A stretch of 64,000 nt of DNA from NCBI GenBank assembly GCA_944324905.1, contig CALUYB010000004.1, positions 62,001 to 126,000 of the forward strand, in the 5' to 3' direction. The position numbers and the translations under genes were made by a program. The notes beneath the pieces are model-generated. The model was not told where the DNA came from, made no database searches, and worked only from the letters and a program-made list of their open reading frames with translations. Below, piece by piece: positions 1 through 64,000 of the stretch (positions within the stretch are counted from its first letter, which is position 1; every line of letters starts with the position of its first letter). Source of the DNA: Candidatus Gastranaerophilales bacterium (lineage in GTDB: Bacteria; Cyanobacteriota; Vampirovibrionia; Gastranaerophilales; Gastranaerophilaceae).

Positions 1-304
1 ACGTTTGGACGACTTTACCAACAACAGTTGTTGCAATGTTTACGTTAATTTCTGATTTTGCAATAGCAGCCATTACATCATGAACATCAGCTTTACCAAG
101 CATTGCATCTTGAGTTAACTGCTCCGGAGCATTAACAGTTTGGTTTAACTGCTCTACAAGTCCTGTTAAAACACCATTAAAATCAGTCGTTTCAGGTTTT
201 TCAATGTCATCTAAGCGTGCGGATTTTATACTCCCAGGGGCGTCGAGCTTTGAAAACTCCATTCTTTCAAATAAATTAATTTTTGGTGCAATTCCGTTTT
301 CCAT
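1..304 (-). CDS. fliE: Flagellar basal-body protein FliE, 3' end cut by the window
   Basis: Reading the minus strand from an ATG at 304 gives 101 residues that run off the left edge without a stop. The last visible stretch, ADVHDVMAAIAKSEINVNIA followed by TTVVGKVVQT, matches the conserved C-terminal helix of FliE (the D-H-x-V-M-x-A-x-x-K-A/S pattern). FliE links the MS ring to the rod of the flagellar basal body. The start is supported by AAAAGGATAAAATT just before the ATG. It lies 13 bases behind the lytic transglycosylase stop on the same strand, so the two are probably co-transcribed and the flagellar cluster should continue left of the window. Only about 6-10 residues should be missing if it has the family length. 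Confidence 0.85.
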   Translation of the reverse strand, partial: MENGIAPKINLFERMEFSKLDAPGSIKSARLDDIEKPETTDFNGVLTGLVEQLNQTVNAPEQLTQDAMLGKADVHDVMAAIAKSEINVNIATTVVGKVVQT

Positions 305-317
305 AATTTTATCCTTT

Positions 318-941
318 TTACAAGTATTGGCTTAAAATTGAGCGTACATAGTTTTGTGTTTCTTTATAAGGTGGAACACCATTATATTTTTTAACGGCAT
401 TAGGACCTGCGTTATACGCTGCAAGGGCTAAAATTGTATTACCGTTAAACCTATCCAACATAGATTTTAAATATTTAACCCCGCCTTCAACATTTTGCAC
501 AGGGTCAAGAGGATTTTTAACACCTAAGCCTTCTGCTGTTGATGGCATAAGCTGCATTAAGCCTAACGCTCCGGCGTGCGACTTTGCGTTTGGGTTAAAG
601 CCTGACTCTTGTTTTACAAGGGCGCGCACAAGTTTTTCATCAATTCCATACTTTTGAGCAGTTCTGTCAATTAAATCTAAAATCTCATCTTTTGTATATT
701 TTAATTTTCTTGACAATGAACCGAAAGGAATTTGCGGAGGTTCATCCACTGAAAACACAGGGGAAGTTTCATCTTTTGTTACTTTTAAAACTTCGTTAAA
801 GGGTTTTACTGTGGTATTTTCAGAATTTTCAATCGGTTTTGGGTAAAGTGCGTCAATATACGAATTAAGCTGCTGCGCACGCTGTTTTGCTTGCGCTTCT
901 CCGCTTGAATTAATATAAGATTGAATTTTAGGATTAAACAT
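318..941 (-). CDS. Lytic transglycosylase, SLT domain, flagellum-linked
   Basis: The C-terminal half is a classic SLT (GH23) domain: the catalytic Glu is E112 in KQESGFNP, followed by [22 protein letters not shown] and ALAAYNAGP. It should cleave peptidoglycan glycan strands. There is no signal peptide. The roughly 90-residue N-terminal part is polar and of low complexity. ATG 941 was chosen because GGGAGGT lies upstream, although the spacing of about 14 bases is long; an in-frame GTG at 980 is the alternative and would add 13 residues. The gene sits directly upstream of fliE, so it is a candidate for opening the wall for the flagellar rod, the job of the muramidase domain of FlgJ in enterics. 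Domain call certain; flagellar role inferred from position. Confidence 0.88.
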
Positions 942-1061
942 TGTCTGAAAAATTACCTCCCTAAAAGGGATAACGAACACTAAACCTTGTTACTTCAATT
1001 AAACATTGAAATAATTGTAATTTTTCATACAAATTAATGATTTTTTTTAAAAAGTCATGGT

Positions 1062-2567
1062 TTAATCAGGATTATGATTGTATGCCCATGCAAATTTTTC
1101 ACCAACTTGATTTCTGTATTTTTTCTCAACTGCACCGGATGCAAAAAGGTTGTCGTAGTGACTTTTTGGGGTACCATCGGTTGAAAAATTTCTATTTTCC
1201 ATCATTAAATCATGGGTATTTGTAGAATAATTCAGCGGGAATAAATCATGCATTTGCATAAAAGAAGGAAGTTTTTCTTTTGTGTTATCATATCCAAAAA
1301 GCGATGAATTGATTTTGTTTAATCTGTCGCTATAACAAATCATACCTTCATCATTATCATCTGATACTACAGGCCCCCAGGCAAAATCTTGACACCATGC
1401 CTGAGAATGAGCAGAATTCTTAACTTCATCTACACTGTTTGCACTCATTTGACTTGCACCTGCAGTTACGCCCATATTTTTATAGCGCATAGAATCACCT
1501 TCGGCTTTTTCACCTGAAAAACTTATGTCGCTTCTGCCTGTACGTTTCCTTATTTCAGCTAAAATATACGCCATTTGATCATAGCTTGGAACTGCACCAA
1601 CACCTGCATAATGTCCCCAGTCATAACCACCGACATGTTTTAGGGAATCAAAGAAAATACCGTCAAAACCCAGTTCAATTCCCTTACAACAAGCAATTAT
1701 AAAGGCTTCAACATGATCAGGGTTATTCCATCTAAACTGTCCTGAATCACCAAGTTTAATCTGGTCCTCAGATATTAGCATTCTAAAAGACGTTTTGAAA
1801 CCACGAAGATGTGCAAGGTCATTAAATGCTTTAATTTGTTCCTCGGGAGTAAATACTTTGTTACCAATTTTTACCCAACCAATATTATCAGAAGCACGTT
1901 CAAACTCAAGTTTTATGCCATAGATAGAATTTTCGCCGTTATTATTCCAGCCATCACCCCAGATATTTGGATAAAGCTGTGATATTAATAAACAATTTGC
2001 CCATTTATCATGAGATGGAGGAATTAACGGAAGCAATTTAATGGCACCTAGAATAGAGCTGTTTGTTCTGTCGCCATGCATTTCACCCAGTGCACGATTA
2101 TTAATTTCAATATAATTTGCATGCCTGCCCCAATTATTTCCATAATTTGGCGTCTTAATATTTGATGGAATTTTATTTGGCATATTTTCACCATATTGCA
2201 ATGTCAAAATTGAATTTATTGAATCTGCAAGGCTTCTATTTAACAGTTCTTTTGGTTCAACACCTCCAATCCATTTTTTTTCTGGATGGTTCACGCCATA
2301 GTACAAATGCTCAAGTGTCCACTTATCAACTTTTGGTTTTACTCTTTTTGAAGCCTGTAAATAAAGTTCTTGAGTAGGAGTTCTTTTTACGCAAGTGCTT
2401 CTTTTCCCTGAAAAATTTATTTTTGCCCCGTAGATATTCCCTAACGGCAAACTTGCAAAATGCATATTTTGCGAACAAGTTAAAGGGGCATTTTGTTTTA
2501 CGTTAAAAGAAAAATTAGTTTTAGCGACATTGTTTAAACCTGAAACACTTGAAACTTTATTTATCAT
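1062..2567 (-). CDS. GH13-like alpha-glucan hydrolase with N-terminal F-x-G signature
   Basis: A 501-residue protein with the alpha-amylase layout. Region II is ELGFDGIFFDSLKH (candidate nucleophile D307), region III is ISFSGEKAEGD (candidate acid/base E353), and region IV is LNYSTNTHD (D453). The usual Arg two residues before the nucleophile is not present, so it is a divergent GH13-like or related (beta/alpha)8 enzyme, and substrate is unknown. The first 55 residues are not part of the barrel: no hydrophobic signal peptide, but INFSGK at 50-55 matches the signature shared with many proteins here. The gene is monocistronic, starts after TAGGAGTGTGTA, and is preceded by the element at 2587-2614. 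Intracellular or unusually targeted action is inferred. Confidence 0.75.
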   Translation of the reverse strand: MINKVSSVSGLNNVAKTNFSFNVKQNAPLTCSQNMHFASLPLGNIYGAKINFSGKRSTCVKRTPTQELYLQASKRVKPKVDKWTLEHLYYGVNHPEKKWIGGVEPKELLNRSLADSINSILTLQYGENMPNKIPSNIKTPNYGNNWGRHANYIEINNRALGEMHGDRTNSSILGAIKLLPLIPPSHDKWANCLLISQLYPNIWGDGWNNNGENSIYGIKLEFERASDNIGWVKIGNKVFTPEEQIKAFNDLAHLRGFKTSFRMLISEDQIKLGDSGQFRWNNPDHVEAFIIACCKGIELGFDGIFFDSLKHVGGYDWGHYAGVGAVPSYDQMAYILAEIRKRTGRSDISFSGEKAEGDSMRYKNMGVTAGASQMSANSVDEVKNSAHSQAWCQDFAWGPVVSDDNDEGMICYSDRLNKINSSLFGYDNTKEKLPSFMQMHDLFPLNYSTNTHDLMMENRNFSTDGTPKSHYDNLFASGAVEKKYRNQVGEKFAWAYNHNPD

Positions 2568-2586
2568 TACACACTCCTAGCTCTTT

Positions 2587-2614
2587 TATAAAGTTTGTAA
2601 AAATTAAAAATTGA
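2587..2614 (-). promoter_or_regulatory. TCAA-N18-TTTATA promoter-like element before the GH13-like gene
   Basis: On the minus strand the sequence reads TCAA, 18 bases (T-rich, ending ACAAAC), then TTTATA, 20 bases before the start codon at 2567. It is one mismatch (T for G) away from the GCAA-N18-TTTATA arrangement found before other F-x-G genes in the window. Confidence 0.5.
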
Positions 2615-2671
2615 TATTAGTAAAAAAATGTAACAAAAAATTTACAAAACTTGTTAAGCACAAATAAGAAT

Positions 2672-2699
2672 TTGAACATGAAAATTTTTAAAATATAAT
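2672..2699 (+). promoter_or_regulatory. coaD promoter (TTGAAC-N16-TATAAT), leaderless start
   Basis: TTGAAC at 2672-2677 and TATAAT at 2694-2699 with a 16-base spacer form a good sigma70-type promoter. The hexamer ends only six bases (ATCCAT) before the GTG start at 2706, so transcription should begin at or within a base or two of the start codon. No Shine-Dalgarno sequence is present. Confidence 0.7.
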
Positions 2700-2705
2700 A
2701 TCCAT

Positions 2706-3209
2706 GTGGAAAGTAAATCGCAAAATCAAAGAACTGCAATTTACCCAGGAAGCTTTGACCCCGTTACAAAAGGTCATTTGGATGTATTAGAGAGAGCGTC
2801 CAAAATGTTTGATAGGGTTATAATTGCAGTGCTTAAAAATTCATCAAAAAAGTCATTTTTGCCTGTCGATGACAGAGTCAAGCTAATAAAAGAAAGCATA
2901 AAAGACCTTGATAATGTTGAAGTAGACAGTTTTGAAGGACTTACAATAGAATATGCTCAATCAAAAGGTGCGCATTTTTTGATAAGAGGACTACGTGCAG
3001 TAAGTGATTTTGAATATGAATTACAACTTTGTCAGACAAATTCTGCCATTGCGCCTGATATAGATACGGTTTTTCTGACCACTAAACCAAAATATAATTT
3101 CATTTCATCAAGTATTGTAAAAGAATTATCTGATTTTGGTACAGATGTATCAAAATTTGTACCAAAAAGTGTGGTAGAATATTTACAAAAGCAAAAGAAA
3201 GGTAATTAA
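2706..3209 (+). CDS. coaD: Pantetheine-phosphate adenylyltransferase (CoaD)
   Basis: CoaD transfers AMP from ATP to 4'-phosphopantetheine, the penultimate step of coenzyme A synthesis, in the cytoplasm. The 167-residue protein has the normal family length. It shows the nucleotidyltransferase motif YPGSFDPVTKGHLD near the N-terminus, HFLIRGLRAVSDFEYE in the middle and the C-terminal ISSSIVKEL, all diagnostic of bacterial CoaD. The start is GTG at 2706; there is no other start codon before the conserved AIYPGSF. An ATG two bases earlier is out of frame. It is followed after six bases by a coiled-coil gene, a pairing I recall from Clostridia. Confidence 0.97.
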   Translation: MESKSQNQRTAIYPGSFDPVTKGHLDVLERASKMFDRVIIAVLKNSSKKSFLPVDDRVKLIKESIKDLDNVEVDSFEGLTIEYAQSKGAHFLIRGLRAVSDFEYELQLCQTNSAIAPDIDTVFLTTKPKYNFISSSIVKELSDFGTDVSKFVPKSVVEYLQKQKKGN

Positions 3210-3215
3210 AATAAA

Positions 3216-3776
3216 ATGTCTCCTTCAGAAGAAAAAATGTATGATTTAATAGACAGGCTAAATCAGCTCTGGGAAACAGGTTTTCATATTCTGCCTCCTC
3301 TGATTGTGGTAAAAAGTCAGGAATTATCCAGAATAATTTCGAGCTTTCCCGATGCAATTTCAAATGAAATAAGAGATGCGCATGTTATTTTAAGAAAAAA
3401 AGAAGACATTATTCAAGACGCAAAAATGAAAGCAGAGCGCATTATAGCTGATGCAGAAAATGAAAGGCACAGATTTTTAAACGAATCAAGTTTAAATAAA
3501 GCTGTTGAAGAACGTGCAAGAGAAATAAGAGAGCAAGTTATTGAAGAATGTGAAGCAATTAAAATGAAGGCTTTTAATGAGGCAGAAAGTGCAAGACTTG
3601 CCGCTCAAGAAGAAGCAATTAAAATTAAAGAAGGCGCACAACAATACGCACAGGAAGTTTTAAACAAGCTTGAGAATGATTTAAAACAATTGTATCAGGT
3701 TGTCATGAATGGCCAGCAATATCTTCAGGATATGCAATATCAAAATTCACAAACAACAAACAATAGACAAGATTAA
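3216..3776 (+). CDS. Coiled-coil protein linked to coaD (DivIVA/ATP-synthase-b-like)
   Basis: A 186-residue protein with no membrane segment. A short N-terminal part (DLIDRLNQLWETG, then SQELSRIISSFPDAISNEIRDA) is followed by a long charged coiled coil, roughly residues 55-170, rich in Glu, Lys and Ala, and a polar Gln/Asn tail. The layout and the N-terminal sequence resemble proteins annotated as ATPase or ATP synthase B/B' beside coaD in Clostridia; there is no Walker motif, so that name is misleading. It is probably a structural or scaffold coiled coil. Start 3216 follows AAAGGTAATTAAAATAAA with long spacing; ATG 3237 (MYDLIDRL) is a reasonable alternative. The gene ends just before a strong terminator. 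Confidence 0.8.
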   Translation: MSPSEEKMYDLIDRLNQLWETGFHILPPLIVVKSQELSRIISSFPDAISNEIRDAHVILRKKEDIIQDAKMKAERIIADAENERHRFLNESSLNKAVEERAREIREQVIEECEAIKMKAFNEAESARLAAQEEAIKIKEGAQQYAQEVLNKLENDLKQLYQVVMNGQQYLQDMQYQNSQTTNNRQD

Positions 3777-3780
3777 TTTA

Positions 3781-3807
3781 AAAAACCGCTTCATTTGAAG
3801 CGGTTTT
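3781..3807. terminator. Bidirectional intrinsic terminator after the coaD operon
   Basis: The perfect stem AAAACCGCTTC / GAAGCGGTTTT with an ATTT loop is followed by T-runs on the plus strand, and by T-runs on the minus strand too. It can serve both the coaD operon and the minus-strand gene that ends at 3811. Confidence 0.9.
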
Positions 3808-3810
3808 TAT

Positions 3811-4806
3811 TTATTTATTTATTAACCAATATGCAAACTTGTCAATTGCTTTTTCCATAAAATTAGGTTCTTTAAAAAAGACAATGTCAACTTTTGAATC
3901 TATGGAGTAGTCACTTACAAAAGAATAAGAGCAATGACCAATATTTATTTTTTTCTTTTTAATGTCTTGTACTTGATAACCGTCTTTTGTGTATTTTATT
4001 TGTTTTAATAAATTTTCACCATTAGCATCATAGATTTTTTGCTCTACAAGCCAAGGTTGATTTGTACAGCAATAATTGCTAAAAACATATGGTTTTCCAT
4101 TTTTAGAAAGATCTATCGCATTGCAACTGTCTTTACTAAAATCATATATAAGTCTTCTTTTTAAGCTGCCGTCATTTGCATATGCCAGAAATACTTGTTT
4201 TTCCTTTTCTCCATCAGAAGCAAACTTTATAATTTCCTTTACTTTATGGCCACCTGTTTGAAATTTTTTACTTACAAAATCAACTTCAGCCACGTCATGA
4301 TTTTTATAACTTTTTAATAATTTTCCATTGATAAAAGATTTTACAATGTCGCCATCTTTGTATTTTATTGCTACAACTCCGGTTTTATTTTTAGCCATTA
4401 GAAAGCCGTCTTTACAAATTTCGGATAAATCTATATTTTTATCTGTAATATCTTGCATCTGTCTATCTTTTGTAATAAATATTCTTTTACCTTCATCAAG
4501 AACTAAATTAACTTTATCTTTAAAAGTATCTTTAACTTTTTCAACGGCAACAGCAACTCGCTCATCAACTGAATTTTTACTACCTTCAAGTACGTTTGCA
4601 AGCTTCGCGTCTCCTGTATTTCCTATACCTGTCCTTGGTTCAAAAACGTCTTGAACTATAGTAGGTTTTTTGCCTTTTGCAAGTTTTAGAGCCAAAACTC
4701 CTGCACCAAGACAAATGGAGCTAAAAGCTACTGCCTTTGCAATATTCTTTTTACTATCTTGATTTTTATGGGCATAATTACCCGTAAAACCGATTTTATT
4801 AATCAT
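3811..4806 (-). CDS. Membrane-anchored protein of unknown function, paralog of 5394-6626
   Basis: A 331-residue protein I cannot name. It begins MINKIGFTGNY, an F-x-G signature at residues 7-9, followed by one hydrophobic segment (about 22-42: AKAVAFSSICLGAGVLALKL) and a long soluble region. The soluble part contains short repeats of the type D/N-G-x-x-x-K-x (for example AIKYKDGDIVKSFINGKLL, and YDANGENLLKQIKYTKDG), reminiscent of the YwqK/MORN-like beta-hairpin repeats. The block IKYKDG...S-[FY]-IN-[GD]-KL is shared with the gene at 5394-6626, so the two are paralogs. It has its own promoter-like element at 4837-4864 and starts after AAGGTGTATGAAAT. Topology is probably N-terminal anchor, bulk on one side of the membrane. 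Confidence 0.75.
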   Translation of the reverse strand: MINKIGFTGNYAHKNQDSKKNIAKAVAFSSICLGAGVLALKLAKGKKPTIVQDVFEPRTGIGNTGDAKLANVLEGSKNSVDERVAVAVEKVKDTFKDKVNLVLDEGKRIFITKDRQMQDITDKNIDLSEICKDGFLMAKNKTGVVAIKYKDGDIVKSFINGKLLKSYKNHDVAEVDFVSKKFQTGGHKVKEIIKFASDGEKEKQVFLAYANDGSLKRRLIYDFSKDSCNAIDLSKNGKPYVFSNYCCTNQPWLVEQKIYDANGENLLKQIKYTKDGYQVQDIKKKKINIGHCSYSFVSDYSIDSKVDIVFFKEPNFMEKAIDKFAYWLINK

Positions 4807-4836
4807 ATTTCATACACCTTGCTAACCATTCAAGCG

Positions 4837-4864
4837 TATAAAACATGAAAAAAAATTATTTTGC
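4837..4864 (-). promoter_or_regulatory. GCAA-N18-TTTATA promoter-like element
   Basis: The minus strand reads GCAA, an 18-base T-rich spacer ending CATGT, then TTTATA, with the last base 30 bases before the start codon at 4806. This is an exact member of the shared element. It overlaps the last few codons of the secreted-protein gene at 4856. Confidence 0.6.
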
Positions 4865-5320
4865 GTTCAAAAACCTTTGTACAGTTGTACCCATATATTC
4901 TTCTTTTATTTTATATCCCGATGGGGTTTTTGTAATTATAAAATAAGCATTTAGCCCTGTTTTATCATTACGCGGGATTCTTGTTGCGCTAAGTTTATAA
5001 TCATTTCCAACTTTTGTTATTTTTTGATTAACATAGCGGTTTTTATAACCTACTGTCCTTGCTAATGCTGCGCCCTTTTTAAGCTCTGAAAGATATCTGT
5101 CAAAAGGCACTACTACGCTTTGTTTTGTGCCATCAGGCTTATAAACAATTCTAACTATTTTTGCATTGTTTACATAATAAGAAGGCAGAGTTGTTGAGTA
5201 AGTATTTGACGCATTTACAAAACTATTAAAAAATGATTGAACATCAGACATTTCATCTGCCCAAGCGCAACCGAAAAATGCTAACAAACACAATATACTC
5301 ATTAATATTTTTTTAATCAT
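4856..5320 (-). CDS. Small secreted protein, NTF2-like fold possible
   Basis: About 154 residues. The N-terminus MIKKILMSILCLLAFFGCAWA is a classical Sec signal peptide with cleavage likely after AWA. The mature part (DEMSDVQSFFNSFVNASNTY..., ending EEYMGTTVQRFLNAK) has the helix-then-beta character of small periplasmic NTF2-like or SnoaL-like proteins, but no catalytic residues are recognisable, so function is unknown. The start is the ATG at 5320 because TTGGAG lies five bases upstream; an in-frame GTG at 5326 would overlap the ribosome-binding site. TGTATAAT about 50 bases upstream is a plausible -10. It stands alone between two paralogous membrane-anchored genes. Confidence 0.8.
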   Translation of the reverse strand: MIKKILMSILCLLAFFGCAWADEMSDVQSFFNSFVNASNTYSTTLPSYYVNNAKIVRIVYKPDGTKQSVVVPFDRYLSELKKGAALARTVGYKNRYVNQKITKVGNDYKLSATRIPRNDKTGLNAYFIITKTPSGYKIKEEYMGTTVQRFLNAK

Positions 5321-5393
5321 GATCACTCCAATATAAATTTTGCATAACTATTTTATCATTAAAAATAATTATACAAAATACACCTTTTGGCAA

Positions 5394-6626
5394 TTAAAAA
5401 TTAAATATTTTAGATAAATTATCTAATAAGGTTTTATAATCAAAGTCCAGTTTGGCATCTTGTGCAAAACCAAGGGTATTTTTTACCCTCTGTTCTAATT
5501 TTTTCATCGTTTTTTTATTTGCGTTTGTTGATAAATTTTTGCCTTCTTCGCCAATTATAGCTTCATATTCTACATTGCCACCCTTTTTAAGTACAATGCT
5601 AATGTATTTATTATCCTTATCGGATAACTTTCCTTTTGGCAATTTTATTTCCAGCAAATCATCACTGCCACCTTGATATTTTTTACTACTTGTTAAAATA
5701 TGTCTTGCGTTTTTATATTCTTTTTTTATTTCTTCTACTTGCTCACCGTTTTTGTATCTTCTAAAAATTTTCGGATTTGTAATTGCATAATCAACAGCAG
5801 GAGTATCGACAATGTCAAAAGAAAGCGTACCGCCTGTTTCATATGCTAAATCTCCTGTAATATTTTCCCTGATAAAACCCGAAGACCCTTGCTTTGTAAT
5901 ACTTTTAATCACATTTCCATCTTTATCAAAAACTTCAGCTTGCAAGTTTAAACTTTTCATTTTAGATTTTGCAACAATTTTTCCGCCTTGAATATCTAAC
6001 ATATCATATGCGCCATCAAGCCCCTGAGCTACTGTGCGTCTTGCTTTACCGCTATCATCATAAAGATTCATAAAGGTTTTAACTACAGCATCATCTTTAA
6101 CAAGTTTTATTTTAGTTCCCTGTGCGCGAGAATATTCTACGGGCTTCTGACCTGTAACAAGCGGGATACTCTTGAGTTGCTCATAAATTTTATGCAATTT
6201 ATCATTTATATAAGATTCCTGCATAAAACCGTCTTTATATTTAATTGTAATTTTATCGCCTTTTTCGTTAACAGTTTCCATTACACCGCTGAAAACCGAA
6301 CCATACGACAAAGTCGCCTTGCCTTTTAAAATAACATTTTGAACTTCTTCCCCTGCTTCATTTATAAACTTCCTTGCAACATTTTCAAGGTTATTTGCAA
6401 CTTCTGATTTAATGTTTTGTGGAACATTATTGGTATTTATTTTGCCTTTAGCTAAATTTGCAATACCACAAAAAGCAGCAGCCAAAGTAGTTATAGCAAC
6501 AGTTGCACCCACTTGCAAACTTGCAGCATTTTCAATGTTTGCCTGAGCCTTTGCACTATTTACAATTTGCTTTTGAGGTAAACTTGCACCTTTAAAGTTA
6601 TAAAGCTGGGGAGTAATAGAATTCAT
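5394..6626 (-). CDS. Membrane-anchored protein of unknown function, paralog of 3811-4806
   Basis: A 410-residue protein with the same plan as its paralog: F-x-G signature (LYNFKGAS, residues 8-15), one hydrophobic segment at about 37-57 (LQVGATVAITTLAAAFCGIA), then a long soluble domain of beta-rich repeats such as KITIKYKDGFMQESYINDKL and VFDKDGNVIKSITKQG. The repeats resemble YwqK/MORN-type modules but the similarity is weak. No enzyme motif is visible. It is preceded by a GCAA-N18-TTTGTA element and sits just downstream of the rpoC2 terminator on the same strand, so it is transcribed separately. Function unknown. Confidence 0.75.
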   Translation of the reverse strand: MNSITPQLYNFKGASLPQKQIVNSAKAQANIENAASLQVGATVAITTLAAAFCGIANLAKGKINTNNVPQNIKSEVANNLENVARKFINEAGEEVQNVILKGKATLSYGSVFSGVMETVNEKGDKITIKYKDGFMQESYINDKLHKIYEQLKSIPLVTGQKPVEYSRAQGTKIKLVKDDAVVKTFMNLYDDSGKARRTVAQGLDGAYDMLDIQGGKIVAKSKMKSLNLQAEVFDKDGNVIKSITKQGSSGFIRENITGDLAYETGGTLSFDIVDTPAVDYAITNPKIFRRYKNGEQVEEIKKEYKNARHILTSSKKYQGGSDDLLEIKLPKGKLSDKDNKYISIVLKKGGNVEYEAIIGEEGKNLSTNANKKTMKKLEQRVKNTLGFAQDAKLDFDYKTLLDNLSKIFNF

Positions 6627-6655
6627 AAACCAAAACCTTAAATTTTATACACGAG

Positions 6656-6683
6656 TACAAAACATGAAAAAACAAAAAGTTGC
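6656..6683 (-). promoter_or_regulatory. GCAA-N18-TTTGTA promoter-like element overlapping the rpoC2 terminator
   Basis: Minus strand: GCAA, 18-base T-rich spacer ending CATGT, TTTGTA, ending 29 bases before the start at 6626. One mismatch in the second box. Its GCAA box lies inside one arm of the rpoC2 terminator stem, so the U-tract of the terminator doubles as the promoter spacer. Confidence 0.5.
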
Positions 6684-6708
6684 CCTCTATTTTTCAAGAG
6701 GACAACTT
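6679..6708 (-). terminator. Terminator of the rpoB-rpoC1-rpoC2 operon
   Basis: On the minus strand AGTTGTCCTC pairs with GAGGGCAACT around a ten-base loop and is followed by TTTTTGTTTTTTC. It lies 18 bases past the rpoC2 stop. One G-U pair is in the stem. Confidence 0.85.
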
Positions 6709-6726
6709 TATTATTTTTGTGCTTAT

Positions 6727-9700
6727 TTACTCAATTGTAAAATCAGGAGCGCCAAACATACCTTCAATTTCTTCTAAAATTGCAGAAGGTTTTCTTGCTT
6801 GGTTTTTCTGTTGAGCGCGTTTTAGTGCTTCTTTTTCTTTTTCTTCATTAGCATTGATTAAGTGGTAATAACCGGTACCCGCAGGAATTAAGCGACCAAT
6901 GATAACGTTTTCTTTAAGACCGCGAAGCATATCTTTTTTGCCTTCAACAGCAGCTTCTGTCAAGATTCTTGTTGTTTCTTGGAAAGAAGCAGCAGAGATA
7001 AAGCTTTCTGTGTTCAATGAAGCTTTTGTGATACCAAGTAAAAGTGCTTCATAAGTAGCTTTTTCACCGCCTTGTTTTTCAACTTCAGCGTTTTGCGCTT
7101 CAATTTCCTTAAGTTCAACAAGTTCACCGGGAAGAAGTTTTGTTGTACCGGAGTCAACAACTCTTACCTTTTTAATCATTTGACGAACTATAACTTCAAC
7201 GTGCTTATCTGCAATTTCAACACCTTGAGAACGATATACTCTTTGTACTTCGTCTACAAGATATTGTTGAGCAGCATTTGCGCCTCTAAGTCTAATAACG
7301 TCATGTGGGTTCAAAGGACCGGAAGTTAATGCTTGACCTTTAACAATTTTTTGTTTATCCATAACAATTACGCTAGATTCAATTGGGTATTTAATTTCTG
7401 TTCTACCGTTTTCGTTTACGATAAACAATCTTGCAACGTCATCTTCATATTCGATTTCAGCAACGCCGTCTTCTTCTGCAACAATAGCGCAGTCTTTTGG
7501 TTTTCTTGCTTCAAGAAGTTCTTCAACACGAGGAAGACCTTGAACGATATCACCTGTTTTTTGTCTTTCAAATACCAGTGTTGCAAGTAAGTCACCCCTT
7601 AAAATAAGAGCTGAATTATCAACCTGCAAAAGTGTACCTGGGCTGATTAAGTGAGGACGACCTATTCTAACTGTAACTGATTTAGGAGTAACCTCTACAA
7701 CACGACCTGAGCAAGTTGAAGTTTCGCCTGAAGATGAAATTACACTGTCAAGCTTAACAAATTCGCCAACTTTCACTGTCGGTTTAGATTTAATTTCAAT
7801 TTTATTTTCGTAAGTATCTGAAACAAGTAGCAATCTTCTTAATTCTTTGTCAGCTGATTTAATACTTGCAACAGAATCATTTACAGATAGAACTTGAGTT
7901 TTTGTAACAGGTGTTCTTGGTTCAATTACCTGTCCGTTTTCAACAAGAAGTTCTGTTTGAGTTGAAGATAGCATTCTTGAGCCTTCTTCTTGTTCACGAC
8001 GAACAATTAAAGTTTCAAGTACAACAATTTTCAAGCTGCCTTGTTTGTCAAGTTCTACAAGACCTTTTAAATGGCTTAAGTAGCCGCCCATTGAAAGAAC
8101 TAATGATGTTCTTGTAAGAACTGCACCATCAAGGTTTCTAACTCTTGCGCCATCTTTAAATTGCAATTGAGTCAATGGAACAATTTCAATAGCATCATCA
8201 GTTGTATCAAATTTAATTGAAACGTCTTTTGGCTTAATTTCAAATCTTTGGATAGGTCTTATAAGAATTTGAACTGATTTGTTTTCAATGTTGTCATCTT
8301 CAACGATGTCTTCAGTTATTTCTTCATCAATATCATCTATTTCTAAAACATCAGATTCATTTTCAACAATTGTAACTATTGAATCGACTTTCGCCTTGAT
8401 ACCTGCCGCAACAATTGTTCCAGCTTTGACAACTTCGCCTTCATCAACTTTTAAATCGTTAATTGAATCCAGTGTATGTAATTCCCCTGGGCGAATAACA
8501 ACTTCGTGAATAATATCGTTAAATTCTTTAATTTCAACAATACCGTCAATATGAGTGTACAAGTCTTTTACAACTTCAGTACCAGCTTCAACGTATGTGC
8601 CTGATTCAACAAGTTTTAGAGATGAATCTTTTGAAATTTGGTGAATTTCTTCAGGAATAAAGATTGCTTCACCTGCTTTTGTTACAACTTGGTTTTCATC
8701 AACTTCAACACCATTGTAACGAATTTCACCTGATGATTCAACTTTATGTTCCTCATCTATCAATTCAGCAATGATCATGCCATTTTCAACTGTTGTATCA
8801 ATTGGACATTTAACGATGTATTTTTCGCCTGTTTTATCAACTGTCCAGAATTGTTCTTTTTTAGTTTGTTCAAAAGTAGCATTTGACGGCTGCAGTGATG
8901 CAATAACAATTGTTAATTCTTTACCTGCAACAATTTTCTTGATTTTTTTGCCGTCAAATTTAACTTCTTCAACTTCAAGTGAATTTCCAACACGAACTTC
9001 ACCGCCATGCTCTGAAACAATTAAAGTTTCAGCAAGTTTTTCGCCTTTTTTAACTTTTTGACCATCCGAAACAAGAACTTTTGAACCGGCAGGGAGTGTA
9101 TAAACATCGCCACCCAATACCCAAACAATGCCTTGTTTGTTTGAAGTTCTTGAGATGTTGCCTTGTCTGTCTTTCTTTTCATCAGCCACAAAGTCTTCAA
9201 AAACTACTTCACCTGAAATATCAGATGTGATATCTTTTGTAGCTTTTTCGGTCAAACGAGAACCATCCCCTTTTGAAGCCGGTTCGTATTCAGCAATTTC
9301 TTGACCTTTCTTAACTTCCATGCCTTGAGCAACATATATTTTTGCACCTGATGGAACGTGAGCTTTTGTAATATTACCTTTTTTATCTTCAATTTCAATA
9401 TCGGTTTCTTTAACTGCAACTTGAACAACATCCCCATGACGAGTTCTCAATTCACGAGTTTTAACAGCGGTTTTAACCGTACCATCAACAGGTGATTCAA
9501 CGTGTTTCATTGCACCTGAACCTTTAAATACACCACCTGTGTGGAATGTTCTCATTGTAAGCTGTGTACCGGGTTCACCGATTGACTGAGCAGCAATAAT
9601 ACCAATTGCTTCACCAATATCAACAAGCTTTTGAGTTGTCATTGCCCAGCCGTAACATTTTTGGCAAATACCGTATTCAAGCTCACAAGTTAGAGTTGAA

Positions 9701-10578
9701 CGTACATCAACTTCTTTTAATTTCAATTCTTTAATTTTAGCTAAATCTTCGCGGTTAACTGTTGTATTTTTTGTAACAATTACATTACCGTCTTTATCTA
9801 AAATATCTTGCGCCACTGTTCTGCCAAGCAATCTGTCTTCAAGTGGAACAATAACTTCATCGCCATCCATAATAGCAGTCAATTTAATTGATTTATTTGT
9901 ATGGCAGTCTTCTTCTCTAATAATAACGTCTTGTGCAACGTCAACCAAACGACGTGTCAAGTAACCTGAGTCAGCTGTTTTAAGCGCTGTATCAACAAGA
10001 CCCTTACGTGCACCGTATGAGGAGATAATGTATTCAGTAACTGACAAACCTTCTTTAAAGTTTGATTTAATAGGCAAGTCGATGATTTGACCTTGTGCAT
10101 CTGCCATCAAACCACGCATACCAACAAGCTGTGATACCTGTGATAAGTTACCTCTCGCACCGGAGAATGCCATCATATAAACAGGATTTAATTTGTCAAA
10201 GTTCTCAACAACTTGCTCGGTTAACTTTGCAGTTGTTTCTGACCAAGTGTCAATTACTTTTGTATATCTTTCAACTTCTGTGATTTCACCTTTTAAATAT
10301 CTGTTTGTTGATTCTTCGATTTGATCTTGTGCTTCTTGCAAAAGTTGTTGTTTTACTTTAGGCACGCTCAAATCATGGATTGAAATTGTTGTACCTGCTT
10401 TTGTTGCATACTTAAAACCCAAGTTTTTAAGGTTGTTTGCAAGTTCAGCCGTCTTAGCTCCGCCCCACTCAAGATAAATTTGAGAAAGAAGTTTTCTAAG
10501 ACCGCCTTTATCAACAATTCTGTTAATAAATTCAACTGTATGTTTTTTCTTTTTACTCTGTGGAGTTAATGTAGTCAT
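6727..10578 (-). CDS. rpoC2: RNA polymerase beta' subunit, C-terminal part (RpoC2), split cyanobacterial form
   Basis: 1283 residues covering the C-terminal part of bacterial beta'. The bridge helix ([20 protein letters not shown] and on, about residues 187-215), the second zinc site (REEDC, then [11 protein letters not shown]) and the first half of the trigger loop ([16 protein letters not shown], about 335-347) are intact. A block of about 650 residues then follows before the rest of the active-centre region resumes at [15 protein letters not shown] (about 1010). The insert is built from barrel-sandwich-like segments ([43 protein letters not shown]). Position and size correspond to the SI3 insertion of cyanobacterial beta'. 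The gene is last in rpoB-rpoC1-rpoC2 and is followed by a terminator. Confidence 0.97.
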
Positions 10579-10619
10579 TTTTTATTATTTCCTCATTATT
10601 TTTTAAATTTACTTATAAA

Positions 10620-12332
10620 CTATGCAAGAATTGATTTTCTAACAACTTCGTTAAATACGATTCTGCCCGGAGTTGTTTCAATTCTCTTGCCTTCATCGTC
10701 TCTAACTACAATTTTGTCATGAAGCTTAACAATTCCAGATTCAAGAGCTGAAATTGCATCCATGTAATCATGGAAATAACCCTTAACAGGTGCATTTTCG
10801 TCTTTTAGGATAGTTAAATAATAAATACCTAATACCATATCTTGAGACGGTGTGATAATCGGTTTACCTGTTGCAGGAGCTAAAATGTTATTTGTAGCAA
10901 GCATTAACATTCTTGCTTCCGCTTGAGCTTCAATTGACAATGGTACGTGTACTGCCATTTGGTCGCCGTCGAAGTCAGCGTTAAACGCTGTACATACAAG
11001 CGGGTGAAGCTGAATAGCACGACCTTCTACAAGGATTGGTTCAAACGCTTGAATACCTAGTCTGTGCAAGGTAGGAGCACGGTTTAACATAACAGGGTGT
11101 CCGTCAACCACTTCTTCTAATATATCCCAAACAATAGGTTCAGAGCGTTCGATTTTCTTTTTAGCAGATTTAATGTTTTGAACTAAACCACGCTCAATTA
11201 ATTTATTAACAACAAAAGGTTTAAACAATTCAATTGCCATTTCTTTAGGCAAACCGCATTGGTTTAAGCTTAACTGAGGACCAACAACGATAACTGAACG
11301 GCCTGAGTAGTCAACACGTTTACCCAATAAGTTTTGTCTGAAACGACCTTGTTTACCTTCGATAATGTTTGATAAAGATTTAAGAGGTCTTGAATTAGGC
11401 CCAACTACAGTTCTACCGCGTCTGCCGTTATCAATTAGGGCATCAACCGCTTCTTGCAACATACGTTTTTCGTTACGTACAATAATTTCTGGAGCGCCCA
11501 TTTCAAGAAGTCTTAAAAGCCTGTTGTTACGGTTAATAACACGTCTGTACAAGTCGTTTAAGTCTGATGTTGCAAAACGTCCGCCGTCTAATTGCACCAT
11601 AGGACGCAAATCCGGTGGAGTAATAGGAAGAACATCCATAATAAACCAAGTAGGTTCAGTTCCTGATTCAATTAAAGATTCAACAAGTCTTAATCTTTTA
11701 ATTAATTTTGCTCTTTTTTGAACAGAACCACCTGCAGCGTCTAAGTCGCCTCTAATTTCATTTGCAAGTTCTTCAAGTTTTATTTCAGCCAAAAGGTCTT
11801 TTATAACCTCCGCACCAATACCAACTTTTAGTGTAGAGTCTTCATTTTCAAGAATATAATCTTCGTATTCTTCTTCAGTTAACAATTGGAATTTTTTAAA
11901 CGGGCTTTCACCACCATCAACTACAACATAGTTATTAAAATAAATAACTTGTTCCAAGTCTTTAAGTGTCATATCTAAAAGCAAACCAAGGTAGGAAGGA
12001 ATGCCTTTTAAAAACCAAATGTGTGACACAGGAGCAGCAAGCTTAATGTGTCCCATGCGGTGACGACGCACTTTAGAATCTGTAACTTCTACACCGCAGC
12101 GTTCGCAAATAATACCTTTGTGGCGAACTCTTTTGTATTTACCGCAATAGCATTCCCAGTCTTTTGAAGGTCCAAAGATTCTTTCGCAAAACAGACCATC
12201 ACGCTCCGGTTTTAAAGTACGATAGTTAATTGTTTCAGGCTTTGTAACCTCGCCGTATGACCATTTCAATATGCGCTCGGGAGAGGCTATTGAAATTCTT
12301 ATATAATCAAAATAATCAATACTAGTAGACAA
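10620..12332 (-). CDS. rpoC1: RNA polymerase gamma subunit (RpoC1), split cyanobacterial form
   Basis: 570 residues forming the N-terminal part of beta'. The zinc ribbon is [20 protein letters not shown] near residue 70, the clamp and rudder regions follow, and the catalytic magnesium site [14 protein letters not shown] has its three Asp at 453, 455 and 457. The protein ends soon after the active site ([10 protein letters not shown]), where uninterrupted beta' proteins would continue. This is the split seen in Cyanobacteria, plastids and Melainabacteria. It is 34 bases downstream of rpoB and 41 upstream of rpoC2. The start follows AAGGAGAATAAAAGTTGTC with ATG at 12330-12332. Confidence 0.97.
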
Positions 12333-12366
12333 CTTTTATTCTCCTTAACTGTTGTTTATATCATTA

Positions 12367-15300
12367 CTAATCTTTAAAGCTTGTAGGTGTTTCAAAGAAG
12401 TTAATATTTAACAATTCACTGTCCATATCAGAGAGAACTCTTTTTGGAGCTGATTTTCTCAAATCATCAGTGTCTGACATTAAATCAACTTCTTCGCCGC
12501 CTTTTTTAGATACTGCAATATCTAAGCCGATACTTTGCAGTTCGCGAACAAGTACTTTAAATGATTCGGGAATACCCGGACGAGGTATGTTATCACCTTT
12601 AACGATAGCTTCGTAAGCTCTGCTTCTACCGTTAACATCATCTGATTTAATTGTTAACATTTCTTGAAGGGTGTAAGCTGCGCCATAAGCTTCAAGCGCC
12701 CAAACTTCCATTTCACCAAACCTTTGACCGCCGAATTGTGCTTTACCGCCAAGAGGTTGTTGTGTAACAAGTGAGTATGGACCGGTTGAGCGAGCGTGAA
12801 TTTTATCGTCAACCAAGTGAACAAGTTTTAGGATGTATGAAAGACCAACTGCAACAGGTTCATCAAACGGCTCACCTGTTCTGCCGTCATACAATGTAAC
12901 TTTTCCGTCTTCTCTTACCCAGTCACAGCCTGAAGCTTTGATACCTTTAAGAAGTTCTTCTTTTGTAGCTATTTCAGACTGGTTAGCGCCATACATTTCA
13001 TCAAATGAAGGAGCTTCGTAGTAATTTCCAGTTAAGTATGCCGCCAAACCAAGTAACAATTCATAAGTTTGACCAACGTTCATACGAGATGGAACACCAA
13101 GAGGGTTCAAGACAATATCAACAGGAGTACCATCTGGCAAGAATGGCATGTCTTCTTTTGGTAATATTCTTGAAACAATACCTTTGTTACCATGGCGTCC
13201 TGATAATTTATCACCAACTGAGATTTTACGTTTTTGTGCGATGTAAACACGAATTACAGTATTTGCACCCGGTGGAAGTTCATCTCCCTTTTCCCTGTCA
13301 AATACTTTAACATCGACTACGCGGCCGCCTTCACCATGAGGTACACGAAGTGAGTTATCTTTTACATCACGAGCTTTTTCAGCAAATATCGCACGCAACA
13401 ATTTTTCTTCCGGCGGGTGTTCAGATTCACCTTTTGGAGTGATTTTACCAACCAAAATATCATCAGCGTAAACTCTGGCACCGATTCTTACAATACCACG
13501 TTCATCTAAGTGTCTGATTGAATCTTCAGAAACATTAGGAACTTCGCGTGTAATTTCTTCAGGTCCGAGTTTTGTTTGACGTGCGTCTATTTCAAGTTTT
13601 TCTATGTGAACTGATGTAAATACATCATCGTAAACCAATCTTTCAGAAAGCAAGATAGCATCCTCGAAGTTATAGCCTTCCCAAGGCATATAAGCAACAA
13701 GAACGTTTTTACCAAGTGCCAGCTCACCTTGATGAGTTGAAGCACCGTCTGCTATAACGTCACCCGCTTTAACTCTGTCGCCTGCGCGAACGATTGGTCT
13801 TTGGTTAATACAAGTGTCTTGGTTAGAGCGAACATATTTAAGTAATTGGTATTGATACATTTTACCGTCATCACCTTTAATATGAACTTCTTCACCGACA
13901 ACTCTTACAACTTCGCCGTCAACCTCGCTGCAAGTTACCATGCAAGAGTCTTTTGCGGCACGTTTTTCTAAACCTGTACCAACAACAGGACGTTGTGTAA
14001 CAAGCAATGGAACTGCTTGACGTTGCATGTTTGAACCCATTAGAGCACGGTTAGCATCGTCGTGTTCAATAAATGGAATTAATGACGTTGCAACTGAAAT
14101 TATCTGAATAGGGCAAACACCGACATAGTCGACTTTTTTAGATTCGCCCATTGTAAATTCTGATCTGTAACGAACAGGAACATATTCTTCTTTAATGCTT
14201 CTATCCGGATTTAACTGAATGTCAGCAGGTGCTACACGATAGTTTTCATCTTCATCAGCAGTTAAGTAGTGAACTTCATCAGTTACAACACCGTCTTTTA
14301 CAACAAAGAAAGGTGTTTCGATAAAACCATAATCGTTAACACGAGCATGTGTTGCAAGTGAACCAATCAGACCTGCGTTAGGACCTTCAGGTGTTTCAAC
14401 GGGACAAATACGTCCGTAGTGAGAAGGGTGAATATCACGAACGGCAAAACCTGCACGTTCTCTCATTAAACCTCCTGGGCCAAGAGCTGAAATACGTCTT
14501 TTGTGAGTAAGCTCAGCCAGTGGGTTTGTCTGGTCCATGAACTGTGATAACTGTGAAGAACCAAAAAACTCTTTTAAAGATGCAACAAGAGGCTTTGTAT
14601 TTAAAAGATTCAAAGGTGTTAAAGTTTCACTGTCTTGCAGTGTCATTCTTTCTTTAACAATTCTTTCAATACGGCTTAAACCAACTCTGAACTGGTTTTG
14701 AAGCAATTCACCAACCGAGCGGATACGACGGTTGCCCAAGTGGTCAATATCATCAAGAGTGCCTTCGTCATAAGTTAAGTTGATTAAGTACTCAATACCT
14801 GCAACGATATCTTGAACAGTAATTGTTCTTTGTGTTTCAGGCAAGTTAAGACCTAATTTTTTGTTTAATTTATAACGACCAACTTTACCGATGTCGTATT
14901 TCTTTTCATCAAAGAAACGAGCTTCCAGAATTGAACGACCGCCTGCAGCAGAAGCAGGATCACCGGGGCGAAGTTTTTTATAAACTTCAATAAGTGCTTC
15001 ATCGGTTGAATTTGTTGTATCTTTTTCTAAAGTTTTCTTTAAGAACTCAAAGTGAGTGAATAATGATTCCATTTCAACAGGAGTAATGCCCAAAGCTTTT
15101 AATAATGTTGTAGCAAGGATTTTCCTGTTTTTATCAATTTTTACGTAAACAAGGTCATTTGAATCTGTTTCGATTTTTAACCATGCGCCACGGTTAGGAA
15201 TTAAAGTAGCGTTATATAAACGTTTTCCTGTAGGCGAAACTTCTTTTTTGTAGTAAATACCTGGGGAACGAACGATTTGAGAAACGATAACACGTTCTGC

Positions 15301-15681
15301 ACCGTTTACAATGAATGTACCTTTGTCAGTCATTGTAGGAATATCGCCAATATATACTTCTTGTTCTTTAATTTCACCGCTATCACGGTTAACAAGACGC
15401 ATCATAACGCGCAATTGTTTTGCGTAAGTAGCGTCATGGATACGAGCTTCTTCTATTGTATATTTTGGATTATCAAATGTATAATTCGGCAAGAAATGCA
15501 ATTCTAATCTGCCTGTGTAGTCTTTAATAGGTGAAAAAGAAAGAAATTCTTCTTTCAAACCTTCTTTTAAAAACCACTCAAACGACTTTTTCTGAATTTC
15601 AATCAAGTCGGGTAAATCCTTAAGGCGTGTTTCGGGTATGCCCATAGGAGTAACTCGGTTCGCATATTTTGTTGTTGACAT
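12367..15681 (-). CDS. rpoB: RNA polymerase beta subunit (RpoB)
   Basis: 1104 residues, the compact length typical of Cyanobacteria. Recognisable blocks include the rifampicin pocket ([20 protein letters not shown] and [10 protein letters not shown]), [26 protein letters not shown], the [14 protein letters not shown] block, [11 protein letters not shown] and the C-terminal [23 protein letters not shown]. It is first in the operon with rpoC1 and rpoC2 and is not preceded by rplJ-rplL; a divergent gene lies upstream instead, as in Cyanobacteria where rpoBC1C2 is separate from the ribosomal-protein operon. The start at 15681 follows AGAGGTACTTAG. Any rifampicin phenotype cannot be read from the sequence. 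Confidence 0.98.
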
Positions 15682-15816
15682 CTAAGTACCTCTAATATAT
15701 GTAATTACAATTAAATTTTAAAACAGCTGTTAATGGTATTTTTTCTTTCTTGAACTTTTAAGTTTTGCAAAAAATGATTATTTCCCATCCTGCAATATCT
15801 TAGTCAGACTTATAAA

Positions 15817-15844
15817 ATCATATCCGCTAAAAGACGCCAGTCAA
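15817..15844 (-). promoter_or_regulatory. rpoB operon promoter (TTGACT-N16-TATGAT)
   Basis: On the minus strand TTGACT (15844-15839) and TATGAT (15822-15817) are separated by 16 bases. The predicted start of transcription is about 125-130 bases before the rpoB start codon, leaving a long untranslated leader that could host autoregulation; I see no strong hairpin in it. Confidence 0.65.
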
Positions 15845-15906
15845 GAGGAAAGTTTTACATATCTTTACATTTTATGGTAAAATTAATTTGTATATAAGGA
15901 AAATTC

Positions 15907-16563
15907 ATGAAAAAGATAATACTCACAATTTTATTTTCAATTATTTTTGTACTTAAGGCAAATGCGGATGTCACTCCGCAGTACCTGTCATCTGTTGCGC
16001 ACTTTGGAATTGGCGTTGCTCAAATTGATAAAAACATAAAAATTTATGAAAAACCTGATGTAAATTCAAAAATGCAAGCACAAATCATTTGGGATGAAAA
16101 AGGGGATATATTTTGCAAAAACACAAAAATGAAATGTGAAGCAAAAGATATTTTCTTAGGTTTTGCACCATCCAACAATGCTGCAATTCTTAGTGTAGAA
16201 GATGAAAACAACGAGTGGATAAATGTATGCTACAACCAAAGACACAGGCTTTTTGGCTGGGTTAAAAAAAGTGAAAATACAAAATATTTAAGTTGGGGTG
16301 AATTTTTAATAAGCTACGGGAAAAAATACGGCATGTATTTATTTCGTGATGTTCCAAAAGAATATAAGAGATTATATTCTGCACCCGATAACGAAAGTGG
16401 CTGCGTGGACAGTTTTTTCTTAGCTACACACATTGAACCCTGGCTTATGAGGGGCAACTGGATTTTAGTCAAAGTTGAAAATTATGATGACAAACAAAAA
16501 ACCGGCTGGCTTCGCTTTAGGGGCGACGATGGCCGATTTTTTGGTTTTGTTAATTTAAAATAG
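15907..16563 (+). CDS. Secreted protein with SH3-like repeats
   Basis: 218 residues starting with a Sec signal peptide, MKKIILTILFSIIFVLKANA, cleavage likely before DVTP. The mature part contains two segments of bacterial SH3 character: KIYEKPD...WINVCYNQ...FGWVKKS and RLYSAPD...WILVKVENYD...KTGWLRF, each with the Y-x-x-P start and G-W end of SH3b modules. Four Cys residues may form periplasmic disulfides. No catalytic domain is attached. The start has AAGGAAAATTC upstream and TGGTAAAAT as a likely -10. It is divergent from rpoB and its stop codon abuts the stop of the GH13 gene at 16564 with no base between. Possible cell-envelope binding role, inferred. Confidence 0.78.
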   Translation: MKKIILTILFSIIFVLKANADVTPQYLSSVAHFGIGVAQIDKNIKIYEKPDVNSKMQAQIIWDEKGDIFCKNTKMKCEAKDIFLGFAPSNNAAILSVEDENNEWINVCYNQRHRLFGWVKKSENTKYLSWGEFLISYGKKYGMYLFRDVPKEYKRLYSAPDNESGCVDSFFLATHIEPWLMRGNWILVKVENYDDKQKTGWLRFRGDDGRFFGFVNLK

Positions 16564-19500
16564 TTAACCTGCAATGTGATATCTTTTCATAATATCAAGT
16601 TGTTTTTGACTATCATTCATAAGGGGCTTGTAGAAAGTTGTAACATTGTCGTTTAATACTATGCTTTTTCCGTCAGCGCGCCTTAATTCACCGTCTACAA
16701 CAACATATTTTACAGGTTTTCCGTTAGAGTCTGTTTCATCAACAAATTTAGCTTTTGATTTATCATATACTTTTCGATGAAGTTCGGCATTATTGCCTTT
16801 TGCATCTTTAATTTTATATTCAATTCCATTTTTATCGGCAATTTTAACAGATGGTACAACAACTGATTTAGGTTTTGACAACTCATAAGGAGAGCTTTCT
16901 TCTATTCCCATGTTAGATATCACTTGTATAACATTTGAACCTTTTTTGTCGTATTTTAGCATTGCAAGAAGGTTTTTGGAATCCTTTTGCGGCAATATAA
17001 CAGGCGTACCTTCTGACATAGCAGACATACCATATTCTTTGTATAGTGAGCACGATGCATTTAACCTGTCATTATATTCTTTAATTTTTGGTATAAATTC
17101 ACTTGAAGAAGGGTCGACCCATTCGTGCCTTACAAGGTTTCTGTTTTGTTGAGTAATATTTTTTGTAAGGTACTCATAACCTGTAGAACCCATATCAAAA
17201 CCTGCAAAGAAGAAAGGAGTACCCGGCATTGCACAGGTAAAGTCTGTCATTTTACTCAACTTTTGCATTGCCGGCTCAAGAACTGTTTCTAAAACTTTTT
17301 TAGAAAGTTCTTTTTCTTCATTTTTATCCAACCAGTCAATATTTTCTTTATTTGCAATATATCTGGCTTGTTTGAGAATATCTCTTGTTGAAACATCAAA
17401 AGAAGTTTGACCAAAAGCTTCAGCTCTAAAGAAATCAACTTCTTCTTTGCCCAAAAATTTATCTTGAGCTAAATCGCTTATGGCTTTATTTATAATATCA
17501 AGCGTTTGCTTATCATCCTTCAAGATAGAAGTAAAAGCATTTTTATACATTTCGCCAATTATCATAGCTTTTGAACTTAAATTGTCATAGCTTGAGGTCG
17601 GATCGTTAGGATTTTTACCTATTACTACTTGAGCAGCTCTTTTTGCAGTTTGTACATCATCTTGTGTTATTTGTGAATTGTGAGTATTTATACCAAACCT
17701 TGACAAGTAAGCGCCCATATCAACTGCAAGACAAGAAAGCCCAAGAGGTTTATCGTGGTTATCCCAGAATTTGTGGGTAAAAAGAACACTCAACGCAGGG
17801 CCTGATTGAATGAATTTTTCCAAACCATCTCTTACAGAATTTAAATCGGCAAAGTAATGTGTTTTGTTACCCGATTCAAAGCTTTTTGAGAAGAATTGAC
17901 TTAGCATATTAAAGAATAGTGAATACTGCGAACCTGTTGTAGCGCCTGTTTTTTCATCTATCATACGCTCTGCTATGTCAGGGTTAATGTATTTGCCCCA
18001 ATCCATTTCTTTGATTTCTTTAACTCTTGCTTCGATTTGTTCGTTTGTTGCATTAGGCCCTAATTCATTTCTAGCCTCATAATAATATGCAGGATTGTCG
18101 TTAAAATAAGACCACAAATCTGTCAACTCTAATATCACATAAGCCGAAGGGTTGACATCTCGCGCATTTTTAATAAATGTCCCCCAAAATTCTATCATAT
18201 CATCAATAGAATCTTCCATTCTTCTCAAACCATTGGCATTTGCATTTAAATCTGCAATATCTTTTGCAGCATCAAAACGCCAGTTTAAACCTGCGCGAGC
18301 TTGTTTAATAAATTCTTTTGCAAATTGAATACCCGCATAAGACATTTTATTAATACTTGTATCCTTAAGTAAGCTTGCAAATTCTTTTTCTTTTTCTTGA
18401 GTAAGTTTTTTATTTTCTAAATTAAATATAATATTTCTATATAAATCTTTTGCGTCAGTATTTGTGTCACCTGAAGTGTAAACGCCGGCCTCAGCCAGAG
18501 AAGCTTTTTTAAGAGAATCTGAATTTACAATCGCATCGTTTTCAGAATCAAAAGTAATAATTTCATTAGGATAAATTGCTTTTGTTACTACATAGCTTAA
18601 AATATTTGGCATTAAAAGTTCAAGAACCGCTTCACCGTATGGAGTAAGTTTTGCAAATTTTGGATTACCATATACATTTTGCTTATTAAGTGTTTCTGTA
18701 CTCTTGTCTTCTTTATTTTCATCTAAAGATGCTTTACCTTCTTCGCTTGTTAAAACATCGAATGAATCCGGTAAAAATTCGATAATTTTTTCACCCGATT
18801 CGTCTTGCATTTTAGCCAAAGTACCTATTATAAAATTAGCCAAAAGTTCTGTAGTTTGGGGTGTTTTCATGTAATTATTAAATACCGGTGTATTTAGAAC
18901 AACTTGAAGTTGAGGTGATAAATCTAAACCACCATATCTAAAATTAGTATTTTTAATTATATCTTGAATTGCATCTTTAGCATTCACATTTGTCAAATTC
19001 TTGTCAAATTCAATACTTTTAGCATCTTCATACATTTCCTGAAGTTTTTCAGGTGTTACATCATTTTTATATGCAATTTCAGCTATATTTTTCCTACCTT
19101 CAGGGTTATTTTTTGCATACTCTAATGCGATATTTTCAACATAAGCATCATGAGCAAACTTTGTCCAACGCAAACCGGTATCATACAAATATTGCCTTGC
19201 ATCATAGTATCCTTGGACATTTTCAGGTCTTGCATTAGGATTTGAAAGGTTTAATTTAACAAGATCAACACTGCCTGCCCAATAATCAACACCGCCAGCT
19301 CTGCCCTTTTCAACTATATCATAGTTTTCAAAGGAGAAAAATGTGTGAATATTGTCTATAATTCTTGAGTGTTTATCGCCAAATTCTTTTGCAAGTTCTT
19401 TATGCTTATCTGTAAGCATTTTATTTGTGTAACCGCTAAATCTGTCCCTTACACTTTTATCTGAATAATCCAATTCAAAGAAATACGGCTGAACTGAATC

Positions 19501-20655
19501 TTCATGAAGTGTAATATCGTAGTGATCCGCAGGGTTAGGAATATCGTATCTTTCAATTAAATTTTTTGTATCATTTTGCTGTTCTTTGCTTGCAAGTCTG
19601 TCATCAAAGAACTGAATATAACTTGGCTTATTAGAGTCATAACCCTTAACACCTCTCGGGTTTATAATTTTAAAACCTATATGATCCCATGCGTTTGCAT
19701 GTTGTGGATTTTCACTTGGTATATAATCAGGGAATACGCCAACTTTAATTCTGTCACCGCTTTTTATTTTAAACCAGTTGTAATATGGAGATTTTTTACC
19801 ATTTTTCAACACATCTTGGAAAAAGGGGCTTTGTAAACTATGCGATGTAAAAGCACCATCAGCAATGTAGCCCTTGCCTTCTCTAAATAATTCGGTAAGA
19901 ACTTTTTTAAATTTTGCTTGAGATGGAACCCTTAAAGTGTTTTCACTCCAATATTTATGTGAAGATTTTGTATCTGCGCCGATATAGGGATTTGTCATAA
20001 CATAACGATAAGGAGCAAGTTTTTTATCTTTCTTGTATAAAATACCATCTATATCGCCACCTGCTTTATTAAAGTGGATTCTATTATATTTATTTCTATC
20101 TATACCATTACTAGTATAAGAATCGTAAAAAACATGATAAGCTGAACCTGCTTTTGGTGTTACACCCATTCTGTTTGAAATGACAGTAAATTCACCAAAT
20201 TCATCGTCTTTAAATTTGCTACCTGGGTCATTGTTAATATAAGCTTTTGTTTTTATCTCACCGAAGACATTTTTTTTGTTTTCAGGATCAAGATTTTTAT
20301 ATGCTTGTTTTGCATCTTCTTTATCAACAAGTCTGAATCTGTAACCCATGTACTCACTAAACTTAGGATCGCTTATTACAGTATTTCTAGGATAATCGGT
20401 TGAATTTTTTAATTTAAAATCATGGTAAGAATTATTTATTGTAATTGGATTACAAAAATCTTTATCAATTTTAAAACCGCCATTGCCATCTTCAACTACA
20501 GGGCAAACTTCAAGCAAAATATCGTATTTTTCTCTGTCAAAAGGTGGAGCGTAAAACTTGTAAACATCATCAGGGGTGCGTTCTAAGCCTTTAAATGATA
20601 TTTTTTTAATGTTACTTACACTTTCTTCTTTTAGATTGATTGCTGAAATTTTCAC
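16564..20655 (-). CDS. Very large GH13-type alpha-glucan hydrolase with N-terminal F-x-G signature
   Basis: 1363 residues, about twice the normal alpha-amylase length. The GH13 catalytic regions are clear: region II LNWRFDAAKDI (nucleophile D795), region III YVILELTDLW (acid/base E843) and region IV FWDNHDKPLG (D968), followed by a C-terminal beta domain after GTPFFFAGFDMGS. About 790 residues precede region II; a loop such as RFGEMY is missing there and the block contains unexplained helical sequence (about 440-770). No signal peptide; ISFKG sits at residues 19-23. It starts at GTG 20655 after AAGGGTAAATATT and has its own GCAA-N18-TTTATA element, 74 bases behind the other GH13 gene. Substrate is probably an alpha-glucan such as glycogen; not provable here. 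Confidence 0.85.
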   Translation of the reverse strand: MKISAINLKEESVSNIKKISFKGLERTPDDVYKFYAPPFDREKYDILLEVCPVVEDGNGGFKIDKDFCNPITINNSYHDFKLKNSTDYPRNTVISDPKFSEYMGYRFRLVDKEDAKQAYKNLDPENKKNVFGEIKTKAYINNDPGSKFKDDEFGEFTVISNRMGVTPKAGSAYHVFYDSYTSNGIDRNKYNRIHFNKAGGDIDGILYKKDKKLAPYRYVMTNPYIGADTKSSHKYWSENTLRVPSQAKFKKVLTELFREGKGYIADGAFTSHSLQSPFFQDVLKNGKKSPYYNWFKIKSGDRIKVGVFPDYIPSENPQHANAWDHIGFKIINPRGVKGYDSNKPSYIQFFDDRLASKEQQNDTKNLIERYDIPNPADHYDITLHEDSVQPYFFELDYSDKSVRDRFSGYTNKMLTDKHKELAKEFGDKHSRIIDNIHTFFSFENYDIVEKGRAGGVDYWAGSVDLVKLNLSNPNARPENVQGYYDARQYLYDTGLRWTKFAHDAYVENIALEYAKNNPEGRKNIAEIAYKNDVTPEKLQEMYEDAKSIEFDKNLTNVNAKDAIQDIIKNTNFRYGGLDLSPQLQVVLNTPVFNNYMKTPQTTELLANFIIGTLAKMQDESGEKIIEFLPDSFDVLTSEEGKASLDENKEDKSTETLNKQNVYGNPKFAKLTPYGEAVLELLMPNILSYVVTKAIYPNEIITFDSENDAIVNSDSLKKASLAEAGVYTSGDTNTDAKDLYRNIIFNLENKKLTQEKEKEFASLLKDTSINKMSYAGIQFAKEFIKQARAGLNWRFDAAKDIADLNANANGLRRMEDSIDDMIEFWGTFIKNARDVNPSAYVILELTDLWSYFNDNPAYYYEARNELGPNATNEQIEARVKEIKEMDWGKYINPDIAERMIDEKTGATTGSQYSLFFNMLSQFFSKSFESGNKTHYFADLNSVRDGLEKFIQSGPALSVLFTHKFWDNHDKPLGLSCLAVDMGAYLSRFGINTHNSQITQDDVQTAKRAAQVVIGKNPNDPTSSYDNLSSKAMIIGEMYKNAFTSILKDDKQTLDIINKAISDLAQDKFLGKEEVDFFRAEAFGQTSFDVSTRDILKQARYIANKENIDWLDKNEEKELSKKVLETVLEPAMQKLSKMTDFTCAMPGTPFFFAGFDMGSTGYEYLTKNITQQNRNLVRHEWVDPSSSEFIPKIKEYNDRLNASCSLYKEYGMSAMSEGTPVILPQKDSKNLLAMLKYDKKGSNVIQVISNMGIEESSPYELSKPKSVVVPSVKIADKNGIEYKIKDAKGNNAELHRKVYDKSKAKFVDETDSNGKPVKYVVVDGELRRADGKSIVLNDNVTTFYKPLMNDSQKQLDIMKRYHIAG

Positions 20656-20690
20656 AATATTTACCCTTGTTTGTTATTCCCTTCAATTTT

Positions 20691-20718
20691 TATAAAACAT
20701 CTGAACCAATAAAATTGC
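20691..20718 (-). promoter_or_regulatory. GCAA-N18-TTTATA promoter-like element before the large GH13 gene
   Basis: Minus strand: GGCAA, 18-base spacer ending CAGATGT, TTTATA, ending 35 bases before the GTG start. An exact member of the shared element. It lies in the 74-base gap behind the upstream GH13 gene, so the large GH13 gene can be transcribed on its own as well as by read-through. Confidence 0.55.
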
Positions 20719-20729
20719 CTGTTTTAAAT

Positions 20730-22571
20730 CTATTTTTTACAGATGTTATCAGTGTACGCTGCCGATTGTCCTAAATTTTCTTCGGATTTATCTCGAGGTT
20801 TTAAATAGTTCTCAAAATTTTGCTTCATTACATTTTCTGGTTTTGAATAGTATTCAATTTCGGGCGTATTAATTTCAAATACATGTGCCCTTAGTGGCCC
20901 TAAATCAACTGTTAAAGTATTTGGCGACTTTTGGAAATAGCTTGGTTGAGCGTAAGAAGGAACAAGATTTTTAAGTTCTTGATCTACCTTAAATCCCGGT
21001 ATTTGTATTTTTGCGCTTCTTCTTAAATTTGCATTCCTGTTGGCAACAACCAAAAGTGTTTTACCGTCTTTGTGTCTTGCATAAGCAATTACTTCAGGAT
21101 TATTGGTTTCAAGTTTAATTAATGAACCATACTGATTTATATCCTTGTATTTATTTCTCATGCTATGTGTTTGTTTTATTAAGTCTTGAATTTCGGGAAA
21201 ATCACCACCTGGTCTTCTTGAGTTGTTAAATATATCGAGTCTGCCGGTATGAACCGTACATTCATTGTTGTCTGTTTGTGAATTTGCCACTTTAGCATGG
21301 TCATATGGGTATAAATAATAATCGCCCGTTTGTACACCGTCTATGTAGTATGGATTAACCATAGGGAGCGTATTTTGCAGAACAGTTGTAAACATAACCC
21401 AAGGTGCACCGCCTTGATACATAGGACTTTGATCATCATGAGTTGTCATAGAACCAATTAGAGACTTAGGTTCGCTCATTCTATTAGACATATCAATATT
21501 TTCTTTCATATACTTAAATATGTCATCAGCTTTTGTCCATTGGCTCAGGATGTGGAATTGACCATAATATGAGTTAAATCCGCCTCTCAATTGATCTTCA
21601 GGTCTATCATATGGCATATTTAGCTGTGGTGAGGCATCTTCATGGGTGTAAGACTCTGCCAACCAACCAAATTGAGAATCAAGAGTATGAGAATAAGGAA
21701 TTAATACATTCCAGAACTCAATCGGTTTAGCACGGGAAACATCGGCCCTTATACCATCAATGCCAAGTTCAACGCAAGCATCAACGTATTTTTTATGCAT
21801 ATCAACAAGTTTGGGGTTCAATATTCTCTTGCCTTCATCATCCCAAACTCTGAACATTCTAATATCTTGCCAACCTTGTGGAGTTTTGTCTTGACCGTCT
21901 TTTTCTTTTGCCATTAGTTCAGGATGTCTTTTTGCAAAGTCAAGGCTTGCACAAGACGGCAAGTCTAACATAACTGAAATGCCGCGTTTATGACATTCAT
22001 CAATAAATATTTTAAAGTGATCCCAAGCAGTACCAGGGGTATTAGGGTCTTTTAAATTAGGGTCAACTGCAAGTTTGCCATCATCTTCTATAAATTTATC
22101 AGGCGCATAAAGTGAACCTGCAATACCCATAGCCAAAGTTTTACCTGTCGGATGAATGGGTAAAATATGCAAGGTATTTATACCCATATCTTTAATTTCA
22201 TCAAGTCTGTCTATGGCATTTATAAAATTACCAGATATTTCACCTTCTTGAATAAGCCCGTTACCATCAAGGTCCTTAGCGTTCATTGTTCTTGGAACAA
22301 CACCCAAAATTATTGCTTCGTTATTTCTTAGCATATCCCTAAAATGGTTATTCCATTGAACATTTTGAACGTTAGCATTATTGTTTATAGGTTGAATTTT
22401 TTGAGTTGGTAAAATTTGACTTGTTTGCTTAATAATATATTTGCTAACCATAGGGTTGTATGGCAGCTCTTGTTGTGTTTGGGGTTGCTGTTGTGTTTGT
22501 TCCTGAGCCTTTTTAGGAGCTGTATTTTGAGGATAAATAATATATTTTTGTGCTACGTTACTTATTTGCAT
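20730..22571 (-). CDS. GH13 alpha-amylase family enzyme
   Basis: 613 residues with a complete GH13 barrel: MGINTLHILPIHPTGK (region I neighbourhood), ISVMLDLPSCAS, region II GIDGIRADVSRA (nucleophile D277), region III WLAESYTHED (acid/base E306) and region IV MTTHDDQSP (D379). A C-terminal beta domain follows with KTLLVVANRNANLRRSAKIQ. The first 65 residues are a Gln/Pro-rich linker (QEQTQQQPQTQQ) without signal peptide or F-x-G signature. It may act on maltodextrin or glycogen in the cytoplasm, and the exact specificity is open. The start overlaps the stop of the upstream membrane-protein gene by 14 bases, so the pair is translationally coupled. Confidence 0.9.
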   Translation of the reverse strand: MQISNVAQKYIIYPQNTAPKKAQEQTQQQPQTQQELPYNPMVSKYIIKQTSQILPTQKIQPINNNANVQNVQWNNHFRDMLRNNEAIILGVVPRTMNAKDLDGNGLIQEGEISGNFINAIDRLDEIKDMGINTLHILPIHPTGKTLAMGIAGSLYAPDKFIEDDGKLAVDPNLKDPNTPGTAWDHFKIFIDECHKRGISVMLDLPSCASLDFAKRHPELMAKEKDGQDKTPQGWQDIRMFRVWDDEGKRILNPKLVDMHKKYVDACVELGIDGIRADVSRAKPIEFWNVLIPYSHTLDSQFGWLAESYTHEDASPQLNMPYDRPEDQLRGGFNSYYGQFHILSQWTKADDIFKYMKENIDMSNRMSEPKSLIGSMTTHDDQSPMYQGGAPWVMFTTVLQNTLPMVNPYYIDGVQTGDYYLYPYDHAKVANSQTDNNECTVHTGRLDIFNNSRRPGGDFPEIQDLIKQTHSMRNKYKDINQYGSLIKLETNNPEVIAYARHKDGKTLLVVANRNANLRRSAKIQIPGFKVDQELKNLVPSYAQPSYFQKSPNTLTVDLGPLRAHVFEINTPEIEYYSKPENVMKQNFENYLKPRDKSEENLGQSAAYTDNICKK

Positions 22572-25026
22572 TTACACCTCCGTTATCTTTTTTTTGTTTG
22601 TAGAGATGTTCATTTCTTGCCTTTCCAAAGAATAGCTGAGTAATCAATGTAGCTCCAATCGCAACGCCTGTTAAAGTACCAAAGATTTTAAACCAGTGTC
22701 TATCATTATAAATTTTACTTGCGGTTTCCATAAGTAAATCAGAACCTGCTTTACCAAGCATTGAGTACTGAGTTTTTTGCAGCGCACCTGTTGCTGCATC
22801 AGGAATTTCATGGCCGCGTCTGGCAAAATCTACAGTTTGGGCGTATATATTATAGAAATTTTCTCTTGTTGCCTTAAGTCTTGCAAGTAATGCAGGAGCA
22901 CAGCTTTCTGTTGTGTCCTTAGCAAGACTACCATAAGGTCTTGCATTTTCTCCTATCATATCTGTTTCTTTAAAGAGTAATTTTACAATATTTACAGCTT
23001 CGTCACCGTTTTTATCTAAATAAAATTTATTTGAAAGGTCATTCATTGAAGAATCATAAATAATATTGCGGCAAATTTTAATTACATAATCACTAAGTTC
23101 ATCTTCACCTGTTAGGTATTTCCAATATGCCTTTAGCTCACCTGTTTGCAATCTTTTTTCAAAGTCAGCTTCAAGCAGATATCTGTGACCTGTAGCTCTT
23201 ATGCCTGCGCCTTTTTCTTCAACAAATAAGTTTATGGTTTTTCCAAATAAAGATTCACGTTTTTTGTTATTTGCAACAAGTTCGCCTTTTAAGCCTGCAA
23301 TTGGAGAATCATCAGGGATATTTTTAATAAATCTATTGAAGTCTTCTGAAATTTTCAATTTTATTTGTTGCAATAATTTATCAATTGTACTTGCTTCGTA
23401 TTTGGATTGTTTTTCTGTTAAATCTGAAATAAATATTTTATAATACTCGTCATCTGCAGCAATTTTAGATAGATGTTTTACCAAAATTTCTCTTGAAGAT
23501 TGTGCAGATTGTCTTGCAACTTTTAGTTCTTTTGTTGGAATATGAGCAGCTTTTACAAGTTCCTGGGTAGATCTTAAATGAATGCCTGTGTAAATTGATT
23601 CATATTTTTGTCCTACCAAACTATTTATAAAATCAGCATAAACACTGGTACGAGCGCTCATTGGTCTTACTTGAGTTTCATAAATATCCAATAAATCCTT
23701 GTAGAATTGTTTAAGGGTTTCAGGGCTTACATCTTGAGCTTTGATACATTGTTTATAGATATCTTTTAATCTTTTTAATTCATCTGGATTTTGTACATTA
23801 CCAGCTATTGTATCAAATAAGTTTTCGAGTTCTTTAGCACCAATTAAGCCCTTGCTTTCTTTTTGGTTTTTAATTTTTATCAATTCTTTTAACACTTTTG
23901 AAGTTAAATCTTGCGCACCTGAGTTACCTTGTAAGTCACTAACACCGCCTAAATTTCTTTTTAGCACAGGAATAACTTCATCGATTTTTAAATTACCGTT
24001 TGTTGCATCTTGATTTTTCATTAAAAGATACTTTTGATTAATTCGAGTTTTTATATCGGGCGCAAAACCTGGAAGCTCAGCTATTAAATTAGCATCATCT
24101 AATTCTTTTGCGTTAATCATTACTTTAAACGGATCAAAAAGTGATGAAATTTCATTTAGGAATTTTTCATCCGGCGCCGTTGTTCTGTTTTCAAGAATTT
24201 GCTTAACTTGTTTTGAGTCAATTGAGTTAAAACTTTTATCTTTAAGTTTCTTTTTTACAAGATTTTCAGGGTTTTTAATGCCATTTAAAGCTTTATTATA
24301 TTGTGAATTCACAATATATTTTGTAACCCCTCTTTCAGATAAATTACAAATCATGGAAGTTAAAAGAGGGCTAAAACCCGCAGTCAACATCCAAAGGGTG
24401 TTACCTTGCAGAGCAACCGTTCTCATTTTTTCTTTTGTAAGCTCTTTATAATCGGGTAATTTTTTATCTACGCCCATTTTATCTGCAATTTTATCAATTT
24501 GCTCATCGGAATATAAATCAGGAATAAATTGGTTATCAAGGAATAATCTTTTTTTACGACCTTGTGCGTCAATGTATTGCTGACGAATATCAAAACCGTA
24601 GCGCAGTTTTAGAGGTTCTGAAATAAATAATCTGGGCCAAGCTGCCATTGATGCAAAAAATGCGCCTGCACCAATAAATTCCATTAAACCTTTTGTACCT
24701 GTACCGCGTCTTGTAAATAAGTAAGAAGCAATGCCTAAGCTGCCCAACTTCATGCCTAAATCGTTAAATCTACCAAGTTGATTATCATTAGATTTGCCTG
24801 TAGCAAGAGCTTTACCGAGTTCTACAACATCTTTCCCTGTATCAGCAGTTGCAATAATAAAGCTTGAGACAGGATTACGGCTTTTTAAAAGATAAGCCCT
24901 GTGCTGTTGTGGCGCAATAGAGTTTGCATTCAAAAGAAAAGCTCTGTATATGTCTTGATTAGCAATTTTTCCTATTAATTGCTGTTTGTTTTGTTGATTT
25001 TGAATAGGAGTGCTTATTTTATTCAT
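22558..25026 (-). CDS. Large membrane-associated protein of unknown function, coupled to GH13 genes
   Basis: 822 residues, not recognised. Hydrophobic segments occur at about 100-115 and 125-145 (LMEFIGAGAFFASMAAWPRLF), near 220 (TLWMLTAGFSPLLTSMICNL) and at the C-terminus (IFGTLTGVAIGATLITQLFFG, with a short basic tail). Between them lies a region of about 500 residues that is helical and highly charged. No nucleotide-binding or catalytic motif is visible. It begins one base inside the stop of the upstream gene (TAATG) and overlaps the downstream GH13 gene by 14 bases. The tight coupling suggests it helps anchor or organise the hydrolases; that is inference. Confidence 0.75.
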   Translation of the reverse strand: MNKISTPIQNQQNKQQLIGKIANQDIYRAFLLNANSIAPQQHRAYLLKSRNPVSSFIIATADTGKDVVELGKALATGKSNDNQLGRFNDLGMKLGSLGIASYLFTRRGTGTKGLMEFIGAGAFFASMAAWPRLFISEPLKLRYGFDIRQQYIDAQGRKKRLFLDNQFIPDLYSDEQIDKIADKMGVDKKLPDYKELTKEKMRTVALQGNTLWMLTAGFSPLLTSMICNLSERGVTKYIVNSQYNKALNGIKNPENLVKKKLKDKSFNSIDSKQVKQILENRTTAPDEKFLNEISSLFDPFKVMINAKELDDANLIAELPGFAPDIKTRINQKYLLMKNQDATNGNLKIDEVIPVLKRNLGGVSDLQGNSGAQDLTSKVLKELIKIKNQKESKGLIGAKELENLFDTIAGNVQNPDELKRLKDIYKQCIKAQDVSPETLKQFYKDLLDIYETQVRPMSARTSVYADFINSLVGQKYESIYTGIHLRSTQELVKAAHIPTKELKVARQSAQSSREILVKHLSKIAADDEYYKIFISDLTEKQSKYEASTIDKLLQQIKLKISEDFNRFIKNIPDDSPIAGLKGELVANNKKRESLFGKTINLFVEEKGAGIRATGHRYLLEADFEKRLQTGELKAYWKYLTGEDELSDYVIKICRNIIYDSSMNDLSNKFYLDKNGDEAVNIVKLLFKETDMIGENARPYGSLAKDTTESCAPALLARLKATRENFYNIYAQTVDFARRGHEIPDAATGALQKTQYSMLGKAGSDLLMETASKIYNDRHWFKIFGTLTGVAIGATLITQLFFGKARNEHLYKQKKDNGGVNANK

Positions 25027-26060
25027 TATAGCACCTCGTATTCTTTGTTAATATCAATTTGTGTGTCAGGTTGATTATTTGCAATTTTAAATCCGCGTGT
25101 AGCATTATATATACCTAAAATCGTAGAAGCAGCAGCCCCAAAAATAAGCGTTCTACCTACTATTTTTGAAGCAGTAGTAAATTTTTTATTGTTTCCGTTG
25201 TATAAATCCAAAAAGCTGTCTTTTAAAGTAGTAGCAAAATTCCTACCAAAACCTGTAAGTCTTTGGCTCATGGTACCTGAAATTGGCATTTTAATTTTTC
25301 TTTCAAAAGGTTCTTGAGCAGCAAGTGCAACACCTAAAGCTGCCCATATAAAGGAGCTTATTGACCTTGCGGAACTAAGTTTTGTAATAACTTCTCTTAC
25401 TTTTTCTTGAACTGTTTGCTCAGGACAATTTAGAGGATCTTTAAAGCCCATTTTTCTAGCTATTTTGTCCCACCAAAGGTTTCTGTTTCCTTTCTTTTCA
25501 CCCATTTTATTTAATAGGTCAAAACGAGGGAAATCAACACTTTCAAACACTCTATGGTATTCAATTCTTGTTAAAGCCTTATCACCTGTATTTTCAGGAA
25601 GCTCTTTGACAAATTTTTTATAAGGCATTTCAGGGTCTATACCGGTTTTCAACTGGACGCCCTTATTTAAGAATTTTGCACCGAGCCATTTGCCTAGGGC
25701 GTAAAAAACAACACCAAAAGCCATTTTTCTACCAGGGGCAGCAGCAAACGCCCTATCTGGCATTTTAAAACCTTTATTTGCAGCATTAAACAAAGCTATT
25801 AGCGTGGCAGAACCAACAATATTTGGTATCAAGCCTAAAGATAAAAATTCATAGAAATTAGAGTTTCTTGAACCCTTCATACCCTTTGGCGCGTAGACAA
25901 AAACATCATTTACAAGCTTGCTCAAAGTTATTCTGGCGCCGGTTAATGGAGTTTTTTTAATAATTGTATCAGAAGTATTTGAAAGCTCCTTCTCCGGTTT
26001 ATTTTGAACGTAGTATGCGTTCTTTGGTATATTCTCTGTTTTTACCTGTCCTGTTTGCAC
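25026..26060 (-). CDS. Membrane protein of unknown function, first gene of the GH13 operon
   Basis: 344 residues. A polar N-terminus of about 55 residues is followed by hydrophobic segments at about 88-108 (FLSLGLIPNIVGSATLIALF), 125-140 (MAFGVVFYALGKWLGA), 230-250 (ISSFIWAALGVALAA) and 300-320 (TLIFGAAASTILGIY). Cytoplasmic-looking charged loops lie between. The block LKTGID...KK loosely resembles LRYGFD...KK in the next gene, so the two may be distant relatives. The start is GTG at 26060 behind GGAGTGTTATTAACAAG. Function unknown. It leads an overlapping operon with the 822-residue protein and a GH13 enzyme. Confidence 0.72.
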   Translation of the reverse strand: MQTGQVKTENIPKNAYYVQNKPEKELSNTSDTIIKKTPLTGARITLSKLVNDVFVYAPKGMKGSRNSNFYEFLSLGLIPNIVGSATLIALFNAANKGFKMPDRAFAAAPGRKMAFGVVFYALGKWLGAKFLNKGVQLKTGIDPEMPYKKFVKELPENTGDKALTRIEYHRVFESVDFPRFDLLNKMGEKKGNRNLWWDKIARKMGFKDPLNCPEQTVQEKVREVITKLSSARSISSFIWAALGVALAAQEPFERKIKMPISGTMSQRLTGFGRNFATTLKDSFLDLYNGNNKKFTTASKIVGRTLIFGAAASTILGIYNATRGFKIANNQPDTQIDINKEYEVL

Positions 26061-26102
26061 CTTGTTAATAACACTCCAAAAAAATTAACACACACATATT
26101 TT

Positions 26103-26129
26103 CTAAAAAGCATGAATAAAAATTTTTGT
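26103..26129 (-). promoter_or_regulatory. Weak relative of the GCAA-N18-TTTATA element
   Basis: Minus strand: ACAA, T-rich spacer of 16-17 bases ending CATGC, then TTTTTA(G). It resembles the exact elements, with CATG directly before the T-run, but one box base and the spacing differ. It lies about 43 bases before the GTG start at 26060. Confidence 0.3.
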
Positions 26130-26220
26130 TAGTTAATTTAAAAAACTTTACATTCATTAACAAATATTTTTATTGCACCAACAACATTACTAAAATGTAG
26201 ATAAATCCACAAAAATTATG

Positions 26221-26232
26221 TAAAATAATTAT
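26221..26232 (+). promoter_or_regulatory. -10 hexamer directly before a leaderless start
   Basis: TAAAAT (26221-26226), preceded by TATG, is followed by six bases (AATTAT) and the ATG at 26233. No Shine-Dalgarno sequence precedes the start. Confidence 0.5.
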
Positions 26233-28584
26233 ATGGAAATATCTGATTTTCAATTTAGTAATGAAATTATAAGTAAAATTTATAATTTTTACAACTCGAC
26301 AGATGAGCTATTGCTTTTGTGCGGTTTTTCTGGTTGTGCTAAAAGTGAAATTTTAAATAAAACTTTAGAAAATCAAGATGAAAACACTCTAATCTTTAGG
26401 CACTTATGTTTTGAAAACACAACAATAGATGACTTTTTGCTAAATTTTTACGATTCATTTAGGAAGTATTCTCTTGAAAAAAAAGTCAGCCTAAAAAAAA
26501 GCATGGGCGAAAGTTTTAAAAATAAAGTAAGTTTTTACTTTAAAAACATGGATAAAAAATGCATTATTGCAGTCGATAATTTTGAACTTGTAGAAAATAA
26601 TCTTGAAATTTTAAACTTTTTATCTCACATTGCAAGTTTTGAAAACACAAAAGTAGTACTTATTTCAAGGGAAAATAACATAGATTTTTTCATAAACGAC
26701 AATCTGCCATGCCGGATTATTGAAATTGAACCTGACACAAAAGAAGGTTTTAGAGAAAAAATTAAAAACGAAGAAATCGAAATAAACGATGAAACTTTAG
26801 ATAAACTATATGAACTAACTCAAGGTCACAGACTTTATTTAAGGATGGTTTTAAGGTATTCAAAAATCACAGGTTTAAAAATTTCAGAACTTTTAGCTGA
26901 ATTTGAAAAAAAAGAAAATAATTTCGAGGATTTTATAATTTTAAAATTAATTTCGCTAGTACCCAGCGTATATTTTGGTTTTATAAAAAATTTAAGCAGT
27001 CTAAAACACTCTGTAAGCGTTGATTTTATAAAATACTACAATCTTGGTGACATTAAACAAATTGAATACCTTGAGAGAAATTATTTAATCTCAAAATATG
27101 ATAATGATATTATTTTGAGAAATTATTTTAAACAATATTTTATAAGCACACTTTCCTTGCAAGAAAAATATGAAATATTTTCACGTCTTGTTGAAATTTA
27201 TGAAGAAGAACTCTCAAAAAGCCCACGCGATAGGCTTTTAAGACTTTCAAGAGAAAGCATCAGAAAACAAATTGAGGTTGTGAGGAAAAATATTCCTGCT
27301 CTTGGTAAACAAACAAGTGTGTCAAAAAGTAATTTTTCATACATTTCATTATCTCAAGAGGGCTCAAACCCTTGGTTTGACAAAAAAGAAATGGATAGAA
27401 AACAAAAATATCTTGATAAAAAAAGAGAACTGCAAAATAAAAAACTTACCCCAAAAAGAAGCACTTTAAGCGAAGAAGACGCGCTTATGCTTAAAGAATA
27501 CCGAAGAAGAAAATATGAAGTTGAGCAAATTGAAAAAATAGAAAACGAAGAATTTAATTTCTTAGAAGAATTTAAAAGGGCAGATGAGCTTGAACAAGAC
27601 TACCAGTATGCTCAGGCAAATGAAATTTTGTCACAGTTAAAGAGCAAAACCGATGACACTCAAACAAAAATAGAAATTCTTGAACACCTTGCGCATAACA
27701 GTGAAAAATTAAATAATTTTGAGCATGCCCTTGATTATTATACTCAAGTAAGCTCCTTACACCTTTTGAAAAAAGATTATGAAAAATATTATAAAACCAT
27801 ACTTGAGGTTGCTAATTTGTATAAAAATTTATACAGATTTTCAAGCGCAAAAGAACAGTATTTAAAAATTGCAAATTGCGAACAAGAAATAAATAATTCA
27901 ATAAAAACGCTGGCTTACCTGGGTTTAGGGGATGTTTTTGAAAGTGAAAATTCAATAAATCAAGCGCTTGAAAATTACAATTTCGCACTTGACTTTGCAG
28001 ATGAAAAAGACACAAATACACTGTGCGAAATTTATTTTAAAATAGCAATTTTATATGATGATATGCAAGATTTTAAAAACGCACAGGAATTTTATTTAAA
28101 GAACATAAACACAAGCTCTAATCCTGATACAAACAGGTGGATTTCACAAAGCTACGTTAATTTAGGGTTAATTTATTCTTACGAAAATAACATTGATGAA
28201 GCTAAAAACTACATAGAGCTTGCGCTTAAAACCGATAGGGAAAACAAAAACCTCTCAGGCATTTACTTTGCAGCGCGCGAGCTTTCAAAAATATATGAAA
28301 CTGAAAATCTGGAACTTGCAATTGATTACCTAAAAGAAGCACTTGAGTGCGCAAAGAAAATGCATGACGAATTTAAAGAAGCTTTTGCTTATCTTGAATT
28401 AGGTGATTTATATTATAATTTTAATCAGGATGAAATGGCACTTATTAACTTTTTTGAAGCTAAAAAAGCCCTTGGGGCAAACATTTTAGAAGAAAATGAA
28501 CAGATAATAAATCAGAGAATAAATGACATGAAAATAAAAATGCTGCCTTTAGAATTTCAAAGAATAGAGGAAAATTATGTTTAG
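26233..28584 (+). CDS. STAND-type ATPase with TPR repeats
   Basis: 783 residues. An N-terminal P-loop ATPase domain has Walker A GFSGCAKS (31-38) and Walker B IIAVDN (111-116), then VVLISREN, in the style of NB-ARC/STAND signalling ATPases. A charged linker (about 380-440) leads into a C-terminal array of tetratricopeptide-like repeats (about 455-760; for example ALDYYTQVSSL, ALENYNFALDFADE, AKNYIELALKTD). The last Lys-Thr/Ser of Walker A is K-S, so ATP binding is plausible. Such proteins are molecular switches or scaffolds; the output domain is not obvious. The gene overlaps rsmG by eight bases and is predicted to be leaderless. Confidence 0.85.
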   Translation: MEISDFQFSNEIISKIYNFYNSTDELLLLCGFSGCAKSEILNKTLENQDENTLIFRHLCFENTTIDDFLLNFYDSFRKYSLEKKVSLKKSMGESFKNKVSFYFKNMDKKCIIAVDNFELVENNLEILNFLSHIASFENTKVVLISRENNIDFFINDNLPCRIIEIEPDTKEGFREKIKNEEIEINDETLDKLYELTQGHRLYLRMVLRYSKITGLKISELLAEFEKKENNFEDFIILKLISLVPSVYFGFIKNLSSLKHSVSVDFIKYYNLGDIKQIEYLERNYLISKYDNDIILRNYFKQYFISTLSLQEKYEIFSRLVEIYEEELSKSPRDRLLRLSRESIRKQIEVVRKNIPALGKQTSVSKSNFSYISLSQEGSNPWFDKKEMDRKQKYLDKKRELQNKKLTPKRSTLSEEDALMLKEYRRRKYEVEQIEKIENEEFNFLEEFKRADELEQDYQYAQANEILSQLKSKTDDTQTKIEILEHLAHNSEKLNNFEHALDYYTQVSSLHLLKKDYEKYYKTILEVANLYKNLYRFSSAKEQYLKIANCEQEINNSIKTLAYLGLGDVFESENSINQALENYNFALDFADEKDTNTLCEIYFKIAILYDDMQDFKNAQEFYLKNINTSSNPDTNRWISQSYVNLGLIYSYENNIDEAKNYIELALKTDRENKNLSGIYFAARELSKIYETENLELAIDYLKEALECAKKMHDEFKEAFAYLELGDLYYNFNQDEMALINFFEAKKALGANILEENEQIINQRINDMKIKMLPLEFQRIEENYV

Positions 28585-29206
28585 CAAAGAAAATATTGAC
28601 CTCTTGGAAAAAGAATTTAATATAAAAATCAATCAAGACACAATTGAAAAATTAAACTTGTGGCATAAGCTTTTTATTGAATACAATTCACACACAAATC
28701 TTATGAGTGCAGGAGATATAAAAGTTATTTTTGAAAAGCATGTTTTTGATTCTCTTGCAATTTTAAAATGGAGTGAATTTGACCCTTATAAAAAACAAAA
28801 AATCCTTGATGTAGGCACAGGTGGCGGTTTTCCCTCTATCATTTTAGCACTTTTCTTTCCTGAACTGGAAATTGTCGCAAATGATTCAAGAATGAAAAAA
28901 ATAAATTTTATAATTGATACAAAAGCAGAACTGAATATCAAAAATTTAAAAATTTCTTATGCAAGAGTTGAAGACTTAGAACCTCTTAATTGCGACATTG
29001 TTGTTTCTCGTGCCGTTGGTACAATTAAAAATGTCCTAAGACTTTCAAAAAAACACATAAAAGAAAACGGATATTTTGTAATTTATAAGTCTAAAACTCT
29101 TGAAAATGAACTAAATGAAATTAAAGATATTAAAGCAGAAATAATCACATATAATTTGCCTCTAAAAGAAAATTTTGAAAGACATCTTGCAATTATTAAA
29201 ATGTAA
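28577..29206 (+). CDS. rsmG: 16S rRNA (guanine527-N7)-methyltransferase RsmG
   Basis: 209 residues, the normal family length. The SAM-binding motif ILDVGTGGGFPSIILALFFPE and the downstream VVSRAVGTIKNVLRL are characteristic of RsmG/GidB, which methylates N7 of G527 in 16S rRNA. It starts at ATG 28577 inside the end of the STAND gene behind AGAGGAAAATT, so it is translationally coupled. Its stop overlaps the stop end of the minus-strand gene at 29196 by 11 bases. Confidence 0.95.
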   Translation: MFSKENIDLLEKEFNIKINQDTIEKLNLWHKLFIEYNSHTNLMSAGDIKVIFEKHVFDSLAILKWSEFDPYKKQKILDVGTGGGFPSIILALFFPELEIVANDSRMKKINFIIDTKAELNIKNLKISYARVEDLEPLNCDIVVSRAVGTIKNVLRLSKKHIKENGYFVIYKSKTLENELNEIKDIKAEIITYNLPLKENFERHLAIIKM

Positions 29207-29555
29207 ACTCGTCTGCTTGTTTTTTCCTATCAATATAAGAACCGCTACCACACATCATAGCGTCCATATAGTCCTCAGCTTCTTGATATTCAACATACGC
29301 TTCTTTACATTTTTGAAGGAGTAAATAATCTTTTGCCGTTGCATACTCCTTACCGACTTCACTTGCATTTTCAAGAACACCATAGAGTCTTTCTTTCAAA
29401 GAAGGTTCGTTTCCGTCTTTTAAAATATAGTCAATTGTACCTGCTTCAACATCTTTAAGATCTTTAAGCACACTAATTGCGCTGTGCCTAAATTCTTTTC
29501 TTTCTTTTAAACCACTAAAAGGAACTGAATTATTTAAAACAGGTGATACACGCAT
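29196..29555 (-). CDS. Small protein with N-terminal F-x-G signature
   Basis: 119 residues starting MRVSPVLNNSVPFSGLKERKEF, so the signature PFSG lies at residues 12-15. The remainder is charged and helical with no membrane segment or known motif and ends ADEFTF. ATG 29555 is chosen because AAGGAGAGTAAA lies directly upstream; a longer reading frame to 29615 has no ribosome-binding site and contains a hydrophobic stretch translated from the promoter. An exact-spacing GCAA-N18-TTTTTA element lies 29 bases upstream. Function unknown. Confidence 0.7.
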   Translation of the reverse strand: MRVSPVLNNSVPFSGLKERKEFRHSAISVLKDLKDVEAGTIDYILKDGNEPSLKERLYGVLENASEVGKEYATAKDYLLLQKCKEAYVEYQEAEDYMDAMMCGSGSYIDRKKQADEFTF

Positions 29556-29584
29556 TTTACTCTCCTTTTTATCCCTAACAAATT

Positions 29585-29612
29585 TAAAAAATACGTAAAA
29601 AAAATTTTTTGC
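29585..29612 (-). promoter_or_regulatory. GCAA-N18-TTTTTA promoter-like element
   Basis: Minus strand: GGCAA, an 18-base A/T-run spacer, TTTTTA, ending 29 bases before the start at 29555. One mismatch in the second box. Confidence 0.5.
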
Positions 29613-29684
29613 CAATGGAACTAATAAAAAAGTATTACGTCAACTAATCCATAAAGATGATTAAAAAGTTGGAGGAATAGCATA

Positions 29685-30623
29685 TTGGGTATTAACATTT
29701 GTGAGCAAAAGGAAGATATATTATTTGATAACTTTTTAGAAGACGAAGAAGAACAAGAGGAGATTAAAACTTTTTCTACAATTGCAAATAAAGATGAAAT
29801 TTTGCAAATGTATTTAAAAGACATTGGAAGGATAAAACTTTTAAATAAAAATTCAGAAATGGCACTTGGAAAAATCATTAAAGAAGGGAGCAGAAAAGAA
29901 GCGCAAATTGCCAAAAAGAAACTTGTTCAGGCAAATTTAAGACTTGTGGTATCAATAGCCAAAAAGTACACAGGTCAGGGTATTTTGTTTATGGATTTGG
30001 TTCAAGAGGGGTCTTTAGGGCTTATTAAAGCTGCTCAAAGGTTTGATTATTCAAAAGGCTTTAAGTTCTCCACTTATGCAACCTGGTGGATAAAACAAAC
30101 TATAATCCGCGCCATTGCTAACTCATCACGTTCAATCAGAATACCTGTTCATATGAGCGACAAAATAAGAACACTTAAAAAAGCAATTGTAAAATTAAGC
30201 GTGCAAAAAGGCTCTGAACCGACAGATGAGGAGTTGAGCGATTATTTAAAAATTGATGAGAAAAAAGTTAAAACAATAAAAAGAGCGATGATAAAAGAAC
30301 CTGTAAGCCTTGATACACCGGTAGCACAGGACTTATGCCTTGAGGATTACATATCAGATGACGAACACAAAATGCCTGAGATTGACACTGAAAAAAAGTT
30401 TTTAAATAATGACATAATAAATATTTTAGACATTTTAAATCAGAAAGAGAGATTTATTATCTTAAACCGTTTTGGTTTAGGGGGGCGAAAAACAAAAACA
30501 TTAGAGGAGTTGGGGAAAATTTTAGGTTTCTCAAAAGAAAGAATCCGACAAATTGAATGCGAAGCGCTAAAAAAACTCAGACGTTCGCAGGAAGCAAAAA
30601 GTCTTAAGGATTACTTACATTAG
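29685..30623 (+). CDS. RNA polymerase sigma factor, sigma70 family (group 2-like)
   Basis: 312 residues. It has region 1.2 ([17 protein letters not shown]), region 2 ([50 protein letters not shown]), region 3 and region 4 (RFGLGG and [19 protein letters not shown]). Region 1.1 is missing apart from a short acidic N-terminus, and the length is that of the group 2 sigma factors common in Cyanobacteria; it could also be a compact principal sigma. The start is TTG at 29685 with GGAGGAATAGCATA upstream. It could be the reader of one of the promoter classes in this window, which is speculation. Confidence 0.92.
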
Positions 30624-30648
30624 CAATGTAATGAGATAAAAAATATGC

Positions 30649-30661
30649 TACAATCAATTTT
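30649..30661 (+). promoter_or_regulatory. -10 hexamer before the leaderless ABC ATPase gene
   Basis: TATGCTACAAT gives an extended -10 (TACAAT at 30649-30654), followed by seven bases and the GTG start at 30662. No Shine-Dalgarno sequence is present. Confidence 0.5.
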
Positions 30662-31444
30662 GTGGAAAATTTAATTGAGATAAAAGACTTATATAAAACT
30701 TACAGCGAAAACAACGGGCTCTTTGGCGCAAAAAAAGAGCCTGTTTGCGCGCTCAAAGGAATAAATTTAGAAATTAAAAAGGGTGAAATCCTTGCCCTTG
30801 TAGGTGAATCAGGCTGTGGTAAGTCAACATTGGGCAATTGCATTTTAAAACTTTTAGACGCAACCTCGGGCGAGATTTTTTTTAAAGGCGAAAATATTTT
30901 AAATTACAACAAAAAACAAACAAAAGCCTTTAGAAAATCAGCACAAATGATTTTTCAAAACCCTTATTCAAGCCTAAATCCTAAAATGAAAATAAAGGAA
31001 ATACTTGAAGAACCCCTTAAAATTCATAGAGAAAAAAATATAAAAGAAAGGGTGCTTGAAACCATTTCTATGTGCGGTTTAAATCAAAATGACTTAAAAA
31101 AATATCCTCATGAATTTTCAGGAGGGCAAAGGCAAAGGGTTGCAATTGCTCGCGCTCTTGTCTTAAAACCTGAATTTATTGTGGCGGACGAGCCTATTTC
31201 AGCGCTTGATGTCAGTATTGCAGCGCAAATCATTAATCTTTTAATAGAGTTAAAAGACAAATTAAACCTGACTTTTTTGTTTATTTCACATGATTTAAAT
31301 ATTGTGAAATATATAAGCAATAGAATTGCAATATTAAATCGCGGCATTATTGTAGAGGAGGGTTTAACCGATGAAATTTTTGAAAACCCAAAAGACGACT
31401 ACACAAAACTGCTTTTAGGTTCAATACCTAAAATTAACCTCTAG
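30662..31444 (+). CDS. Oligopeptide-type ABC transporter ATPase (OppF/DppF-like), orphan
   Basis: 260 residues. Walker A is GESGCGKST, the Q-loop region is AQMIFQNPYSSLNPKM (the peptide/nickel-transporter ATPase hallmark), the signature is FSGGQRQRVAIARAL, Walker B is FIVADEPISALD and the switch His is in FISHDL. The C-terminal extension is shorter than in full OppF (the family's RCP motif region is not seen). No permease, binding protein or second ATPase is adjacent, so it either joins a transporter encoded elsewhere or has another role. It starts with GTG and appears leaderless. Its TAG stop shares a CTAG with the queE stop. Confidence 0.88.
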   Translation: MENLIEIKDLYKTYSENNGLFGAKKEPVCALKGINLEIKKGEILALVGESGCGKSTLGNCILKLLDATSGEIFFKGENILNYNKKQTKAFRKSAQMIFQNPYSSLNPKMKIKEILEEPLKIHREKNIKERVLETISMCGLNQNDLKKYPHEFSGGQRQRVAIARALVLKPEFIVADEPISALDVSIAAQIINLLIELKDKLNLTFLFISHDLNIVKYISNRIAILNRGIIVEEGLTDEIFENPKDDYTKLLLGSIPKINL

Positions 31445-32109
31445 CGAACATTTAAAAATTTATGCACTTGAGGAATAAGGCGAACATTTTTGTATTTTGA
31501 ATAAAATTTTTCAAATATTTCATCAATATTTAAAGTACTGCTAATAGGCATTTTAGGCTGCAAAATAAGCAAGATACCATATTTCTTTGCCAAAGTTGTA
31601 ACTTCTATAATTTCAGAATTTGAAATATTTTCATCAAAAACAACTTTTGCAAAAACTTCTTTTTCTTTTGCAATATTTAAAAAATCGTCAAAAGTTATAA
31701 GGCTAAATTCAAGTCCTGTTGCACTTTTTAGCTTTATATCCATAGATACGACATCAACATAATCTATAATTTTTTTAAGATTTTTGGCATTTGTACCATT
31801 TGTTTCAAGGTATATTTTTTTATTTAGCCTGTTTTTATACCTCTTAAAAAATTCAAATAAAAAATCTGCCTCTAAAAGCGGTTCGCCACCTGTAAAACTA
31901 ACTGTCTGAGCATCACTCGACTTTAAAATTTCAAAAAATTCATCAAAATTATATTCTTTTGAATTTTCATCACACAAAAAATCCGTATCGCAATATTTGC
32001 AATTTAAATTGCATTTTGTCGTGCGCACAAAAAGCTGTTTTTCTCCGACATAAGGACCTTCACCCTGTATGGAATCAAATATTTCTTTTATTTTAATTTT
32101 GTCTGTCAT
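31441..32109 (-). CDS. queE: 7-carboxy-7-deazaguanine synthase (QueE)
   Basis: 222 residues. The radical-SAM cluster is the CX3CX2C pattern CNLNCKYC, preceded by the family signature SIQGEGPYVGEKQLFVR and followed by VSFTGGEPLLE. QueE rearranges 6-carboxy-tetrahydropterin to 7-carboxy-7-deazaguanine in queuosine biosynthesis. It overlaps the end of the upstream DnaJ-like gene by 17 bases, an unexpected operon partner. Other queuosine genes are not in the window. Confidence 0.92.
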   Translation of the reverse strand: MTDKIKIKEIFDSIQGEGPYVGEKQLFVRTTKCNLNCKYCDTDFLCDENSKEYNFDEFFEILKSSDAQTVSFTGGEPLLEADFLFEFFKRYKNRLNKKIYLETNGTNAKNLKKIIDYVDVVSMDIKLKSATGLEFSLITFDDFLNIAKEKEVFAKVVFDENISNSEIIEVTTLAKKYGILLILQPKMPISSTLNIDEIFEKFYSKYKNVRLIPQVHKFLNVR

Positions 32110-33094
32110 AAAGATTTTCTCTTAAATTATCACAATTTTCATCTGAAATAATGCGATACATCTCAATTTCTTTATCTCTCATACAAGGTGATATGTCAAT
32201 AAATACTTTTACCATAAGCGGGTCGCGCTTATTTGTTTGCGCATTTAAAAAACCGCTTTCCATAAGCTTAAAAGTGGTGTTAGTTCTTGTTTTTGGGGGA
32301 ATTTTTAAGACTTTTGTGCCACAATCCGGTACAGGGATTTTAATTTGTGCACCCAATACTGCCTCATAAGGATTAATTGGAATTTCAAGGTAAGCAAGAC
32401 CATCTAAACTTTTAAACGCAGCATTTTTTTCAATATGTACAATTAAATACAAATCGCCGTTTTTACCGCCAAATTTACCTTCTTCGCCTTCATTTTTTAC
32501 TCTTATTTTTACCCCGTCTTTTATGTTTGGAGGAATTTTTACATTAATTTTTTTATAACTTGTTTTTTCGCCCTTACCATCGCAAAAACTGCATTTTGCA
32601 CCATTTATAAATTTTGCACCAAAACACTTTGGACACTTTTCACTTTGCAAAATATTCACTTTTCGACTTGTGCCGCAAATAGCCTCGTTATAAGTTATAG
32701 TAACATTTGTTATTATATCTTCACCATCAATTTTTTTAGGCGTTTTTGCAGTTTTTTGAGTTTCTTTAAAAAACTCATAGAAATTTTTTACGAAATCATT
32801 TTGTTTTTTATAGGCTTCATTTGCCTTTGTATAGGTATAACCCGCATTTTGATATTTATTTTTATTATCCTCTTTTTTCTTTTGATTAAATCCGTAAGCA
32901 AAATCGTATTGAGAGCGCATATTATCATCCAAAAGAGTTTTTGCAGCGAGATTAACTTGCTTAAAAATTATCTCTGCTTCAATGGTATGATTAACATCAG
33001 GATGATATTTGCGTGCTTTTTTTCTAAAAGCAGATTTTATCTCATCTTTTGTTGCAGTAGGTAAAACTTCTAAAATATCGTAATAATTTTTCAT
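32093..33094 (-). CDS. DnaJ-type co-chaperone with a half-sized zinc finger
   Basis: About 333 residues. The J domain spans 1-66 with HPD at 31-33. There is no Gly/Phe linker of normal composition. The zinc region has only two CxxC motifs (KCPKCFGAK and KCSFCDGKGE) where classical DnaJ has four, then a complete C-terminal substrate-binding domain (VKIPPNIKDGVKIRVKNEGE, DLYLIVHIEKN, AVLGAQIKIP). It should stimulate DnaK. The start is ATG 33094; an in-frame TTG at 33139 would add 15 residues and is less likely. It is intermediate between DnaJ and CbpA types. A full-length DnaJ may be encoded elsewhere. Confidence 0.88.
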   Translation of the reverse strand: MKNYYDILEVLPTATKDEIKSAFRKKARKYHPDVNHTIEAEIIFKQVNLAAKTLLDDNMRSQYDFAYGFNQKKKEDNKNKYQNAGYTYTKANEAYKKQNDFVKNFYEFFKETQKTAKTPKKIDGEDIITNVTITYNEAICGTSRKVNILQSEKCPKCFGAKFINGAKCSFCDGKGEKTSYKKINVKIPPNIKDGVKIRVKNEGEEGKFGGKNGDLYLIVHIEKNAAFKSLDGLAYLEIPINPYEAVLGAQIKIPVPDCGTKVLKIPPKTRTNTTFKLMESGFLNAQTNKRDPLMVKVFIDISPCMRDKEIEMYRIISDENCDNLRENLYDRQN

Positions 33095-33149
33095 TTGCTT
33101 AGATTTTAATGAAGTTTTTAAAAAAATCCAATTGTACAACTAATTAAAA

Positions 33150-33177
33150 AAGCGGTCGGATTTTTGCCAGACCGCTT
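33150..33177 (-). terminator. Terminator of the nucleotidyltransferase-like gene
   Basis: On the minus strand AAGCGGTC pairs with GACCGCTT around a 12-base loop and runs into TTTTTTAATTAG, 17 bases beyond the stop at 33195. Confidence 0.88.
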
Positions 33178-33194
33178 GAGTTTTATTTTCCCTG

Positions 33195-35321
33195 CTATGC
33201 AACCTTTGGGTTTATTGTAATTGCATCAGCAAAATAATCAACAATACTTGGGTCAACTTTTTCAGCCCGTTCAGTTGCCATTACTTGACCTTTAATATCG
33301 TATTTACTTTCAACTTTATCTTTTAATTCAGAAGATGTTGCAACAAGACCTGTTTTTGTATTAACACACTTAAGAACATTAGCTCTTTCAAAGTCTTCTA
33401 ATTTAAAGTCACCAGAAGCAATCTGCATTGTAGTATGGTAAAGTTGGTTCAAACTACCACAATCTGCCCAAGGCTCATCTGTAGGAACAGCTAAAATCTT
33501 TTGGTCCCCTAAGATTTTTTTTGCAAACATAATTTTATCCATTGGAATACTTCCTTCATTGGCATTAACTATAGATGCAATCTCTTTTCTTGTCACAAAT
33601 AAGTCGTCATTTTGTGTGAGTGACATTAAGATGGGTGTTAAACATTTTGACCAGTCTCTTGGTTCTTTACCCTTACCTGCAGGAAAATATGGGGAAAGAA
33701 TTTCAAGCGCCTTAAATGCTTCCTTGCTTACTGCAAATTGGAATGTATTTGCCATACATTTACCTTCCTGCGAAATAAGATCTTTGGAAGGATTTTTTGG
33801 TTTTTCAACAAACTGCAGTATTTCATTGTTGGCACCAAGTTTCATTATACCAAAATCTTTTGCCAAGGATGGGTCAACTTCTTTTGCTATCATGACTATA
33901 GCAGCTTCACCAGAATCAATAAGTTCTTTTGCCTTAACCATAGCATTAGTAACTCTAGAAATTGGATCGTTTGGTAAAATTAATAAATTTTCTCTGCCGG
34001 CACGTTTCATTTTATTGTACATATCAATTGTAAAACCGCCATTACCTTTATTAACACCTGACTTGTTCAAATAAAATTTAACATTTTTACCTACACCAAA
34101 TACACCCTTTGAACAGTCGAGAAGACCTGCATTATGAAGCGTGATAAATGTAGTTTCCATAGGTGTTAAACCAGTAGGAGTTCTAAATACACCTTTAGTA
34201 GATTGTGCGCCATGTTCCAGTTTTCCCTTGTCTTTACCATGAAAGATACCATCAGAAGAAGCATTTGTGTACTCAGCACGAGAACCAAATCCACCAGCAA
34301 GCATGGCAATCTGTGTTTTATCTGCATCCGGAGCTGCAACAAATGTATCAAGAACTATTTTACCACTGTTAATTTTTTCTTCGAATTCGACAATACTTTG
34401 AATAATTTCAGGAACAAAACGTCCGTTTTCCATACCGATTACAATTTCAGTACCCTTTCCAATAGAAGGTTCAGGATGCCTTTCGCGCACTACTTGCGCT
34501 GGAGCTTCAAAAGGCACAAATACATTATCACCTTTCCTTGCATTAACAACTAATGTACCTTCAAGGGTGTCCTTTTTGCTTATTTTACCAGTGTCTGTCA
34601 TAAGAATAAATCTGTCTATAGGGTTGGGAGAAGAGTTATCTTCAACTACAGACATTAAATTGCCCTTGGTATTTAACACATAAACAAGCTCTTTCATAGG
34701 TTCTGGCATTTTTGAATCAGGCGTAAGCAGTACTCTTATATTTTGTTTTAGTGGTAAAGATATATCAGCACGCATTTTTCTCGCAGATTTTGGTTGACGA
34801 ACAGCCATTTCATACAAGAAATCTTCTCCTGCATTTTTAACTTGAGTTCTTGCTATAGTTTCATACGGCACAGTTTTTTCATACTTATAATATCTTCCTG
34901 TGGAACTAAATTGCTCTTCATATTGTTCTTTTCTATCTTCTTTTGAAACTACAATATTTGTTTTTACAGCATCTTCGTATTTAGGCAAAGAATCATGTAA
35001 TTCTTCGATAATTTCAGAAACATTTGCTCTGCTTCCTACCATTTCACCCTTTATGCCTGCAGCAGGATCATCACAAGTTACAACTTCCATGTTAAATTTA
35101 TCAAATACTTCGTTTAACGAAATGCCTCCTGCAAAATTAACACTGCTTGCCACTTTTATACCATTTAGTGCTTGATAAGCACTTGCTAATTTTGCAGCTG
35201 ATGTATTTTGTGCAGATGTAAAGCTAACAACACCACCTTGTTTTAAAGGCGAACTAACAACACTTTTCTCTCTTGATTGGTTTTTTGAACCAACAGATGC
35301 TAAATTAATCTTTTGAATCAT
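33195..35321 (-). CDS. Sugar-nucleotidyltransferase-like protein with an extra N-terminal domain
   Basis: 708 residues. The C-terminal half (about 340-700) is a nucleotidyltransferase of the ADP-glucose/GDP-mannose pyrophosphorylase type: QIAMLAGGFGSRAE at the G-x-G-x-x-R loop, LTPMETTFITLHNAGLL, LLILPNDPISR, IVMIAKEVDPS, FGIMKL and QFVEKPKNPS. The N-terminal half (about 70-330) has no family I recognise. The first 65 residues carry VVSFTSA and VNFAGG, versions of the shared N-terminal signature. With three GH13 and one GH57 enzymes nearby, a role in making ADP-glucose for glycogen is attractive, but the nucleotide is not readable from sequence. It starts after AAAGGAAGTCCCTG and is flanked upstream by a 22-base palindrome. 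Confidence 0.82.
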   Translation of the reverse strand: MIQKINLASVGSKNQSREKSVVSSPLKQGGVVSFTSAQNTSAAKLASAYQALNGIKVASSVNFAGGISLNEVFDKFNMEVVTCDDPAAGIKGEMVGSRANVSEIIEELHDSLPKYEDAVKTNIVVSKEDRKEQYEEQFSSTGRYYKYEKTVPYETIARTQVKNAGEDFLYEMAVRQPKSARKMRADISLPLKQNIRVLLTPDSKMPEPMKELVYVLNTKGNLMSVVEDNSSPNPIDRFILMTDTGKISKKDTLEGTLVVNARKGDNVFVPFEAPAQVVRERHPEPSIGKGTEIVIGMENGRFVPEIIQSIVEFEEKINSGKIVLDTFVAAPDADKTQIAMLAGGFGSRAEYTNASSDGIFHGKDKGKLEHGAQSTKGVFRTPTGLTPMETTFITLHNAGLLDCSKGVFGVGKNVKFYLNKSGVNKGNGGFTIDMYNKMKRAGRENLLILPNDPISRVTNAMVKAKELIDSGEAAIVMIAKEVDPSLAKDFGIMKLGANNEILQFVEKPKNPSKDLISQEGKCMANTFQFAVSKEAFKALEILSPYFPAGKGKEPRDWSKCLTPILMSLTQNDDLFVTRKEIASIVNANEGSIPMDKIMFAKKILGDQKILAVPTDEPWADCGSLNQLYHTTMQIASGDFKLEDFERANVLKCVNTKTGLVATSSELKDKVESKYDIKGQVMATERAEKVDPSIVDYFADAITINPKVA

Positions 35322-35363
35322 CAGGGACTTCCTTTCAACTACCCTCTCGTATTAACAACACAT

Positions 35364-35385
35364 TTTTTGCGGGTACCCGCAAAAA
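35364..35385. promoter_or_regulatory. Perfect 22-base palindrome, probable operator
   Basis: The half-site TTTTTGCGGGT and its exact reverse complement meet with no spacer. It lies in the upstream region of the nucleotidyltransferase-like gene, starting right at the end of the TTTATA box, so it would cover the transcription start. As a terminator it would lack a clean U-tract on the minus strand, which favours a dimeric-repressor site. Confidence 0.55.
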
Positions 35386-35412
35386 TATAAAACCTGTAAA
35401 AAAATTTTTTGC
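35386..35412 (-). promoter_or_regulatory. GCAA-N17-TTTATA promoter-like element before the nucleotidyltransferase gene
   Basis: Minus strand: TAGCAA, a 17-base spacer ending ACAGGT, TTTATA. The spacer is one base shorter than in the other copies, and the element ends 65 bases from the start codon with the palindrome in between. Confidence 0.5.
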
Positions 35413-35429
35413 TACTTTTTATTTTTATT

Positions 35430-36095
35430 TTATTTAACAACACCCATATCAAGAACTTCTTTAAGTTTATTTTTTATCGTATTATGTATTTCTTCCTTGC
35501 TTTTTGTCCCGTCAAGTTCAATAAAACCGTATTCTTTTTCAAGTTTTTTATACTCGTCAAGACATCTTTTTTGATATATTTCAAAACTTTTGTAAATATC
35601 TGTTGAAAGACCTATATCGCGCCCTGATTCAAAATAATCCAACCCGCCTGACGCTATAAGTCTTTTTATTAATAAATCAGGAGGCATTTTTAAATAAAAT
35701 ACCAAATCAGGCTCAGGAGCAAATTCATAAAGCTTTTTAACCCAATTTATATCATGTCCTCGAACAGAATCGCGAACAAATGCAGTATAAACGTATCTGT
35801 CCAAAAGTACCACAAAACCTGATTTAAGCGCAGGAATTATTACATTTTCCAATCTGTCAGCGTAATCTGCCGCATATAAAAGCGAAAAAGTCGTAGTGTT
35901 AAGCAAATTTTTCTCTTTAGCTTCGTTAATAAGTCCTGAAATAAGTCTTGAGGTTTTCCACTCGGATACAACGCAACCATAGCTTAAGCCTTCAACAAAG
36001 CCTTTTAACATATTAACTTGAGTTGATTTACCCGCACCGTCGGTTCCTTCTATTACAACCAAAAGCCCGTCATAGCCGTGTTTTTTATATGCCAT
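35430..36095 (-). CDS. Thymidylate-kinase-like P-loop kinase, second tandem copy
   Basis: About 221 residues. Walker A is EGTDGAGKST and the thymidylate-kinase DR-Y motif appears as LLDRYVYTAFVRD; DYADRLENVIIPAL follows the fold. It is a paralog of the gene immediately upstream: both share EG-x-DG-x-GKST, FSLL-x-A-x-D-[YF]-ADRLE and DRYVYTAF. Neither has the canonical D-R-Y-x-x-S-x-x-A-Y-Q, so dTMP may not be the substrate for one or both. The start is ATG 36095 because AAAGAGG lies six bases upstream; it overlaps the upstream gene end by 11 bases. Confidence 0.82.
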   Translation of the reverse strand: MAYKKHGYDGLLVVIEGTDGAGKSTQVNMLKGFVEGLSYGCVVSEWKTSRLISGLINEAKEKNLLNTTTFSLLYAADYADRLENVIIPALKSGFVVLLDRYVYTAFVRDSVRGHDINWVKKLYEFAPEPDLVFYLKMPPDLLIKRLIASGGLDYFESGRDIGLSTDIYKSFEIYQKRCLDEYKKLEKEYGFIELDGTKSKEEIHNTIKNKLKEVLDMGVVK

Positions 36096-36780
36096 TTTCA
36101 TCCTCTTTAATTTCTATGCCGCGCTTTTTAAGCACTTCAGTTACCAATTTCCTAAAATACTGTTGTTTTTGATGAATTGTATCATTTGCATCAATCTGCA
36201 CAAGAGAATACTCGTCAATCATATTTTTATACTGCTCAATAACCCTGTTTTGAAAAATTACATAGCTTTTATAAGGGTTATTAGATAATTTTAAATCCAT
36301 GCCCGCTTCATAAAACTTTGGCTGGCGATTTGTGCAAATTCTATCAAGTGAAACTTTTGCGCTTACATCAAAATACACACTCAAGTCAGGTTTAATTGCA
36401 AAACCGTACATATTTCTAACCCACTTAGGATCAACCTCACGAGCAACATCGCGAGCAAAAGCAGTATATACGTATCTGTCTGCAAGTACTATAAAACCTG
36501 CTTTAAGAGCAGGAATGATTGTACGCTCAAGCCTGTCTGCAAAATCTACCGCATGTAAAAGCGAAAAAGTCCTGCCTGAGAGCAAATTTTTCTTTTTTGC
36601 ACGTTTTGTCGTTTGAGAAATAAGCTCGGAAGAATTCCATTGTGTTAAAATTACATCAAGATTTTTTGACTTTAGCCAACTGTATAGTAAGTCAAGCTGG
36701 GTACTTTTACCCGAACCGTCAATGCCTTCAACGCAAATCAACACACCTTGCAGTTTATGGTCTTTTGAAAATCTTAACAT
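36085..36780 (-). CDS. Thymidylate-kinase-like P-loop kinase, first tandem copy
   Basis: 231 residues. Walker A is EGIDGSGKST, then FSLLHAVDFADRLE, and the base-binding region LADRYVYTAFARD. It looks like bacterial thymidylate kinase in length and layout but its LID and DR-Y contexts are divergent. The likely reaction is phosphorylation of a (deoxy)nucleoside monophosphate, dTMP by family. The copy downstream overlaps it by 11 bases and is clearly homologous, so this is a tandem duplication. The start at 36780 is preceded by AAGGTAGAAA. Confidence 0.82.
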   Translation of the reverse strand: MLRFSKDHKLQGVLICVEGIDGSGKSTQLDLLYSWLKSKNLDVILTQWNSSELISQTTKRAKKKNLLSGRTFSLLHAVDFADRLERTIIPALKAGFIVLADRYVYTAFARDVAREVDPKWVRNMYGFAIKPDLSVYFDVSAKVSLDRICTNRQPKFYEAGMDLKLSNNPYKSYVIFQNRVIEQYKNMIDEYSLVQIDANDTIHQKQQYFRKLVTEVLKKRGIEIKEDENGI

Positions 36781-36855
36781 TTTCTACCTTGTTTTTTTTG
36801 TCGTTTAACAATAATATCTATATAGTAAAACATAAATTTTAAAAGAGAGCAATAA

Positions 36856-37734
36856 ATGTATAGTGCAATTAAAAAAAGTATTTCAATTATAGTCGATAAT
36901 CCGATTTTAACTTTAAGTTTTGTGATATATTTAATATTTTTGACCCTTATAATGCCAAAACTTTTTATGGGGCAGAATATAATTTTATTTATTTTAATTT
37001 TAACTCTTTTGTTGGTTTTTACATCAGCCTTTTTTGCCGGTTGGTTACAAATGGTAAAAACCGCGATTATAAATTCTAAAAAAGAAAACCGCAACGATGA
37101 AGAAAGAATAAAAGAATTCGGCGAAATTAAAAACGACTTTTTTGCAGCAATTCCCGTTTACATTTTGCCACTTTTAGGGGGAATTATTTTATACCTTGTA
37201 ATGTTCTTTTTACTTGTAACATTCAATATAAAATTTGCAAATCACTTTATTGGCAGCCTTGATTTTCTTGTTGAAAAAATAAATTCAATTCCTCAAGATT
37301 CCCAAGGTCTACATGCGTTTTTTGCCTCTATGCCACAGGATAAAATATTAATCCTTTGGTACTGGCAAATATTATTTTTGTTTACTATAGGACTTTTCAA
37401 CTTTTTTATGATGTTTTGGGCGTCTGCTCTTTATTTCCCTGAAAAATGTACTACAAACCCCCTAAGTGCACTTAAAAATTCACTTTTTGCAATTTTTAAA
37501 CACCCTGTAAAATCTTTTGCGCTTTATATGTTTATCTTAATCTTAGGGTTAATTTTTAGAATAACAAGCACACTTTTTGCAACAAATGTAGTATTTTACT
37601 TTATATTTATGATTTTAGCTATATATTTCTGGGTATTTGTGTTTGTGCTAATATTTGACTACTATGAGTCAAGATTTTACAATCACGGTGATAACGGGTG
37701 CAACTTGCTCGGGAAAAACAAAGCTGGCAATTGA
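36856..37734 (+). CDS. Polytopic membrane protein of unknown function
   Basis: 292 residues with about six predicted membrane segments, at roughly 17-37, 42-68, 100-125, 165-190, 217-240 and 250-275, and short charged loops (IINSKKENRNDEERIKEF). The organisation resembles integral membrane proteins of the DUF4013 or glycerophosphodiester-phosphodiesterase membrane-domain type, but I cannot assign it. The start follows AAAAGAGAGCAATAA. Its last 24 residues (YYESRFYNHGDNG...) are read in a second frame of miaA, which it overlaps by 71 bases. Confidence 0.75.
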   Translation: MYSAIKKSISIIVDNPILTLSFVIYLIFLTLIMPKLFMGQNIILFILILTLLLVFTSAFFAGWLQMVKTAIINSKKENRNDEERIKEFGEIKNDFFAAIPVYILPLLGGIILYLVMFFLLVTFNIKFANHFIGSLDFLVEKINSIPQDSQGLHAFFASMPQDKILILWYWQILFLFTIGLFNFFMMFWASALYFPEKCTTNPLSALKNSLFAIFKHPVKSFALYMFILILGLIFRITSTLFATNVVFYFIFMILAIYFWVFVFVLIFDYYESRFYNHGDNGCNLLGKNKAGN

Positions 37735-38515
37735 TTTGGCTAAAAAAAATAATGCTGAAATTATTTGCGCAGACTCTCGAAGCGTGTATAAAAATCTTGA
37801 TATTGTAAGTGCAAAACCAACAATAGACGAAATGGAAGGCATTAAACACCATTTACTTGACATTGTTGAACCAAATGAGGACTTTAGTGCGGGGGACTTT
37901 GTAAAATACGCTAAAAATGCACTTGAAGACATTAAAAGCAGGGGCAAAAACGTTATTATTGCAGGCGGTACTTGGTTTTATATAAAATCTTTTTTAGATG
38001 AAAAAGAATTGCCACAAGTAGGAATAAATAAAGAATTAAGGGAAAAATTAAGCACAAAGAGTAACGATGAACTCTGGCAGATTTTATTTGAACTTGACCC
38101 TGTTCGTGCAAATCAAATTCACAAAAATAACAAAGATAAAGTTATACGCTCAATTGAAATGTGCAAAGGTTTAAATATGCCTATTTCGCAGTATAAAAGA
38201 GAGCAAAAAGAACCCCTTTGCGCTAAATGGTATATGCCAAAAATAAAGCGAGATGAACTTTATGAAAGAATTAACAAAAGAGTTGATTTAATGCTTGAAA
38301 TGGGGCTTTTTGAGGAATGGAAAAGAAATAAAGAGCTTTACCCTAATTCAAAAATACTTGAAAATACAATCGGTTACAGGGAATTTTTTGAACTTGAAAA
38401 AGGTACTTGGCAAGATTTTAATCAGGCAGTTGAGAAAATTAAACAAAGAACAAGAAACTTTGCAAAAAGACAACTTACTTATTTTCGCTCAAACCCTGAT
38501 ATAAAAGAGATTTAA
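37664..38515 (+). CDS. miaA: tRNA dimethylallyltransferase (MiaA)
   Basis: About 283 residues. The P-loop is GATCSGKTKLA, followed by ADSRSVYKNLDIVSAKPT, IKHHLLDIVEP and IIAGGTWFYI, all diagnostic of MiaA, which adds dimethylallyl to N6 of A37 in tRNAs reading UNN codons. The start is ATG 37664 (MSQDFTITVITG). A later start is not possible because the P-loop follows closely, so the 71-base overlap with the membrane-protein gene is real unless that gene is frameshifted at its end. A strong terminator follows. Confidence 0.95.
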   Translation: MSQDFTITVITGATCSGKTKLAIDLAKKNNAEIICADSRSVYKNLDIVSAKPTIDEMEGIKHHLLDIVEPNEDFSAGDFVKYAKNALEDIKSRGKNVIIAGGTWFYIKSFLDEKELPQVGINKELREKLSTKSNDELWQILFELDPVRANQIHKNNKDKVIRSIEMCKGLNMPISQYKREQKEPLCAKWYMPKIKRDELYERINKRVDLMLEMGLFEEWKRNKELYPNSKILENTIGYREFFELEKGTWQDFNQAVEKIKQRTRNFAKRQLTYFRSNPDIKEI

Positions 38516-38516
38516 A

Positions 38517-38546
38517 AAAGCTCCCTTTTAAGGGAGCTTTAGTTTT
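38517..38546. terminator. Bidirectional terminator between miaA and hpf
   Basis: The stem AAAGCTCCCTT / AAGGGAGCTTT with a two-base TT spacing is followed by AGTTTTAC on the plus strand, and by TTTTTTAAA on the minus strand. It serves the convergent genes miaA and hpf. Confidence 0.88.
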
Positions 38547-38562
38547 ACTTTATTAAATTTTT

Positions 38563-38919
38563 CTAAACTGTTTCCTCATCAGCAATGACTTCTGTTCTTA
38601 TTGAAGGTGAACCGCTTTTTGCTTTTAGGTATTTTTCTTTGTACTTTCTTACTTGTCTGTCTAATTTGTCACAAACAAGGTCAATTGAAGCATACATTGA
38701 CTCAGCTTTTTCTTCCACCCTTACAGTGTCGCCTAAGACTTTGCAGTTAATTTCCGCAACGTGAGAATCTGCAACGGACGGGTTTTTGATAACTGTCAAA
38801 ACAACGTCAATAGCCTGAATTTGATCATAATGTGCAGCAACTTTTCCTGCTTTTTCTTTAACGTAGGCTTTAATAGCGTCTGTAATTTCTACGTTTCGTC
38901 CGTTAACATGAATGTGCAT
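38563..38919 (-). CDS. hpf: Ribosome hibernation-promoting factor (HPF/RaiA), short form
   Basis: 118 residues: MHIHVNGRNVEITDAIKAYV, the conserved DVVLTVIKNP strand, AEINCKVLGDTVRVEEKAESMYASID and a basic helix KLDRQVRKYKEK. This is the N-terminal ribosome-binding domain alone. Cyanobacterial LrtA is the long form with a C-terminal dimerisation domain, which is absent here (the tail is only GSPSIRTEVIADEETV). The start is ATG 38919 with ACGGAGACACT upstream. TATAAT on the minus strand lies about 50 bases before. Confidence 0.92.
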   Translation of the reverse strand: MHIHVNGRNVEITDAIKAYVKEKAGKVAAHYDQIQAIDVVLTVIKNPSVADSHVAEINCKVLGDTVRVEEKAESMYASIDLVCDKLDRQVRKYKEKYLKAKSGSPSIRTEVIADEETV

Positions 38920-39064
38920 AGTGTCTCCGTTTCTAGCTGCGCCATATAATCCGCGCAACTTTTCTATTATACAACATCAAGCCATGTTTTTAAAGACACA
39001 AAGGGTAAAAAATTAAACTTTTGTAGTATAATAAATTTCAGACGCATAAATGAGAGGAAAAAAT

Positions 39065-40300
39065 ATGCAAAATTTCAACGCTTACATGGGCACACTTGAA
39101 ACTTACATTATGTTTCAGATTAAGGCAAAAATGATTGCCATGACCGAAGAATTAACAAAAAAAGGTCGAAAGCCCATCGCACTTTCTATGGGTGCGCCCG
39201 TTGATATGGTTCCTGATTATGTTATTGAGCGTACAAAAGAACATTTAAAAGACCCAAAAAATCACACATATTCAGTACCAAAAGGAGAAGTTCCTTTTCT
39301 TGAAGCAGTGGCAAAAAGAATGAAAAACCGCTTTGGCGTTGAACTTGACCCAAAAAGTGAAATATTTTCTCTAATCGGTTCAAAAGAAGGTATTGCAAAC
39401 TTTATTAGAGCAATTATTAACCCTACAATGGATAAAAAAGAGCAGGAAATTATTTTAATTCCTGATCCCGGGTATGCTTCATACACTGAAATGATTAAGG
39501 TTTCAGGCGGTAGAGCTTATGGCGTACCCCTGACAAAAGAAAATAATTACATGCCAAATTTAGATGAAGTTTGGGAGAAATTTTTAAAAGAGGGAAATGA
39601 CCCCAAAAAAGTTAAAGCTTTAATTATTAACTATCCAAATAACCCTCTTGGCTGCACATGCACTAAAGAATATCTGCAACACTGTGTAGATTTTTGTAAA
39701 AAGCACAACATAATTTTAATGTCAGATAACGCTTATTGTGACATTTATTTTGATGAAAAAGATAAACCCGCTTCTGTTCTTGAGTGCGAAGGTGCAAGAG
39801 ATATTGCAGTTGAATTTTACAGCTTTTCAAAACCTTACGCTATGACAGGCTGGCGTCTTGGCTGGGTTTGCGGAAACAAAGATTTAATAAGTACTTTTGG
39901 CAAATTAAAATCCAGCCTTGATACAGGTGTTTTTAAGGTAATTCAACTTGCAGGCGCAGACCTTTTAAACTCAAAAGAGGGCGATGAATATATTAAAAAT
40001 GCAAACAAAAAACTTCAAAAAAAGCTTGAAGACTTTGTAAGCGGCTTAAATGAACTCGGTTGGAATATAAAAGTGCCAAAAGCTACATTTTACTTATGGA
40101 TTGACCTTCCTCCAAGATACGCTTGCGCAAAAGATTTTTGCGATGAGTTGATTGAAAAATCAGGCATCGTAGCAGTTCCGGGGGATGCTTTTGGTGATGA
40201 AGGAAAACGCTATTTAAGGCTTTCAATTGTAGCTGCTGAAGAAGAACTAAAAGAAGTTATAAGGCGCATGAAAGAGGACGGACACACCTTTGTCAAATAA
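39065..40300 (+). CDS. PLP aminotransferase class I/II, LL-diaminopimelate aminotransferase-like
   Basis: 411 residues with the fold-type I pattern: SLIGSKEGIANFI, IPDPGYASY, NYPNNPLGCTC, LMSDNAYCDI and the Schiff-base lysine in SFSKPYAMTGWRLGW, then LRLSI near the end. The pattern is close to LL-diaminopimelate aminotransferase (DapL), the lysine and cell-wall pathway used in Cyanobacteria, but general aspartate-type aminotransferases are similar and no second dap gene is adjacent. Start ATG 39065 has AGAGGAAAAAAT upstream. TATAAT lies 35 bases before it. It overlaps hisH by 11 bases. Confidence 0.9.
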   Translation: MQNFNAYMGTLETYIMFQIKAKMIAMTEELTKKGRKPIALSMGAPVDMVPDYVIERTKEHLKDPKNHTYSVPKGEVPFLEAVAKRMKNRFGVELDPKSEIFSLIGSKEGIANFIRAIINPTMDKKEQEIILIPDPGYASYTEMIKVSGGRAYGVPLTKENNYMPNLDEVWEKFLKEGNDPKKVKALIINYPNNPLGCTCTKEYLQHCVDFCKKHNIILMSDNAYCDIYFDEKDKPASVLECEGARDIAVEFYSFSKPYAMTGWRLGWVCGNKDLISTFGKLKSSLDTGVFKVIQLAGADLLNSKEGDEYIKNANKKLQKKLEDFVSGLNELGWNIKVPKATFYLWIDLPPRYACAKDFCDELIEKSGIVAVPGDAFGDEGKRYLRLSIVAAEEELKEVIRRMKEDGHTFVK

Positions 40301-40880
40301 AATTGTAATAATTGACTATGGCGCAGGAAATGTTAAAAGCTTAGGCAATATGCTCGAGTTTTTAGGTTATGCCTATGAAATTACAGATGACAGGGAGAAA
40401 ATATTAAATGCTAAAAAAATAATTTTCCCTGGGCAAGGGCATTTTGAGCAGGCAATGAACAAATTAAACGATAAAAATTTGCCCTGCACCATAAAAGAAG
40501 CAATAAATAACGGGGCAGATTTTTTAGGAATTTGCCTCGGTTTACAAGTTTTATTTGAAAAAAGTGAAGAAGCTCCAAATGTAGAGGGGCTTGGCATTTT
40601 TAAAGGTGAAGTCAAAAAATTTCAAACGGGTAAGACGCCTCAAATAGGCTGGAATGAAATTAAAACAACAAAAGCAAATACTTATCTTGATGATGATTAT
40701 TTTTATTTTGTAAATTCTTACTACGTTGTGCCTGAGGACAAAAATATAATAAGCTCAATTACCAATTATCACATCGATTTTTGTTCATCAATTCAAAAAG
40801 ATAACGTCTGCGCGGTGCAATTTCACCCTGAAAAAAGCTCAGAAGCAGGCATTAAATTCTTTAAAAAATGGCTTACTTAA
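40290..40880 (+). CDS. hisH: Imidazole glycerol phosphate synthase glutaminase subunit HisH
   Basis: 196 residues. Class I glutaminase with the oxyanion strand YGAGNVKSLGNML, PGQGHFEQAM, the nucleophile Cys in LGICLGLQ and the His/Glu of AVQFHPEKSSE. It supplies ammonia to HisF in histidine synthesis; hisF is not nearby. The start is TTG at 40290 overlapping the aminotransferase, with GAGGACGG upstream, so it is translationally coupled. A HisH/HisF pair outside an operon is common in Cyanobacteria. Its stop overlaps the convergent GGDEF gene by eight bases. Confidence 0.95.
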   Translation: MSNKIVIIDYGAGNVKSLGNMLEFLGYAYEITDDREKILNAKKIIFPGQGHFEQAMNKLNDKNLPCTIKEAINNGADFLGICLGLQVLFEKSEEAPNVEGLGIFKGEVKKFQTGKTPQIGWNEIKTTKANTYLDDDYFYFVNSYYVVPEDKNIISSITNYHIDFCSSIQKDNVCAVQFHPEKSSEAGIKFFKKWLT

Positions 40881-42789
40881 TATCATAAAATTCATCCAAT
40901 GCAGCAATGAATTCATTTGTTAATTCTTCCGAGTATTTTTTACCGGCTTGACGTTTAATTTCTTCAATTGCTTCCTCCTGAGTGTAGGCGCGCCTATAGG
41001 GCCTGTCTGAAATCATTGCAAAGTATGAGTCAACAATCAAGATAATTTGCGAAGTTATAGGAATTTTCTCGCCCTTTATTTGATTTGGATAACCGCTGCC
41101 GTCCCAGTTTTCATGGTGATGTTCAATAATTGGAATAACATCTGAAATATTTGTAATAGGTTTTAAAATCTCACGTGCTGCCAAAAGCGGATGTTCTACG
41201 ACTTTATCTTTTTCTTCCTTTGTTAATGGCGCAGGTTTCTTTAAAATTTCATCAGGCAGCATAGTATTGCCTATGTCATAAAGTAAAATTGCGATTTTTA
41301 ACTTATCAATCTCAGATTTTGAAAGTTTAAATTTCTTTGCAACAAGAGTTGCAAGCGACATCTTAGCCTTTGTTATACCTTCTTGATTAGATGGCGTATA
41401 AGTTTGCGAGATTGTATCAACAACAGAGTACAAAAGCTCTTGAGCTGAATTACCTTTTACATTATCCTGACGAGTTTGCAATTTATTTGAAAGTTCAAGT
41501 GCCAGCTTGTTGTTAAAAGGTATTCTGTGTTTTTCAAGGATTTCAACAAAAGCGTTAACTGCAACATCTTGCCAAGAAACACTTTTTTGTGGTTGAGCAA
41601 GGCACACCCTGTTTCTGCCTTGTTCTTTAGCGTCATACATTGCCTTATCAGACATTTCTATTAAATCGTCTAAATCAAGTGTATGTTCAATAAAAGTCGC
41701 AACACCAATGCTAGCTGTAACATTACCTAACCCTTCGACAGGCTCTTTTTCAATAGACGCCCTAAGTCTTTCAGCCGCTGCAAGTCCGCCTTGAGCATCA
41801 ATACCGGGGAGGATTATTGAAAATTCTTCTCCGCCAATACGAGAAGCAATATCGACCGAGCGCGCATTTCTTAAAATTACGCGGGCAACTGTTGCAATAG
41901 CCCTATCGCCCATAGAATGACCATAAGTGTCGTTTATTTCTTTTAAATGGTCTAAATCAAGTCCAATAAGTGTAAAAGGTTGATTTAAGCGCAACGCACG
42001 GTTTGCCTCGCGCTCAATAGCGTCATCAAAAAATCTTCTGTTAAAAAGTTCTGTCAAAGGATCGGTAACAGCCTGCTTTTTAACCGTTTCAAAAAGATTT
42101 GCTATTGTAATTGCAAGCTCAATTTGACGCGCGAAAAGATTTAAGAAATTAAGTTCATCATCTTTTGCTTCCTGACGAGGAGAAAATACTGCCAAAAATC
42201 CCGTAAATTCTTTTGAGGCAATAAGCGGCAAAATTATAACCGATTTCGTGAAAGTTTTTTTAACTATTTCATTTGCTTCTTCATCACTTAATTCAGGGAA
42301 AACCTCTGTTAAGATTTCAAATAAATCAGTATAGTGAACAGCGGTTTTATTTTCAATCGCCTCTTGAATTTTACCATTTTTCTTAATTTTTAATTTAACG
42401 TCAAAAATCGACTTACCCAAAAACTTCTCAAGTCTTTGAGAAAATTCATTTTTTAAATATGTTCTAAGAGAGTAAAAAACACCGTCTTTATCTAGCTGTT
42501 TTTGCACAATACAGCTGTATAAATAACCAAATTCACCATGCAGTGATGACACAATTGTTTCAAGAACGTTAGACAAAGGACGAGATGAGTTCATCATATC
42601 CCAAACGTGCTCCAGCGTAAGCAATGTCTGATTTGCCTTGTGCAATTCTTCGGTACGCTGCGCAATTTCACGCTCCAGAGCTTGATTTCGTTGGTACACT
42701 TCAAGGTAGTCTTTTTTATGATCGTAAATCTGGCTCTCTACGCGCTTTAGATTTTCGTTAGATGTTTTAATCCAGTCAAAAAAACCCAT
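40873..42789 (-). CDS. GGDEF diguanylate cyclase with GAF-like and degenerate HD-GYP-type domains
   Basis: 638 residues. An N-terminal coiled coil (about 20-70) leads to a GAF-like sensor (about 85-235), then a GGDEF domain with ALDLDHLKEIND-type loop and active-site GGEEF (about 319-323), then a C-terminal HD-type region with HHENWDGSGYP and ERP-like sequence. The His-Asp pair that gives HD its name reads Y504-D505 (LLYDIGN in place of HDIGK), so phosphodiesterase activity is doubtful. Cyclic-di-GMP synthesis is likely, output site cytoplasmic. The start appears leaderless with a -10 at 42797-42802. Its stop overlaps hisH. Confidence 0.9.
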   Translation of the reverse strand: MGFFDWIKTSNENLKRVESQIYDHKKDYLEVYQRNQALEREIAQRTEELHKANQTLLTLEHVWDMMNSSRPLSNVLETIVSSLHGEFGYLYSCIVQKQLDKDGVFYSLRTYLKNEFSQRLEKFLGKSIFDVKLKIKKNGKIQEAIENKTAVHYTDLFEILTEVFPELSDEEANEIVKKTFTKSVIILPLIASKEFTGFLAVFSPRQEAKDDELNFLNLFARQIELAITIANLFETVKKQAVTDPLTELFNRRFFDDAIEREANRALRLNQPFTLIGLDLDHLKEINDTYGHSMGDRAIATVARVILRNARSVDIASRIGGEEFSIILPGIDAQGGLAAAERLRASIEKEPVEGLGNVTASIGVATFIEHTLDLDDLIEMSDKAMYDAKEQGRNRVCLAQPQKSVSWQDVAVNAFVEILEKHRIPFNNKLALELSNKLQTRQDNVKGNSAQELLYSVVDTISQTYTPSNQEGITKAKMSLATLVAKKFKLSKSEIDKLKIAILLYDIGNTMLPDEILKKPAPLTKEEKDKVVEHPLLAAREILKPITNISDVIPIIEHHHENWDGSGYPNQIKGEKIPITSQIILIVDSYFAMISDRPYRRAYTQEEAIEEIKRQAGKKYSEELTNEFIAALDEFYDIK

Positions 42790-42802
42790 GTCAACTATTA
42801 TA
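42790..42802 (-). promoter_or_regulatory. -10 hexamer directly before a leaderless start
   Basis: On the minus strand TATAAT (42802-42797) is followed by seven bases (AGTTGAC) and the ATG at 42789. No Shine-Dalgarno sequence is visible. Confidence 0.55.
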
Positions 42803-42845
42803 CAACTTTATTTATATATTTTTCAATACCACGTTTTGTTGAAAG

Positions 42846-43574
42846 TTAATCTTTCACCCAATATTTATCCAGCCATTTTGTAGCTTTTATATACCTAAAG
42901 CCCATTTTTCCAAAGTAACCTTTGTATGCTTGTTTTGGATTAGGTTTACCATGGAAAATAACAATCTTTGCTTCTTTAGGATCTCTTGGAACCCTAAACC
43001 AACAGATGGGAAATTTATGCAAACAGCATCTTTTAAAACTTACGCACCAGTCTTTATTCCAATATTTTAAAATACCTTTTTCAAACATTTCATAAGTTAA
43101 AAATGCCTGTTCGTTTTTAAAATGTTTTCTAATTGCAGTTCCAAGGCCGTAAAAATGCTCAAGGACTTCTGGGTGTTTGCCTATTTCAAAACGAAAAACA
43201 GAGGAATTTCCAATAATATCATCCGGAAAATCCCAATCTTTTATAATTAAAAACTCGCCTTCTTCTTCAAAAAAAGCGTCGATATTTTGTCTAATTACAA
43301 TATCTAAGTCTAAAAACAAGGCTGTGCCTTTTAAATCATACAATTCTTTATTAAAAACCGTAAGTTTTTTCCACATTCTATCAGGGATTCCATCTTCTTT
43401 TAGGGGTGGAATAGGGAAAGTTTCAATGTTTTTATCAATGCCATCCGGGTTATCTGTAAAGCAAATAAAACGATGAGGCACAGTTATATTTTTTTGTACC
43501 ATTTTATAAAGACGATTAACATAAGACGAGTCAAACTTTTCGCCCCATTTCATGCATATTATATTCTTGTCCAT
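42846..43574 (-). CDS. Glycosyltransferase, GT8-like
   Basis: 242 residues. The D-x-D motif sits in TALFLDLDIVI, preceded by MWKKLTVFNKELYDLKG, and the late motif IVIFHGKPNP resembles the C-terminal His-Gly of GT8 galactosyl/glucosyltransferases. NEQAFLTYE would be the acceptor-side motif. The nucleotide sugar is unknown, and the protein is cytoplasmic with no membrane segment. It starts after AAGGGAGTAAT and stands alone. Confidence 0.78.
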   Translation of the reverse strand: MDKNIICMKWGEKFDSSYVNRLYKMVQKNITVPHRFICFTDNPDGIDKNIETFPIPPLKEDGIPDRMWKKLTVFNKELYDLKGTALFLDLDIVIRQNIDAFFEEEGEFLIIKDWDFPDDIIGNSSVFRFEIGKHPEVLEHFYGLGTAIRKHFKNEQAFLTYEMFEKGILKYWNKDWCVSFKRCCLHKFPICWFRVPRDPKEAKIVIFHGKPNPKQAYKGYFGKMGFRYIKATKWLDKYWVKD

Positions 43575-43611
43575 ATTACTCCCTTAATAAACCTGTGAAA
43601 ATCACAATTGG

Positions 43612-43926
43612 CTAGATTTCAATATCTTCAATATCGCCCATTGCCTCAAGCTGTTTCTTTTTTAGGTTGTGAACAACAGCGTCAACGAGCAATTCATATG
43701 ATTTTGCATCTTTAATTTTAGGCGAAAATTCTTTAATGAGAGTTTCTCTCACCATTTTTTCAAGCTTGTCATTGTCATACTCAGGAGTTTTTTGGTCACT
43801 TGGAATAAGATAATCAATATATTTTGAACCAATTTTATAGTCCTGAATATTTTTAAACATAAACCATTTAAGCTTTGGACTTATGTTTGCAAGTTTTTTA
43901 ACTATTTTGAAATTTTTGAAATTCAT
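43612..43926 (-). CDS. Small basic/acidic protein of unknown function
   Basis: 104 residues: a basic N-terminal part (MNFKNFKIVKKLANISPKLK) followed by acidic helical sequence ending AMGDIEDIEI. No membrane segment, no known motif. The start follows TCTGAGGTTAGG. Upstream, GGCA with a T-rich spacer and CTTAAA weakly resembles the GCAA-N18-TTTATA element. I do not recognise it. Confidence 0.6.
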   Translation of the reverse strand: MNFKNFKIVKKLANISPKLKWFMFKNIQDYKIGSKYIDYLIPSDQKTPEYDNDKLEKMVRETLIKEFSPKIKDAKSYELLVDAVVHNLKKKQLEAMGDIEDIEI

Positions 43927-44161
43927 CCTAACCTCAGATGTTGTGCCTTCTTCTTTTTTAAGTACCCTAAATAAAAAAAATGCCAGATTTTAAAATTTTA
44001 TTAACAAAAATTTACTTAATTGTATAACATTTTAGCATGTTTGAAAAGAGATGTAGTTTTGTAAATTTTCTTTACAAGTAAACAAAAATCATTAAAGTTT
44101 TAGGGTAAAAGTTACGATGAAATAACTACAAGGATAGACCTCAAGAAGGAGAAATGGTTAT

Positions 44162-44419
44162 ATGTCCACAAATTTTAACGTAAAATCTTTCGGATTAAAT
44201 GTCATTCCGGATTTGCGTCAAGGCAAACAGGCGGCGCACACCGTTGAAAAAGCCATTGGGGACATGTGGGAACCTGTTTTAGACTATCTTGCCACAAACG
44301 ACAACGTTTTCAGCGGGGAAGTTGCTAAAGAAATTAACAAAATTAACATCCAAACAATGCAGTTAGGAACGATTGTAAACGCTGACAGAGAAACTAAAAA
44401 CCTTGATACACAGTTCTAG
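44162..44419 (+). CDS. Small protein with x-F-G N-terminal signature
   Basis: 85 residues: MSTNFNVKSFGLNVIPDLRQ, with SFG at 9-11, then a soluble amphipathic part ending LDTQF. It is preceded by a strong AAGAAGGAGAAA ribosome-binding site and a long upstream region without other genes, so it is probably a true and well-translated gene. Its TAG stop shares a CTAG with the stop of the convergent gene at 44416. Function unknown. Confidence 0.72.
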   Translation: MSTNFNVKSFGLNVIPDLRQGKQAAHTVEKAIGDMWEPVLDYLATNDNVFSGEVAKEINKINIQTMQLGTIVNADRETKNLDTQF

Positions 44420-46026
44420 AAGTTTTCTGTTCTTTCAATAAGCTGACAGCCGTCTTTTGAATAAATTGAAACAACGTTTTTGCCATTGTGTTTAGAGTGG
44501 TAAAGCGCGGTGTCTGCTGAATTTATAAGCGTTTTTGGGTCAATGCCGTCATATGGGTATTGAGCAACACCAATACTTGTTGTAGGTGAAATTGTAGTAG
44601 TTTCATTTGCTGCAACAGTAATTTTTGAAATATTTTTTCTCAAACGCTCTGCTATAACAACAGCGTCCTCTTTTGTTGTTTCAGGTAAAATTACAACAAA
44701 TTCTTCGCCACCGTAACGCGCCGGGATGTCTATTTTCCTTACAGTTTCTGCTATAACGCGCGATAGCTCTCTTAAAATTTGGTCACCTATCAAGTGTCCG
44801 TAAGTATCGTTGACATTTTTAAAGTTATCTATATCAAGCATTACAAGTGACATATCACGCTTATATCTCGCGCAACGACGGATTTCATTTTCAAGCAAGG
44901 TGTAAAAATGACGATAAATATAAAGCTTTGTAAGACCGTCTTTTGTAGCCAGTTCGTATAATTTTGCGTTATCAATTGCAATAGCTGCCTGATTTGCAAG
45001 AGATGTCATAAACTCTAAATCTTTTTGATTAAAAAGTTTGCCGTTTTTCTTATTTGTAATGTTAATAACACCAATTGCTTCACCTTTTGCAATTAGCGGC
45101 ACACACAAAAGAGAGTGTGTATTTGTTAAAATATCTTTTACAATAAAGCGCGGATCAGCAGAACCAAGGTTTGTAATAATCGGCTTTCTCTCTAAAAATA
45201 CCATGCCTGCAACGCCTTCGCCTGCTTTTATTTTAGAACACTGAATAATACCGTTATTTATACCTTCTTCTACCTTTTTATCTTGCAGACCGTAAACAAC
45301 CCTTACTTGCAGGGAGTTTTGAGAATAATCATAAAGCATTAGCGAGCCTTTTTCAGCCTCTAGGGTGTCAATTGCCTTAGATAAAATAACCTGTAAAAGA
45401 CGTTTCAAATCGTCGATAAAATTAACCGCTTGAGAAATATTATAAAGAATAGAAATATTATAAAGTGATTTTTGCAATTTTATTATTTCATGTTCTTTTT
45501 TTAAATCGTTTAAAAACTTACCTATAATAGGCTCAATATAGTCAAAAGCAATGTTTAGAGTTTCTCTTTGCTCAGGGGTCAATGTGCTAAATGTATCACT
45601 TTCACCTATAAAACAAAAACACACAGGCACGCCGTTTGAGAAAAATGCTCTTAAATACCTTGTCCTGAGTTTTTCAAGCCCGTTCTTTTCCCAAAAAGAT
45701 GCAAATAAAACATCCCCATGTTCATTTTTTGCATCAATTATTTTACCTTCGTTTATTGCACTTAAAAAGGCTTCATTGTCTTGTTCAGATTCAAAACACT
45801 CATCAACTCTTGCATTTTGAGCAGTTACAACACTTTTAAAAATTTGCCCCTCTAACACATAGAAAGAAATATTTTGATTGTTTATAACTTTTACAATGTA
45901 GTCTGACATTTTTTTCAACAAGTCATGTACACTTGATGACTGGTTTGCAATAGTACTTATATCAAACATTCTGTTCAAGTGGACTACATTATTTTCAATA
46001 TTAGATATTTCGTTATCGTTTGACAT
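44416..46026 (-). CDS. GAF-GGDEF diguanylate cyclase
   Basis: 536 residues. An N-terminal region (about 25-170) looks like a first sensor domain, followed by a GAF domain (about 190-345; GSLMLYDYSQN, GEGVAGMVFLERKPI, LCVPLIAKGEAIGVINI) and a GGDEF domain with DIDNFKNVNDTYGH and the active-site motif YGGEEFVVILPE. It should make cyclic-di-GMP from GTP. No membrane segment is seen, so the signal is intracellular. An AGGCAACT ribosome-binding site precedes ATG 46026; a minus-strand TATAAT lies about 25 bases further up. Confidence 0.93.
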   Translation of the reverse strand: MSNDNEISNIENNVVHLNRMFDISTIANQSSSVHDLLKKMSDYIVKVINNQNISFYVLEGQIFKSVVTAQNARVDECFESEQDNEAFLSAINEGKIIDAKNEHGDVLFASFWEKNGLEKLRTRYLRAFFSNGVPVCFCFIGESDTFSTLTPEQRETLNIAFDYIEPIIGKFLNDLKKEHEIIKLQKSLYNISILYNISQAVNFIDDLKRLLQVILSKAIDTLEAEKGSLMLYDYSQNSLQVRVVYGLQDKKVEEGINNGIIQCSKIKAGEGVAGMVFLERKPIITNLGSADPRFIVKDILTNTHSLLCVPLIAKGEAIGVINITNKKNGKLFNQKDLEFMTSLANQAAIAIDNAKLYELATKDGLTKLYIYRHFYTLLENEIRRCARYKRDMSLVMLDIDNFKNVNDTYGHLIGDQILRELSRVIAETVRKIDIPARYGGEEFVVILPETTKEDAVVIAERLRKNISKITVAANETTTISPTTSIGVAQYPYDGIDPKTLINSADTALYHSKHNGKNVVSIYSKDGCQLIERTENF

Positions 46027-46120
46027 AGTTGCCTAAAAATAAACTCTGGTAATATTATAGAATAATATGTGGTAAAATACAATTTTAGAAGGCACTAAAA
46101 TACACAATTCGGAGGATATA

Positions 46121-46987
46121 TTGAGCGATATTTGTAAAAACTGGACACAATGGCTTAGTCAAACTCGCTTTGCACATATGAATGAAGTGCAAATTCAGCA
46201 AACTTTCAACTGGCTTTTTGCCCTTAGGGATATTGTAATATCAAAAGCAAATATAAAAGCAGGAGATAAAGTAATAGACATTGGCTGCGGCAGCGGTCTT
46301 TTGGCCTTTGGAGTAATAGAAAAATTTAAAGACAGCGTCGATATAATATTTTCTGATAAATTTGAAGATTGCCTTGAGGAGTGTAAAAAACTTTTATCCC
46401 AGTGCGATGTACCTAATAAAGCAACATTTTTGCAAAGTGACTGTCTTGATATAAAATTGCCTGATTTTAGTGTAGACAAAGCAATGACGCGCTCAGTACT
46501 TGTACATATTGTAGACAAGCAAAAAGCAATTAATGAAATTTACAGAATTTTAAAAAAAGGCGGTACTTACAGTGCTTTTGAACCCATAATAAAATCAAAC
46601 ACAAGATACCACGAGCTTACAAGCCCTGATGAAATAACAGACTGGCAAGCTTTTAAAGAGGCTGAGGATGATTTTATGAGCGATATAAATGACCCTCTAA
46701 CAAATTTTGATGCACAATCAATAGCTCAAAACCTTGATATCGCAGGTTTTTCTGATGGAGATATTGATGTTCAGGATACCCCATCAACTTATGTTGCACA
46801 AAAAGACTCTATTATAAAATGGTTCGACAGCGCACCAAGTCCCGATAGACCAACATCAAGAGAAAGATTTTTAAAATACTTTGATGAAAAAAAAGTAAAT
46901 AATTACATTCTTGAGGTCCAAAAAGCTCTGGGCGGCAAGACAATAACAGTAAATTCTAAAACTATTTTCATAAGAGCAACAAAATGA
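46121..46987 (+). CDS. SAM-dependent methyltransferase, class I
   Basis: 288 residues. Motif I is VIDIGCGSGLLAF, motif II region MTRSVLVHIVDKQKAINEIYRILKKGG. Family-level resemblance is to UbiE/ArsM-like small-molecule methyltransferases; substrate unknown. The start is TTG 46121 behind GGAGGATATA. It overlaps ylxR by four bases (ATGA), so the two form an operon. Confidence 0.85.
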   Translation: MSDICKNWTQWLSQTRFAHMNEVQIQQTFNWLFALRDIVISKANIKAGDKVIDIGCGSGLLAFGVIEKFKDSVDIIFSDKFEDCLEECKKLLSQCDVPNKATFLQSDCLDIKLPDFSVDKAMTRSVLVHIVDKQKAINEIYRILKKGGTYSAFEPIIKSNTRYHELTSPDEITDWQAFKEAEDDFMSDINDPLTNFDAQSIAQNLDIAGFSDGDIDVQDTPSTYVAQKDSIIKWFDSAPSPDRPTSRERFLKYFDEKKVNNYILEVQKALGGKTITVNSKTIFIRATK

Positions 46988-47235
46988 AACAAAGAAAATG
47001 CCAAGGTTGTAAACAAACAAAAGACGCGGATTTAATGTATAAAATTACGCGCGAACATAAAAGCGGAAAGATTTTTTTAAACCCAAGCTCAAAAATTTTA
47101 GGCAGAAGTGCTTACGTATGCAAAAATAAGGATTGTATAAAAACAATGCTTAAGAAAAAAGCACTTAAAAATGCTCTAAAATCAAGCGAACTGAGCGAAA
47201 TAGAGCAAGAGCTTTTAAGTATTATTGAGAGCTAA
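46984..47235 (+). CDS. ylxR: YlxR family protein
   Basis: 83 residues. KCQGCKQTK at the N-terminus and GRSAYVCKNKDC in the middle match the YlxR (DUF448) fold, a small RNA-binding protein normally encoded between nusA and infB. Here it is in an operon with a methyltransferase instead, and the usual G-R-G-A-Y reads GRSAY. The convergent GH57 gene overlaps its 3' end by 21 bases. Confidence 0.82.
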   Translation: MKQRKCQGCKQTKDADLMYKITREHKSGKIFLNPSSKILGRSAYVCKNKDCIKTMLKKKALKNALKSSELSEIEQELLSIIES

Positions 47236-49479
47236 AAGCACATCTTGCGGGTAAATTTCATTTATTATTCCGCCGGTTGCGCTCACGACGCAAAATTCAA
47301 CAGGTGTATTTTCTTCAAGCCCTAAATCTTTATAAGAAATTTTAAGCTCAATAACATCCCTGTAAGCGTATTCATCTTGCTTCATAAGCTTCATTTGCCA
47401 CAAACCGCCTGAAATCGCAAAACTTAAAACAGGTGGCAGCATATCATTTTTATTAAAAGCAAACATTATTTCATGAGAAAAACCATTTTTTGCACTGGGG
47501 TAAATATTACTTGTCCTTGAAACCACCCTTAGCGGCGATAAAACACTTTGCATAGGGCTTCTTAGGTATATATGAATTTGATTTTTAATAAAATGATTTG
47601 TTTTTGAAACTGTTTGACGATTTATTTCAAATTTAAAATATAGATTTTCGCTATCGCAACCATAGTAAATACCTTTTATGGATTTCATTTTTGAAAATGT
47701 CGGAGAATCAGGTAAGAAAATATACCCCGCATTTTCCCACTCGTCAAAAACTTCATCAACCAAACCGTCAATTTTTGGACTAATGTGACCTATTGCCTGC
47801 CTTATGGGCTTGCCTACCATTGAAATTAACGGAATATTCAAGTACTCGGGAATTTCTTTAGAAAATATCCTGTAGACATTTCTCAATCTTTCGCGGAATA
47901 AATAGTCGAAAATAATGTCACTGCCTGACTCGTTGGGTTCACCATACCACCAAAACCAGTCTGACCCTTCTGCGATAAAAATTTCTTCCCTTGCTTCATA
48001 AATTGCCTTATTTGCTTTTGCTTTTTGAATATTAGACTTTGCGGATGACAAAATTTCCTTTGAAAAAGCTTCAAAGTCTTCCTTAGTCTGGTTTAAATAT
48101 CTCCAAGCAACGTTTTTTGTAGGTTCGCCTACCCAAAGTTCAAAATTTCTGTTAATCCAAGAGCCTGAGGCAATTTTTGGCAAGTCTTCAGGCTGAGATT
48201 TTTCAATAAAATCGCTCACAAGGGTGGTGTTTAACGTTTCATCTTCTTCAATTAAACGATAAAGAGCATTTAAAAATTCCTCTCCATCGTTTTGGTAACT
48301 CTCCCAACAGTTTTCACCATCCATTGCAATAGTTAAAAGGTGGTTTTCCTTTGGAGAATTTTGCAATTTATTTTGTATGGTTTTGATTTTTTCATACAAA
48401 TCATTCGCCGCAACCTCACCGTCATAACTGCCGTAGCCAAAACCCACAAGGTTTGCAAAAAGTGAGTCTGCAAAGATTATATTAGTTTTGTTTTTATCCT
48501 TTTTAAAGGCGTAATTTACACAAAGTGCAAAGGGGTCTTCCAGATTTCCCTCAAAATCCCTTGCAAATTCGCGCCCAATACTTTGAGATAAAATGCCTTC
48601 ATCCAAAACAGTCCAATCAATGCCAAAATGAGAAAGCAAATTCATTGTTTTTTTGCTTACACATTGTTCTGAAAGCCACATGCCACGCGGACGTTTACCA
48701 AAAATTTCCTCAAATTTATCGAGCGCGCGCGCAACTTGTTCTTTTGCGTCTTTAACCCCACCTATAAGGGCATTTGGCAGATTTTCGCTATAGGGGTAAT
48801 TGCTTTCCCTCAAGTTAATCAACAAAGGCAAAATCGGGTGATAATAAGGGTTTGTAGAAATTTCAATCTTACCTTTGTCCTGATATTTTTTATAAGTCGG
48901 CAAAATATCTTTAATTATTTGAAGCTGTATTTCATAGATTTTTTGCCTGTCTTCAAGGGTGAAATCTTTTTCTTTGTCTAATAAATAATCAAGCCCTTCA
49001 TAATGGTGTTTAAACCTTTTATCAATCCAACAAAGGGTGAAATTTGCCATAATATCGGCATAGTCTTGATCTGAAAAGCTGTCTATAAGCGAGGTTTTAG
49101 TATCACAACGAGATCTTCTTTCGCTTAATTGGGCGTAATATGGACGCGATAAAAGCATATTTGAGTAATTAACATCAAAGAAATTTTCTAATATAAAAAG
49201 TTTGTCATCGCGGTCAAGGTCTTTTATATCGCACAAAAGTAATTTCAAATGAATGTCTTTTGCGCCTTGAATATACTTTTCAATGGAATCAACAAGAACA
49301 GGCGAAATATTAAAATTTAGCTTTATGTTTTTAAAATCTTCAAGCCTTGTGAGCATGTCCAGATAGTCTTTTGTGGCGTGCAATCTCACCCATGGCATTA
49401 AAAAATCACCCTGAGCATTCTCTTGATAAGAAGGCTGGTGAAAGTGCCAAACAAAAGCAATATTCAACTTTTTGACCAT
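47215..49479 (-). CDS. GH57 alpha-glucan hydrolase/transferase
   Basis: 754 residues. The N-terminus AFVWHFHQPSYQ is the GH57 region I motif. The nucleophile is E271 in GMWLSEQC and the acid/base is D387 in TIAMDGENCWESY. The roughly 300-residue C-terminal part includes a beta-rich domain (NLYFKFEINRQTVSKT and beyond) that may bind carbohydrate. GH57 members are alpha-amylases, 4-alpha-glucanotransferases, branching enzymes or amylopullulanases; I cannot choose among them. No signal peptide, so it acts on intracellular glucan. It starts after AAGAGCGAAAT with a minus-strand TATAAT about 37 bases upstream. Confidence 0.93.
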   Translation of the reverse strand: MVKKLNIAFVWHFHQPSYQENAQGDFLMPWVRLHATKDYLDMLTRLEDFKNIKLNFNISPVLVDSIEKYIQGAKDIHLKLLLCDIKDLDRDDKLFILENFFDVNYSNMLLSRPYYAQLSERRSRCDTKTSLIDSFSDQDYADIMANFTLCWIDKRFKHHYEGLDYLLDKEKDFTLEDRQKIYEIQLQIIKDILPTYKKYQDKGKIEISTNPYYHPILPLLINLRESNYPYSENLPNALIGGVKDAKEQVARALDKFEEIFGKRPRGMWLSEQCVSKKTMNLLSHFGIDWTVLDEGILSQSIGREFARDFEGNLEDPFALCVNYAFKKDKNKTNIIFADSLFANLVGFGYGSYDGEVAANDLYEKIKTIQNKLQNSPKENHLLTIAMDGENCWESYQNDGEEFLNALYRLIEEDETLNTTLVSDFIEKSQPEDLPKIASGSWINRNFELWVGEPTKNVAWRYLNQTKEDFEAFSKEILSSAKSNIQKAKANKAIYEAREEIFIAEGSDWFWWYGEPNESGSDIIFDYLFRERLRNVYRIFSKEIPEYLNIPLISMVGKPIRQAIGHISPKIDGLVDEVFDEWENAGYIFLPDSPTFSKMKSIKGIYYGCDSENLYFKFEINRQTVSKTNHFIKNQIHIYLRSPMQSVLSPLRVVSRTSNIYPSAKNGFSHEIMFAFNKNDMLPPVLSFAISGGLWQMKLMKQDEYAYRDVIELKISYKDLGLEENTPVEFCVVSATGGIINEIYPQDVLLALNNT

Positions 49480-49520
49480 ATTTCGCTCTTAAATAAACCG
49501 TTACTTTTCTATTATACTAG

Positions 49521-49552
49521 CTAAAAAGCCCACTTGTTAATGGGCTTTTTAG
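49521..49552 (-). terminator. Terminator of the 50.6-49.6 kb operon
   Basis: CTAAAAAGCCCA pairs with TGGGCTTTTTAG around an eight-base loop, 27 bases past the stop at 49579. The TATAAT of the GH57 gene begins a few bases after the stem. Confidence 0.85.
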
Positions 49553-49578
49553 TTGATTTATTTGTGATTAACAAATAA

Positions 49579-49941
49579 TTATCTTTCGGGGTTTGATTTT
49601 GTTACAATGTCGTAAATTTCTTTAATAGCAAAACCGCCTGCAACTACTGCTGTAAGCGCTGCAGCAGCAAATTTAACGCCTTTTGCACCTTTGTGTTCGC
49701 TTACAAACTTTGCGCCTGTTTGTTTTGCCTTTTTAAAACTGTTTTTTAAAATTTTTCCTGCTGCTTTTGCGCCGTCAGCAACTTTAGAACCAACAGTTCT
49801 TATAATGCCTTTTGTAGCGGTTTTAGCGCCTTCAACTTTTTCTTTGTTTAATTTTATTTTTTTACCGAAAGCAACATCATTATTTCTGGGAACTTGTCTT
49901 CTTCCCAATGTAGCGCTTGAATTTAGTGCTTGAATGTTCAT
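49579..49941 (-). CDS. Small basic membrane protein with x-F-G signature
   Basis: 120 residues. VAFGKK at 23-28, then a lysine/alanine-rich part (GAKTATKGIIRTVGSKVADGAKAAG) and one hydrophobic segment at about 92-110 (AAAALTAVVAGGFAIKEIYD). Second gene of an operon, 20 bases behind the previous stop. The start follows AAAGGAAATATA. Function unknown. Confidence 0.7.
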   Translation of the reverse strand: MNIQALNSSATLGRRQVPRNNDVAFGKKIKLNKEKVEGAKTATKGIIRTVGSKVADGAKAAGKILKNSFKKAKQTGAKFVSEHKGAKGVKFAAAALTAVVAGGFAIKEIYDIVTKSNPER

Positions 49942-49961
49942 TATATTTCCTTTCGATTTTA

Positions 49962-50615
49962 TTATTCAGGTAAAATATCAACCCCGGGGATCGCATTTAC
50001 AACTTTTGTAAGGTCGCCCAATGCATCTTTTAGGGTATGTTCTTTTTGTGTTTCATCAGCAATATCACCGGCTTCGCGACCTGCAAGAACAGCAGCGCCA
50101 ACCGCAATTGCAGTATCCGCAACGTCACCGCCTGTTTCAATGCCTGCTTGTTTAAGCCCGTTTATTACTTTGTTTCCGTTTTTATCACCAAAAACTTTTA
50201 TAGCAACTCTTTTTATAATTGTGCCATCGCCCTTGCTTGCAATTTTAGAAGATTCTTTTTGCATTTCGTTGCCAATTTGGTTAATACCTTCGCTGCTTAC
50301 CTTTTTACCTAGCTTTGCAAATTTACCTGCAACCCTGCTTGTTGCAGTTGCTACTCCATGTCTTAGTTTGGGCGCAACTTTCTTGAAAGACAATGCAGCA
50401 GCAGCAAAACTTGCAGCTGAAACAACAAAATTTATTGTCTTTCTACCGGTTTCAGTTTTTTTAAGTTTACCATCCAATATGTCAGCTACAGCCTCAGGCT
50501 TAATTGCAAAGTCATCACCTTCATTGTTCTCTAAGCGCATTGCGCGTTCCTCAAGAGCTTCTGGTGTCAACCTGCCTGATGTAAAATTAACATTTTTGAT
50601 ACTTTGTACTTGCAT
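49962..50615 (-). CDS. Small membrane protein with N-terminal F-x-x-G signature
   Basis: 217 residues from ATG 50615: MQVQSIKNVNFTSGRLTPEA, with NFTSG at 10-14, followed by one hydrophobic segment at about 60-77 (INFVVSAASFAAAALSF) and a basic/alanine-rich part. ATG 50615 is preferred over an earlier frame opening at 50714, which lacks a ribosome-binding site and covers the promoter-like element at 50641-50668. AAGGTTAGGATTAAAAAA precedes the start. First gene of the two-gene operon; function unknown. Confidence 0.68.
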   Translation of the reverse strand: MQVQSIKNVNFTSGRLTPEALEERAMRLENNEGDDFAIKPEAVADILDGKLKKTETGRKTINFVVSAASFAAAALSFKKVAPKLRHGVATATSRVAGKFAKLGKKVSSEGINQIGNEMQKESSKIASKGDGTIIKRVAIKVFGDKNGNKVINGLKQAGIETGGDVADTAIAVGAAVLAGREAGDIADETQKEHTLKDALGDLTKVVNAIPGVDILPE

Positions 50616-50640
50616 TTTTTTAATCCTAACCTTACACTTG

Positions 50641-50668
50641 TGGAAAGTCTGTAAATATATTTTTTTGC
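50641..50668 (-). promoter_or_regulatory. GCAA-N18-TTTCCA promoter-like element
   Basis: Minus strand: TAGCAA, an 18-base spacer ending ACAGAC, TTTCCA, ending 26 bases before the start at 50615. Two mismatches in the second box but exact spacing. Confidence 0.45.
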
Positions 50669-50741
50669 TATCATAGCTAAAAATTTTACAAAAATTTACA
50701 AACCTACCAACCAAGCATAAAGATTATACAACAAATTTCAT

Positions 50742-51962
50742 CTATTTAAAATACTTTTTATTAACTAGCTCATCAGGCAAAAATTGCTGATAAACATCAG
50801 GCGCGTCATGCGTGTAAATATAATCCACACCAAAACCGTATTTTGAGGCGTCTTTATAGTGCGCGTCCCTTAAATGCAGCGGCGGCTTAAAATCAAGCCC
50901 GTTTTTAATATCTGAGATAGCCTCATCAATAGCACAAATTGCTCGATTAGATTTTTTAGCTCTTGCAACGAATTCCGTTGCTTGCGCAAGTGCAATGCGT
51001 CCTTCAGGCATTCCAAGGTGCTCTACCGCTCGCAATGCTGCCTCAGCTATTAAAAGTGCGCGAAAATCAGCATTTCCAACATCTTCTGAGGCCACGACCA
51101 AAAGTCTGCGCGCAATAAATCGCGGATCTTCGCCTGATACAAGCATTTTTGCAAGGTAGTAAATCGCAGCGTCAGCATCAGAACCCCTTAGTGACTTTTG
51201 ATAAGCGCTTGCAAGGTCATAGTGTTCATCTATTCCATATTTTGCGGTTCTTTTTTGCAAAAGCGTTTCGATTATTTCCTTTGTAATTTCACCCTTTGTT
51301 GCAAAATATGAATTTTCAACAGTATTGAGCGCAAATCTCGCGTCACCGCGCGACAATTTTGTAATTGTTTCTACAGCCTCATCGCTTACTTTAGCGCCTT
51401 GTGAGGGGTAAGTTTTCAGCAAATAATCATAACCTTTTTGAATAATTTTTCTTATGCTCAAATCATCAATAGGATTTAAAATTACAACCTGCGCACGAGA
51501 TAAAAGTGCCGGTATAACTTGAAAAGATGGGTTTTCAGTAGTTGAGCCCATAAGGTGAAAAGTTCCGTTTTCAATGTGAGGCAAAAGTGCATCCTGCTGG
51601 GTTTTTGAATATCTGTGAATTTCATCTATAAAAACAATAGTGCGCACACCTGTCCTAAGTGCTTCTTTAGCTGACGTTACGGCGTCTTTTACATCTTTTA
51701 CCCCTGATGTTACAGCAGAAAGTTCAATAAAATTCGCATTATGATAATTAGCAATAAGTCTTGCAAGAGTTGTTTTTCCGCACCCCGGAGGCCCCCAGAG
51801 AATAAAAGAAAAAAGTCTTTTTGCCATAATTAAATTATAAATAGGCGAATTTTGCGAGATGACATTTGTTTGCCCTAAATATTCATCCAGCGTTTTAGGG
51901 CGCAAAATCTCGGCAAGCGGCATTTGTTTATTACTATCTTCTAGCGCATCAAATAAATTCAT
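50742..51962 (-). CDS. rarA: Replication-associated recombination protein RarA (MgsA)
   Basis: 406 residues. AAA+ clamp-loader-related ATPase: EYLGQ box at the N-terminus, Walker A WGPPGCGKTT, Walker B IVFIDEIHRYSKTQQDALLP, sensor I STTENPSFQV and the C-terminal RarA block (RGSDADAAIYYLAKMLVSGE and GEDPRFIARRL). It acts at stalled replication forks. The start appears leaderless (TAGAAT six bases before ATG) and is only 14 bases from the divergent start of the solute-binding protein gene. Confidence 0.95.
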   Translation of the reverse strand: MNLFDALEDSNKQMPLAEILRPKTLDEYLGQTNVISQNSPIYNLIMAKRLFSFILWGPPGCGKTTLARLIANYHNANFIELSAVTSGVKDVKDAVTSAKEALRTGVRTIVFIDEIHRYSKTQQDALLPHIENGTFHLMGSTTENPSFQVIPALLSRAQVVILNPIDDLSIRKIIQKGYDYLLKTYPSQGAKVSDEAVETITKLSRGDARFALNTVENSYFATKGEITKEIIETLLQKRTAKYGIDEHYDLASAYQKSLRGSDADAAIYYLAKMLVSGEDPRFIARRLLVVASEDVGNADFRALLIAEAALRAVEHLGMPEGRIALAQATEFVARAKKSNRAICAIDEAISDIKNGLDFKPPLHLRDAHYKDASKYGFGVDYIYTHDAPDVYQQFLPDELVNKKYFK

Positions 51963-51976
51963 AGTATAATTCTACC
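51963..51976. promoter_or_regulatory. 14-base divergent promoter region between rarA and a solute-binding protein gene
   Basis: The two start codons face away from each other with 14 bases between. Plus strand: TATAAT at 51965-51970, six bases, ATG. Minus strand: TAGAAT at 51974-51969, six bases, ATG. The two hexamers overlap, and any -35 boxes must lie inside the neighbouring gene. Confidence 0.6.
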
Positions 51977-53218
51977 ATGATTAAAAAGTTTTTTTTGATA
52001 GTATTAGTAATCTTTTGTGCTTTAGTTTTTTGGTATTACTGGGCAAAAAATAAAAACAGACAAAATGAATTTACCATTTGGACAATTCAGCTAAAACCTG
52101 TTGCACAAGAGGTGATTGAGGAAAATATTTCTTACTTTCAACAAATTCACCCGGGAGTTAAAATAACTTGGGTAGATATACCAATAGCTGAGGCTCAAAA
52201 AAGAACGCTTGCTGCGGTTTTAGGCAAAAATCCACCTGATTTAATAAACCTAAATCCTGATTTTTCGGTAATTTTAGCCCAAAGGGGTGCGCTTGACTAT
52301 TTTAGCGAAGACGAAGGGAAAAAATTTATACCCTCAACAGTAGATATGCTGAGGTATAATGGCAAAATCTTTGCCCTGCCTTTTTATGCGACAAGCTCAG
52401 TTACCCTGTACAATAAAAAATTATATAATTCTTGCGGATATGAAAACCCGCCAAAAACCTATGAAGAATTGGCAAATTATGCACAAAATTTAAAAAATTG
52501 CACAGGAATTTACCCTCTTGCAATAAACTTAAATGAAAATGACTCGCTGGCAAAAATTTTAAACAAATACAACATCACAACATTTGAAAATGAAGAAGAA
52601 ACAGCACGCGCCATTTCTGTATACAAAATGTTTAACGATTTATACAAAAAAAATCTTATCTCAAAAGATACTTTGACTATAAATCATCGCGAAATGGCTG
52701 AAAAGTATATGTCAGGCAATGCGCTTTTTGTAGTTTTGGGGTCAAATTTTTTAAACATGGTAAAAGAAAATGCGCCTCAAATATACCCTCAGTCTGATAT
52801 TTCGGCACAGCTTTTAGGGGATAGTCAAAAGTATGACGTTGCGCTAATGAATTTTGTAATACCTAAATACGCAAAACATAAAGCTTTAGCGCATGAATTT
52901 GTAAATATTTTAACAGGGGAAGACGCGCAAATAAAACTTGCAAAGCTTACAAATGTCATTCCTGTTAACAAAGAAGCGCTTAAAAACGAATATTTTAGTG
53001 AATGTTCTTCTGATTTAATTGCAAAAGCAAGGTGCGAGAGTATAAAACAGCTTGAAAACTCAGGCAATAAAGACTTTGGAGTACAAAACAAAAAAGAAAT
53101 AAATGATGCAATTAATAAAACTGCTGAAACAATTTTGCTTGATAATTCGGTTACGGAAAAATCAATTGAAAACAAAGTAAAAGAGCTTGCAAACACTATT
53201 AAAAGGCTTAAAGGCTAG
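51977..53218 (+). CDS. Extracellular solute-binding protein, family 1-like, orphan
   Basis: 413 residues. An N-terminal hydrophobic anchor (MIKKFFLIVLVIFCALVFWYYW) has no lipobox with a proper Ala/Gly at -1 and no clear cleavage site, so it may stay membrane-anchored. The rest follows the sugar-binding family 1 layout: FTIWTIQ, WVDIPIAEAQKRTLAAVLGKNPPDLINLN, LPFYATSSVTLYNKKLY and NYAQNLK. No permease or ATPase is beside it. It is divergent from rarA with a leaderless-type start and its stop overlaps the convergent gene by 11 bases. Confidence 0.85.
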   Translation: MIKKFFLIVLVIFCALVFWYYWAKNKNRQNEFTIWTIQLKPVAQEVIEENISYFQQIHPGVKITWVDIPIAEAQKRTLAAVLGKNPPDLINLNPDFSVILAQRGALDYFSEDEGKKFIPSTVDMLRYNGKIFALPFYATSSVTLYNKKLYNSCGYENPPKTYEELANYAQNLKNCTGIYPLAINLNENDSLAKILNKYNITTFENEEETARAISVYKMFNDLYKKNLISKDTLTINHREMAEKYMSGNALFVVLGSNFLNMVKENAPQIYPQSDISAQLLGDSQKYDVALMNFVIPKYAKHKALAHEFVNILTGEDAQIKLAKLTNVIPVNKEALKNEYFSECSSDLIAKARCESIKQLENSGNKDFGVQNKKEINDAINKTAETILLDNSVTEKSIENKVKELANTIKRLKG

Positions 53219-53909
53219 CTTTTTCACCGTTTTTAATTTTATCTAAAGTCTTTTTAGAGCCTTCATGTTCTTTTGAAAGTTCTAAAACAAAGTCAATTGC
53301 TTCCATATCGCGCTTAACAGCTTCTTTTAGTGCCATGACCTCGCTATAGCTTAGCTCTTGAGCTTTTTTAGAATCTGAAAACTCAAAAACTCTTTTAAAT
53401 TTTTCCTGCGATGCCTCATCATACCCCGGTAAACCCATTTTGTAGGCATACCATTTATGAAATTGATGTGACATAACATAAATATTAAGCGGCAAATCTC
53501 TTAAAACAAACATTTCAGGTGTCTTAAAAGATATTTTTTTATTTAAAACTAAATTCAAATAAAGTGCTTCAAGTCCGCTTTTTGGAGTAATAAAACCCTC
53601 TTGCTCGTTTGCATAAGACAAAATTTTATCAGCATAAGGGATTTTAACCACTTTTGTACCCGATTTTTCAACATATTCAAGCAGTTTTTCAGGTGTTTTT
53701 ATGTTCTTTTTAACAATTTGTTTTACTTTTTCTCTCAAAAGTTGGGATTTCTTTTGATTTTTTGCATCAAGCGACATTGTAGCAAAAGATGTAATATGAG
53801 AGCTTGATGTGCCATTTGAATAAGAATACAAATTGCCCTTTGGCAGCTCATATGCCTTTTGCTGCATTTTAAATACTAAATTTAATATAATTCTTAAAAA
53901 TTTCCTCAT
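53208..53909 (-). CDS. Protein of unknown function with a leading basic hydrophobic segment
   Basis: Up to 233 residues. I do not recognise it. The first 15 residues (MRKFLRIILNLVFK) are basic and hydrophobic; alternatively translation begins at MQQKAYELPKG (53867), giving 219 residues. The rest is soluble, helical and charged (for example KIPYADKILSYANE, EFSDSKKAQELSYSEVMALKEAVKRDMEAID). A possible signature ITSFATMS lies near residue 40. A GCAA-N18-TTTATA element ends six bases before the ATG at 53909, so either that ATG is leaderless or the start is downstream. Confidence 0.65.
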   Translation of the reverse strand: MRKFLRIILNLVFKMQQKAYELPKGNLYSYSNGTSSSHITSFATMSLDAKNQKKSQLLREKVKQIVKKNIKTPEKLLEYVEKSGTKVVKIPYADKILSYANEQEGFITPKSGLEALYLNLVLNKKISFKTPEMFVLRDLPLNIYVMSHQFHKWYAYKMGLPGYDEASQEKFKRVFEFSDSKKAQELSYSEVMALKEAVKRDMEAIDFVLELSKEHEGSKKTLDKIKNGEKASL

Positions 53910-53915
53910 ACTATA

Positions 53916-53943
53916 TATAAAAAATTTTTTTGTAAAAAATTGC
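53916..53943 (-). promoter_or_regulatory. GCAA-N18-TTTATA promoter-like element, exact copy
   Basis: Minus strand: TAGCAA, 18-base spacer (TTTTTTAC followed by an A-run and TTT), TTTATA. Both boxes and the spacing match exactly. Confidence 0.55.
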
Positions 53944-54010
53944 TACACAATTTTATTTTATGAGAAAATAAAAAACTTGAGGGGTTTTGTATAAATAAAA
54001 GCCGAAACAA

Positions 54011-54781
54011 ATGAAAATAAATTCCGCTAACAACATTAATTATAAAGGACATTCAGGCATTGTTAAAAATTTTAAACGTGCCGCAGGAGAAAAATTTGCC
54101 AAAATTGACCAAATTGGCGAAGGGACAAACATCGCCCTTGATTTTGCCGGTAAGGCAGTGCTTGTGCCTGCAACAATTATGCTTGTTTCAAAAGAGGACA
54201 AGGAGAAAAAAGAATATTCAGCCCTTAAAAACCCTGTTGCTGCTATTTTTCAACTTTTGATGGAAGTGCCGATTTTAATACTTTGCTCAAAATATGTTGA
54301 AAATCTTGCAAACAGAAATAAATTAAATAAAATTGGCGGAAAGATTTCGTACAACGAAAAAAGCGCAAAAGAAAATTTTATAAAAGCACTAAATAAAGCC
54401 TCAGGGGAGAATTTGGAGCTTGAAAAATCTTGCAAGGAAATAGTTGAAAAACTCAACAAAAAAGGCTTTGGAAGAATTATAAAAGAAGATTTTGAACAGG
54501 CAATAGAAAACTTCGGCGGGAATTACAAAAAAGAATTAAAAGAAAGCCTTAAAAACTTGGATTTGACCCATAAAAGGTTATACCACTTGCAAAACAGGGT
54601 AAGCTTTGTAGCAGCAATTGCGCTAACTCCGATTTTGTGTAAGGCTGAAGATTACTTTTTCCCAAAAGTTATGAACAAAATTGTAAAAAAACCTGAAAAT
54701 AACAAGCCAAAAAAATTTCTGACTTTACAACATTTTAAATCCTTGGTTTCAAAAAGAGGTGCAAAATGCCACAAATACTAG
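54011..54781 (+). CDS. Membrane protein with N-terminal Y-x-G signature
   Basis: 256 residues. NINYKGHSG at 8-16 is a Tyr variant of the shared signature. Hydrophobic segments lie at about 50-60, 77-97 (VAAIFQLLMEVPILILCSKY) and 195-212 (SFVAAIALTPILC), with a charged helical domain of about 100 residues between. The start lacks a good ribosome-binding site; upstream, GAAA-N18-TTTGTA is a weak version of the shared element. The next gene overlaps it by 16 bases. Function unknown. Confidence 0.7.
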   Translation: MKINSANNINYKGHSGIVKNFKRAAGEKFAKIDQIGEGTNIALDFAGKAVLVPATIMLVSKEDKEKKEYSALKNPVAAIFQLLMEVPILILCSKYVENLANRNKLNKIGGKISYNEKSAKENFIKALNKASGENLELEKSCKEIVEKLNKKGFGRIIKEDFEQAIENFGGNYKKELKESLKNLDLTHKRLYHLQNRVSFVAAIALTPILCKAEDYFFPKVMNKIVKKPENNKPKKFLTLQHFKSLVSKRGAKCHKY

Positions 54782-55254
54782 AAAAAAAATTAAATAACTT
54801 TGCAAATTCCAATTTTGCAAGGAAACATATAAACAAATGCATTGAAAAACCGCAATTCTTAACAACCACTTTGCTTGCAACAAGTATTTCAAAAGATGTC
54901 TTTGCTTACGCTCTAAGGGTTCACAACACTCTAAAAAACAAAGAAATTCCCGAAGATAAAAAATCTTTCGTTGCAAAAATGGACGCAGTAACAGGTATTA
55001 CAACCACTGTAGTGCAGCTCTCAGCAGGTCTTTTGCTTGCAAATAAAAAAGTGCAAAGTGCCATCTGCAAACGCCTTTTTTCTGAATTAAAGGATAATCC
55101 GAAAAAATTTAAACAAGCAAGTGCCGGTTTTGCAACTGTTTCAACACTTATTGGCGCAACATTGTTTGCAAAAAGAATTCTTGTGCCATTAATTTCAAGC
55201 CCTATAGCAGGTTATTTAGAAAATAAACACAAGCAAAAAAGCAATTTAAAATAG
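54766..55254 (+). CDS. Small membrane protein of unknown function, operon partner
   Basis: 162 residues. Hydrophobic segments at about 74-92 (VTGITTTVVQLSAGLLLA) and 117-142 (FATVSTLIGATLFAKRILVPLIS). The N-terminal helix is basic and amphipathic. The start follows AAAGAGGTGCAAA and overlaps the previous gene by 16 bases. No family recognised. Confidence 0.7.
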   Translation: MPQILEKKLNNFANSNFARKHINKCIEKPQFLTTTLLATSISKDVFAYALRVHNTLKNKEIPEDKKSFVAKMDAVTGITTTVVQLSAGLLLANKKVQSAICKRLFSELKDNPKKFKQASAGFATVSTLIGATLFAKRILVPLISSPIAGYLENKHKQKSNLK

Positions 55255-55274
55255 TTTTTTGTTTTAATTAAAAT

Positions 55275-55541
55275 ATGACAGAAGCAATTAAAAACACTCC
55301 GCAAATGACTTTTACCCCGCCAAAAGTTGGTGTTATCCCAACTCCGCCAAAAATTGGGGGCAAAATTTCTCAAGATACTCTTGAACTTGTAAATTCAAAA
55401 GTGCCTGAAGACCTGCAAAATGCCGGAAGAAAAAAGCAAAACAGCCCAATTAACATTATAAATTACATGTGGCTTGGTGTAAGCTTGATATCAACTGCTG
55501 TTGCAGGAAGTGAAATTTTTAAATTCATCAAAAAGCATTAA
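55275..55541 (+). CDS. Short membrane-anchored protein with Pro-rich repeat
   Basis: 88 residues: MTEAIKNTPQMTFTPPKVG followed by VIPTPPKIGGK, an approximate direct repeat of T-P-P-K-[VI]-G, a polar linker, and a C-terminal hydrophobic segment (about 66-84). Proline-rich repeats plus tail anchor suggest a linker or docking protein. It lies 21 bases behind the previous stop. No Shine-Dalgarno is seen; TTTAAT six bases before the ATG may indicate another leaderless start. Confidence 0.62.
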   Translation: MTEAIKNTPQMTFTPPKVGVIPTPPKIGGKISQDTLELVNSKVPEDLQNAGRKKQNSPINIINYMWLGVSLISTAVAGSEIFKFIKKH

Positions 55542-55546
55542 TTATA

Positions 55547-55575
55547 TTGCAATATTTTTAAACCCCCCCTATAAT
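55547..55575 (+). promoter_or_regulatory. Pilin promoter (TTGCAA-N17-TATAAT) with a C7 spacer run
   Basis: TTGCAA at 55547-55552, a 17-base spacer containing seven consecutive C, TATAAT at 55570-55575. The start codon is 32 bases downstream with AAAGG as ribosome-binding site. The C-run inside the spacer is a possible slippage site, so phase variation of spacer length can be considered. Confidence 0.6.
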
Positions 55576-55606
55576 ATTTTTATTAGTGTTACAAAAGGCA
55601 AACTTT

Positions 55607-56212
55607 ATGAAAATAAAAAGAGGGTTTACATTAGCAGAAGTTTTAATTACGCTTGCAATAATAGGTGTAATTGCAGCTGTCACAATACCATCTTTAATAA
55701 CAAATGTTGATTTGGATAAGAAACAGGCAGAAGCAACCATTAAAAAAACATATACAACTTTTAACGATGCTACAAAGCAAATTGTTATGATGGAAACGAC
55801 ATCTCACACAATGGCATCTGTAGGTTGCGCTGATAATAACTGTATTAGAGATTTATACAGCAAATATGTTTCTTATGTAAAAACTTGCAATTCTGACGCA
55901 CAAACAAATTGCCTTGATGGTGCTCCTGCAAAAGGAAATTCAACAGATAATGTTGATTTTACGGGAAAATCTTTAGCGGTACTTGCAGATGGAACTCTTG
56001 TAGGATTTAGCTATGACAGCACTTGTGCAACAACTGTAAAATCAGTTATAGAATTTGAACAGGCGCCTGTTGATGTTGCAAAAGCCTGTGTAACAGTTGC
56101 AGTAGATACAAATGGCGCAAAAAAACCAAACACAGACGCGCGCGACAGATATCAATTTGCAATAGGTAAATTAGGGGTAAAATTTAAAGCAGCAGCTGCT
56201 GCTACTCCATAA
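55607..56212 (+). CDS. Type IV pilin-like prepilin
   Basis: 201 residues. The class III signal peptide MKIKRG|FTLAEVLITLAIIGVIAAVTIP has the prepilin-peptidase cleavage after G6 and Glu at mature position 5, followed by the hydrophobic assembly helix. The globular part has six Cys, several in CVT/CAD contexts. An alanine-rich C-terminal tail ends the protein. It is alone, with no pilus assembly genes beside it, and could be a minor pilin or pseudopilin. The start is ATG 55607 behind AAAGG; it is followed by a strong terminator. Confidence 0.9.
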   Translation: MKIKRGFTLAEVLITLAIIGVIAAVTIPSLITNVDLDKKQAEATIKKTYTTFNDATKQIVMMETTSHTMASVGCADNNCIRDLYSKYVSYVKTCNSDAQTNCLDGAPAKGNSTDNVDFTGKSLAVLADGTLVGFSYDSTCATTVKSVIEFEQAPVDVAKACVTVAVDTNGAKKPNTDARDRYQFAIGKLGVKFKAAAAATP

Positions 56213-56239
56213 AAAAGCCCTCTTAAAAGAGGGCTTTTT
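56212..56239. terminator. Bidirectional terminator between the pilin and alcohol dehydrogenase genes
   Basis: AAAAAGCCCTCTT pairs with AAGAGGGCTTTTT around two bases. T-runs follow on both strands; it overlaps the pilin stop codon. Confidence 0.9.
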
Positions 56240-56245
56240 AATTAT

Positions 56246-57463
56246 TTAAGCAATTGGCTTCATTGAATCTTTATAGATTTTTTCAACTCGCTCTTTTGTT
56301 GCTTCATTTGGAGCTATTGCAAGCAGACCATCAAGCGATGGAGTTGTAAAAGCAAGGTTTGTAAGTTTTTCAACATCAGCGTTTGAATAGCCCATATCTT
56401 CAAGCTTTTCTTTTACACCAACTTCAAAAAGCCATTTTTCAACCGCAAGTGCTGCCTGTTTTGCCTCATCTGCTTCGCCCTTTAAATTAGGTGCAATGGG
56501 TTCTAGTATATCAGCCAAAGTTGCGGCTTTATCAGGGTAAATTGTCTCAATTACCGAAGGCAAAAGTATTGCAAGACCTAAACCATGAGATAAATCGTGT
56601 TTTACTGCACTTAGCGGATGTTCAAGCGCGTGAGTATAGTGTAAAAGCCCGTTATCAAAGCATATTCCGCCCAATAGTGCTGCATACATCAAGAAATATC
56701 TTGCTTCAAGGTCTTCTGGGTTTTTAGCAGCAAGTGGCAAGTATTTTGCAACAAGCCTGATTGTCTCTTTTGCAAGAGAAATAGCATAAGGTGAAGCAAC
56801 TTTACTTGTTGAAGCCTCAACCACGTGATTAATGGCATCAATTGAAGTGTATAAAGTTTGCTTTAGGCTTAACTTTGTGCAAACTTTAGGATCATCAATT
56901 GAATAAGTAGGATAAATGCAATCATAAGCAATTGCTGGTTTAAAGTCTTTTTTAACAACTGTTGCAACTGCAAAACGGTTAGCTTCAGAACCTGTACCAT
57001 GGGTTAAATTAACCGCAACAATAGGCACTGCGCTTTCCGGCGCAAACTTGTACTCATACAATTCATCAGCAGTTTTATTTTGATATTTTTCATCCATTAA
57101 AATTGCAACACTTTTACCTGTGTCAATTGGAGAACCTCCGCCTATAGCAATAACTGCCTTTGCACCAAAATCAAGTGCCATTTTTTTAGCTTCATCAATG
57201 CCATCAGTAGTGGGGTTTGGAGTAACTTTATCGTAATTTACATAGCCGATTGAATTATCCTTTAAAGCTTTTTCAATTATATCCCAAGCGCCAGTTGCTT
57301 TATAAGCGTTTCTACCTGAAACAACAATAACCTTGTCCGCTCCTTTTGATTTCAAATCAACCAAAATATCATTAATTTTGTTTATTGCTCCCACCCCAAA
57401 AAATACTTTTGTGCGAGAGATAATTTCTTTGACTTCGTGAATGTTAATGTCTTTTTCCCACAT
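56246..57463 (-). CDS. Iron-containing alcohol dehydrogenase
   Basis: 405 residues. The dinucleotide-binding region AIGGGSPIDTGKSVA and the metal-binding region HALEHPLSAVKHDLSHG (His residues at the Fe site) are typical of the Fe-ADH superfamily, as is HGTGSEANRFAV. It likely oxidises or reduces a short-chain alcohol or aldehyde, consistent with fermentation; butanol or ethanol type not decidable. AAAGGAGTTTATT precedes the start. It is transcribed alone. Confidence 0.93.
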   Translation of the reverse strand: MWEKDINIHEVKEIISRTKVFFGVGAINKINDILVDLKSKGADKVIVVSGRNAYKATGAWDIIEKALKDNSIGYVNYDKVTPNPTTDGIDEAKKMALDFGAKAVIAIGGGSPIDTGKSVAILMDEKYQNKTADELYEYKFAPESAVPIVAVNLTHGTGSEANRFAVATVVKKDFKPAIAYDCIYPTYSIDDPKVCTKLSLKQTLYTSIDAINHVVEASTSKVASPYAISLAKETIRLVAKYLPLAAKNPEDLEARYFLMYAALLGGICFDNGLLHYTHALEHPLSAVKHDLSHGLGLAILLPSVIETIYPDKAATLADILEPIAPNLKGEADEAKQAALAVEKWLFEVGVKEKLEDMGYSNADVEKLTNLAFTTPSLDGLLAIAPNEATKERVEKIYKDSMKPIA

Positions 57464-57592
57464 AATAAACTCCTTTTTCGCTACAGCATAAGTATAGCAC
57501 TTTTTTAAAGTTTTGTAACAATGAAATAAAAATATTTAAAATATTGTTTAAAAATTTTCTTCACAAGCGTAAAAATATTATAGGAAGTAAAA

Positions 57593-60178
57593 ATGAAAAT
57601 ATTTAGCATTAACAATTCAATAAAAAATGTGTCTTTTGGTTTAAACCGAAATAAAAATAATTTAAAAAAAGGGCAGCAGGAAACAGATACAAGCACAATA
57701 CCAATAAGTACTTTAACTTACCCAAAACCATATTTGCCTACAGCAGAAGAAATACAACAAATCAAAAAAGCAAATCAAAAAAACAATTCAAAAGACCCGT
57801 TTTTAATTTATCTAAAAAAATCTAAAACAAAAAGCCAGCTTGACATGGCAAAAATAAATGCAATTACATTGCCAAAACAAGACGAGATAAGGCAGCTGCG
57901 CTCTTTTGAAAATTCAAATAAAAAATTTGCTATTGATAAATACCAAAAAGATGCAATTGAAAATTTTAATTCCGGCAAAACTACAATTGTTACAGCCCCT
58001 ACAGGAATTGGCAAAACTCTTATTGCAGAATATGGTATTGAAGATGTCCTTAAAAAAGGCAAAAAAATTATTTATCTATCCCCTCTAAAAGCGCTAAGCA
58101 ACGAAAAATTCACTAAATTTTCAGAAGAATTTGGAAATTACGATGAAAACGGAGTTTTTCTAAACTCTGATAACGTTGGTATCGTAACAGGCGACACTGT
58201 TATTAATCCTGATGCGCAGTTAATTTGCATGACAACAGAAATTTATCGCAACATGGTAAATATGGAAGATGAAGAAACTACTGCAGAAGCCTTTAGAGAT
58301 TTTGCAGCTGTAATATATGATGAATTTCATTACCTCGGTGATCCTGATCGCGGTACAGTGTGGGAAGAGGCTGTTATGGGTACACCAAAACATATGCAAC
58401 AATTAATGTTGAGTGCAACAGCCTCAAATGCAAAACAGATTTCAGAGTGGATACAAAACATAAACCCACAAATCGAAACTCACCTGACAGAAGTAAAGGA
58501 TGATGAAAGATATGTGCCACTAAATGAATATGTTTTTGGGTATAAAGAAAATGCAGGCTTTGCCTTAAAACAAATTTATAACAGAAAAATTGACATTGAC
58601 AGAATTGAATACTCGCTTAGTGAAAGACAAAAACAAGTAGTTGACGAACTTGAAAAACTATATGACGGTGAAAATTTTATAAACATTTTAAAAAGACAGA
58701 CAAAAAATAGTTTTAATGAAGTTAACGCAGAAAATTTTTGCGACACTTTGGTAAGAGAAAAAGGTATAAGCAAAGATAAGGCAAGACAGATAGCTTATAT
58801 TTTATCTGATAACAAGCTAAACGTTTCAAATGATATAAAATTGAGTTACTGCAAAAATTTACAAATTACACCGCTTTTAAAAATTCTTGAAGAAAAAAAT
58901 ATGACGCCTGCGCTGTTTTTTGTATTTTCAAAAAAACGTTGCAAAAAAGAACTTGAAGAAACATCCAAAAAACTCGGCACACTTTTAACCCCTGAACAAT
59001 CAAAACAAGTTCTTGATGAAATCAACGAAGCAAAAGAAAAAGGAATATATCTAGGCGATAACTTTGATGAAGAATACATGCCAAAGCTTTTAATGGGTTA
59101 TGCAGTTCACCATGCGGGTATGTTGCCTCCATACAAAAGTTTAATTGAAAAACTTTCGCGCAAAGGGCTTATTAAAGCTTGCTTTGCAACTGAAACCCTG
59201 CTTGCAGGTATTGATATGCCTTTTAAAACAACAGTTTTTACTTCTTTAGAAAAATTTAACGGCAGAAGACAAGTAGAAATTACCCCCACAATATACAAAC
59301 AAGGCTCGGGCAGAGCGGGCAGACGCGGTATGTATGATTTAGGAAATGTCGTAATTTGCCCAAATTCAGCCCAAGAGTTTAAAACATTTAAAAAAATAAT
59401 GAACTCGGATGACACAAAAATAAGAAGTACCCTAAACCTTTCTTATGCAAGCCTTCTGCAAAATTCAAAGTTAAATAATTTGAACGATTATATTCAAACA
59501 AGCTTTTACGCATTTCAAAACGGCAACGTCCAAAAAATTAAAAAAGACGCAAAAAATAAAATTAACTACCTGAAAGAAAAAGGGTATATCACCTTTAAGC
59601 ATGGCAATTTAATTCCTACTCAAAAAGGTGAAATGGCAAAAAATGTCTATGGAATTAATCAAATTCTCTTTTGTGAATTAATGAGTGACCCAAAATACAC
59701 AAAAGACCTGACTCCTGAAGAACTTGCAGCACTTATGGCAATTTTTGCCGATATAAACGATGAAAAAGCAAGGAAAAACTTTAAAGATGATATGAGTGAA
59801 ACCGCGCAAAAGTTATCTCCTGCCATAGAGCTTGCAGAAGAAATTTCAAGAGAGCAAATACGCCATGGCATTGATGATGAAATTAAAATGAGTACAAACC
59901 TTGCAAGTGCAATTTTAAAATTTGCCTATATGCCTTATATAAGCGACAAAGACTGCACTGACTTTTGGCGAGTGATTTTTGAAGACTTAAAAAAACAGTA
60001 CGTAATTATGCATGAAGGCGACCTTTTAAGGGTTTTCAACTCAACAATTGATTTACTAAAAACAATAGTAGATGTTAGCGACGATCCTGAGCTTACCCAA
60101 AAAGCGGATGAAGCAATAAGATGTTTGAAAAAACCACCTCTTACTGACATTTTAAAATACGAGTTAAATATTAAGTAG
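57593..60178 (+). CDS. Ski2-like superfamily 2 helicase with N-terminal x-F-G signature
   Basis: 861 residues. Motif I TAPTGIGKT, Ia LSPLKALSNEKF, Ib GDTVINP-T-E, motif II DEFH, motif III LSATAS, motif V TETLLAGIDMPF, motif VI QGSGRAGRRGMYDLGN. This is the Ski2/Mtr4/Brr2-like arrangement usual in archaea and eukaryotes and in some Cyanobacteria and Actinobacteria; RNA or structured nucleic acid remodelling is inferred. The first roughly 50 residues are not part of the helicase core and contain NVSFGLNRN, the same signature as in proteins of unrelated function. The start has TAGGAAGTAAAA upstream; a terminator follows. Confidence 0.93.
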   Translation: MKIFSINNSIKNVSFGLNRNKNNLKKGQQETDTSTIPISTLTYPKPYLPTAEEIQQIKKANQKNNSKDPFLIYLKKSKTKSQLDMAKINAITLPKQDEIRQLRSFENSNKKFAIDKYQKDAIENFNSGKTTIVTAPTGIGKTLIAEYGIEDVLKKGKKIIYLSPLKALSNEKFTKFSEEFGNYDENGVFLNSDNVGIVTGDTVINPDAQLICMTTEIYRNMVNMEDEETTAEAFRDFAAVIYDEFHYLGDPDRGTVWEEAVMGTPKHMQQLMLSATASNAKQISEWIQNINPQIETHLTEVKDDERYVPLNEYVFGYKENAGFALKQIYNRKIDIDRIEYSLSERQKQVVDELEKLYDGENFINILKRQTKNSFNEVNAENFCDTLVREKGISKDKARQIAYILSDNKLNVSNDIKLSYCKNLQITPLLKILEEKNMTPALFFVFSKKRCKKELEETSKKLGTLLTPEQSKQVLDEINEAKEKGIYLGDNFDEEYMPKLLMGYAVHHAGMLPPYKSLIEKLSRKGLIKACFATETLLAGIDMPFKTTVFTSLEKFNGRRQVEITPTIYKQGSGRAGRRGMYDLGNVVICPNSAQEFKTFKKIMNSDDTKIRSTLNLSYASLLQNSKLNNLNDYIQTSFYAFQNGNVQKIKKDAKNKINYLKEKGYITFKHGNLIPTQKGEMAKNVYGINQILFCELMSDPKYTKDLTPEELAALMAIFADINDEKARKNFKDDMSETAQKLSPAIELAEEISREQIRHGIDDEIKMSTNLASAILKFAYMPYISDKDCTDFWRVIFEDLKKQYVIMHEGDLLRVFNSTIDLLKTIVDVSDDPELTQKADEAIRCLKKPPLTDILKYELNIK

Positions 60179-60181
60179 AAA

Positions 60182-60206
60182 AAACCCGCCCCAATAAGGC
60201 GGGTTT
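60182..60206. terminator. Terminator after the helicase gene
   Basis: AAACCCGCC pairs with GGCGGGTTT around a seven-base loop, followed by AAACTTTTAA on the plus strand and TTTTTTCTA on the minus strand, so it also serves the convergent ferritin gene. Confidence 0.85.
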
Positions 60207-60223
60207 AAACTTTTAACCTATAA

Positions 60224-60730
60224 TTAACCTATAACGGGGGCTACAAAAGTCCTTGTTGCAAGTTCTCTATCCAAAAGCAAAAGCGCCCTTGGGTCATTTT
60301 GCGCCAGTTTTAAATTACCCAAAACATTTGATACATTTGCTTCTTCTTCCACTTGTTCTTTTATATACCACTGTAAAAGCGAAATTGCAGCGCGGTCTTT
60401 TATTTCTTCTGCAACGCTTGTTAAATCATTTATTGAAGATGTAACATATTGTTCATGTTCAAGCACTTTTTCAAAAACATTTAAAGGCGAATCCCAAGTG
60501 TCATCAGGCTTTTCAACATTCATAAGTGTAACTTTTCCGCCACGTTCTAAAACATAATTATACATACCCATAGCATGCGCTAATTCCTCTTGAACCTGTA
60601 CATTCATCCAGTTTGCAAAGCCTTCAAGATTCATTTCTTTAAAATAAGTTTGCATTGACAAGTACAAATAAGCACTGTAAAGCTCTTTGTTTATTTGCAC
60701 GCAAAAAGCGTTTTGTAGTCTTTCATTCAT
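60224..60730 (-). CDS. Ferritin
   Basis: 168 residues, normal for bacterial ferritin (FtnA type). The ferroxidase-centre residues are visible in QINKELYSAYLYLSMQ, EELAHAMGMYN and IKEQVEEEANV. It stores iron as a ferric mineral in a 24-subunit shell and protects against Fenton chemistry. The start is ATG 60730 behind GGGAGTAAAAACT; the in-frame upstream start at 60748 has no ribosome-binding site. Confidence 0.95.
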   Translation of the reverse strand: MNERLQNAFCVQINKELYSAYLYLSMQTYFKEMNLEGFANWMNVQVQEELAHAMGMYNYVLERGGKVTLMNVEKPDDTWDSPLNVFEKVLEHEQYVTSSINDLTSVAEEIKDRAAISLLQWYIKEQVEEEANVSNVLGNLKLAQNDPRALLLLDRELATRTFVAPVIG

Positions 60731-60774
60731 AGTTTTTACTCCCAACAAATTTACATTAATATTTTAACACAAAA

Positions 60775-61044
60775 TTAAATTATAAATTTGTTTACTATAA
60801 AACCAAAACCTACAAGCCAAATAAACATAATAAATGCCAACAGCAAGGGTTTTATGCCAAGATTTTTAATTTTTTCAAAATTTGTTTCAAGCCCGAGGGC
60901 AAATATTGCACAAAAAACTATACCCTTGATGGGAGAAGGTTTTTTACTGTGCGAAAATTCAGGCAAATCAGCTTTTTGTATTTGTTGTTTTTCTTCGACT
61001 AATGTAGGCATAAAAAATCTTATCATAAACATGTTTTTAAACAA
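60775..61044 (-). pseudogene. 3' remnant of a YeiH/UPF0324 membrane protein gene
   Basis: An 89-residue reading frame that resembles only the C-terminal end of the UPF0324 (YeiH) family: NMFMIRFFMPTL matches the family's K-x-x-R-x-x-x-L-x-P block and CAIFALGLETNFEKIKNLGIKPL matches the last conserved stretch with the A-x-G-L-x-T motif. The usual first 250 residues and about eight membrane segments are missing, and the frame begins at the promoter of the divergent uracil-DNA glycosylase gene. It is therefore called a 5'-truncated pseudogene; expression of a short two-helix protein cannot be excluded. Confidence 0.55.
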
Positions 61045-61052
61045 ATAAGTTG

Positions 61053-61064
61053 TATAATAAAGCT
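61053..61064 (+). promoter_or_regulatory. -10 hexamer directly before a leaderless start
   Basis: TATAAT (61053-61058), six bases (AAAGCT), ATG at 61065. No ribosome-binding site. Confidence 0.6.
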
Positions 61065-61646
61065 ATGTTTGAAACTCTTGAAGAAGCGCAAAACGCTTGT
61101 AAAAACTGCACAAAATGCAAATTGAGCAAATCAAGGACAAATACTGTCTTTGGTGAAGGCGTTGTGAACAATAAAATAATTCTAATCGGCGAAGCTCCGG
61201 GGTTTTATGAAGATAAAATGGGCAGACCATTTGTAGGTAAAGCAGGTATGCTTTTGGACAAAATCCTTGCAAGCGTAGGCTTTTTCAGGGATAAAAATAT
61301 TTATATTTGCAATACCATAAAATGCCGACCACCTGAAAACCGCGACCCCGAGCCTGACGAGAAAGAGGCATGTAGGGAGTTTTTGGACACACAGATAAAT
61401 GTTATGAAACCAAAAATAATTTTAATCTGCGGCAGAGTGGCACTTGAGAGCATGTTTAACAAGAAAATGAGCATAACACGGGTGCGGGGGCAGTGGTTTG
61501 AAGGCCCACATGGCGCTAAAATGATGCCAATTTTCCACCCGTCTTACCTTTTAAGGAATGATTCAAGAGAAAAGGGTGGCCCTAAATGGCTTATGTGGCA
61601 AGATATTCAAGAGGTTAAAAGGGTTTATGATAGCTTGGGGGATTAG
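61065..61646 (+). CDS. Uracil-DNA glycosylase, family 4-type with iron-sulfur cluster
   Basis: 193 residues. Cys ligands are in CKNCTKCKL near the N-terminus and CNTIKCRPP in the middle and ICGRVALE region; the catalytic pocket motif GEAPGFYEDKMGRPFVGKAG and the late HPSYLLR are family 4 UDG hallmarks. It removes uracil from DNA in base-excision repair. The frame could extend to 61050, but ATG 61065 (MFETLEEAQNACKNC) fits the -10 at 61053 and the family start. The stop is followed by a repeat cluster. Confidence 0.93.
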   Translation: MFETLEEAQNACKNCTKCKLSKSRTNTVFGEGVVNNKIILIGEAPGFYEDKMGRPFVGKAGMLLDKILASVGFFRDKNIYICNTIKCRPPENRDPEPDEKEACREFLDTQINVMKPKIILICGRVALESMFNKKMSITRVRGQWFEGPHGAKMMPIFHPSYLLRNDSREKGGPKWLMWQDIQEVKRVYDSLGD

Positions 61647-61669
61647 TGTCACCCTGAACAACCAAAACC

Positions 61670-61719
61670 GTCACCCTGAACGACCCCGCCCGTCACCCTG
61701 AATTTATTTCAGGGTCTAT
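61670..61719. repeat. Left 50-base direct repeat flanking the GIY-YIG gene, REP-like
   Basis: Starts GTCACCCTGAACGACCCCGC and ends in an inverted repeat, ACCCTGAA / TTCAGGGT, that would form a hairpin. A second copy with two mismatches (TTTA in place of CTTG) is at 62238-62287. A partial GTCACCCTGAA copy lies just before it at 61648-61658. Confidence 0.85.
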
Positions 61720-61731
61720 ACGACCTGCACT

Positions 61732-62022
61732 CTACTCAAAATCTAACGACAAATCCCTAAACTCAGGGTTCATTTCTTTAATCAAGTTAATTTTCCAATC
61801 CCTATGCCAGCGTTTTAACTGCTTTTCTCTATTAATAGCCGTTTCTATGGAATCCGTTAATTCATAATACACCAGTTTATTAATATTATATTTTTTAGTA
61901 AAACCTGCGACAACTTTATTTTTGTGCTCCCAAACTCTTTTTTGCAAATTACTTGTGACACCAATATACAAGGAGCTTTGGGAATAATTAGTCATTATAT
62001 AAACTGCGCAGGTTTTTTTCAT
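61732..62022 (-). CDS. Small GIY-YIG nuclease-domain protein
   Basis: 96 residues. VYIMTNYSQSSLYIGVTSNLQKRVWEHK carries the GIY-YIG core (here V-Y-I ... L-Y-I-G), the Arg helix and a late conserved Glu (INREKQLKRW). Single-domain members are common and often sit beside repeats of this kind. The ATG at 62022 is leaderless-type with TATAAT at 62034-62029. It lies between the two 50-base direct repeats, with two other repeat types on its upstream side. Confidence 0.85.
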   Translation of the reverse strand: MKKTCAVYIMTNYSQSSLYIGVTSNLQKRVWEHKNKVVAGFTKKYNINKLVYYELTDSIETAINREKQLKRWHRDWKINLIKEMNPEFRDLSLDFE

Positions 62023-62028
62023 TGACTC

Positions 62029-62034
62029 ATTATA
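62029..62034 (-). promoter_or_regulatory. -10 hexamer directly before a leaderless start
   Basis: On the minus strand TATAAT (62034-62029), six bases (GAGTCA), ATG at 62022. Confidence 0.5.
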
Positions 62035-62082
62035 ACATGTTTTTTAGATGCTGCCCGAATAGGGACATTTTTCCTATTTTTT

Positions 62083-62230
62083 AGATGCTGAAACAAGTTC
62101 AGCATGACATAGGGGGTGTTCAGCATGACGTTTATTTTGTTCGGCATGACAAAGATGCTGAAACAAGTTCAGCATGACATAAGGGTATGTTCAACATGAC
62201 AAAGATGCTGAAACAAGTTCAGCATGACAT
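62083..62230. repeat. Three copies of a 28-base palindromic repeat, plus half copies
   Basis: The unit AGATGCTGAAACAAGTTCAG followed by CATGACAT occurs at 62083-62110, 62153-62180 and 62203-62230, identical. Each contains the inverted pair TGCTGAA / TTCAGCA. Half copies of the right arm lie at 62118-62129, 62139-62150 and 62189-62200. The rest of the 335-base gap (62023-62357) holds no gene and no RNA gene that I can see. Confidence 0.9.
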
Positions 62231-62237
62231 TTATTTA

Positions 62238-62287
62238 GTCACCCTGAACGACCCCGCCCGTCACCCTGAACTTGTTTCAGGGTCTAT
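62238..62287. repeat. Right 50-base direct repeat flanking the GIY-YIG gene, REP-like
   Basis: Same sequence as 61670-61719 except two bases; contains ACCCTGAACTTGTTTCAGGGT, a hairpin with eight paired bases each side. Confidence 0.85.
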
Positions 62288-62357
62288 TCCTTCTTATCGC
62301 CCATCATAGCAACCCATCACCCAAAACCACAAAAGGGTATAGGAATTTTTAGAAGAT

Positions 62358-63224
62358 TTATCGCAAAATAACGACAATCGAGCCTAAAATCATAATAATT
62401 GTCCCTAAAATTTTTCTTTTAAGATTTTTTTCACTAAAATATCGCCAGCCAAAAAATACGCTTAATAATGATGAAAGCTGAAAAAGTGCTAAAGCACAGC
62501 TTACGTTCATTTTTTCAAAAACAATGTTTGTTGAAAACTGCATTAAAAACATACACAAACAAAGGGTTAAAAAGCCCTTGAAGTTTCTTTTTATCGATAT
62601 ATAAAAATTTGCTACGATTTTTGATTTTAAAACAACAAGAATTACAAAAGAAAAAATCGCACTAAAAAAGCACCACAGGACAAAAGAGGTTAGAATATCA
62701 GACATAAGAATAATTTTTTTAATAAAAACAGCCTCAAGCGCAGTAAAAACAAGTGCTAAAAGCCTAAATTTTATATCACGCCTTAAAAAAATATTAGGGC
62801 TTATTTTTTCTCCAGAGCCGTCAAAAATAAAGTAAGAGCCAAAAATTATTAAAAATATTCCAAAAAACTGCAAATAAGCAGGAATTTCACCCAACAACAA
62901 AAAAGCAAAAATAACGCTTATTATTGATTTATAAGAATTTATTGGTCCTAAAACAGAAAGCTCGCCGCATTTTAGAGCCTCGACTAAAAACCAATTGCCA
63001 ACAGCACCAACTATGCCCGCTAAAATTACATTTTGCCAAAAAACAAAGTCAAAACTTGCCCAGTCAATAAAAAATGAGGGTACAAGACAAAAAAGGCTCA
63101 ATAAAAAATATGCAAAAAAGCTTATCCATAAAGACTTAAAACCCTTTTGCCCCAAGCGTTTTTGAATAACGTTAGAATAAGGATTTGAAAAAATTCTTGT
63201 TAATAATGCCAAAATTCCTATCAT
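62358..63224 (-). CDS. EamA-family (DMT) transporter
   Basis: 288 residues with about ten hydrophobic segments in two halves, the pattern of EamA/drug-metabolite transporters, and the short loop G-x-x-x-x-x-x-L-x-x-P-x-x-S-Y (LGPINSYKSIISVIFAFLLLGE) repeated in the second half as ALFQLSSLLSVFFGWRYF. Substrate unknown; small-molecule export or uptake. The start at 63224 is leaderless-type, TATAAT six bases upstream. Confidence 0.88.
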   Translation of the reverse strand: MIGILALLTRIFSNPYSNVIQKRLGQKGFKSLWISFFAYFLLSLFCLVPSFFIDWASFDFVFWQNVILAGIVGAVGNWFLVEALKCGELSVLGPINSYKSIISVIFAFLLLGEIPAYLQFFGIFLIIFGSYFIFDGSGEKISPNIFLRRDIKFRLLALVFTALEAVFIKKIILMSDILTSFVLWCFFSAIFSFVILVVLKSKIVANFYISIKRNFKGFLTLCLCMFLMQFSTNIVFEKMNVSCALALFQLSSLLSVFFGWRYFSEKNLKRKILGTIIMILGSIVVILR

Positions 63225-63267
63225 TTTAAAATTATACGCAAAAATTTTTGTATATTATAATAAAATC
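63225..63267. promoter_or_regulatory. Divergent leaderless promoters between EamA and the exonuclease gene
   Basis: Minus strand: TATAAT at 63236-63231, six bases (TTTAAA), ATG 63224. Plus strand: TATAAT at 63256-63261, six bases (AAAATC), ATG 63268. The two divergent -10 boxes fit in a 43-base gap with no ribosome-binding site for either gene. Confidence 0.6.
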
Positions 63268-63861
63268 ATGCAATTAAACCTTAGTTTTGAAGAAAATATT
63301 GAAATACCTCAAAAGCCTCTGCCAAAAAAGCCAAAAGGTAAATTAATTGAAATTATGCCAAGTGATTTTTGCGTGGTGGACATTGAAACAACAGGCTTTA
63401 GCCTTGCAGGGGACGAAATAATCGAGCTTAGCGCAATTAAAGTAAAAAATATGGAGAGAATTGCGGATTTTTCAATGCTCATAAACCCCAAAAAGCAGAT
63501 AAACAGCTTTATAGAGAACTTAACAGGCATAACTAACGCAATGGTCAAAAATCAGCCTGATATAAAAATTGTTTTGAAAAAATTTAGAGATTTTATACAA
63601 GATGACGTCATTTTAGGTCATAATATAAGATTTGACGCTGGTTTTATACATCGGGAAATGAAAATAAATTTCGATGAAAATTTCTCAAATAATTTAGTTG
63701 ACACAGTTGCGCTTGCAAAAAAGGCTTATAAGCTTGAAAACTATAAACTTTCTACAATAGCCAAACACCTAAACATCGATACAAAAGGCGCACACAGAGG
63801 GCTAAAAGACTGCGAAATGACTTATTTAATTTATAAAGATATCAAGCAGCGTCTTGGTTAG
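63268..63861 (+). CDS. DnaQ-type 3'-5' exonuclease
   Basis: 197 residues. Exo I CVVDIETTGFS, Exo II GHNIRFDAGF, Exo IIIepsilon AHRGLKDCEMT: the DEDDh family including PolC/DnaQ proofreading subunits. It is a free-standing domain with a short basic N-terminus (PLPKKPKGK); whether it is the polymerase epsilon subunit or a separate repair nuclease is not decidable. Leaderless-type start. Its 3' end overlaps the convergent minus-strand gene by 20 bases. Confidence 0.9.
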   Translation: MQLNLSFEENIEIPQKPLPKKPKGKLIEIMPSDFCVVDIETTGFSLAGDEIIELSAIKVKNMERIADFSMLINPKKQINSFIENLTGITNAMVKNQPDIKIVLKKFRDFIQDDVILGHNIRFDAGFIHREMKINFDENFSNNLVDTVALAKKAYKLENYKLSTIAKHLNIDTKGAHRGLKDCEMTYLIYKDIKQRLG

Positions 63862-63997
63862 ATTTTTCTTTCTCGAGATTTTCAAGCTCTTTTTGCTTTT
63901 GTTTTTCTTCTTTTTTCAGTTGTTTTCTTTGATATTTTGCGTATTTTTTCTTTCTTTTTTCTTCAAGTTTTTCAAATTTCTTTTGATGTTTAATCAT
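63842..63997 (-). CDS. Lysine/glutamate-rich coiled-coil protein, possibly cut by the window end
   Basis: Minus-strand reading from ATG 63997 to a TGA at 63842 gives 51 residues, MIKHQKKFEKLEEKRKKKYA and so on, ending KSNQDAA. It is almost entirely Lys, Glu and Gln and should be a coiled coil. Only three bases precede the ATG in the window, so it may be the C-terminal end of a longer protein. It is supported only by its open frame and by the general habit of convergent overlap here. Confidence 0.4.
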   Translation of the reverse strand: MIKHQKKFEKLEEKRKKKYAKYQRKQLKKEEKQKQKELENLEKEKSNQDAA

Positions 63998-64000
63998 TTT

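Follow-up and report, generated by a model that had tools for sequence, protein, structure and literature searches.

A core gene module of Gastranaerophilales places two unannotated helical protein families with GH13 enzymes

The genes D, C and B, with or without a fourth gene, A, form a core module of Gastranaerophilales that is far more conserved than one stretch of genome shows. We analyzed 64,000 nucleotides (the window) from contig 4 of a 1.66-Mb genome, in which D, C, B and A are four consecutive open reading frames (ORFs) on the minus strand (Table 1). A first-pass annotation of this DNA had described proteins of 344 and 822 residues and a GH13 enzyme whose genes overlap by 1 and 14 bases, followed on the same strand by a 1363-residue GH13 enzyme, and this layout was confirmed, with a gap of 74 bases between B and A. 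Our preferred reading, which we hold to be moderately probable, is an anchored intracellular complex for alpha-glucan processing, in which D and C are a membrane-associated scaffold with B, and probably A, held on it. No description of the D-C-B-A gene set was found in the open-access literature.

The lineage is non-photosynthetic, lies next to Cyanobacteria and is described as made up of obligate anaerobic fermenters (PMC3787301) that are able to convert starch or glycogen (PMC4040986). By eye, the RNA polymerase beta-prime subunit of the window appears to be encoded by two separate genes, for 570 and 1283 aa, which is also the cyanobacterial arrangement. Elsewhere in the window two adjacent, overlapping thymidylate-kinase-like genes encode 223 and 231 aa.

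Table 1. Positions of the module and of other features within the window.
Feature	Positions	Strand	Description and evidence
D	25026-26060	-	ORF, 344 aa, GTG start; hydrophobic helical, no known family; first gene of the unit
C	22558-25026	-	ORF, 822 aa; helical, no known family; N-terminal domain resembling D, followed by a long helical middle part and a hydrophobic helix at the C-terminal end
C residues 39-243	24298-24912	-	D-homologous; profile-profile comparison
C residues 781-799	22630-22686	-	C-terminal hydrophobic helix (hydropathy); the B domain comes after this region in the outgroup fusion
B	20730-22571	-	ORF, 613 aa; GH13 enzyme; PDB profile search, invariant D277/E306/D379, Pfam on 21 members
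B residues 41-54	22410-22451	-	MVSKYIIKQTSQIL, conserved motif of the N-terminal extension and putative docking peptide; found by motif search, with shuffles as controls; extension missing from the Sec-type paralogue
A	16564-20655	-	ORF, 1363 aa, GTG start; remote GH13, D795/E843/D968; PDB profile search, invariant residues
A residues 21-23	20587-20595	-	FKG, upstream of the enzyme domain; alignment of the A family
FxG-like proteins	1062-2567, 3811-4806, 5394-6626, 16564-20655, 29196-29615, 33195-35321, 49962-50714, 54011-54781, 57593-60178		FxG-like N-terminal motif
RNA polymerase beta-prime	6727-12332		Looks split into two genes
AAA/TPR protein	26233-28584		STAND-like; divergent from D
GlgC-like gene	33195-35321		708 aa; sugar nucleotidyltransferase
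Thymidylate-kinase-like genes	35430-36780		Two adjacent genes

Gene order was read in 36 relatives, over about 18 kb around C, and in 80 loci from named MAGs, over 20 kb around B; the two sets overlap for the genus of the window. D-C-B occurred in one order and on one strand in every locus with a long enough contig, across six families of Gastranaerophilales. D and C lay directly upstream of B, overlapping or nearly touching it, in every assessable locus, and the intergenic distances, mostly -32 to +30 bases, resemble those of translationally coupled genes. Incomplete loci (CBA, CB or a single B) were contig ends, except for L173 of genome G384. In 66 loci A came next in the same orientation; L060 and the outgroup locus L166 have it upstream and divergent, and many genera have it elsewhere in the genome. 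The association would be doubtful if the D and C families mostly occurred without GH13 neighbours in relatives; what we found was D-C-B intact wherever the contig reaches, and kept even where all other neighbours change. No SusC/D-type or dedicated sugar transporter was among the recurring neighbours of the loci, which thus do not qualify as Sus-type or classical polysaccharide loci, in agreement with the earlier remark that the transporter of such a locus is missing here.

Several observations concern the surroundings of the module. A STAND-like AAA/TPR protein gene, divergent from D and with RsmG behind it, is beside the operon in 31 of 89 loci; its product is a possible regulator, with no DNA-binding domain seen in it. 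Promoter-like sites did not exceed the level of shuffled sequence. Two records titled Fusobacterium sp. and Clostridiaceae bacterium (L138 and L145) carry the D-C-B operon at ordinary identity and are probably mislabelled Gastranaerophilales MAGs.

In genome G367, from another family of the same class, locus L166 encodes D (379 aa) and then a single 1030-aa ORF, residues 117-521 of which match the C profile and residues 523-1030 the B profile. The assembly is a single contig, the frame of the fusion is open throughout, and the B part has kept its catalytic triad (D, E, D). A adjoins the fusion on the opposite strand, near but not co-directional. That C and B are one chain in a sister lineage strongly indicates joint action of the two proteins where they are separate, and it suggests a dedicated scaffold on which the enzyme is kept in the cell.

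The distribution of the genes was compared across a sample of the phylum. Nearly every Gastranaerophilales genome sampled had C, and so did G367; the other genomes of the phylum lacked it, apart from a single marginal match (E 1e-3). Both C and A were looked for in 55 genomes: 39 had the two, 13 had neither and 3 were discordant (Fisher value 1e-9, with relatedness ignored). Of the discordant genomes, G018 has a completeness of 75% and G418 of 63%; G384, at 94%, carries A and neither C nor B1, the operon copy of B. A match in G032 at E 5e-4, to a helical stretch of C, was scored as absence of C. The joint absences of C and A were spread over several genera and families (g31, g156, g158, g159; f2, f3, f4), and A, though unlinked in many genera, was absent where C was absent. 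Nine genomes with only a second copy of B had neither C nor A. Four relatives were without C: G024 and G035 had no B of any kind at E 1e-10, and G030 and G032 had weak GH13 matches only. Together with the C-B fusion, the joint presence and absence of A, B and C supports the first-pass proposal that D and C are coupled to GH13 enzymes.

Other candidate links were rejected. The GlgC-like gene of the window had full-length matches in only 2 of 23 genera and was not retained as a fifth member. GlgA was strong in genomes without the module and below the family cut-off in the window genome, and phosphorylase-like genes occurred both with and without the module.

D and C are related to each other, as D aligned with residues 39-243 of C in a profile-profile comparison (probability 97.9, E 4e-13). 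Neither had a meaningful match in Pfam or NCBIfam; Pfam gave no family in C and one borderline match in 1 of 21 D members. Structure prediction, which had been proposed for both, returned helical AlphaFold2 models of moderate confidence (mean pLDDT 76.6 for D and 74.6 for C) and no convincing fold: with these models Foldseek found nothing at E <= 0.001, VIA-align Z stayed below 7, and there was no PDB match. Their earlier description as membrane proteins holds in part. Both have hydrophobic stretches at conserved positions, but the hydropathy is only marginal, with best 19-residue values of 1.84 (D) and 1.62 (C) compared with 2.8-3.0 for clear membrane proteins of the window and 1.93 for the soluble RpoB. 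Association of D and C with a membrane is probable. By the positive-inside rule, the charges flanking their last helices are symmetric and therefore do not permit the topology to be read.

The assignment of B to GH13 was upheld. The B family profile matched, in the PDB, AmyB of Thermotoga neapolitana (4gkl, E 7e-26, the best match), maltodextrin glycosyltransferase (1gju, E 6e-23) and GlgE (E 2.5e-15). PF00128 matched 17 of 21 B homologues at E <= 0.001, with B of the window itself below the curated cut-off (16.2 bits versus 22), and the catalytic D277 (nucleophile), E306 (acid/base) and D379 (stabilizer) expected of a GH13 enzyme were invariant in the 21 homologues. A was GH13 by profile only: the family profile found neopullulanases and cyclomaltodextrinases in the PDB at 1e-18. 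PF00128 matched 4 of 11 A homologues, and A of the window had no Pfam match. The catalytic D795, E843 and D968 were invariant in all 11 homologues, and with the profile match they bear out the placement of A in GH13.

Most genomes of family f1 carry two B-family genes. B1 is extended at its N-terminus by a median of 74 aa, and this extension contains a conserved 14-residue motif, exemplified by LLSKYIIKQSSQIL and LLSAYLNTLAMINT; the log-likelihood ratio of this motif was 703, compared with about 208 in shuffles, for input sequences that are related to one another. The second copy, B2 (about 515 aa), begins with a Sec-type signal peptide, judged by eye, in 14 of 14 copies inspected, including that of G384, and these copies keep the catalytic residues and have no N-terminal extension. 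B2-type genes also occur where the operon is missing (L173:8463-10010; L182-L195). Neither B of the operon nor A starts with a signal peptide, as read from their sequences and as the first-pass annotation had stated. These differences suggest that one GH13 copy is anchored intracellularly and another is exported by these bacteria. The B1 motif may be a docking peptide. A relationship between this motif and the N-termini of C was not accepted, as the match was weak (mean -4.2 versus -5.3 in shuffles) and the reverse test negative; the motif was not demonstrably shared with or complementary to C, and it was not detectable in the linker of the G367 fusion.

A second N-terminal feature was seen well beyond the module. 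An FxG-like motif (ISFKG, VPFSG, INFSG, VNFTSG) is found within the first 60 residues of many lineage-specific proteins, enzymes included, and housekeeping proteins do not have it. In the A family, F21 and G23 are invariant in the alignment. In G000 and G030 the strict form of the motif occurred approximately 7-12 times as often as expected among the first 60 residues; for the relaxed form the excess was only 1.5-2.3 times. Small samples from families f8 and f9 had no strict form. The GlgC-like sugar nucleotidyltransferase of the window and that found at the same place in another locus (L044:16506-18386) resemble each other over their N-terminal 75 aa, a stretch that includes two FxG repeats (41% identity), and their enzyme parts align weakly (26% over 167 aa); the N-terminus of this pair behaves as if it were a separate module. 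FxG N-termini were rejected as a signal that depends on D and C, as G030 lacks the module yet has such proteins. The motif is possibly a lineage-wide sorting or docking signal.

In the mechanism that we propose, the homologous helical proteins D and C would together make up a membrane-associated scaffold, and B would be retained on it in the cytoplasm by way of the short conserved motif of its N-terminal extension. In the sister lineage B would be held by covalent fusion to C instead. A would act on the same alpha-glucan as B and would probably also be held by the scaffold, and the anchored intracellular complex would be kept apart from the Sec-exported paralogue of B. We infer the cytoplasmic side because B1 and A have no signal peptide, although the same cells provide B2 with one; likewise inferred are the physical complex in the window species, the membrane insertion and the docking role of the motif. 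Glycogen, imported maltodextrin or lipid-linked glucan may be the substrate, and the reaction may be hydrolysis or transfer, with degradation or remodelling of the glucan as its outcome. The first-pass reading, in which a membrane pair anchors or organizes glucan degradation on the membrane or on a storage body, is supported in part. Counting against a scaffold are the marginal hydropathy and unreadable topology of D and C, the weakness of any match between the B1 motif and C, the presence of A without C or B1 in G384, the distribution of GlgA and phosphorylase independently of the module, and the orientation of A in G367. A bolder version, in which the complex is a dedicated subcellular glucan-processing body and D and C are the first members of a new scaffold family to which enzymes are brought by short peptides at their N-termini, appears unlikely to us.

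Two other functional readings were weighed, and we give little credence to either. D, C, A and B1 might be exported or displayed by a non-Sec route, with the signal in their N-terminal extensions (FxG-type), and starch from the diet would then be broken down by the complex beyond the inner membrane. Consistent with such a route would be the weak hydrophobicity of the helices, the disorder of the N-terminal extensions, the invariant F21 and G23 near the N-terminus of A, the life of these bacteria in guts, and the starch use predicted for the group (PMC3787301). The same cells, however, export a paralogue of B with a normal Sec-type signal peptide, and FxG-type N-termini are also carried by a likely nucleotidyltransferase and a helicase-like protein of the window, both of which need the cytoplasm. 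Alternatively, D and C might be a transport or channel pair for glucan or maltodextrin, with B and A processing the arriving cargo. In favour of this are two homologous hydrophobic proteins tightly coupled to glucan-active enzymes, in a unit with no other sugar transporter, but the hydrophobicity of D and C is far below that of the transporters of the window, and their models, of only moderate confidence, matched no transporter fold.

The arrangement could also be ordinary conserved synteny in a slowly rearranging lineage, with D and C unrelated to the GH13 enzymes, and RsmG and the AAA/TPR protein are likewise adjacent to the operon in the 31 of 89 loci noted above. D-C-B persists, however, where every other neighbour differs. 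The fusion of C to B and the joint absence of A and C, with A unlinked in many genera, largely refute this explanation, which we consider very improbable.

A membrane-associated scaffold for B, and probably for A, is the reading we retain. Two protein families without annotation, D and C, belong to a gene set found almost throughout a gut lineage that is abundant and mostly uncultured; gene fusion, operon order, and shared presence and absence tie them here to enzymes acting on alpha-glucan. For these bacteria D-C-B-A is a testable entry to glucan storage or use; in the window genome no GlgA-type glycogen synthase scored above the family cut-off.

Among characterized enzymes, the GH13_48 maltogenic amylases (T. 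neapolitana AmyB 4gkl; 3dhu) are the best profile match of B and have the same barrel and triad. Their signature is a Cys directly before the nucleophile and an NH ending region I (PMC11239784). B was rejected as a member, as Ala276 precedes D277 and region I reads DLPSCAS, so that both the Cys and the NH are absent; unlike these amylases, B also has an N-terminal extension and an operon with D and C. The next best matches, the GlgE maltosyltransferase (GH13_3) and the Thermotoga maltodextrin glycosyltransferase 1gju, have a similar xxKPxxFW around the nucleophile and similar surroundings of region I. B was not accepted as GlgE: it had no NCBIfam GlgE match, PF21702 was below cut-off, and K264 and N352, which we take to be the phosphate-pocket (maltose-1-phosphate) residues of GlgE, were at positions not conserved in the B alignment. 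The neopullulanase/cyclomaltodextrinase group (2wc7, 2z1k) gave the best PDB matches of A, which in comparison is more than twice as long and has large insertions, an N-terminal FxG-type motif and, in the window species, no Pfam match.

Beyond enzymes, the SLC3A ancillary proteins (rBAT/4F2hc) resemble the G367 fusion, with a GH13 domain after a hydrophobic helix and another membrane protein as partner. The SLC3A GH13 domains are extracellular ancillary parts of animal amino acid transporters, whereas no transporter was identified here and the catalytic residues of the GH13 proteins of G367 and the operon are intact. The proposed glucan-processing body would be unrelated to any known compartment, but its N-terminal recruiting peptides would follow the same logic as encapsulation peptides.
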